Assembly: GCF_963675165.1 (NCBI RefSeq)
Contig: NC_087392.1
Span: 876,001 to 940,000, forward strand
Length of the DNA: 64,000 nt
Source of the DNA: Halichondria panicea
Lineage: Eukaryota; Porifera; Demospongiae; Suberitida; Halichondriidae
Direction: 5' to 3'
The translations under genes and the position numbers were made by a program. Of this stretch, positions 1 through 64,000 are shown piece by piece. The notes under the pieces were generated by a model. The model worked only from the letters and a program-made list of their open reading frames with translations. It had not been told where the DNA came from and made no database searches. Each line of letters begins with the position of its first letter. Positions within the stretch are counted from its first letter, which is position 1.

Positions 1-67
1 TTGTTGCCCACATATCGTCTAGTGTTTATGAGCAACTACTCATACCATATTAGTTTCTATCCCTAAC

Positions 68-2612
68 CTTTGAGCTCATGTCGATAGTAAAAGTCCCTGA
101 AGAAGAATGCTAGGAGAGTCTTGCCCGCCTTGCTGTAGCCTGGTGTGTCTCCCTTACCCAAGTACAGGTTATATCTGTGCAGAACCACTCGAGTATCCTG
201 TGGTCATGGGGGGTGGGCGGGGGTTGAGCAGATACAGTAATTATCTTCTAAGCAACGGTGTGTGAACATCGTTATAATTTTAGCATCTGACAAATACATC
301 CAAGTATGCAGTATCTAGGCCATGCAGAAAAGTTCAATCATTGCCACCATACTGGTCATCTTAAAATTAATATAAACTTACTTCCTAAGAGAGGAATATA
401 GATAGCCCTTACTTGCAATGATTTATCTCTCATTTCCATCTCACTTCGAGGGTCAAACTCGGCAGTTGTCATATCGCTATGGTGATAACCAGCACCCTCT
501 TCACCGCCTGGCTCTGTCTCCAACAGTGTGAGGGCATCGTCAGATTGTCCCAGCTGGACGTACAGTGTGGCCAACTTGAGTCTGCATGAGAGCGCACATT
601 AGGTAAGGATCATCACACATTACAGTGCTATTCTACACTCAAATATATTTTTATATCGTGCGTAGAAAAACAAATTGAACCCTTCCCCCTCTCAAGATGA
701 TATTTTTATATCGTGCGTAGGAAGAATGTTGAGTAACCTCCCCCCTCCTAAGATGATGCAGTACCCTAACCTTGACTCAGTGTGGTTTGGAGCGAGGGAG
801 ATGACTTTGGAATAGGCCGCAGCTGATGCCTCCAGGTCACTGAGCATGTGCCGACACTCGGCCAGCTTTAGCCACACCCCAGCCTGAGAGTATTTCCGTG
901 TGTGCACCAGCAAGGTTAGGAGAGGCAAGGCCTGGGCGTACTCGCCTGTCATGTGACATCAGATGGGATAGCTATAGAGCATGTGATTTTAGTGACATGC
1001 TTACCACACTCAGTGAGAGCATCGGTTACATCTAGGAACAAGTCTCCATACTCTTCAGGACTGTTGAATATCGGCTGCAGAAGCTCCTGCATCAAAAACA
1101 ACAGGATGGGTCAACCAACGTACGTGAATGTACAGACGCTGTGGGGGTGAATTAGGTTTTAGTTGAGATGGACATATTCAGCTACTAGAACCGCACAAGT
1201 ACAAACATGAAAACAGACACTTGTACTACTACTACTAGGAACATCCATTATACCAGGGAAACCAGTGTCTGATGCGAGTAATTAAGGAGCCACACACACT
1301 ATAGGATAACAATCACCATACACATACAACACACCGCCTGACTACAGGGTAAGTGTTACCTCAGGCAGTGGTTGCCCCAGGAAGATCATAGCTACTGCCA
1401 ATTTGACTCTCAAGTCCACAGGCACCTCCTCAGGCACATGCAGCTGACCTGAACAGGTGGTGGTTAATTAAACACATTGGTGGTATTAATAATTATTTAT
1501 AATTTTGTGCAAGTTTGGAAAAAAAAGTTTGAAAAAATGTATGTTGAAGGATCTCATTTTACCATGAACATGTGTTTTATGTGGTTCACTCAAGTCAGTA
1601 GACACTCCATCCATTTCATCGCCAGCTATGGACATTCTCAGGGTGGCTGTCAATGAGAGGAGGGGTGAGTCATGTGATGTCACGTGATCTCTAGCGGACG
1701 TTGGCGGCGGTGACGAGGGTTCATCTTCCGGAGGATGCGTTTGCGTTATCATGCGGTAGTAATCTGTGATTACCTGCACAAGAGAGAAGAGTAGAGTGAA
1801 GGAAACTACAGCATGACCTCAATTGACCTCAATATTAGCCACTAAACACTAATCCACTTTAAATACACACACCACAGCCACATTAGAAGATGCCCGGCCA
1901 CACACATCTCCACTACACATGCTACAAAATTATGGTTAGAATTAAATAAAATTAGCGTTGGTTGGATTACAAGGTTTCACTGATATTGTAGAGTATCTTC
2001 ACCTCATAAGCTTGCTCGTAGGCCTTGGTGAGTATGCACAGCTCAGACAATAGGTTGACAACCTCCTCGTCCACCAGTGTGTGGTGTGAGTCCAACAACT
2101 GGCCAAGAAGAGAGACGGCCTGAGGGGTTTCCTCCAGGGTGTGGTGGAGCTGGAGAGGGGGTGATCACTGAGGGTCAGAACACAATGAGTATATTATTAT
2201 ACTCACTCTTGCCATCTCTTTAGTGACCTCTAGATACTCCCGACTGTTGTCTTGTGGAAGAACCTACAAAGAAAATTAATCAGCACCCTTTCTCCACTAT
2301 CCCCCACTATTCCCACTTCTTCACTATCCACTCATGCTCTTTCAGGCACTATTTTAACACATATAATTATTGAAGATTAGCCTAAAATTAATTTGAACAC
2401 ACCTGTCTGTGAATTAGCTCACTTCAGAAATCACAAATTGGATCACCAATTGGATCACCATAAATCAAGTTATGGATGCTGATCCCCTTGCACACACTTA
2501 CCTTGAGGAGAGAGTGGAGAGTGTCCAGGGCCTTCCTAGGCTCACCCAGCTCACTGTGAAGAGTGGACTTCTGCCAGAGGAGGGTGGTGTCAGTTGGGGT
2601 GAGTCTGAGAGC

Positions 2613-2649
<37 letters not shown>

Positions 2650-3619
2650 GTATCCACATCAAATCTCATTAGAGCAGGGAGGTTCCAGTGATTTCATTAA
2701 GGCAATAGCTTGTTGCTGCACAGTGCTCAGTTTTCAGCAAAAAAACATTATTTATACGCATAATCAACCACTCTCCAGCTAGCCTATCAGTGCCAGTACA
2801 TCAGATAGACAGACAAACTTACCTTTGCTGATGCAGTGAATGGCAATGCGGAAATCCTTGAGCTTCACGGCCAGGTTCCCAGTCTTGATCCACATGTCAC
2901 AATCAGAACGTTTGAGGTGGGAGGCAATCATGAGGATTCCGAGCAACTTCTCGTCGTAACCAAGATCTTCGTACACTGTTGCCAGGGCCAGGTACGGCTC
3001 AGATGCATGAGGGGCTGGGGTGAGAGGTTAAGATTTATTAAGAAGCAGGTGACAACTAAACCGGTGGTGCAAAAATTCACAACCTTTATTGCAGTTAACC
3101 AGCAAGTGGATAGTGTTAGATGGTTGAATGATAGGATGTATTCAGGTTAGGTCGATCAGGATTAGCAGCTAACAACCACATTGGCAAAAATATGGTGAGA
3201 ACGAATTCACATTCTACTTGCAATGTATATTGAAAGAGTACACACAATTTTACAAGACTTACAAAATAGACAGTGGGGATGATGGTTCACATACCTTGTC
3301 GGATGATCTCCATGCAGAGCTCAATGGCTCCAGCCCGATCACCCGTGGCCAGCCTCAGGTTGGCGTTACCCATCACTTGACTGAGGTGAGAAGGAAGCAT
3401 ACTCTTTCTGCGGGGGAGATTAGCACCAGACTCGATCAGTCTTCGTCTCTTGCGGCCATGATCGTTGGACAGCTCGGCAAAGAAATTATTCACTTGAGTC
3501 ACCATATCTTCGTCCTCTTCTTCCTCATTGCCTGGCTCTACCTCAGAGTGTGTTCTTGAGGGCCCAGGTTCATCTGAGTGAGAGGGTTCACCCTCCTCCA
3601 TAGGGCAGTCCTTCTCCAT
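68..3619 (-). CDS. GTF3C3: General transcription factor 3C subunit 3 (TFIIIC TPR subunit), 3' end missing
   Basis: TPR subunit of TFIIIC, the nuclear factor that binds internal promoters of tRNA genes and recruits TFIIIB for RNA polymerase III. Eleven exons are visible in 5'-3' order: 3295-3619, 2823-3014, 2502-2611, 2207-2263, 2003-2149, 1563-1773, 1360-1448, 1005-1086, 771-945, 413-581, 68-197. All phases agree, giving about 562 residues. The C-terminal part (human protein about 886 aa) lies beyond the left edge. The start is the first ATG of an acidic, Glu-rich N-terminus. Family hallmarks include GDRAGAIELCMEIIRQ followed by AP..SEPY in the first TPR, and GEYAQALPLLTLLV in a central TPR. 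Identification rests on collinear similarity to vertebrate GTF3C3 across every exon. Confidence 0.93.
2613..2647. repeat. (GA/CT)n microsatellite at a splice acceptor
   Basis: A run of GA dinucleotides on the plus strand. On the coding (minus) strand of GTF3C3 it reads as a CT run and supplies the pyrimidine tract just upstream of the acceptor for exon 2502-2611. Confidence 0.9.
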
Positions 3620-3757
3620 GCACTGTACACTCTTGATGAACAGAGTACAAATGCAGTGGGATATGGAGCTGGGAGTTGGATCTAGGTATGAGGATATTGA
3701 CCTTATACACTTCGGCCTTTGCTACCCACGTGGACTGGAAGGTTGAGCTGAATATGA
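3620..3757. promoter_or_regulatory. Divergent promoter interval, GTF3C3 / NSUN4-like
   Basis: Only 138 bp separate the two start codons of these head-to-head genes, so the 5' UTRs and core promoters of both must lie here or overlap the neighbouring gene. I see no clear TATA box. Function is inferred from gene arrangement alone. Confidence 0.5.
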
Positions 3758-4654
3758 ATGATGATCTCAAGAACTATGCAAGCATTGCTGAAGGAGAAGC
3801 CTCTCTATTGTGCTGTGGTGAACAAGTTTGCAGAGCCAGAGGCAACTCAATATCTACACAATCATGGATGCAAGCCAATCAATGGACTCCCTCTGCCTTG
3901 CTTTGTCAACGACCCACCGAACACACCCCTGCCCCCTTCCCCACAAACTACAAACAAGCTATTGTACTATTACACGCTGGATATTGCTTCTCTGTTCCCT
4001 ATACTAGCGCTGGGCCCTCATCCACACAGCAATGTGCTTGACATGTGTGCTGCACCCGGTGGCAAGTCGTTTGCACTTATTCAGCTCCTCTCACTACAAA
4101 ACAGCAAATTGGGAGGCACTCTCGCTCTAAATGATGTTAGTCACAGCAGACTTACTCGACTTAAAGACGTCATATTTTCTAAATGTCTCCCAAGTAGCCT
4201 GAGGCACTCTGTGAGGATCACCAATAGGAGAGGTGAAGACTGGGGTAGAACTGGAGAGAGAGACTACCAGTGCGTGCTAGTTGATGCTCCTTGCTCATCA
4301 GACAGACATCAGATAAAACAGTGGATCGAAAAGGGCAGGATGTATCCAAACACCAATGAACTGAGCAAACTGCAAGAGAAACTGTTGTTGGCAGCATTAT
4401 ATGCAACAGAATCTGGTGGAACTGTGGTGTACTCTACTTGTACACTGTCCACTATTGAAAATGATGGAGTCATTCAGCGAACTCTCGATGTTGCAAGAGA
4501 GCATGGACTATATTTCAAATTGAACTCTGATATCTCCATGTTCACACCATTGCTTCAGTTGTGTTCTTATGTGTCTACTGATTATGGCGTATTGATTACT
4601 CCCACTGGGAATACTAATTGTGGCCCCATGTATGTCAGCAAATTGCAAAATTAA
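3758..4654 (+). CDS. NSUN4: NSUN4/NSUN3-type RNA cytosine-C5 methyltransferase, intronless
   Basis: S-adenosylmethionine-dependent RNA m5C methyltransferase of 298 aa. Visible motifs are the SAM-binding loop DMCAAPGGKS (residues about 93-102), VDAPCSSDRH with one catalytic Cys, YSTCTLS with the second catalytic Cys, and a C-terminal GPMYVSKL. The stretch around ALNDVSHSRLTRL and the DRH after the PC motif look closer to NSUN4 (mitochondrial 12S rRNA) than to NSUN3 (mitochondrial tRNA-Met), but I cannot separate them firmly. A stop codon sits directly before the first ATG, which fixes the start. The N-terminus is short relative to the vertebrate proteins and shows no obvious mitochondrial presequence. 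It is tail-to-tail with the homeobox gene, with 149 bp between the stop codons. Confidence 0.85.
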   Translation: MMISRTMQALLKEKPLYCAVVNKFAEPEATQYLHNHGCKPINGLPLPCFVNDPPNTPLPPSPQTTNKLLYYYTLDIASLFPILALGPHPHSNVLDMCAAPGGKSFALIQLLSLQNSKLGGTLALNDVSHSRLTRLKDVIFSKCLPSSLRHSVRITNRRGEDWGRTGERDYQCVLVDAPCSSDRHQIKQWIEKGRMYPNTNELSKLQEKLLLAALYATESGGTVVYSTCTLSTIENDGVIQRTLDVAREHGLYFKLNSDISMFTPLLQLCSYVSTDYGVLITPTGNTNCGPMYVSKLQN

Positions 4655-4803
4655 TACCATATTATAATGATATTTAAAAAAAGATTTATGAAAGAAAACA
4701 TGGTTATGATGGATGATGGATGATGGATGAATGCCCCCTATGGGCAAATAATAATTATGAATAAGATACTTGAGAATTGTCCATTGATTTGAACACACAG
4801 ATT

Positions 4804-5929
4804 TCAGTCATTTTCGCTGTAGTCCTGATGAACCACTGATCCTCTGTCTCGTGGGTTGATGGATGGTACTTCAACAGTAATGTCGTACATTTCTGAGGGT
4901 ACTTTTGGTCGCTCTCTGTTGAGGGCTTGTATTGCCTGTTCTCTCTCCGTCTTCTTCTGCTTCTGCCGACGACCACTAAACCAGGTTCGTACCGCACCTT
5001 TAGTGAGGTTATACAATTCAGACATTTCGGACATCTCTTCCTGTGATGGGGATCTGTTTTGCTTAAAGCTCTTCTCCAGTTTTGTACTAATTTCTTCGTC
5101 AATCCGAGAACATTTCTTGCTATGTTTGGGTACGGCCTCTCTTTGCACAGTGGAGGTTTTCTCTTGGGCTGGTGGTTTGCTCCAGGCTTCAGTGTGTGAG
5201 GAGGAACTTGGTTGCTGTGAACTTTGACTTTGAACACCACTGCTAGATGGTCTACTGACTTCGTTACCATGACTAACCAGTGTATTGGCATATACTGGAA
5301 CTGGTCTGACAATATTGCTTCTGTTATAGTTTAGTTGCCTCCAAGGATGTTCGTTAATTGGGGTTTGTCCGGTAGGATCTTGATAATACGTACGCAACGT
5401 TTGAACGGATGAAGCCCGATCTAGTTGTTGTCCATGCATTACAGATGGAGTGATATGCTCTGGTCGAGGCATTGCTTCTCTAGGATGATACGGCGCTGTT
5501 TGAGGGTTGATCCATAAAGGGGGTCGAGCTACCATGTGGTGAGGGGGGCAGTTCTGCCGAGGAGGGGGAAATCTCTCGAGCTGCATATTCGACAAATGGA
5601 CACGTTGGATCTGGTACATATGGTCGCCAAATGTTCCTATCGGACTTGGAGGTGAGAACCGAGTGACGACATTGCTCATTGGTAGATGTGGCTGGAACAT
5701 AGGTTGAGGTGGGGAATTCCAGGGAGAGGGATTATAAGGATGAAGTGACCTGTGAGTGGGCGTAAAACTTTGATTAGGAATAAATGGTAAGTTTTGTCTG
5801 AATGCTGGTTGACTTGGAACAGTAGTAGTGTCTGTATTCATAGTCATCGGATGATCAAAGGTGAAGACGCAGGGAGAGTCTCTCGTCCTTGCACCAGGTG
5901 GTTCCGATTGCGTTACCTGCACCTCACCA
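4804..5929 (-). CDS. Divergent homeodomain protein (3' exon; 5' exon not found)
   Basis: Probable DNA-binding transcription factor. The exon encodes about 370 residues: a long region rich in Pro, Gln, Ser and His, then a homeodomain near the C-terminus (about 4940-5125 on the plus strand), then a short acidic tail. Helix 3 reads VRTWFSGRRQKQKK. The RRQKQK end resembles POU-class homeodomains, but no POU-specific domain is encoded here. The normally invariant Asn51 of the WFxNRR motif is Gly (WFSGRR). The exon begins at an acceptor near 5916 or 5929. The frame is open there without an ATG, so an upstream coding exon probably exists in 5930-6710; otherwise translation starts at the internal MTMNTD. 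Family assignment beyond homeodomain is not possible by eye. Confidence 0.75.
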
Positions 5930-6710
5930 CTGCATAAAAGTGTTGAATGTGACTGATTAGGAGTGCTATAACACCTAGCTATAATTATGCTCGTTTGTAC
6001 ATGTACCTAGATAGTAAAACTCCTATTGTGACGATAATTATTATTGATGGTATCTATCTGAGTTAATACATGCACTCTTATATTAATCTCCTTGACTCCA
6101 CTGAATCCTTGACTCCACTGAACATTGTTTTAATAATAAAGCATTTAATATTAAAATGTTTGCATGCAAACAAAATATCTTCCTCCAACTTAACTATAGC
6201 TATGGACTACATGTACCATAATTATGATACTAGCTCACCTGCCAGATGCCTTCCATTCCTCCCCCAGTCCCTGCATTATTTATTTATGCAGTAGATCTAG
6301 CTGAGAGTGAGCTAGCTTGGTTCAACACTGAGAGAAGCCCTGAGGAGACGTCTGCAAAAATCTTGAGATTTCAGATGTGACAAATTGCAGTTAAAGTCTC
6401 TTGTACTGCCTTTCAGTAGAATGATATATTCTGCTCACAAATACACATGTACTAATTCCCAGCAAAAGATACTGAAGTCAACATGTGGACCATGTGGGTG
6501 ACGGTATAGTAACTATAGTTTTACCACAAGACATTATCAATTAATTAATCATGCTCCCACACTAATTAGTAATAATTATTTATTAACATTAATTATAAAT
6601 TATAATGACTGCAGGTATATATAGAGTTGACTAGTAATTATACAATTGAAAATATATAAACACAACTAACACAAAAATCACAATACACAAAAAAGTGATG
6701 CATAAAAAAC
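5930..6710. other. Intergenic / probable 5' region of the homeobox gene
   Basis: AT-rich stretch between the homeobox exon and the RMC1 stop codon. It should hold the missing 5' exon and promoter of the homeobox gene and the 3' UTR of RMC1. I cannot place an exon with confidence. A direct repeat of about 14 bp, built on TTGACTCCACTGAA, occurs near 6091-6122. Nothing else stands out. Confidence 0.4.
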
Positions 6711-8908
6711 CTAGTTTTTCATTTTCGTCAGAAACCATTTCTCGTATAGAGCTTCAAAAGGCTGACACTGTTCATCCGGAGGAAACCTCTTTGTATGTCT
6801 TAGTCTAATGTTCCGATCTTCAAAGAACTTGTACACTGTGTAGAAGAGCATTTTATCATCCTCATTTGCAGCAGCCTCCAAAAACTGTCTTGCAGACACG
6901 CTGTCCACTTTGCTGGTGGCCTTGACATACCTCAGAGCTGTGAGGAGCTGGCCACGAGAGAGAAGAATGTCTATAATCTCACTGTCAGCTGTGGATAGCC
7001 GTTTGAACATGTCCATGGCTAGCTGAGTGGCAGGGGGGTAGACCAACTCACGAGAGAGAAGAAGACAGGCAAGAGGTTTCGAATCAGATATCACATGGTA
7101 CTGCAGAAACTGGTGCAGCTGATAGAAGCACTTGTTTTCAATCAGCACATTCATAATCATCTCATACAGAAAGTGCTCAACAGGTATCAACACCTTGTGC
7201 AAGGAACGAACATACTCGACCAAAACTGCCACGAGAAACTTGTACGACATGTCTTTTCGATCGGTGAAATGAACAAACACTTGCTTGTAGAGGTCTCGCT
7301 GTGAGATTGAGATTTTGTACTGAGTTTCCGAATTATCTCCACCTTGCAGTACCATGTACGCGTGATTAATTCGATCAAACACATGCCCCAACACACTGAG
7401 ACTAACTTGTCTACCAGGCTCTAGGCACTCTTTGCAAACAGTGAGAATCACTGTCTTTCCCATTTTCCGTTTGAGCAGAAACTCAATAAGCAGACACTTG
7501 TCTGGCATCATGTTGCTAATAGCTTCCAGCTTCACCTCCAGCTTCCAAATGACTCCATACTGTGCATCGATGATTACATTGGGTTGAAAAAATACCCACT
7601 TGGGCGAGTAGAGCTCGGGGGAGATGGTTGTCTTGGAATAGAACAAGGGGGAAGTTCCTGGAGAGGAGCCTACAGAACCGGGAGAGTCAGAGCCAGACGG
7701 TGACAGTGCAGATACTCTAGTTCCCTTCTGTTTAACTTGCAGCTTTGTGGGGGCCACAGCTAGTGGAGCAAGCATTGGCTGGTGTTTCGGAGTACCAGCC
7801 GTTGTGGTCGATTCCGAATTGGAGAGGATGTCAAACTGCATGGAGGTCTTCATAGCTTGATGATGGACAATCACCAGGTCGTCTACAATGCTCAGAGTAA
7901 ACCTCCCCCCAACGTCCACCGAGAGAATGTGAGCCAGTTTTGCTGGTGCTTCTGTTGAGAGCTGATAAAGAAGCACCTCTGCCCCTGGTGTGACACTGTT
8001 CCTTATCACACCCACATAGTGTTGGTTGTACAGGCTCATGATGACCACATCTCTTTCCATTAGTGTGATGGCTTTTGACTCTCTAATACTCAAAGTGGAG
8101 GAGGCTGCAACAGGCATATCGACATCGAACTTGGGTAGCCGGAGAATCGCATTTTGTGTACCTTGCTTGAACACGAACGGGTGTATGGAATTGGTGCCCT
8201 TCACACACACTAGGAGAATGAGCTCATCAGGTGAGAAGATGGCCCAGGAGACAGAGAGAGCATAGCTCTTACTCGCTTTGAAGGACATTCGATACGGATT
8301 GCAAGAATACAGCTCAACACCAGAAGTGGTAATCAGCAGTACATACTCGTTCTTGAAGATCCAGTAGAAGCCAATAATGTCTGCATTGCCTGCTTTCAAT
8401 GGAAGAGATTTCTCCACGCTATTCTCAGCGAAAATGTTGATAAACTCGACGCTAACTTTCCGACGTTGAACTGACAGAACTCTCGGAGTACCACCGGAAA
8501 ACTTGATGGTTGATACGGGCCCTCGAGCGGGAATAGTAATCTTGAAGTTGTCCTCTTCAGTAATTCCCTTCACTTTAACGTCAGTGTAGCCGTGCTGAAC
8601 ACAGAACATCTGAAAGTTGGACTGGTCAAAGAAAGCACTTTCCACATACTCGATTGGATCGAATGCGATGGGCATCTACAGAAACAGTGTGTGTGTATAA
8701 TGTTCAGTTAGGGTACTCATACTCAAGAGCATAAGAAATTGGGGAATGTAACATCTGTTACTGATATATATATACTGGCCTAGTTGCAGTTTACATTAGC
8801 TTTAAGGGTAGAGCCAGTACATGGGTTCGACTCTCCAGTTTTTCATAGCCATATTGTGTGCATGATCATATTTTTACTTGCCTGGCTTAACTCCAGATAG
8901 TGAGCCAT
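6711..8908 (-). CDS. RMC1: Regulator of MON1-CCZ1 (RMC1 / Mic1)
   Basis: Subunit of the MON1-CCZ1-RMC1 complex, the guanine exchange factor that activates Rab7 on late endosomes and lysosomes. There are two coding exons: 8882-8908 (nine codons, MAHYLELSQ) and 6711-8675, giving 663 aa against about 657 in human. Similarity to vertebrate RMC1 runs the full length, including the beta-propeller-like N-terminal half and the C-terminal block with QFLQYHVISDSKPLACLLLS and MLFYTVYKFFE. A low-complexity Ser/Gly/Pro insert lies in the middle (about 7640-7800). The small first exon is supported by its match to the family N-terminus (YLEL...) and by phase. It implies a GC-AG intron. The gene is in tandem with PHIP/BRWD upstream, with 258 bp between that stop and this start. 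Confidence 0.93.
8676..8881 (-). other. GC-AG intron of RMC1
   Basis: The donor reads CAG|GCAAGT and the acceptor ends in ...TGTAG before ATGCCC. Using GC as donor gives phase 0 and an N-terminus that aligns with vertebrate RMC1 without a gap. The nearest GT downstream would shift the frame. Confidence 0.75.
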
Positions 8909-9166
8909 ATCCTACACACACTCGAAACTCAATCCTCTGCCTTAAATAAGAACACCTATATATAGCAGCTAGAGCTGATAAAACACTGCCAGACAAGTTT
9001 GTTAGGTAACTCTTAGTAATGCACACCATTCATAACATTGACACGCCCACTATTAATTTTTACACAAGACAACACTCTGGAAAGAACAACAAAACAAGAA
9101 TTCAGAGCATAAAACAAATTCCACAATACGTGTAAAAAACATAATAATTAAAATCATAAATAATGT

Positions 9167-20959
<11,793 letters not shown>

Positions 20960-21021
20960 TTCATTGTTGATTATCGGCTGAAGAATTTAATCACGTATAA
21001 TATCATTTACAACAACCAATG

Positions 21022-22259
21022 CTAACAAATGGGGCTAACTCTTTCTAAAAACAACCTATGTTCTGTCCTTATGTGCTCAATAAATTGTTCAACTCTCTGT
21101 TTTCTATGTCTACCATACTCTAAAACTAAATCTTCCAAGTCCACTCCATCTTTATTGCGTTCATCCAACTGTGCCAACACACAATCTTTGTTCAATTGGT
21201 ACAGTCTCTCCTCAAGCTTCTGTGCATGATTCTCTCTTGCTTCCTGAATGGAGAGGAGAAAACAACAATGAGAACATGCGCATTGTAACATACATAGGTA
21301 TACCTGAATAGCACTGTAGTTTTTTTGATAAGTAAGAATAGCAGAGAAGAAATTCCAAATGGAAAACTCTGGCCAAAGAACATCAAGGAAACACAGACAA
21401 GAATAGGAGCTCTGCCACAGGAGGAAGTCACTCAGTCGAATCTCCCCCGATGTCCTGATGACAAGATCAGGTGGTTGAGAGTCTCCGGTATAAAGACAAC
21501 GCTCCACAACATCTTCTGATATATCACTGCAAACAGAACATACACATTATAAATAATTATGAACAATAAATAGATTTCAGACCTGGGTAGAATCATTCCG
21601 TCGGCTGCACCCTGGGCCAATGTTCGAACAGCGTGAGTCATCTCATTTCTGGAGGTATAGGAAAAGCAGACATTGAGAAAAGCTCGATCGTTGTTCCTGG
21701 AGAAATTGACAGCACGAGCGACGGAGGAAAGGACATCAGGAGGTAGTAGCTCCAGGTCTCCCAGCACTCTGATGCATACACCATGCTTCATGATCAGGTC
21801 CCTACAGACAGTATACATTAGAAGTTACTTTGCCTTAATTAAACAAAAATGTACAGTAAATGAAATCAATTAACTACATGCAAATCAATAGAAACAAGGC
21901 TACTACTGGAACAGCATTAAGAACATTCCTAACCTCTCATCCAGTAGCTTGGTGACTTTCTGTTTGGCTAGCTCCATCAAACCGTCCACTTCCTCTTTGG
22001 ACCTCTTGAAGTTCTCAATACTGAAGGCGTACACAGTCAATTCAGTTATCCCCACATCTAAACACCACTCTAACGTTTCTAATAGCTTATCGAAACCCTG
22101 GATATGACCCATGAACACTCGACTGTACTGCATCTTTCGGGCAAATCTTCGGTTACCATCCATTATAATGGCCACATGTTGGGGAATATGTCCTGCTTTT
22201 AGAATACTGCAACACAAGGAACGTATCCAGCCACCTCCAGATTTTCTCTCTTCACTCAT
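21022..22259 (-). CDS. DHDDS: Dehydrodolichyl diphosphate synthase catalytic subunit
   Basis: cis-Prenyltransferase that, with NUS1/NgBR at the ER, extends farnesyl diphosphate with isopentenyl diphosphate to make the dolichol precursor for protein glycosylation. Four exons: 21934-22259, 21583-21801, 21304-21526, 21022-21243. They total 990 nt, giving 329 aa (human about 333). Signature motifs are [10 protein letters not shown] (catalytic Asp), [35 protein letters not shown], and the distal [19 protein letters not shown] with conserved Arg and Ser for pyrophosphate binding. The C-terminal exon is a charged coiled helix, as in the family. The start is ATG 22259; the codon upstream in frame at 22268 is TTG. 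The stop codon is only 62 bp from the PHIP/BRWD start codon on the same strand. Confidence 0.95.
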
Positions 22260-22586
22260 GCTGGACAAAGATGATGAGCTGACAGACTTGACAACCGATG
22301 GAGGTATTTTTTCTTATAGCTGTAGGTTCAAAGGTCTTATTAAAGTTTCAATATTTTCTGTATTTTAGCGTTAATTTGGAGGAGGATAACTTTCTCACTC
22401 CTTCAAGATTTCTAGCTTTGTAATATACAATAACCAGCCAAGTAAACAATGAAGAGTTGAATAGAGTGTAAGAGTTCATTTCTTGTTCACGAGAGTTAAA
22501 GAAACTATGCTTGAAGAAAGTTATACCTGAGTTTCCAATTGATGCCCACTATATACATTTGTAAACATAAACAGCACAGATAAACA
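22260..22586. promoter_or_regulatory. Divergent promoter interval, DHDDS / ARMC2
   Basis: 327 bp between two head-to-head start codons, AT-rich, with no gene seen. It must contain both 5' UTRs and presumably a shared promoter. This is inferred from arrangement only. Confidence 0.5.
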
Positions 22587-28381
<5,795 letters not shown>

Positions 28382-28780
28382 GATTCTACTAGCCTATTAT
28401 TTTATAGAGCATTTTTTTTTTTATTCCTTCCCCACAGTTTGTGTTCCTATAACAGGTATAATGTATGTGGTTGTGTCTTTCTATAATTATGATGACTCAA
28501 ATATCGTCTCTTCCACGTACATGATTGCATGCATGACTACACTTACATGTACATGCAGTTTACGTATTTCGTCATCATCTAGTGGTAAATTCTTGTAAAC
28601 ATGTTATTATATGTTTGAAACCTGTTGCAAAAACATACTAATCATGCTCCGAGCATAATAGCAGCGTAATTCAGAATTATATCAATTTTGGGGCAAATAT
28701 AATTTATATATACATGATGATAAAAAGAACGTATTCAACAGAAGTTATTTAGAGATAGAGATGTGCAAAGACCAAATAAA
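28382..28780. other. Convergent intergenic region, ARMC2 / TRABD 3' ends
   Basis: 399 bp between two stop codons, AT-rich, presumably holding both 3' UTRs. CAAATAAATTACA near the TRABD end and several AT-rich stretches could give polyadenylation signals. No other feature is seen. Confidence 0.5.
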
Positions 28781-29686
28781 TTACAATGACCTGAAATGAC
28801 TGAACACTTTCCTGCCAACAAAATACACACATCCTACACCTAATGACAATAGTCCCAACTTAAATACTAGTCCAGTTCCTTTCCAGACTATCTGTGCAGT
28901 TCTTGACGGTTGTGGAACTATCAGCAAATCTTTGATGTCCAATGTCTGATTCCAATTCGCCTCTATCCCGGGTAAATGTCCGATTCCCATGACACCTACA
29001 ACTGTGACAGGTGGTCCGTACGGTTGTTGAGCACAATTGGCAGCCAGCATGAGAGAATAGGCCAGTATTTGGTCACGCTCAGAGACAAACACGTTGAGAA
29101 TGGACGGAAACTGAGCGCCAAGCTCACCAGTGAGCAGCTGAACCATGTCCTGTGTTTTCAGCCTCTCCACCTCCTCTGGTGTGATATCGATGTCTGAGGT
29201 GAGAGATTGAAGTAGGAGATAGGTGAAACGAATCCGCTGCCAAAAGGAGAGAGCAGCCAGCGCTCGTTTGAACGTTATCCCAATAATTCGATCGCCAAGA
29301 ACAACTCGAGCGTTGATGGCCAAAGCCTCTTGGTAACCAGCTCTGAACTCGCCCCCAGGGGCCATACCCAGCTTCTCCGTTAGCTCAGCAGAAAACTTTA
29401 GGAAAATCGATTGTGTGATTCCAGCAACAAATCCATCCCTCTTGATGACACTTCTCATTTTTGCAAGGTTCATGGTCCTAGCCTCTCGTAGAATCTCTTC
29501 TTCACCATAGGACAGAATGAGTTGTCTGTGCTGACATAATTCCAATACCACTACATTCGGTTTGGTCTCTCTGACGGTTCTCCTGACATCTTCTATGCTC
29601 TCTCGACTAAAGTGAGCAGTACCGACCAGGTGCACTACAGAACCGTTTGGACAATCAAGTGTTTTTACAGTGTGGGAGGTTGACAT
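28781..29686 (-). CDS. TRABD: TraB domain-containing protein
   Basis: TraB/PrgY-family protein, intronless, 301 aa. In mammals it is associated with the mitochondrial outer membrane; the biochemical activity is not settled, though the fold is related to TIKI/EreA-type putative metalloproteases. Motifs seen are VGTAHFS (residues about 21-27), VVLELC..R, LGMAPGGEFRAGYQEA, LGDR.I..TFKRALAALSFWQ, the second histidine motif GVMGIGHLPGIE.NW, and a C-terminal membrane segment (LVFKLGLLSLGVGCVYFVG). The long N-terminal extension of the human protein (376 aa) is absent. The start is a clear ATG, divergent from PSMG1. Confidence 0.94.
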   Translation of the reverse strand: MSTSHTVKTLDCPNGSVVHLVGTAHFSRESIEDVRRTVRETKPNVVVLELCQHRQLILSYGEEEILREARTMNLAKMRSVIKRDGFVAGITQSIFLKFSAELTEKLGMAPGGEFRAGYQEALAINARVVLGDRIIGITFKRALAALSFWQRIRFTYLLLQSLTSDIDITPEEVERLKTQDMVQLLTGELGAQFPSILNVFVSERDQILAYSLMLAANCAQQPYGPPVTVVGVMGIGHLPGIEANWNQTLDIKDLLIVPQPSRTAQIVWKGTGLVFKLGLLSLGVGCVYFVGRKVFSHFRSL

Positions 29687-29917
29687 CTCGTTCTTGAATC
29701 GATCAGAATCTGTAGACTCTTTCTTTCTTTGTAATTCAGATCTTTATAGCAGCGTCAGCTTCGCTCTGTTGCCAGTCAATGAATTGTGCAAGAAATCGTG
29801 CCACATCATGTTGTTGCTCGGTGTTACTTCATGGTGTGTTCTGAATGGAAAATTACCACCCACGTGGTTGATTCGGAGTGGGCGTTGCCCTAATCCCAAA
29901 TCTGCTGGCTGTACAAG
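29687..29917. promoter_or_regulatory. Divergent promoter interval, TRABD / PSMG1
   Basis: 231 bp between opposed start codons, with no coding sequence. A shared promoter is inferred from arrangement only. Confidence 0.5.
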
Positions 29918-31122
29918 ATGGAGTTTGGCATCTCTCTGGATCCTTTCTCCGTCCCTCAAAGACACGCTCTCTATGACTCTGATGAAGAAGATGAACAAGC
30001 AGACACACAACAAGCTGACTTCGTGTTTCAACCATCTACATTGGACAGTACACACAAGAACAATACTTTAGTAGTTGCCATTGGACAAACAGCATGTATA
30101 TTTGCCAAGAGCCTCTTTACTTTGTCTCCTTTGTCAACTCTTGAGGCTAGCACTCGGGGAATATTTCAAGGAACATATTTTCCCAAGACAGGGGAAGGGT
30201 CTTGTTTGGTGAGTGAGCTCATGTGTGCTGATGGAGGAGACGTTGTGTTCTGTCTACACGAAAAAAACTTGAAGCCTGAGCATGTCATGGCTTGGTTTAA
30301 AAAGGTGAACCCTTTTTAAATGATATGACACACTAATTACTAAATTGTACTCGCATTCGTTTTGAGCAGTTTCATAAATTATAATTATGTATCCTTTTGA
30401 GCAAAAACACCCTTCTCAGTATAATTATAGTCGCTTAAATTTGTAATTACCCTTTTGTGTTGTCCCCATTGCAGGTGTTTGGGGTGGTCAGTCCTACCCG
30501 TGTCCTGATTCTCACCTGCCTCTGTGCCTACATGCACTTCTCCCCACACTCAGATGAACTCTCACCCCAGACATGTTTCCTGCGCACAATGTCCACCTCC
30601 TCCTGGTCTCAGCCACTTTTTGATGGAGCCATCACCCTTGAGCCTCCCAATACACTGTCTGGAGAAACAGCAGCAGGTAAAACTTGTTTATACTATAAGC
30701 AAATTAATTTGAGTGTTTATTTTGAAGACATAACTATAATGAAAAGATGTTGCCTCAGCCCCAATGGCGGATGTGATTAATTTTATTGTGAATTTCATCC
30801 TGTTCTCATATTATGTATAATCATGTGCTCTTTCCAATTAACAGTGCTTACGGTATGTCAACTGGCAGCCATTTCAGGAGCTGTAGCCGTCCTCTACACC
30901 AAATCCTCTGAAAGCACCTCTGAACAAGTGGCTGGATTCACACCGTTACTAGACATCCCCATAATATCCCCTCTCGCTAAGCGGGTATGTGACAATTACT
31001 GAATGTGCATGGTTGAAAATTATATTATGTTCTTTTTCTCACAGTCACCAAGTGAGGCAGCAAAGATTGTGAAAGTGATGGAGCCAAAGCCTAGAGAGGA
31101 CCTGAGCTCATTGTACACTTAG
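29918..31122 (+). CDS. PSMG1: Proteasome assembly chaperone 1
   Basis: Partner of PSMG2 in the heterodimer that assembles the 20S proteasome alpha ring. Four exons: 29918-30304, 30475-30676, 30845-30984, 31045-31122, giving 268 aa in consistent phase (human about 288). The acidic N-terminus (DSDEEDEQ) is followed by NNTLVVAIGQTA, KKVFGVVSPTRVLILTC, AAVLTVCQLAAISGAVAVLYTK and PLLDIPIISPL. The protein ends in SSLYT, like the family C-terminus with its HbYX-type tail (human ...NIYT). Conservation is modest but collinear. The stop is 192 bp from the stop of the convergent cadherin gene. Confidence 0.9.
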
Positions 31123-31314
31123 AATTTTTCTTAGAAATAATTATTTCAAACTCAGCTACAAAAAAAATGTTGGTAAAACTGCACCTACCTATATTAAATG
31201 TGTGCTCTTTGCTATAATAAATTATATACACTATAAATAAAGTTTCTTGTATATACGTACACACAATTTGAGTCTATGCTTTGTTCACTTGTTCTACATG
31301 ACTTATATACATAT

Positions 31315-33645
31315 CTAAAAAAGAGTATCAGCAGTATTGCTATCCAGGCCGGGTTGTGCCGACAAGTAGTCAACATATTCTTGCCCCTTGTCGCTAGAGC
31401 CTGGTCTGCCACGGGAGGCCCTTCCTACTAGTGGCTCATGGTCGGTGTGCTCAAAGGACTCTGATGCAGCTATGGCTGCTCCTTCTGCAGTCGAAAGACG
31501 ATTAGAATAGAGCGGATTTCGGAAGTCTGTTACGTAATCACTTGAGGAATAGAGAGGGTTTGCTTCGATCTCGTCTTCCTGCCATTGCTGGCTTTCTTGG
31601 TTCTGTATCAACGACTCTCTGTCCGATTTGCCCTTTTGTTTTTGTCCCAGCCAGCTCGTCTCACTCGTGACCTTTTTTATTTTCTTCGTTGTAAATTCGC
31701 TGTCTTTATCCGCTTCCACAGTCTCTACCTGAGTGGTCTTGCGATAGATGAGGGCTCCTTTGTCTGGGTCCACAATGCCTCCCATTTCCACACGTTCCCC
31801 CTCTGTGTGTGGAGAACGTAAGACTCGTCAAAATTGAAGCTAACGAATATGTATGTAATTTAATTCATCATGGTAGCTATAATTTTATGTAGATGAATGC
31901 AAACAATATATGCATGCAGTACTCAAATGCAGTAACTCACCCTCCTGGGAGTCGGCGACTGATTCAAGATCTCTTAGTCCAGTCTGCTTATTCAGTCGTC
32001 TTTGGTTGTCTTTTTGGCGAACCCTTTACAGCGAAAAACCAGTTCCATTTATTAAAATTAATACGGAATGTATTATAGAGACTATTAATGTAATTATGGA
32101 ATATTTGATAAATTAGATACTAGCTATGTATGGATCTGAAAGTCCGGCTCACCTGCAGTACTTCCTCCAGAGAATGCACACGATGAGCAAGAGTGTAGTG
32201 ATAATGATGACAGAGTTGACCACCACAATGACTGCCACTGCCCATATGGGGATCAGTCGATTGGGGACAAAGTTAGTCGGAGACTCAGTTGGAGCGTTAC
32301 TAATGATTGCTCTGATGTCAAACCCTGCACTACTCAATCTGTTGAGGGAAGCCTGAGGCAAACTAGCAATACGGAAGGCTAGATCTGAAGCTTCGACAGG
32401 CGTATCTTCAGATTCACCTAAAATCCTGACAAAGTAATGAGTGGAGTTTAGCTGGCCAAATTCTGTGATCACTATATCCAGATCTTCAAGTATGCTGCTA
32501 AGAAGTTCTCCAAATACATCAGGTTTGAAGTTAGTAGTCGTTCCAACAAGATAGACATCGACTGTTGTAGCCATATTAAAGAGACGGATGGACACTTCAC
32601 AAGTGACACTGTTAGGGGAATCACCACGATCGCTAACACGGACACTCGGTCTCAGTGGTGTGGCAACCTCCAGACCTTCAAGGTTGCTGCACAGGAGAGT
32701 AAATAATATAAGTAAAAGCTAGAGCTTAATTATATGCAATAGGTACTATTAATAGTGCAAGGTTCTGAATTTAACTGCTTACACAATCGTCCTGATATCT
32801 CCAGTAGAAGAGTCAACTTCAAATATGCTGTTTTCATTCAGCACACTGATAAACTCTACTTCTGCATTCACTCCAATGTCTGCATCGTCGACTACCAGTT
32901 GAAACACAGATGTTCCAATGGCCACGCTCTGGTCCAGTGGGATCGCTGCTGCTACTACTGGGCACACTGGAATCTCATCATTGGCATCACCGATTGTAAT
33001 CACCACCTGTGTTAGGAATAATGAGAATGACATAATTATTACATATTACAGAGACATAATTATGTATTGATACGTTCAATAATTATGAGGAGTGTATTGT
33101 GAGATACACTGTAAAGATTTTACATTTGAGTGAGTATACACATGCATGCATGAATTGTGAGAAATAGTATACTCATGTATAATCATGTATAATTGGCCAA
33201 ACTTACATTAATTGAGTCAGGAGGAGTAGCTAAAACGACAGTTTCGGGGTCTTGTATTTGGTCTGGATCAGGCACCAACTCTCCATCACAGCCTCCACTT
33301 CCCACCGTACCGCCTCCACTTCCACTACCAGATCCGCCCACACACACAGTGCCTGAGTTCGGCCTGCTTGAAACCTCAGCTTGGCGCTGAAGTCTATCAG
33401 TTGCCTCGACAACCAGCTCATACTGATCCCTGTCCTCTCGATCGATTGGGCCATTCAAAGCTATCTCGCCAGTGAGAGTGTCGATAACCCAAAGGCCGTC
33501 AAACGGATCATCTTTGATGCGATACTCCGTGTCTGCTTGTTCTCCGACAGCAAAGTCATCATCCATAGCTAACACAGAAGTAACCACACTGCCAACAACA
33601 GAGTTCTCAATAATTGAAGCCTCCAATACATCCATGGGGAACATG
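31315..33645 (-). other. Cadherin block 5, membrane-proximal domain, TM helix and cytoplasmic tail
   Basis: Two cadherin-like repeats (one at about 33380-33650, one in exon 32783-33006) are separated by a Gly/Ser linker bracketed by cysteines (about 33280-33360). A membrane-proximal globular region (exon 32153-32686) precedes the helix at about 32160-32245. The juxtamembrane tail is basic (RKYCR, RQKDNQRRLNK). The last exon encodes an acidic, Ser-rich tail with EANPLYSSSDY and FRNPLYSN (about 31500-31570), which resemble NPxY signals for PTB-domain proteins. Confidence 0.8.
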
Positions 33646-36600
33646 GGCCGGTGTTGATCGAACTGAACGGTCACTTCAATAATGCTGGTGGCCAACTGTC
33701 GACCGCACACAATAAAAGATACGTTGAGATACACATTTCCAGCCTCGTTGGCTACAATGTAGTTGTTCTCTACCCTCACAATGGATTCGTTGGAGGACTG
33801 GATTTGGAGGAGCGATGGATCTGCAATAACCACTCTTCGTCCGTCTCCCAGCACCACGGAGGCTGTCACTTCAGCCCGCTCCTGAGAGTAGGACAGCACA
33901 GAGAGGACTTGAACCGAGACCTCGGTAGTTCCAAGACGGTCTTCAGATGGCTCTGAAGTCAGGCTCATTCTCAGGGCACCCACTATCGGATCGAGCTTCA
34001 TGATGGCTACCTCCTCATCTAAAACAGTGAGTGAAGTGGTTGGGTCAAACGGATGAGCTAGTCCAATTAGACTGAGGAGTCCACTGCCTGGTGTGAGTCC
34101 TCGAACTGCACGCTGATCGGGTAGTACCTCGATACTGTCGGAAGAACCAAGCTGGGAAGAGAGATAGTACCATAATGAGCTACAGCCTTAATTAAATTTA
34201 CTTTAATTTTAATTAATTTTAAAAAGGTATGTGCTCTGAATTGGCTAGAAGTTTCAGAAACCTATTAGATTGAGAATTTAGCTAACATTATTGATGATGA
34301 TGTCCACAACATTAGCTGTGAAGTTGTCATTGCCAGATGTGAACAGAGCGGTGGCCAGAACCCTTGCAGTCTGGTAGACAAACGGAGTAGTAGTGTCACA
34401 TGACACGTCCCTCCATCCATTCACCCGAGAGAGAGTATCATCAGAGAGAGAGAGGGTAAAGTCAGTGGGGGACCAGATGTAGAGGACGGCCATGTTAGCT
34501 TCGCTGTGAACTGGAATGAGTTGAGATGTGCTGTACGTGATGGTCACCGTTCCTAGGCTGCTGGGGACATTTGTGTCCACGGACACTCTTGAACAATCTG
34601 CAAAGAGGATTCAATTCATGATAATGTGTATAATGCTAGTGAAATACACACACATATTACACACATGCACATACTGCACAATATAGGTGCACTGACTCAC
34701 CACTTGAGATGCCAACAGTGGAATCAGAAGCTTGACAAGTAATGCCCACGCTCAGTGGTGATGGAATGGGAGAGCTCTGCTCCAGGGTGGGGAATACTTC
34801 CGGTGTTGCCATGGTGATGCGGTTACTAATCGACTGCAAGCTGATGCTACGAGTGGTAGTAGCACCATTGAGATCTGCAACATTGACAATGTCCGGTTGT
34901 TGAGCAACGGCAAAGTAGAAGACGTCCTGTACTTGAGCGAACTGGACAGAGACTCTCTTCACAGTTGACGAGAGACTCAGACTGGGGCTTAGAACAATGC
35001 TGTAGAGAAGAGACAGTATTATACACTACCTTGGTACTCTCAATGTTTCACACTTGAATATGCACAGCAATGTGTGCATTTCCTGTCAATGAATATAATT
35101 ATAGCAACTCTTGCTATGGGACAATGCATACAATCAGGAGTGCATGCTATACAACATACTGATTATAAGGGAACAGCATTTATAGATCACATGCACTTAC
35201 TTTTCTAGCTCAATGTTTGTCTGGGTTTGAGTATGAGTGTCCCGGGTGGAGAACAGGAGGTCAGCCAGTTTGAGTGGGCGGGCCTCAGATATTGCAACGA
35301 CATTGCAAATCAGCCTTCTTTGAATAACACCTGTGCAGAATTAAATCATACCACTGAAATTCTTATTTCATTACAGAACACTACTTGATCACAAGGGAAT
35401 TTGCTTATACATTAAACTTATAAACACTTACCACAACTCCAGAGGTCAGTGTCGAAGCTGATATCCACCAGATCAATTAGTTGTTCATCGATATCCCACA
35501 CAATGCGCGCCTCTACGCTATCGTACTCTCTGTCCAGAGGAGACACCACAAACACTTCAATGGTGAAGTTCTTACCGGGCAGGATATCATGTGAGGGGGC
35601 AATGGGCTCTATGATGGCAGATGTTAAATCAATGGCATACACCGGAGAATGTTCAACCACCAGCTCTCCAATGGAAGTACCAGAAGACGTGTCGGAGTCA
35701 AAGTTTATCCAAACATTAACGTTGTCACTGGCAATGTTTGTCTCACTTCGTGCAAACCATTCGTCAGGAAGCACAGCTTGTGCAATACAAAATCCAAGCT
35801 CCTCCGAAGTGGTACAAGTAGCCTCGACAACGGAGGGACCTCCTTGTCCTCTCAAACTTTCCGAGGCTGTAACCCTAGCTCTCATCACAGTAGGCCTAGC
35901 AATGGTGTCTCTAGTATCAAGTGCTTGCATGAAGACTGTTACAGTTTTCAAGCTGTACTTGACTTCGGAATTGAGCACAGAGCCGATGAATTTTTCGGCG
36001 ATATTTCCTTGATTTGGAATGAGTAGCTGGTCCACTGTTCCAGTGGCGGCTGTGTTGAGTTTTGCACTAGCTGACACAGGGCTGCCAATTTCCTGGCTGA
36101 ATAGATATCCTACCCTCTGCGTGTAGCTTTTAGTCGATGATCTTACACGTGAACCGAAAGTGAATCCGTCCTCTCCTAAATTCAAATCAACAATTTGTCC
36201 TTCGATGATGCTCACAAACAGAGTGTGAGAAGTTGATTCAGGTGAAACACCAGCATCAGACGCAATCACTTCAAGTGTGTAGTTGTTCACAGTGCCTACA
36301 TTAAGAGTGCCGTTTATGGAAAGCTCGCCAGTGCTTGGATCAATAGAGAATGGGACATTTGGGTTTTGCAGACTGTACGTTATAGCTGAGTTGTCCCCAG
36401 TGTCATTGTCTATAGCTGTGAATGTAGAGATGACAGTGCCCAGCTGTATGTCTTCTTCCACACTGATCATGATATCATTGCCAGGCAGAAAGAAGGGAGC
36501 ATTGTCGTTAATGTCAGCTACGATTATGGTAAGGGTAGTACTGGTAACGAGAGGAGGAATTCCGCTATCAGATGCATTGATCAAAAACTCGTATCTGTCC

Positions 36601-39600
36601 TTGACCTCTCTGTCCAGTTCACCAGTGACTTGTATATAACCGGTTCCATTTAATTGGAAAGGAGAATCTGCATCCAAAGGTATGAGTGTTAAGGTGACTG
36701 CTCCATTAGCACCAGCATCGAGATCAACCACAGCAGTTACACTCTCAGTGAATGTTTCTGTTCTATTGATATAGAAATTTTCAGGTATAAAGAAGGTGTA
36801 CGGAGCATCAATAAACATTGGAGCATTGTCATTGATGTCTAGTATATCAATCTCTAGATATAAAATATTGGAGAAGACATTTGGCTTTCCGAAATCAGTC
36901 ACAGTCAATGTTAGATTGTAGGATGGCAGAACCTCTCGATCAAGGACTCCAATTTGATACACAGATCCAGTCACATTGTTGATTATAAACTGTGGTGGAG
37001 GATCTTTCAGAGAGAAGAAAAATTCACCATTTCTTCCGGAATCTTCATCAGTAGCAGTTGCATTGAATATCGCTAAGACATCACTTGGTGGTCTGTCTTC
37101 GGAGATGCTCACAATAAAGTCCAAATTAGTAAACATTGGTGGGAAATCATTCACATCAACAACAGTGATGATAATTGTTGCATTGCCAAATGGAATATCT
37201 CCAGCGCTTCCTTGAATGAGTATAATGTACTCATTGCGTGTCTCAAAGTCTAAATCACCACTTACTGCGAGACTTCCACTAGTAGGATCAAGAGCAAAAG
37301 GCACTTCTTCACTAATAATTGAATACGTTTCATTACCAGTAGGGAAACCTGATGCAACTAGATCTACTGACACAGTGATAATATCTCCGATCATTTGTCC
37401 CATAGGTGCACGTTCTAGTACAGACACCTTGAATACTGTACCGTCAAAACTACAATAGTCAGATCTGCGAGTATTGGTGAAAGCATTGAATGGATGGAAA
37501 CCGCCACGCATACCAATTGACACATCATCTAGAACAACATTGGGGTCTCTTTGAGATACTACACTGATATCACTCAGTTGAGGAGGTCGCAGCATTTCAC
37601 TGGTGATGAACACGTCATTACTTCTGGTGAAAGAGACAAAGCGCTCAGGTGAAGTTTGACCAGAATTGTCAGTTGAGACCACCAAGTAGGTTGCTCCCAC
37701 ATTTGTGAACTGATCTCCAAGAGGAGTGAATAGTCTTAGGAAAAAATTGGAACTCTCTGGTGATTGAAGATTTGCTTCGAACATGACGCTAGTGGAATCC
37801 AAGATCACACCAGAACCACCCAGCTCTGAACGGCTAAGAGCAATCAAGTCACTTGCATTGGGATAGGAGAGTATCACAAAGACAAACGTATTGTCTCTCG
37901 ATGGTCCGTTGTCATTGAACAGCAGGTTGAGCTCTATTTCAAGCGTGCAGTTTGTGTCTGGACTTGGCATCCGCAGTTTGGAATAATTCAAGAATGGAAG
38001 CAGGCCAGTAGACACTCGACTCAGGAAGAGAGCATCAGCAAAAGTAGTTGAGAGGTCTTTGTTGGCATCTTCTATGCCAGAATATGGTCCGAGGCTTTCA
38101 ACTCTTCTTAGGATAGTCGCTGAGTCCAGAATATTGAACATTCCATCTCCGTTAACATCTACCAGATCGATAAACGTAGGGGGTGATGATATTCTTGCCT
38201 GAATGGATCTGGTATCACCAATACCTGAGCCCACGAGCACATCAAGTCGAGAGACGCTCATAGCATCCGAAGAGAAGGGGGCAAGAGAATTGTCAGCAAG
38301 CACGGTTGCATTGGTTACCACAGAGGTCACACCAGAAGCACCAGTAGATCTAAAAACCAGGCGAGCAATTGTTGGCACGTCCTCAGTGATCTCTCCAGTT
38401 ACAAGGAAGGCAAAGAGGGCTTCCCCAGGTGGCGAGTTCGTCCTTTCAATCATGGTGGCACACACGGCATCCTCAATGGAGACTAACTCGAGAACTTTGT
38501 TATCATAATTCACATTCACTTCGAGAGCCCCAATGTTTTTACCGCCTGTGTTGGCACGGACATCGACTGTGAATTCCTCTCCAGAAGATATTGGTGGTTG
38601 TGGGATGCCGTCAGTCTGCCCGAGGTCAATCTCCCCCAGGGCAGGCTCTAGATTGGCCGTAAAGTTGAGGGTGCTGACCAAGGACTCGGTAGATGCAATG
38701 AGGGTGACAACGTCATAGTGATTATCAATAATCTCGAGAATCCAGCTGGCACTGTTGAATGTGGCCACATGAGGTGGAATCACTTCAAAGGACAATAGAG
38801 ATGATAGTGAACTATTGAAATCTATGACATCATTAATAAGGGTGTTATCGGCAAATGCAAGGTTAGCGATAACTCTTCTTTGTGTTGCCGACAACTCTTG
38901 CAATTCAAGCGTTTGAATGTTTATGACAGATTGAGAGTTATCCAGTAGAACGACAGTCAGCTGGTCATCAACCGTGAATTCCCCTGCAGTTACTTCAATA
39001 ACAGCACTGCCTGATACACCTGTAGGAGTTACAACACCCTCAGGTGATACTGCGACTCCACCAGTGCCAATCTTGTACTCCACGTTAGTGAGCAACTCTC
39101 TCTCACTGTTTGAAAGGATAGCTTTGGTTACAATCATGGCTTGTTGCTGAACGTTGGTGTTAGCAACTCGTGAGAGAGAAATGGAGTTAGCAGGGCTGGA
39201 AAGTGGGTCAGGGAATGATTGAAGTCCAGACTGGATACCAATAACATCCAAAACTTCAATCACTATAGATTCAACAAAATCTCCGAACATGATAGTAACA
39301 GTTCCATTGGCACTAGTGAATGTTGTATTTGCTATAACAGCCAGCCCATCATTAGTATTGCTCACAATCAGATTATCGGATGCTGTGTATGTGAAAGAGT
39401 TGGGTATGATCACACTTCCATCATCAAGCATCACGGTCACACTAACAGAGGCGTTAGAAGGAGTCTCAGGAAGAATGACACCACGTGTACTTCCAGAAAT
39501 TACATTGTCATAAAGTTGCACAATAAGCTGTTGTGGTTGGGGTACGGAGACCCTCACAGGGACCTCTGCAGTAGACTGCGGAGTGGTACAGCCTTGGGGC

Positions 39601-42600
39601 GTCCAAGAGAAGAAGAGCATGCTTTCACCAGCACCAATGGTGGCGAGAGATGTGCTGATTACTTGTGAGTCTGTCGTGCCTATGGTTATCATATCACTCG
39701 GAACATCATATCTTGCTCCATCAGTGAAGTATACAAATGAAGTGTAGTCTCCTATAATGTTGATCCCATCAAAGTTCTGGTTGATTATAGCCGAAACGAC
39801 AAGGGTGCTATTTACAGTAAAACTCGAAGGTTCAATCTCAACGTCTATTGATGAAAATACGGTAGGGAAGAGACGATAAACATTCACTACCTCATTTGTA
39901 ACAGTGAATGCCTGGGAGACTTCGGGGAAGAATTGCAAAGAAACAGTGACATCTCCTGGAGATATTCCTCTAACTGTGTTGAGGTTAATCTCTGCTACAG
40001 TAGCATTACTTGATACAAACGGCACATCAGCGATGTTCACCAGAGGGCCTTGTTGATCTCCATTGACAAAGTATCCATACAGACTGAGTTTCGCCTCTTG
40101 ATAGAAATCAGTACAATCTGGATTTGGAGCAACTAGATTCAATTCCGTGTCTGTTGCAGACAATTCTAGTGACATAGCATCGACACACCATGCTCTCATT
40201 GGCATCTGAAACACATAGCCCATAGGATCATGGGTCACTGAAACATTAAAATCTCCCGTACATGTAACACGTTCAAGTTGTGTACGCACTTGACAACCAT
40301 TACCATTCAAAACTAGTGTGGTAGAATCGACAATTGCACAGTTGATGTTATCAGTGTTTTCTTCACCAAATTCAGTGTCTACGTTAGCTCTGTTGTAGAT
40401 GATAAAGCTGGATACATCTGTAGTCTTAAAATCACCATTCAGAGGAGTGGTATTGATTATCTCGGGTGTTGGTACAGCTGCAAATATGCCTCTTGCTTGA
40501 GTTTCAACAAGATTGAGACTTGCAGAGCCTGTTGTAGTCAGACCATCCATACTGTACATCTGAGCTGGATATGCCCTACTTATAGTCGAGCCAAATTCGG
40601 TTACCAGGGACAAAGTAGTCACACTAACCATATTGTTTGCCACAGCGATACCGTCTGCAATTGCGACTGGAATAGAGAAAAATAGATTTGTTCCCAGAAG
40701 TGAAAGAATTTCCTCTTGGTTGTCAACTCTGATGCAAGCATATCTCAAATTGCTGTTGGCAGTCACATTTGAGCATCTCCAGTTAGGGTCATTATCAACA
40801 TTACCGGCAGAGGAGAGGCCATTTGGAAGAGACAGTTCAAATTGCAGGGCTTGTACATAGAGGTGACTTGGTGCACTAATCCATATGTCAAATTCTTGTC
40901 CTGCATAAAGAGAGTAAGAAGGAAGCTCTACTACTAAGTTTTCGTTAATATTGGCAGGGAGGGAAAGTTTACGGAGGGTTACTGAGCCCAATTCTTCTCT
41001 TATATCTCCTCCTACGATCACAACGTTCACTGTAGTGTACTTGTCAAACCAAGACGATGGCACTTCAACTTCAGCTAGACAAATACCAGTCCAGGACCTA
41101 GGATCACCACGACAGCTAGATCCAACAAATATGGGACTTGACATACCAGTTGGATTAATCTCCAGGTGGACAAGGGAGTAGTCAACATAAGGACCCAGGG
41201 ACTCGTCTCTAACTTGAGCAGCCACGCTAACAATCGGTTTGTCGAACCATACTTGATCCTCACGAATAATTCCATCAATTCTTGCAATTGGCTGCGAGGA
41301 TCTTAGGGCACTTGCAGAGTAACGCAAATTAGAAGCACTCACGTTCGTTTGAGGGTAAGAGTTTCTGAAGAATGACACTTCTCTGTAGAAGCCATCTTTT
41401 TCAGGTCTTGGTCTCACAGGACTGGAAAAGAAGCCATTGCTAGAAGGAGCAATTTCAAACAAGAATCTAGAGGGCTCAGCCACAACGATTTCAATTGAAA
41501 CCGAACAGTTCTGTCCATCCACATCTGATACCATGACGGTAACGTTGTAACTAGGAACATTTAGTCGGTCAAAGTTGTAAATTTTCGTGTAAAGTGCCCC
41601 TGTCATGTCGTCAACGTTACGAACACCAAACTCATCACTCGGTTCCACAAGGATGAAGTTCAGCACACTGTGGTCTGCTCCAAGGTCAGCATCCAAAACC
41701 TCGATATAAAAGAAGTTGGCATCTAGAATCTCATTTTCTGGTACCATAGCAAGTCGTTGGAGAGGCTCACACTGAGGGGGGTTGTCATTGACTGGATCTA
41801 TACTGATAATTACTATGGCATTGGTAGACAGACTTGGAGTACCACCATCACTAGCAGTTACGTTAAGTGTGTACATCATTTGAGCTTCAAAATCTAATCC
41901 GGCAATCAAAAATATCTCTCCAGTTTGGCTGTCAATACGGAATGTTGGCTCTAAAATACTAAAGGTTATCTCAGCATTCACTCCTATATCAGCATCACTA
42001 ACAGTCACAGCGCCGATAAACGTTTCCATTGGTGCATCCTCTGGTATGCCGGAAAATTGGAAGGGGTCTTGATCGAAAACAGGTGAATTATCATTAATAT
42101 CTAGCACCGTGACAACCAGCTCCCCCACACCTGACAGAACACTGAGAACACCTCGATCCACTGCATTAAGAGAAGCAAAGTAGCTTTCAGTAGTCTCTCT
42201 ATCTAAGGTTGAGTCAAGATCAAGAGTTACTATTCCTGTTGTAGCATTGATATCAAATGGAAGGGAAGAAGAGTCATTGCCAAACGAATACATTACTTCT
42301 GCGTTAGGCCCAGCATCACTGTCGTTAGCGAACACTTGAGCGACAAAACTGCCCATTGTGATATTTTCAAACACTTCGACTTCAGTAGTGAAGGGGAAAA
42401 AGACTGGTCTTCCAGCATTGATGCATATCAGAGAAGAGAAGGTCTGGTTGAACAGCATGAGAGGGTTGAAGCCCAATTCAAACATGAACGGAATGTTAAC
42501 AGATGGACGCTCGATAACAGAGAAAACTGGCTCTGGGAAGTAAGACGGAATTGAATTGTAACGAGTTATAACCTCAGCTCTATTATCAGAAGAAATAGTG

Positions 42601-45600
42601 CCGTACGGATCTACACGAGCTTGAACTAGAATGAGACCGACGTCTTCTCGAGCGATAGCAGTTTTGAGCACAGTTCTATAAGAAATGGACGAGGTATCTT
42701 GAGGAGCAGCTTCGAAGAATCCACCACTTGAACTGGATGGATAGTCGCCTGAACTGATAACATTTCCAAAATTCAGCGAAATTGTAGTGGCGTCAACTTC
42801 TTGTTGGAAGCCTGGATTGCGATGGAATAGACCAATCATGAGAGAGGTCTGAGCACCGTTAGCAACAGGAGAGCCTCGGCCAGATAGAGTAGCATCAATG
42901 GTGAGGAAACAATCGTCATTGGTAGCGGAAGTCACGGAAATACTCTGTACAAAGCGGACAATTCTAAAACTGGCCCTGAGGAGGAATAGCAGATCTCTCT
43001 GGCTGTCACATCGTCCATCATAGTCAGCATCTACATCAGGATAGGAGGCACATCCACCATCTTGGAAAGCTAGAACATCGTCAAGGTTAAAGATGCAGTC
43101 TCCATTAACATCGCCAGTCTCAATACCATCCACTGACACACCACCACTGCATGGAGTAACAGTAGGCTGAAGGGCATCCATGGCTTCATCCACTTGGAGT
43201 GTTGGGAGTGTGCCTTCTTCCTCAGTGGAGTTGACAAACACACCTACACTGGCAGCGGGAGAGATGGGCAAGGAGTTGAATATGTCTTGAGGAGGATTGC
43301 TACGGTCCAGCAGTTTGATCACTCGAGCATTGATTGCTGCCAGCCCAGACGCATCACTGAGAGCTCTAAATGAGAGTTGCGCTATATTTGCAATACCGGA
43401 AGTGGCAGGTTGGTCGTTAACGAGACCTCCTAGATAAACAAAACCACGGAATTCCCTCAGGGAAGACTCAAAGCGACTGTCAGGTGTCCAGAAATCACCA
43501 GCAGAAATGTCAATAAGTTCAACTAGATCATCACTATAAGACACACCAATTTCCAGTGCACTGATTTCAGTTCCACTCAAGTCAATGTTAAATCTGAGAG
43601 GTACATAAAATGTTTCTCCTTGCTCCACGGGTGAGATAGGACGAGTATTTGTGGTACCAACATCAAGTTCTCCTGTCTGAGGTTCAAGATTTGTATAGAA
43701 ATATAAATTTTCAGTGGAAGTGAAGTCTTGATTAGCTGCAAATGTAATGCTGACAGGGCCAGGGGCATATTGTAGGATAGTAAGCTGGTTAGTTGCCGGG
43801 TCGATATCAAAGATATCTGGATTGTTATTTGTGATTACGAAGAGGCCTGGAATGACCTGTCCAGTTGGTATAAACGCTTCGTCCAGTTTAGTTCCATCAG
43901 CAAAACCAACCGAGGCAGAAATGGTAGTCTCGACTAGCTCTCCAATGGTTCCAATGATGGCTTCACCATTCGACAGTGAAGCGGAAACAGAGTTGACAGG
44001 GATACGTTGACCTGTGACAATCACAGTGTAACTATCAGCTAGATTAGCATTAATGAATGTAGCGGTTACGCTGACAGTGCTAACAGCCTGAGGCATTATA
44101 ACACCAGTAAGAGAGACAGCGGCAGCTGCATTGGACGAGTATGTCAACGAAGGGCTGGAAGTGATATCGTAAGAGTCTTGGACGGCAGCTTCTTCAGGGA
44201 ACTCTACGCTCAAGCTAGCGATGAGCAGTGCTCGCTGGTACACACCAGTATTTCCAATTCTGTTCAGAACACTCACTGATCTGTTTTCCGACCCGCTGAA
44301 GGCTGGGAAATGTCTAGTCTCAATATCAATGGAGGTGCTGTAGCCTAGATAGAGGGTGATTGGGCTTGCTTCTTCCAAAGCCTGGTAGCCAACAGTTAGG
44401 TTGATGCTATCACTTACACCGGAGGCAGTTGCCGTTAGCGTCATGGTGTTGTCAACAACATTTGGTGCAATGGATAAAATATCGTCTTGAGAAAACATAA
44501 AGCGAGTCATTGGATCTTGTGTGACATCAACTGATCTTAGCTCTCGCCCGTTCTTGTAATACACCAGCTGCACGGTCACGCTTGACTGAGTTGGTACGTT
44601 CACAACACCGGAGATTGCTGCAGGGTCTGACGAATGAATGAGCACTGTTTCGCTAATCGTAACTCGAATCACAGGTACAACCAAATCAATATCCAGATTC
44701 ACGGGCCTTGATAGAACAATACTTCCGTCGCAAGCAGATCGCCATGTTGCTTGGATAAGGTTCTCAGAAGGTTGGGCCAATACAGTGACTTCATTTCCAC
44801 TCACACTGAGCACACTGGAGTTTAGGGACGAGTACATGACCTCGTTGGTGATTCGTCGCCTTATGGCATCGGAAAATATTACCGTGGAAACAAGGCTGGC
44901 CGATTGACTGACATATGATAGACTGGAATCGATATTGGCCTGGAATGGACTTCCGCCGAGGTATGGAATTGAAACTGGGGTAGATATATCGAAACTACTT
45001 GCTGCAGATGTATCGATCTCAACTGGTCTTAAAGTGTCTGTATTCACAGTGACGTCCACGGAATTAGCAATTATATTGTTATTGTTTGGATTGCGAGCTT
45101 GCACTAATGTTGCTCCAGGTGCTACTCCAATAACAGTTGTGCCTTGTATTGCAACAGAAGATGCTGTTGAGCTGATACTAAGCAGATCTTCTACTTTCAC
45201 TCTCACTCCATTCTCTTGTGGGTTACGTCTGAACGTGGCGATTGCTTCGACTACGGTATCTTGGTAAGCGTCCGCACAGCTGCCAGAGGCATCGGTCACC
45301 CATCCTTCCACTGGGCTGAGGGTGGCGTCTAGCACGCTCATTGCGATGGGTAGGTCAGGATACCAAACTTGGAACTCAAGGTTGACTGGGAAGGCATTAT
45401 TGCCGATGGACAGTCCACTTTGCACAGATGTTGCTGATAGTATAATGTTCACAGTCCTTGAGCCTATGAATTCTGATCCATCCACAAACACTTCGTCACA
45501 ATTAGATGTTGCTTTAACGATGTTATCATTTTCACTTGAGCATTGAATAGTGCCCCGAGCAGTGCCTTGAGCCAGTAGGCCTTCAAATCTTGGCTCAGCT

Positions 45601-48600
45601 GCCATTACAACAGATAACACAGTGGGGAATACTGATCTCTGTTGGCCTGATAGAACAGCATCATTGATGAGTGCAGTCTGTCTGGATGCATGCAGAGCAC
45701 CAACAATTACATCTTCCGCTGGATTCACGGTGCCAGAGCTGGGTCTACAGCCGTCTCGATTGACTACTTGCACGTTTGTATATTGTTCAAAATCTCCGTT
45801 ACTGTCCACAGCTCCCAACAAATCACATGATATGCTCAACGGCCTTGAATTGTCAGATACTCTTATTTGAAGGCTCACCAATTCTTCGTATTCAAATTCT
45901 TCTAGCACAGCGCCAATTCTGTTCGCAGTGAGACTGGCTTCAGTCTTTGCATCATTCAGTTCCGCTCTAGTGGCCCATAAAGTTTGGGCAAACGCGTCCT
46001 CTTCGAACTGCAGTCCAGTTTCCAGTTGGCAAGTTAGAGAAAATGAGCTCATGTAGTAGCTACTGCTCCTTTGAGCAAGGATAGGAACTGAGATAACTTG
46101 GTCATTATAGACAGTATAAGAGGGCACTTGCATAACCAGGAGAGTTGTGGAGGAAGTGGCACATAACGTTCTGTAATCGGGCTCTGGTGCAAGGGTGATC
46201 GTTGTAATCTGTTCAACTGCAGCGTAGCCAACAACACCGTACCTAACTATCACTGTGCGAGTTTCTGAGGCGGTAAACGAGAACCATTGTCGAGGAATAT
46301 TAATACTCACTACTGCACGGGTAGAAATTGTAGTTGCATAAGAAGTCACGTTCATCGCGTTAAATTCAATCTCCATGAACACATCAGCGTCTTCAACCCT
46401 ACTGCTCCCGAACATATCCGTGATTCCCAATGCAATCTTGGCCACTCTGCTGTCGTAAGAGACCTCTGGAGTGAGAAGGACAGCATTAGCCCTGCTGGCA
46501 GGAAGTTGCTCCACTTCAATGTCTGCTGATTGAGAAATATCACCAAACTGAGCTCGGAAATTAACACTGCTCCCAAACACGTTGATGAAATCTTGCTGGA
46601 ATGTGCTAATGTCATCATCTTCTGCTGTTTTCAGTGGATTGTTGACCTTGTAGCCAATAGAGGTGGTGAAATCAACTGGCACAGTTTCTCCGACGTTGAC
46701 AATAACAATGGCTGTTCCGGTACGCACATTTGAGGTTCCCGAATCGGTAGCAAGCACGGTGATGAAGTAGGTTTCAGCATCAGTTGATCTCAAGACTGCA
46801 CTCGTAGTTATCATACCAGTAGCTCCGTCAATGACAAACCGATTATTAATGGGCTCACTCATCATGATGGAGTATGTGAAGGGAGGTGAGCAAATGTCTT
46901 CATCACTTGCAGTGACAATCAAAATATCCATTCCAGATTCAATTCCGTCTGGAACTACAGCAGCGTACTCCGGTCTTGAAAATATTGGGTCGTTGCTGTT
47001 ATCGTCCCTGACATTGAGAGTGACGTTGACAGGTGTTGTAAAACGCAGCTGAGCTCCCGGGTTGTCCTCGGCTACCACCACAAGGTTGTACTCCATATCT
47101 TCCATAGTACAGAGGCTGCCCAATGTACGGATCTCACCAGAAACTGGGTCAATAGCAAATAGCGAATGAGGTTCTTGAAGAGAGTAGCGAATATTTCGAT
47201 CGGCATTTTCATCCGAATCAGTAGCATTCACATCTATAGCCAGACCTCCCACTGGTAGGTTCTCACTGATATCCATTCTGTACATAGGAGACGAGAAGAC
47301 AGGAGGCGTGTCGTTGATGTCAATCAGATCGATGATCACCTGAGCAGTGTCGCTTCTATCAGGATTATTAGGATTAAACGCTGTTACAGTGAGGAAATAT
47401 TGTGATTGTCTTTCTCTGTCCAGCGATTCGACTGTTTCTATCACACCAGTATTAGAATTGATTTTGAAATCTTCATTCCCAATTCCTGTCAAGTTGTACC
47501 TAATCTCCGCATTATCTCCGCTGTCAGCATCCGTTGCAGAGATGAAGTCAATCACAATAGTAGATATGAAGCTGTTCTCGACTGCCAAATTATAGTATGT
47601 GGTATTGCTGAGAATTGGTGAATTATCGTTTAAATCTACGACAAAAATGGTAATGTTTGTTGTAGATGATTGGGGTGGAACACCAAAGTCCGTTGTTTGG
47701 ACCACAATAGTGTAGTTGGCAATGCTCTCGTAATCCAGAGTACCATTAACAGAAATACTACCAGTGGACTCATCGATTGAGAATGGAGCATCGTCCGTGA
47801 GTATATTGTAAAGGAATTGATTATCATTTGCATTATCTTCGTCGATAGGATTGTCACAGAATGAACCAAGATCACTATCAGTTGCCGTGAACTGCATTAC
47901 AAAAGTGTCCTGCTCAGAATTCTCCGATATGTCAGCATTATAGGATGTCTGGTTGAAAACTGGAGCATTGTCATTTTCCTCACACACCATGACCCAGATG
48001 GTATGACTGGCCGGGATAACTCCGGGAATATTGATCTCTTCTGCAAGTAGAGTCACGATAAAACTGTGAGGTCCTTCTCTGTCTAGAACACGGGTTGCAG
48101 TCAGAATTCCTGTCACAGGGTCAATAGAGAAATACTCTAAAGCTGACTCTGGATTCGGACCTTCTGCTCCCATATCATCAGCAATGAAAATGCTATTAAT
48201 TGTGTAGTTGAATAGAGCATTCGGACCAATATCATTGTCCACGGCTACCACTTCCAAAAGCACAGTTCCAAGTATATTATTCTCACGAATTCCAATCCTA
48301 GTTGGGGAATTGAAGACTGGCCGCAAGTCGTTTGCATCCAAGACCCTCACTCGAATCTCAACAGTCGAGGTTAGTGGACCGAAATTGGCATTGTCTTGTA
48401 GGATCACTGACAAGTTATAACTGTCTCTAGTCTCGCGGTCCAGACTCTGTATGAGATGGAGGCTAACAGTGAAAATGCTGCCACTGGTTCCCCTTGTAAT
48501 AGGTCCAGGTATAGCCACAAACACTGTAGAGATGACACCATCTTGTAGGACAGTGAGCGTGTCCGAGAGTCCGTTATTGTCGGCAGTTGCGTCTCGATCA

Positions 48601-51600
48601 TTACCAGTAAAGTCAAACACCGACTGTGACATTCCGTCAACGAGAGGAACATCTTCAAGAACTCCAATATCGTACAGAGACTGTTCGGCGAGCGGTTGAT
48701 TATCGTTAATATCCACCAGCTGTATCACCAAAGGAAGTGTGACGTTCCGTCGTGTAAACACATCCGGGCCTTGATCAGTAGCAACCACCATGCCTGCAAT
48801 TGTCGCAGACTCTTCTCTATCGAGCCTGCCCACAACATATATTTCACCCGACGTTGAGTTGATGTCTACAACCCCTGGAGGGTTGACATTCATAAGGCTG
48901 AAGCGGATTAGACCTGCTGGGAGGGGGAAATCCCTGTCAGTGGCACTGACTACTCTAAGCACTCCAGTTACATCTTCATTCTGTGTAGTCACAATGATAG
49001 AACCCAAGTTTGGATTGAACACTGGGCTGAAATTATTGAAGCACAATTCGGCCGAGAAGCTGTTATCAAAGAACTGTGTTGGATTGAAGGTGTTCAGTTG
49101 CACACTCACAGATGGTTGGCCAGATAGCGGCATGAATTCAGTAGAGAGTGAACTGTACGCCGGAGGGAGTGTGGGTGTTCCCCTAAGTAACAACGTCCTT
49201 TCTTGGGTGGGAAGTCCCGCGGGATCAAGGCTTCCATAAATGATCACTAGCCCGATGTCTGTCTGTGAAATTAAACCTGGTACAGTCTGTAGTCCGTACA
49301 CACCCTCCCCAAAATATTCCGGTAGTATCCACCCTCCAAAAGCACCCACTGGAAGTGAGATGGTTGACAGTTTGTCTCCGCTGCTAAAAGTGGTGCTATC
49401 GAACTGTGTCTGGAACTCTGCATTGCCGTGGAAAATACCGAGATAGACAAAGTTGGTGTCGTCTACTTGTCCCTTGTAGCCATGGAGAGTCAAATTTATT
49501 GTGAGCTGACAATTAGCGAATTCGGAATCGACGGAACGAATAACAAGATCACTAACTATGGGGTATATGCCCAGACGAGCATTGATAAGGAATTGCACAT
49601 CTGAGGGGTTGCTTTCTCCATTTCTGTCTGGGTCAGCTGCTTCTAACTGGCTGGGGGTGAGATTGATATCGTTTTCTGGAAGCGCCAGCTCGGCAATCAC
49701 TTGTTGCAGGAATAGCGCATCCAAAAAGTCAAACACACAGTCAGCATTGGTATCCCCTGGCACTGGTCCTGCAGCGATTGTCATGCACTCCTCTGGAGAG
49801 CAAGGAGGCGCATTGCATCTGGGCGGTGAAGAAGAGAGGTTTATGTCCGAGGGATCAAAGTTGAAGACAGAAGTTTGCGATACTTTTGGTGTGGTACTTC
49901 CTATAGTCTCCATTTCACTGTTCACTACAGTGTTGGCAATGAGGTAGAAATATGGAACTTCAGATGTTAAAGCGGTGAACTGTACGGTGGCTATGTGTGG
50001 CAAGGTGGTGGTTGTAATCGACTCGGTAACAAGAATACCAATTCTCAGCATTCCCGCAGTGTCAGTATAGCTGGTGGAGAGGATGGAGGAGGTTGGTACA
50101 TCTCTACCTCGAATGACAGTCGGTAGACTAGAATCAGCAACTCTATCAATCTGCAGGTCACTCGAATTGAAGTAAATTTCAACTTCAAGAGCAGCTAGCT
50201 GTTGGTCTCCAATGTTGAGGTAGAGCACTACACTGACATTGTCACCTGCAGTGTGGCCATACAACAAACCAGTCACATCCACCTGTCCCATCACGGGAGT
50301 TAGGTCGGCATTAAATTGTACACTAACGACAACACCATTTCTTAGAGTTGCATTGATGGTAATGTCATCAAGCGAATTTCTGAGTAAAGTAACTTCTCCA
50401 GTATCCTCATCAACACTCACACTAGCGTCTGTGCTTGCAGAGAACTGAACAGTAGCCATTGCCAGCTGTCTGTTGTACGCTACTATGTTGGGTAGATATA
50501 CACCATCACTGAAGATCACGGTCACTAAAGAGGAGAAGGTTTCACCAAGAGTGCCTTGTAGGAGATCATCAACAGTCGTTGGTAGTGAAAACGAAGGGAT
50601 GCTAGTTGCTGTGATTATTTCGTCAGAGATTGTTAGGATGATGTTATCTGAGAGTTCTCCCAAATCGACTGTCACAGTCAGGTTGCCGGGAGTGGTGGGT
50701 GTGACCACTCGATCGTTAAGGCTGGCAATAGAACTGTCAAGACTGAACGCAACAGAATCGATATCTGAGATATCAATGCTTCCTCCGTTGGATAGCATTG
50801 CAGAAACCATCAACTGAGCTTCTTGGTAAATGGCGGTGTTATTATATTTCTCCAGCACCAAGTCTTCAGAGGACATGGAGTGAGTGGGATAGGAAGCTGC
50901 TGTCAGTGTTATGCTCTGAATTCCTATAATCTCCACATCGACACTTGCCATATAATCTGAGCTACCATAGCTGTATAAAGCCGTGACAGTATGGTATCCA
51001 GCATGGCTGATATTCAGGTCAGCGGTACTCAGGACACCTCCCTCAATTGTAGGGAGATCGGGAGCTGTTAGTAGGAGCCTGTCGTCATTGGTAACTCGCA
51101 CTCGCATGCCATCTTGATGTATCAGGTCTACCTCGTATGTAGTTTGCGACGGAATGTTAAGAATGCCATAGTGGGGCTCAAGCGAAAGTGTAGTGTTGGT
51201 AATTATAAGCTGGATGGATTCAATGGAATTTAATACAACTTCCACATACTCTGATACTGTAATGTTAACGTTGCAGTTTGTTTGATCGAGTTCGGCAATT
51301 AGGAATTGTCCCATTCCAGTTCCTCGTACAATGATGTCAGAGTTCACTATTTGAATCACGTCCCGGTCAGTAGAGCGGAATGAGAGTCCGTAAGACTCAG
51401 ACAGCTCAAAGTTTCGTCCGTTGCTAAGCACAGCTTCAGCAAGAATGTCCACTTGAACATCAAGGTGATTGAAATCTGCTACCAAAGCAACAATTGTATT
51501 CTGAAGAGATGGCACTCCAGGAAGAACAGTGGTCAGAGGGCGGGGGACAAGGTCAGAGTGCAGACTCAGGCTAATCCCTTGAATGGTGACACTAGAGCTT

Positions 51601-54600
51601 GAAATTACAATGTCTGACGATTGGTAGATTTGGCCGGATACATCAGCAAACCATACATTAGCGGAGCCTGCAGCCACTCCCCTAACTCGAACTGCGTAGG
51701 AGTCTTGGTTATTTTCTACCATTAGGACGGAGCTATCAGAACTCTGCAGGATGTTTGCAACAAACTCGGTTACGTAAACAACTTGACTATCGTCTCCAGA
51801 GGAGAACACGCCCTCAACTTGAATGCCAGTGGACTCATAGGCTGGTTCGCACTGCTCTTGGAAGAGGTTGGCTATCGGACTAAGCTCCTCCTCTCCCAGC
51901 ACAAGTTGAACGTCAGATGGATACCAGACTCGAAAATACACGATGTCCACCAATGAGGAAGCCGATACTCTAACCCCCACACTCTCGCTACCTTCCGTCT
52001 CATTTCCATTCACATAGACCCGAGAACAGTCCTCGGCAACCTGCAACACTCTCTCATTCATGCTCTCACAGTACAAGCTGTCAAGTTCTGTAGTGACAAT
52101 GCCTGAGGCAAGAATCCCCTGAACCGCTAGAGTCTTGGAAACCATCTCGCCATTGAGGACAGCAGTGTTGATGAGTGTGCTGGAAGATGCATAGTTGAAT
52201 AGAGATACTACTGTGTTGGGGGTACCGAGGACAATGTCACATGATCCCTCCACACTGGGTCCAAGATGAATGGCTGGAAAGTTGTAGATCTCTGCTTCTC
52301 CATCACGGTTGGTCAGAGAGTTCACGTTACAGCTGAAATTCAAAGGTGAACTCACATTCACACTGGCATCCTTGTCCAAAGATACGCTGACAACAATATC
52401 AAAATTGAAAGTGGATTCTGCACTAGGTGGATTGTTGTTCGAACCAGTCAGCGTAAATACACCATTGTTGGAGGCATAGTTAACAACAAAGCCATTTGTG
52501 TAACTGGCGAGCTCCGAAAACTCAAGCCCATCAGAGATCTCACAAGAGATACTGAAGTAATCGACTTGCTTATCTGTACGTCCGCTCACAGTCACATCAA
52601 ACTCCTGGCCAGGATAGACCAATCGGTTGGGTAGTTCCACTCGTATCCATGGGAGAGTAGTTGACAATGGGAAGGCATTGGCTCTCACTGTTTGCACAGA
52701 ACCTATAATGCCAGTACCTAGGTCGGCAGAGTATGATACCTCAAATGTGTTATCTTGTACAAAGTAGCTTGGTGGTAATTCAATGACAGCTACACATCCA
52801 CCAGTGGGAGACATCGTAGTGCAACCTGAAGTATCACTTTCTGTCCCAACCAGAACAGTGAAATCGGTTGGTGAAATTGATGCTTTCTCAAATCCTTCAC
52901 CTGTCACTTGAATTCCGACCAATACACGAGGGAAGTCTGGGTAAATAATCTGTTCGAGTATCACAGCACTAACGCTAACAGGTGGAGCTGGTTGCACAGG
53001 AATAGAAGCAGTTATCTTAAGGTCTCCTAGAATATAGGTAACTTCTGGAGAGCTTGTGAGAACCGAAGCATCCGCCACCCAAATATCTTGCTGGTACTCT
53101 TCGGTAGAGAATCGTGAGATAGTTGGCACGGTGAGTCCATTACTCACTACCATGGAGATGGGTAGCAACTGACCAATCAGAACAGTGAGAGTCACCTCAG
53201 ACAAGAGATTAGGTAGAATGTTATTATTTGTGTCGGTGGCTCGAAGTGTTAGTGTGAATGTTAAATCATCAGTTGTGAGGGATCTCATTAGAAAAATGCG
53301 ACCTGTGGTTGGCTCTATGTCGAAAGTATTTGCAGAATCTCCAGCTACTATTTCAAACACGGGAGGACCAGAGCAGATATCCTGGTCCGTTGTTCGGAGC
53401 TCTGAGAGTATCTCTGTACCTGCAGGCGCTTCTTCATCGACACGGCTGACATACGAAGGCTGTACAAACTGAGGGGCAAAGTTGTTCTCTTTATACACTG
53501 ACACCTCAACCGTTGTAGTATCATTAAAGTAGTCCATTCCCGTATCTTCAGCAATGTAAGCGAGAGAGTATAGTTGAGTAAGGGGATCACTGAAGCAGAG
53601 AGGGGAGGACACTATCAAGTCACCAGCTAAGGGAACAGTGTCAAATAAGTCCCTTCCATTCTCAAAGAAGTACTCAGAGATAGCATTGGGTCCAGTATCA
53701 GCATCGATTGCAGTGACTCGACCAAAAACTTGACCTATAGGTGTATTTTCTGAGATGTTGAACGAGTATATTCCCTGTTCAAATGATGGCTCTTCATCGT
53801 TCACATCAGCCACTGATACAAGCACTTCAGTGACAGCTATAAATCCATCTGCATCGGTAGCTTGAACATTGAACAGAATAGGGTCCCTCATTGTCTCTCG
53901 ATCAAGTTCTCCACTGGTTGTAAATATAACTCCTGTTTGCAGTTCAACATCGAAATAATCGTTTCTGGACCCATTAAGAACGGTATAATTGAGGGTGGCT
54001 CCAATATTGTCCGCGTCAATGGCAGTAACGGTGATAACAGAAGTCCCTTGATCGGAATTCTCATCAACGACTCCAATGTAGCGTCTTTGTGTGAACAGGG
54101 GACGGTTGTCATTGGTATCAACAACAGATACTGTCACCGTCACGTTGGTAACTTGTTCAGGCTCTCCCAAGTCGTACGCTTGGACTTGAAGTTCGTAGAA
54201 ATCTTGTGTCTCGCTGTCGATTGGAGGAATTGTTCTAATTTCTCCCCTAACAGCGTCAATCTGGAATCGATCACTCCCTTCTCCAACTATTCTGTATCCC
54301 ACAATTGAATTGTTCTGTCCAGGCTCATCAGCATCTGTTGCTTGCACAGTCACCACCAACAGAGGCAGCTGCTCGTGCTCGATAATCAGTACTACGTAGT
54401 TATTCTCAATAAACCGAGGTGCATTGTCGTTCACATCAGTAATCTGGATAATTAGAGAGAGAGTGGAGGTGAGAGGACGATCGCTAGGGTCAACGAGAGG
54501 GGCATGTCCAAATGTACTCCCCGTTTCAGCAGTATTGTCTCCGCTGGACTCCATTCCTGCATTGTCAGTGGCAATCGCGCGAATAGCATACTCTCTATCG

Positions 54601-57600
54601 TTGCTCTCAAAGTTGAATTGACCATCACCAACGACAGAGATGACGCCAGTGTCCGGATGTATGGTAAACTTGCCAGAAGGATCGTCCAGCGTGAATGTTA
54701 TCTTGCTGTTAACACCCTGATCCATGTCAATGGCCTCTACTTGAGTCACGAATGCACCATCGTCAGCATCTTCAGCCAGAGGGATGGTGCCAGGAGGAGT
54801 GATAAACATAGGAGCAATATCGTTGGACTCGAGCACGCGAATACTCACTCGGGCTTCGTCGGTGAAGGTGCCGTCCGTTGCCTCCACTTGGAGATGGTAT
54901 ACTCTCGGCTCTTGCTCATAGTCCAGATTGTTTGTGAGGTAAATGGCCCCACTTACACTATCAATGCCAAACAGACCATAATCAGTTTTGTTATCGTCAT
55001 TAGCAACGAACATGTATCGCACACGATTGTTTGGATCGATATCATTATCGGTGGCAAGCACAAACAAAAAGGGAGGAGTGGTAAGGGTGTGGTTTTCTCG
55101 GACGGATTGGATGAAGTTCGATCGTACAAATACCGGAGAGTTGTCGTTTTCATCCTCTAGAAATATAGCAACGTCCACTGTGGTTCTCATAATTGGAAGA
55201 CCGTCGTCTCTGATCTCCAAAGTTAAATTGTATATCGTCTTATACTCTCGATCAAGGACCACATCTTGAGCTACGGTAATCAGACCACTCTCAGTGACAT
55301 CAAAAAAGTCAATGTCTCCATCAAGTACTCGATAAATGATACCATTTAAATCTTCATCTGTCGCCACTACTTGCAATACAAATGTTCCATTTGGAGAGTT
55401 CTCAGGGATTTGAGCAATCAGAGTGGTAGAATCGACGGCAGGTGGGAACTCGTTAATGTCAGTCACTATGACAACGTAAGTGGTTTGTGTTGAGAGAGAG
55501 GGTGTTCCGGCATCCATTGCTCGTACAACCAACGTGCAAGATTCGCGTGTTTCCTCAGCATCCACTTGTTCTCGCAGTATCACTACACCAGATAGTTCAT
55601 TAATTGTAAACCTAGTTGAACAATCTTCAGGCATAATACTCAGCACATCATACGTAACGTCGCCATTGACCCCAGAGTCTAGATCGGTGGCATTAATCAC
55701 AAATGCAAGATTGTTAATCTCTGCATTCTCAGGGATAAGGATTTGAATCAGCGGAGCTTCGAAAATGGGTGCATTGTCGTTCTCATCGGTGATACTAATA
55801 ACCATTGTCCCAGTTGTGTTGAGTGGTGGGTTGCCGCTGTCATTAGCAAAGATATCCAAGGTGATTATCTTTGGAGCATTTGGATCATCAAAGTCTAGTG
55901 CAGAGACGACACGTACGATTCCTGTCTCCCCATCCACCGTAAAACTTGAATTCTGAGTCACCAATTTATAATAGATCTGGGCATTACTTCCAACATCAGC
56001 ATCAGTAGCCGTTATCTGGAAAACTGATCTCTCAATGGGAGCGGTCTCGGGTACGTTAACTACGAACGGATCATCAGTGAAAACGGGTGGATTGTTGTTC
56101 ACATCTTCCAGAATGACTCTCACATTGACTCGAGTGGTTCTGGGCGAGTCTGCTCCGTCTCGGGCTTCAACTTGAAACTGAAACTCATTGCGAACGTTGT
56201 AGTCGAAGTTAGCACCAGCTGCTGTGATTATTTGACCACTAGTCTCGTCAATATAGAATACATCTGCATCTTCACCGGCAACAAGGGAGTAAGAGATTTG
56301 TGAGAAGAGGCCAACGTCAGCGTCCACTGCTGAAACTTGTAGCACAGAAGTGCCTGGGGGTGAAAACTCTGGAATGTCCGCTAAATAAGCATCTTCAGAG
56401 AATATTGGTGCATTATCATTGAAATCCATCACTTGTATACGAGCCACAGCTGTGTCTTCATTCATGCCGTCTGATACAAGCAGCTGGAGTTCGTAGACTC
56501 GTCTCACATCCAGACTGCCAGTCACAAACAGGTAACCTGTGTTGCGATCAATTGCAAACAATGTCTCGCCACCGCTCAGAAGGATAAAGAGAAGGTTGAC
56601 AGAGTCTGCATCAGTTGCGGTTATTGCAGTGGAGGCAGGTACAATACTAGAGGCCGTGAAGTTTTCGGGAATTGTAATTACAAACACATGCTCGGCAAAT
56701 CTTGGTGCATTATCGTTGAAATCCATGACAGTAATCGTAACGCTTGCCGTGGCTTGTAGTCCACCAAGGTCGCTGGCTACGATAGAGAAACTCCATTCCT
56801 GGGCCACCTCATAGTCCAGCTCCCTCAAAAGTACCAACTCTCCTGTTGCACTGTCTATCTGGAAAGGGAAGGTGACATTCGTCAGTTGATAGCCACTAGA
56901 CTCAAGCATTCCGCTGGACGGATCAGCTGGCAGAATATCTCCTTTGATAAAATCAGTCACTATTTCGTAGGTGATGATTTCTGCACCATCTCGATCTGTT
57001 GATTCAACTTGCAGGATTACTTCACCTTCTCGGCTGTTCTCTGCAATCGTCACCGAGTAGCTAGGCTGGTCAAACTCTGGAGCATGGTCATTGGTCGCAT
57101 TAAGCTCTATAAGGAGACGTGTGGGTGCTCCATAGAGGCCTAGATCATCTTGGATACTTAGAGTGATTCTGTACGAAGAGGTCTCCTCGAAATCTAGCGG
57201 TCCAGACACAATCACAAGCCCAGTCGTGGAGTCAATGGAGAAGGGGACTTGGTTGAAAATCATAATCGAAACCGTAGCGCCTTCATCGGGATCGTTGTAC
57301 GTAATAGCCAGAGGCTGTCCGCTAGAATCGAGAACAGAGTCGCCTAGTTCAGCTGTCTCTATAATGAAACCACGATACTCGGTTTGAAGGAACTGAGGAG
57401 GGTGGTCATTAACATCACTGATGGTAACATTAACAAACGTGGTGCCCGTGAGAGGACTGGTACCGGCATCAGTTGCAACAACGGTCAGAGTGTAATAGCC
57501 AATGTTTTCACGATTAAGACTATTATTGAGAGAAATCACACCTAATTCAGAGTCAATTCTAAATGCTTCGTTAGTATTACCTCCGGCGATACGGTAAGTA

Positions 57601-60600
57601 AGTTCTTGGTTAGAGGTGCTGTCAGCATCAGTAGCTCGCACAACAATCACGACATCATTGACAGGGAAATTCTCGGGAATTGTTGTATTGTACGCTGGGA
57701 GATCAAACTCAGGATTGTTATCGTTCACATCAATAATGTATATGACAACGGTGGCATTGTCTTCGTTGCCTTGAGAATCTTCCACAATGATAGTGAATTG
57801 GTATTCTTGAGCACTTTCAAAGTCTAATTCTCGTGCAACTGTTATCAGGCCGCTAGCTTGCTGAATCCGGAAGTCAGTCACACCTTGGTCAGGGGCTATA
57901 CTATACATCAAGTCTACATTATAGTCAGGATCTGAGGCCTCAATGTCCAAGTTCGAGAGTGGATAGCCTACGGATACGGCTTCACTGATATTGAGTGTGT
58001 ATAGATCACGTGACAATACTGGAGGCTCGTCATCAACATCTGACACCATGAGATATCGGAAGGAGTTTGCAGTCATACCAGGATTAGTTGCATCCATAAC
58101 TGTGATAACTACAGGAATACAGCTGGTGTTCGGAGATGTGCCAGGTGGACATGAAGAAGTGCGGAGGGATGGCGATTCTAGGTCAATCACGTTGTTTATG
58201 TATATGTATCCATTTTCCTCTATTCTGAGCAGGTCTTGTGCGACAGTGAGAATATAAACAAGCATGCTAGTTGGATCTCGATCAGTCGCATCTACGCTTC
58301 CAATTCGTGTACCAACTGCAGTATTCTCGGCAATTGGTGCAAGTTCAAAGCTGTTAATGACTACACCAAACTCGTCAACATCCAGAATATCAATAAGCAC
58401 AGTTGTGATGTCAGTGATAATTTCCGCTTCGTTTTGATGAAAGGCAACCACAGTGAGTGTGAATTGAGGGGACGTATAGTTTACAAGCTCCTCTCTGTTG
58501 ATGCTAGCATTTGCAAATATCACACCTGAGGTCAAATCAATCTCAAATGGTAGGAATGGGGATCCGGACATTATTGCATAACCAATGGTCTGCTCTTGAA
58601 GATCAAGATCTCGTGCCTCTACCTGCCCCACGGAAGCACCCACCTCATTAGCCTCGGCAAACATAAACTCGTACGTTTGTCTAGTAAACAGGGGTATGTT
58701 ATCATTTTGATCTACTACCGCGATGTTCACTACAAGTGTAGTATTGAGAGGGACCGCTCCCTGATCTGTGGCAGTCACATAGAGGTCGTAGCTAGAAGTG
58801 TTCTCAAAATCGAGAGATGCAATTAGGGTAAAGTTGCCAGTTTCTGGGTTCACATTGAACACGCCCTCTCCACTACCGCCCGTGATGGAATATCGTATTT
58901 GAGAATTTGGAGTGTTAGGCTCGTCAGCATCTGTGGCTTGAACAGAACCAATTTCGAAAATAGGCTCTTCAGTTTCTCGAATTTGTACTACATCTGGAAG
59001 AGTAGGTATAAAAACCGGTGCTTCATCATTCTCGTCTGTAATTGTCACGACAACTTCAATAGTGGTGCTCATGGGTACCATTCCTTGGTCGGTGGCAATC
59101 GCATTGAATGGATACTCGGCGATAGATTCACGATCCAGTGGCACCAGTGAGCTAATCACACCAGTGGTGCTGTTGATTTCGAATGGTACGTCAGTGTCAA
59201 TGGAGTATACAATCTGTGAGGGAGAGAACAATACAAAAATACAATTAAGCATTGGATAATTTTTTTATGCACCAACAACTACCTATTATAATAAATATTA
59301 TGCCTATTGCAATGTAGGTATGACAAAATTCCTCACCTTTGCATTGTCTCCTTCATCATCGTCAGTGGCCATCACCCTGCCAACAGAAGTGCCTGCAGGC
59401 AAGTTCTCGGGCAAGCTAAACGAGTACCCAGGTTGATCAAACTGTGGACGGTTGTCGTTAGTATCCAACACAGTGACGATGACTGTTGCTGTGGCGATAG
59501 CCTGTGTATTACCCATCTCTGCAGCTTGCACAGTGAACTGATAGATTGGCCTGTAAACAGAAGAAATGAATTAGCTTGGAAAATTTAAGTAGTTGCCCAT
59601 GCATGCATGCATGCATGCAAAGTATCCCAGTACTATTAGTGTAACCATGCCTACTATATAACATTATATGGTCCTCGATCCCCCAAATGTAGAGTACAAA
59701 ATCCAGACTTACATGTTTTCGCGGTCAAGAGACTCTCCGTTTCTCAGAAATATGCTTCCGCTATTGGGATCAACATCAAATGGGGTAGCGGGAGAAATGT
59801 ACCCATAGATGATTGGTGGAAGATTGTCCGCATCAGTGGCCATCACCATGCCAACTGATATTTCCGGCTGTATTCCCTCTGATGCATTGAAATCTGTGTG
59901 AAAGAAAACACAAAATAATAAATAGCTGATTAATTTCACTTTTTCTATACAGGCAGTATAAAATTAATTAAGGTTCACTCAAAACCACAAATTAATGACT
60001 CTATAAGTATACACACTTACTGAAAATATCCTGAGTGAACAGAGTAGGCTGATCGTTGAGGTTGCCCACAATCACTGTCACGGAGACAGTCTCGCTGAGC
60101 CTCTTGCCAGTACGGCCATCGTCCTCTACTGCCAGAAAGAACGAGTACTCACTGCGCACCTCATGATCAAACACAGCTCTGTAGGTAGGGGAGCACATTC
60201 GCACTTACTCAATGAGCAATCAAACTTGGCAAGGTATGCATGCACAGTATAGCTACCCAACATGCAGTTTCAGATTTGAGCATGCAGCTTGCATGCAGAC
60301 TACTACATATTTATTATACTTACTTGGTGCTAATCGTGCCAGAATTAGGCCCTGTGATTTCAGCCTCGAAAAATTCTGCGTCAACTCCAGAAAGGATGAT
60401 CCTGCCAATCTCAGCAGCTGGCCCCACCTGATCTCCATCAGTCACTGTGAAGGAAACCGCATCAAATCCAGCAGATGTGCTCTCATTCACCACTCCAGAA
60501 TAGCTGGGTTGATCAAATACGGGACTAAAGAAATTGTCTGGAGAGTACACAAATACGGTGATTGTGGCTGTCGCGTTGAAGTTTTCTGGAAGGCCATTGT

Positions 60601-63600
60601 CGGTAGCAACCACTGTGACAGTGTAGTTTAGCTCCTGAGATAGAAAAGTGAATTGTAATTCATTTGTATGGCAATTGAATGAGGTAAATGATGCAAACAA
60701 TTAAGTGTTAAAAGCTCACCTCATTTGGCTGTAGACTTGGAAACATTTCTTCGTTTCTGATCACACCGTTAGCATCAATGCTGAACTCGATATTGGTACT
60801 GTTCTCAACCGTGAGGATACTGTAAGTGATCATATTGTCCACCCCATCTTGATCCGAGGCCTCCACCTGAATCAGAGAGGTTGTCACGGGGGCATTGGAC
60901 ACAGCTGTAGCCGTGTAAGTGAGCTGAGTAAACTCAGGAGTGAAATCGTTGATGTCACTCAGGATAACAGTGATGGTGGCAGAGGCTGTGAGTGGAGGAG
61001 TCCCTCTGTCAATGGCCAGTATAGTGACAACCAGCTCATCACTTGGTGTGCTCTGTACGGGGTAAACACATGCATGTAACATGAGTAAATCGACACGCAT
61101 AGGACACAGTATTTATATAGTAGATCAACCAAGAGTTCATAGTACATAGCAGAACATGCATGCAGATAGGACTTTAGTGAATATACAAACCTCATAGTCC
61201 ACAAGCATGTTCAGCACCATAATGTCGCCTTGCAAAGCAAATACATCGCCTGTCTGGACCAAAGAGAAATCGACCATTCCAGCAGGGCCAGTGTCTGCAT
61301 CTGTGGCATTCACTTCCACAAATTCGTAGCCTAGTGCTGTGTCCTCATTAATCGTTATACTTGTTGGTATAACAACATCGAATACAGGATTGTTGTCATT
61401 GACTTCAGTGACAGTTATGTTGATGTACGTTTGAGTGTACATTGGAGCTGCGCCTTGGTCGGTAGCTACAATCTCAATCATATAGAAGGGGGTGGTCGCT
61501 CGATGAAGTGGCCCCTGTACTGTTATGTTTCCAGAGGTAGCGTCAATTCCAAAATTGGCAGCATCAATCAAGCTGAACATGATTTCAGCGTTAGTTCCAA
61601 TATCAGCGTCCATCGCATATACTTGGAGTATGTTATAGCCTTGTGGAGCATCTTCAGGAACAGAAACTTCGTATGGAGCATTCTCAAATATAGGAGTATT
61701 GTCATTTATATCGAGAATTATCACCGTCAATTCTGCCTCAGATGTTCTTCGGAACAAGGAGTTACCATTGTCAACAGCTTTCACTGATAAAGAAAAGTTA
61801 CTAGTGGTTTCTCGATCAAACAAAGTGTTTGTATACAGCTGGCCGGTGTTTCCATCTTGCTCAAGTCGGAAGTCACCAGAGTACTGAGATGGGAGGAGGG
61901 AGATTGTTACCATTCCCTCGTCTCCTTCATCGCCATCGGTTACGGTGAAAGTGTAAACAGGATCGGATGAATTATCATTTTCATTGAAAGTTGCAGTAAA
62001 GTCGATTGGGAAAGCTGGGCTGTTGGCATTTGGAGGAGCCACAATAACATCGAAAACTCCGATTGAAGTGAGTTTAGGTTCACCCTGGTCAGATACCTCA
62101 ACAAAAACCTCGTACAAACCCGATTGAGCAATGGACTGGCTCACTGAAGCATTTCCCATGACAGGATCAATGATGAAGGGGAAGCTGGAGTTGAGAATGC
62201 TAAAGGAGACCTGTGAGTTGGGAGTGTTTGGCTCATCGTTGTCCGAGGCCATGGCTACAAACAGTGGGGTATCAATATCTGCTGACTGAGCAATTGTGAC
62301 ATTCTCTCTGCATGGATTAAAAAGTCGGTATAATTATGCATTATATTATACTCTATGCATAGGGCGGGTTTGTATTGAGATTACATATAATTGTTTAATT
62401 ATTACTAAAATGGGGCTCACCCAGCATTTGTAATCACAGGAGTCTGGTCATTGACGTCGGTCAAAATGATGGTGACGATAGCAGTTGAACTTTGAGACAA
62501 AGCATCAGTAGCAACCACATTGAAGATGTATCTTTCAATTGCTTCACGATCCAGAACATCAGATTCCAGCACAATTAAATTGTCTGAGTTGCTCCTAAAA
62601 CTGAAAATCTGGTCGATGGCACGAGTTCCAGTCTCAGATAATGCAGTACCAATGACAATATCCGGAGAAGCAGCTATAGCATTTGAGAAATTGTGTTATT
62701 ACTGGGGAGAATTCAAGTAGCTTTAGTAATTAAATATGGGGTGCCATTTGTGTCAAAATAATCATGGCTAGATTCAGCTAGTAGTCGGGAGGTTTTGTCC
62801 TGGATCCCCTGCAACACAGAATTGCACAGTAAATCCTGTCGTCATAACTGCACTAGCCTTTAGACTTGATAAGCTTAAATCTCCATAGGAAATTTCTTAA
62901 ATGATAACCTCGAATCAGAGCAAGGGCCCAAATTTTTGCAGCTACTTAAATATACCCTCATGCATTTTTACTAAATGCTGCCATGGATAAGCCATGAATA
63001 TTTTTACACAAATGGCACCCCGTCATCAAGCAGTTATATAGCAAAGCCATAATATACATGGCTTCTCTCAAGAGCAATAACTTGTATTTATTCATTCACT
63101 TACATTCATCAGTGACTCCGAGAGACCCTATGACATAGGTGTCGTCCACGTTCTCTGCGAGTTGAAAGGTGTAGCTGTTTTGACTGAAAACAGGAGGAGT
63201 ATCAACTACATTCTCTACCACTATTACAATAACGGTTTTAGTAATTGTCTCTTCAGGATCAGTTATCTTGATCTGTAGAGAAGAATGACACTACTGCTAT
63301 ATACATATGCACAAAAATTCACATACCGTTACGAAAAAGGTTGCTTGAGGTACACCAGCATTTATTATCAGCATGCTTCCATTGATGGAGGTAAAAGGTG
63401 ATGCTGACAATAAATTTACTGACTCAAGCTGGTAAGTGATATTGCCTCCAGGTATGTCAGAAGTGGCTACAAGCGGCTCAGTTACACCTGTTGACCTTTC
63501 GACCGTCAAGAGAACTGGGCTGACGTAGGTGACAGCAGCTGGAATTGGAACAAAAAAAAGTGCAATAAAAATGGTTTTTGCATGAAAATGGCACAAAGTT

Positions 63601-63713
63601 TTCCTCTCACCATTAGTTGGATGCCATAACACAGAAAGAAAAAGCAGTGCAGCCACAAGGACTTGTTGCACTCCATAAAGGGGCGGGGCTCGTGGCCCCA
63701 AGCTGCAGCGCAT
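31315..63713 (-). CDS. Giant transmembrane cadherin with TMEM132-like, cohesin-like and dockerin-like modules
   Basis: Single-pass adhesion protein of about 9,948 aa. Nineteen coding exons, 5'-3': 63611-63713, 63327-63538, 63104-63272, 62421-62673, 61191-62307, 60720-61052, 60324-60634, 60021-60178, 59713-59893, 59337-59550, 35432-59213, 35201-35330, 34701-34999, 34287-34597, 33207-34151, 32783-33006, 32153-32686, 31941-32023, 31315-31802. All phases agree and the total (29,847 nt) is divisible by three. It starts at ATG 63713 with a signal peptide (GVQQVLVAALLFLSVLW). About 44 cadherin repeats (DRE, A.D.D, DVNDNAP.F motifs) bind calcium between repeats. They occur in five blocks separated by four TMEM132-like units. 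A transmembrane helix (AVAVIVVVNSVIIITTLLLIVCIL) precedes a tail with two NPLY motifs. No EGF or laminin G domains were seen, unlike Fat cadherins. No catenin-binding tail is recognisable. Confidence 0.9.
33645..36215 (-). other. TMEM132-like unit D (no trailing cohesin/dockerin)
   Basis: Begins in the giant exon after a cadherin repeat ending SIIEGQIVDL. It contains ELGFCIAQAVLPDEWF (about 35755-35810), matching the TMEM132 N-terminal Cys..C...LP.WF motif, then a cohesin-like beta domain. Later exons carry YIWSPTDFTLSLSDDTLSRV plus NGW (about 34440-34510) and LTVLDEEVAI (about 34000-34030), which match TMEM132 Ig domains 2 and 3. Unlike units A-C it is followed directly by cadherin repeats and then the membrane. 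Confidence 0.75.
36215..37445 (-). other. Cadherin block 4 (about 4 repeats)
   Basis: Three repeats end in VNDFPPMF, INDNAPMF and INDNAPFF. A fourth lacks the terminal linker motif and runs into unit D. The N-terminal cap follows directly on the cysteine that ends unit C. Confidence 0.85.
37445..41490 (-). other. TMEM132-like unit C with cohesin-like and dockerin-like domains
   Basis: Order: TMEM132-type N-terminal domain (GICLAEVEVPSSWF, about 41050-41100); a first cohesin-like domain (LPSYSLYAGQEFDIW); three Ig-like domains of bacterial-Ig-2 style (VSPEGVVTPTGVSGSAVIEV); a second cohesin-like domain (GEIDLGQTDG...GALEVNVNYD, about 38280-38640); a dockerin-like double loop (DVNGDGMFNILD and DANKDLSTTFAD, about 37990-38170); and a module of about 200 residues ending in a cysteine. 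Confidence 0.75.
41490..42415 (-). other. Cadherin block 3 (about 3 repeats)
   Basis: Repeats end in INDNSPVF and VNDNPPQC. The last lacks the linker motif and ends in IVVAEPSRF before unit C. This is the shortest cadherin block between units. Confidence 0.85.
42415..46695 (-). other. TMEM132-like unit B with cohesin-like and dockerin-like domains
   Basis: TMEM132 hallmarks are AVVSINIPRQWF (about 46270-46330), LINDAVLSGQ with C..E.D.IV.....C..VFVDG (about 45470-45660), and FQVWYPDLPIAMSVLDATLS, then PVEGWV (about 45290-45380). This last stretch is the closest TMEM132 match in the window. A second cohesin-like domain is at about 43305-43675. The dockerin-like loops are DVNGDCIFNLDD and a second, less regular Asp-rich loop (about 42960-43125). 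The trailing module ends CINAGRPVFFPF. Confidence 0.8.
46695..49045 (-). other. Cadherin block 2 (about 7 repeats)
   Basis: Repeats end in INDNQPLA, ANDLRPVF, ENDNAPVF, LNDNSPIL, INDTPPVF and DNSNDPIF. A final repeat without the motif ends at GETVPVDF, the start of unit B. Confidence 0.85.
49045..53190 (-). other. TMEM132-like unit A with cohesin-like and dockerin-like domains
   Basis: N-terminal domain with GGCVAVIELPPSYF (about 52765-52810). A cohesin-like domain follows (LPNRLVYPGQEFDV), then Ig 1 (LINTAVLNGE..., C...VYVNG), VYFRVWYPSDVQLVLGEEEL (about 51890-51950) and two further Ig-like domains. The second cohesin-like domain is at about 49910-50295 (LAALEVEIYFNSSDL). The dockerin-like pair is DTNADCVFDFLD and DPDRNGESNPSD (about 49555-49780). 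The trailing module ends ELCFN at about 49045. Confidence 0.78.
59598..59620. repeat. (ATGC)n self-complementary tetranucleotide run
   Basis: Five to six CATG/ATGC units in a cadherin intron, perfectly palindromic, able to form a hairpin. Confidence 0.9.
62738..63021. mobile_element. MITE-like element in a cadherin intron
   Basis: Exact 16-bp terminal inverted repeats, GGGGTGCCATTTGTGT at 62738-62753 and its complement at 63006-63021, enclose about 250 bp. The inverted similarity continues inward (AAAATA.TCATGGCT) to about 32 bp with two or three mismatches. There is no open reading frame of note. Target-site duplication is not obvious. The structure fits a non-autonomous DNA transposon. Confidence 0.7.
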
Positions 63714-64000
63714 CTTTTGTTCTGCAAATGCACAACAAATTAAACCAACTTGTTGCATTTATTTATCAGATGTGAGATGTGCAAGTGGGAGCTAAGAGAC
63801 TAACTTATGCTAAAACTTTTAGTTTTTGTGCAATTATGTTTAAATTATACAGAGATTTTCTAGCATGCAATCTAGCTCAAGTATACTTTTTCACTTACCA
63901 GTTTTGAAGGTCTGTTTTTATTCTGCAAAATACAACTTAGCTTGAGCAAAACAGATTGATCTGCAGCAGCTAAAGAGGAGTAGATACGCCTTCAAAAAGT
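63714..64000 (-). promoter_or_regulatory. 5' UTR exon/intron and upstream region of the giant cadherin
   Basis: An acceptor (TTTGCAG) at 63722-63723 precedes the start codon by 8 nt. A good donor (AACTG|GTAAGTG) lies at 63897-63898. This suggests a non-coding first exon from 63899 rightward, possibly past the window edge, joined by an intron of about 176 bp. The promoter is not identified. Confidence 0.55.

Follow-up and report, generated by a model that had tools for sequence, protein, structure and literature searches.

The analysed stretch of Halichondria panicea DNA (the window, 64,000 nucleotides) carries a gene whose product is probably a giant adhesion receptor of the coherin type that spans the membrane once. 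In this protein, three compound modules interrupt dozens of cadherin domains and a shorter fourth module comes after. The domains, their order, repetition and conservation, and the retention of the calcium-ligand positions are direct observations. Cadherin and cohesin domains, which together in one chain define a coherin, are found in one open frame (PF00028 and PF00963). The cadherin match in this frame (E 9.5e-245) also separates the gene from a short single-pass TMEM132 protein, which has no cadherin. Raw sequence, analysed with controls, confirms that an ancient kind of cadherin contains repeats of the architecture of an animal neural protein family. Each full repeat is about twice as long as the core of TMEM132 and includes the two partners of an adhesion pair of bacterial type.

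Organization of the giant gene

The giant cadherin corresponds to a stop-to-stop open frame of 7,948 codons (window 35421–59264, minus strand), which contains the complete units A, B and C and the start of the shorter unit D; unit D ends in later exons. The giant coding exon was delimited by a consensus script on DNA alone, using a GTAAGT donor and a CACAG acceptor, and it aligns over nearly its full length with 15 further database proteins. Of the 20 database matches, 15 carry all of A, B and C together with the beginning of D; the other five are the window's own protein (one), shortened versions (two) and relatives of a lefftyrin-like frame (two). A complete unit is composed of the conserved region (CR), cohesin-like domain 1 and BIG1–BIG3, which form the TMEM132 part, followed by BIG4–BIG6, cohesin 2, dockerin and X. 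The exons, if spliced as drawn here, would give one chain:

59307–63758, minus: upstream exons with more cadherin domains; six of nine likely exon frames scanned
35432–59213, minus: giant coding exon, about 23.8 kb
53190–59213, minus: cadherin block 1; PF00028, 18 stretches in 2,050 amino acids
48993–53186, minus: unit A, complete, 11 domains; unit-model positions 1–1412 of 1,413
52632–53186, minus: unit A conserved region, Ig_TMEM132_2nd; sole Pfam match of the piece, E 0.00098, below cut-off
52206–52652, minus: unit A cohesin-like domain 1 (TMEM132 third domain)
51846–52223, minus: unit A BIG1, Ig_TMEM132_4th; PF16070
51489–51869, minus: unit A BIG2, Ig_TMEM132_5th; PF23486 E 0.0026, below cut-off
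51174–51500, minus: unit A BIG3
50283–51194, minus: unit A BIG4–BIG6, Ig-like by repeat position only
49839–50306, minus: unit A cohesin 2
49509–49796, minus: unit A dockerin, two calcium loops; PF00404 E 4.7e-7, over cut-off
48993–49544, minus: unit A X domain, after the dockerin; strands predicted confidently
46695–48992, minus: cadherin block 2; PF00028, 7 stretches
42399–46694, minus: unit B, complete, by unit alignment; PF16070
43188–43691, minus: unit B cohesin 2; PF00963 E 1.2e-6, over cut-off
42909–43145, minus: unit B dockerin; no Pfam match on its own
41490–42398, minus: cadherin block 3; PF00028, 3 stretches
37407–41489, minus: unit C, complete, by unit alignment
38193–38654, minus: unit C cohesin 2; PF00963 E 6.4e-8, over cut-off
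37947–38177, minus: unit C dockerin; PF00404 E 1.9e-4, just below cut-off
36198–37406, minus: cadherin block 4; PF00028, 4 stretches
33660–36197, minus: unit D; end of the giant exon and exons near 35201–35330, 34701–34999, 34287–34597 and from 34151 downwards
33381–33623, minus: cadherin domain after unit D; PF00028 E 7.9e-16
32152–32718, minus: membrane-proximal region and predicted transmembrane helix; hydrophobic stretch, read by eye
31318–31827, minus: cytoplasmic tail exon; two NPLY motifs (regex)

Among the scanned upstream frames, PF00028 matches four (62420–62695, 61140–62333, 60711–61112 and 60323–60700) and does not match 63099–63290 or 63300–63758. Unit D matches the unit model at positions 8–242, 331–399, 399–493 and 498–663; its exon at 35201–35330, which has no match to the model, was placed by eye from splice signals, and the other joins were chosen among script candidates. 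The Pfam scan of the membrane-proximal region gave no match, and the tail exon gave a weak Integrin_b_cyt match (E 0.072, below the cut-off). The boundaries of the TMEM132-like region in the preliminary description were accurate: the start of unit A lies near 53186, the match of unit D extends to about 33660 and the next Pfam cadherin begins near 33623.

Bacterial contamination was considered as a source of this DNA and rejected on account of the splice signals, the cadherins, the 5.8 Mb contig and the Wnt genes in the same assembly, where Wnt matches lie on three contigs. Wnt is not known from choanoflagellates, and these matches point to an animal.

Compound units and their relationship to TMEM132

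The repeat spans about 1,400 residues, and its first half alone is TMEM132-like. The whole TMEM132 ectodomain had been described as apparently multiplied inside the cadherin, which holds for this half; however, units A–C also have BIG4–BIG6, cohesin 2, dockerin and X, which that description had not seen, and only unit D stops at TMEM132 length. The unit A score against the unit model (1346.6 bits) is partly circular, because A, B and C themselves went into the model, and the independent test of kinship is the profile alignment of the units with one another. In this alignment A, B and C match end to end with E values of 8.7e-86 to 1.1e-120 (8.7e-86 and 2e-95 for C against A and B), and the start of unit D gives 7.6e-16 to 1.6e-12. 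As controls, four unit-versus-cadherin pairs gave 0.08 to 0.39, and cadherin versus D gave 0.06. Together with the Pfam pieces in order and a predicted cohesin fold, these alignments bear out the claim of four TMEM132-like units.

The short motifs on which that claim was first built are less uniform. LIN.AVL.G, assigned to all four units, reads LINTAVLNG in A, LINDAVLSG in B, IINTTPLNG in C and IVNVADLNG in D. VFVNG/VFVDG is clear in A (as VYVNG) and B (VFVDG) but lost in C and D, and F.VWYP is likewise clear in A and B but degenerate in C and D. The C...C.A...LP..WF motif is clear in C and D; in A it ends in PPSYF, and in B it lacks the Cys pair. TVLDE.V.I is present in D, as stated, in the form TVLDEEVAI.

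Pfam scans recover the second to fifth TMEM132 domains in the expected order across the units; the fourth is over the cut-off in A and B and most others are below it, and no single unit shows all four of Ig_TMEM132_2nd, TMEM132_3rd, the 4th and the 5th. The fourth domain (PF16070) matches with E values of 3.7e-21 in A and 1.1e-13 in B, reaching 1.1e-24 in a relative, and all six PF16070 matches at E ≤ 0.001 in the 131 Mb genome lie within three giant frames carrying these units. The third domain matches cohesin-like domain 1 of unit B at 0.0031 (below the cut-off), and PF23481 has a single genome-wide match at E ≤ 1, in unit A (0.07, below the cut-off). In unit C the fourth-domain value, 0.01, equals that of a chance match; in unit D the second domain gives 0.026 and the fifth 0.17 and 0.062, and the fourth is not matched. 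Units C and D thus pass no TMEM132 cut-off alone, and their membership runs via similarity to A and B. In unit B the conserved-region piece matched an unrelated family (E 0.0071); in unit F this piece had no match in the Pfam scan. The sixth domain shows no TMEM132 match in the four BIG3 pieces; a weak Ig_TMEM132_6th match appears instead at BIG5 of unit A (E 0.024, below the cut-off), where BIG4 had no Pfam match and BIG6 chance matches only. The X domain of unit A had no Pfam match, and no fold was assigned to it from a structure match list that the cohesin fills.

The predicted model shows a cohesin fold at the position expected for the TMEM132 third domain. Plain Foldseek matches to the core model are dominated by long Ig arrays, and the 50 matches listed include no cohesin. 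Sequence searches of solved structures gave nothing for one core alignment and one chance match (E 0.71) for the other. The breadth of the Ig-array matches and the weak scores of several pieces alone would suit convergence of Ig-like and cohesin-like beta-sandwiches; however, we regard this origin of the TMEM132 likeness as extremely improbable in view of the PF16070 values, the further TMEM132 families in order, the cohesin fold where the third domain is expected and cadherin blocks devoid of such matches (at E ≤ 0.01, block 1 matches none of the TMEM132, cohesin and dockerin families).

A stand-alone TMEM132 was not found by searches that are insensitive to intron-split genes, and the best candidate for TMEM132_C (PF15706) in the H. 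panicea genome (E 0.76) was rejected. A genome search in which the core of unit A served as a single query protein returned only A and F. Because it overlooked units that the unit model detects, it is too insensitive to demonstrate absence. In the protein database, the TMEM132-like core had two matches among 7,996 candidates scored and no bilaterian TMEM132. Each of these matches comprises the greater part of one compound unit and clusters with unit G; consequently, the tree contains no bilaterian sequence.

According to Sanchez-Pulido and Ponting (2017; PMC6030884), the coherins, lefftyrins and hedglings found in sponges and choanoflagellates have all five TMEM132 domains, arranged in the same order. 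The architecture is therefore not new, and the shared ancestry with TMEM132 that was proposed from the sequence is supported here and was already published in that account. What is added is the cohesin and dockerin pair of each full unit; we do not present the dockerin half, the number of units or the cadherin-free gene as unpublished. The TMEM132 of other animals would correspond to a trimmed relative of this module's first half, and unit D appears to be trimmed likewise.

Two routes to such a relative can be considered. First, fission of a coherin-like gene may have produced TMEM132, the final unit of that gene having already lost its cohesin 2–dockerin half, as D has. Unit D has about the length of the TMEM132 core and adjoins the membrane end, and the same architecture is described in choanoflagellate cadherins (PMC6030884); however, Pfam places D among the units that least resemble TMEM132, and we consider fission unlikely. 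Second, the compound module may be an older free-standing surface module, shuffled separately into cadherins, lefftyrin, a mucin-like protein and, trimmed, TMEM132, which would make TMEM132 a sibling of the cadherin units, neither cut from nor inserted into a cadherin. We hold this as a tentative possibility. It is favoured by unit H (model positions 9–1277 of 1,413), which sits in a membrane-type frame of 3,964 codons with Ser/Thr-rich repeats, a hydrophobic helix near the C-terminal end and no cadherin match at E ≤ 0.01. However, H clusters with unit C (support 93), its branch is long, and it may have escaped from a cadherin later. For the origin of TMEM132, this frame with one unit and no cadherin offers a useful comparison, and whether any of the units was the source of TMEM132, and which one, can now be tested.

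Cohesin 2 and dockerin

The dockerin of unit A has the two duplicated calcium loops of type I dockerins, and a profile search matched it to the solved dockerins 2ccl and 1ohz (E 6.5e-5 and 1.1e-4). The cohesin and dockerin families each match 10 of 12 half-units at E ≤ 0.1. Across the genome, PF00404 passes the cut-off in unit A only and PF00963 in B, C and F only; the other cohesin and dockerin copies therefore rest on the unit alignment. Over 12 sequences the half-unit has 19 invariant columns, and the calcium-loop positions D194, N196, D198, D205, D234 and D245 account for six of them. The first and last Asp are kept in 20/20 rows for both loops of A and in 19/19 for both loops of B; in unit C they are kept in 14/17 and 17/17, loop 1 being lost in three of the 17. 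The half-unit profile also matches EF-hand proteins (1c7v, E 0.0059). Calcium loops occur in EF-hands too.

Cohesin-like domain 1 and cohesin 2 do not match each other (E 0.02 to 0.05, the level of unrelated pairs), and the linker between cohesin 2 and dockerin has low confidence in the predicted model. One short pattern for cohesin 2–dockerin–X gave 10 matches in bacterial and archaeal genomes and no confirmed relative; the protein database gave one homologous fragment.

The protein would lie on the cell surface and take part in calcium-dependent adhesion. Cohesin 2 and dockerin of the same or of facing molecules may bind each other, and such a contact could stiffen or lock the ectodomain (a cis clasp) or link cells (a trans handshake). 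It is quite possible that the two domains are instead structural spacers that do not bind each other, given that some unit C loops are lost and that the dockerin of unit H is degenerate; against this, the invariant columns of the half-unit include the calcium ligands. Less probably, the matched pair in each unit would let neighbouring coherins zip unit by unit through calcium-dependent handshakes, a reuse of cellulosome chemistry for animal adhesion of which TMEM132 kept the cohesin-like half only. Cohesin–dockerin binding in animal adhesion can now be tested.

Comparison with known systems

Coherins were reportedly described by Nichols et al. in 2012 as cadherins of choanoflagellates and sponges. 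The window gene resembles them in joining cadherin and cohesin in one chain, with the TMEM132 domain order given in PMC6030884, and differs in having three complete compound units and one short unit, mostly in one 23.8-kb exon.

Lefftyrins are defined by a cytoplasmic tyrosine phosphatase. On contig C16, lefftyrin-like frames at 463–510 kb, which probably form one gene, contain the compound unit of the window gene three times together with cadherins, laminin EGF domains and a tyrosine phosphatase. In contrast, the membrane and tail exons scanned in the window gene have no phosphatase match at E ≤ 1, and none of the genome's phosphatase matches listed lies in the window. Hedglings are defined by a hedgehog N-terminal domain. 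All four hedgehog-signal matches in the genome at E ≤ 0.01 are on contig C11, close to cadherin matches, and none is within the window. With no phosphatase in the scanned tail exons and hedgehog-signal matches only on another contig, the gene fits the coherins rather than the lefftyrins or hedglings. Hedglings share the TMEM132 domains according to PMC6030884; C11 has no fourth-domain match at E ≤ 0.001, so this statement of that account is not borne out in this genome.

Human TMEM132A–E resemble the window gene in their domain order, from conserved region through cohesin-like domain to BIG domains, and in having one membrane helix, but the family, as described in PMC6030884, lacks cadherins, cohesin 2 and dockerin. 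The TMEM132 tail has WIRS and RVxF motifs, whereas both are absent by regex from the three likely tail exon frames of the window gene. Lastly, the cohesin 2 fold and the dockerin calcium loops are shared with the cohesin–dockerin pair of the bacterial cellulosome; unlike there, both partners here belong to one chain of an animal cadherin.

The giant cadherin frame and its repeat unit

The minus strand of the window contains an open frame of 7,948 codons (35421-59264), in which Pfam recognizes cadherin domains in four blocks of 18, 7, 3 and 4 stretches. Between the cadherin blocks, Pfam identifies the fourth and fifth domains of TMEM132, a cohesin and a dockerin in this frame. Likely exons flanking the frame on both sides carry further cadherin domains as well as a hydrophobic membrane helix and a tail. 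Positions 35432-59213 form one coding exon of ~23.8 kb, and this exon is covered in one frame by 15 further proteins from the database, each 7,486 to 7,997 residues long. A gene of the TraB/PrgY/GumN family lies on the same strand directly downstream of the cadherin (28784-29743, Pfam E value of 2.5e-17).

We aligned the window protein with 20 database matches and then compared the complete units A, B and C, each composed of CR, a first cohesin-like domain, BIG1-3 (the TMEM132-like part), BIG4-6, a second cohesin, a dockerin and domain X, as profiles. The calculated E values are 1.1e-120 for A and B over 1,315 columns, 8.7e-86 for A and C over 1,274 columns, and 2e-95 for B and C over 1,297 columns, and four pairings of unit profiles with cadherin profiles reach only 0.08 to 0.39. 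The part of the shorter unit D that is encoded in the giant exon also matches the profiles of A, B and C, with E values of 7.1e-14, 1.6e-12 and 7.6e-16, respectively. The later exons of unit D match the unit model (1,413 positions, built from A, B and C) from position 331 to 663, and model positions 243-330 are unmatched. Since unit D runs straight into the cadherin domain that follows it, it lacks BIG4-6, the second cohesin, the dockerin and X. The X domain is conserved and has no match in a Pfam scan; the copy in unit A is predicted to be folded. One copy stands behind each dockerin:

48993-49544, minus strand, X domain
42399-42938, minus strand, X domain
37407-37979, minus strand, X domain

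Relatives and the unit tree

Excluding the window's own protein, units A, B and C together with the start of D are present in 15 of the 20 database matches, some of which possibly come from the same species. We placed 38 units, drawn from 15 sources and including units E, F and G from contig C16 of the source genome, in a tree over 1,345 columns that was rooted at its midpoint. Each of the positions A, B, C, E, F and G forms a separate group with a support of 100; thus, multiplication of the unit predates the divergence of the sampled proteins. The assembly comprises 39 contigs and totals 131.5 Mb. Three of these contigs have Wnt matches, with a best E value of 5.3e-54, which point to an animal genome. 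Choanoflagellates are not known to have Wnt. Judging by what has been published on coherins, the animal is probably a sponge.

Possible function of the cadherin and its tail

The membrane-type frame set carries many cadherin domains and retained calcium ligands, and each complete unit has a cohesin and a dockerin together. The cadherin blocks would provide a calcium-stiffened reach, and the cohesins and dockerins may contact each other inside one molecule or between molecules. TMEM132 tail motifs were not found in the tail exons of the window gene, one of which is:

31318-31827, minus strand, tail exon with two NPLY motifs separated by ten residues

Because of this NPLY pair and a weak match of the exon to the integrin-beta-tail family (E value of 0.072), its sequence suggests that the tail may bind adaptors.

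Units elsewhere in the genome and known architectures

Compound units also occur at two further loci of the source genome (G000), on contigs C15 and C16:

C15:5724204-5736095, frame with one compound unit, H (model positions 9-1277)
G000:C16:463224-509726, set of frames, two of them giant (6,027 and 6,172 codons), with three compound units in all and a tyrosine phosphatase

The frame of unit H (C15:5724204-5736095) has no cadherin match; it contains Ser/Thr-rich repeats and, close to the end, a hydrophobic helix, and the dockerin region of the unit is degenerate. On C16, the near-complete units E, F and G share the frame 486212-504727, and laminin EGF domains, the 6,027-codon cadherin frame and the tyrosine phosphatase lie nearby on the same strand. 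By the definition of lefftyrins, this set is lefftyrin-like if its frames form one gene. Tyrosine-phosphatase matches number 176 across the genome at E <= 0.001, and among the matches listed they sit mostly on contig C4.

A genome profile search found no match to the fourth TMEM132 domain at E <= 0.001 near the frames on contig C11 (G000:C11:251190-288448), where hedgehog-signal domain matches adjoin cadherin frames; this proximity of hedgehog-signal and cadherin domains resembles hedglings. The presence of all five TMEM132 domains, in unchanged order, in coherins, lefftyrins and hedglings of choanoflagellates and sponges was described by Sanchez-Pulido and Ponting (2017; PMC6030884), and the TMEM132 repeats within the coherin-like giant cadherin are an independent rediscovery, not a first report.
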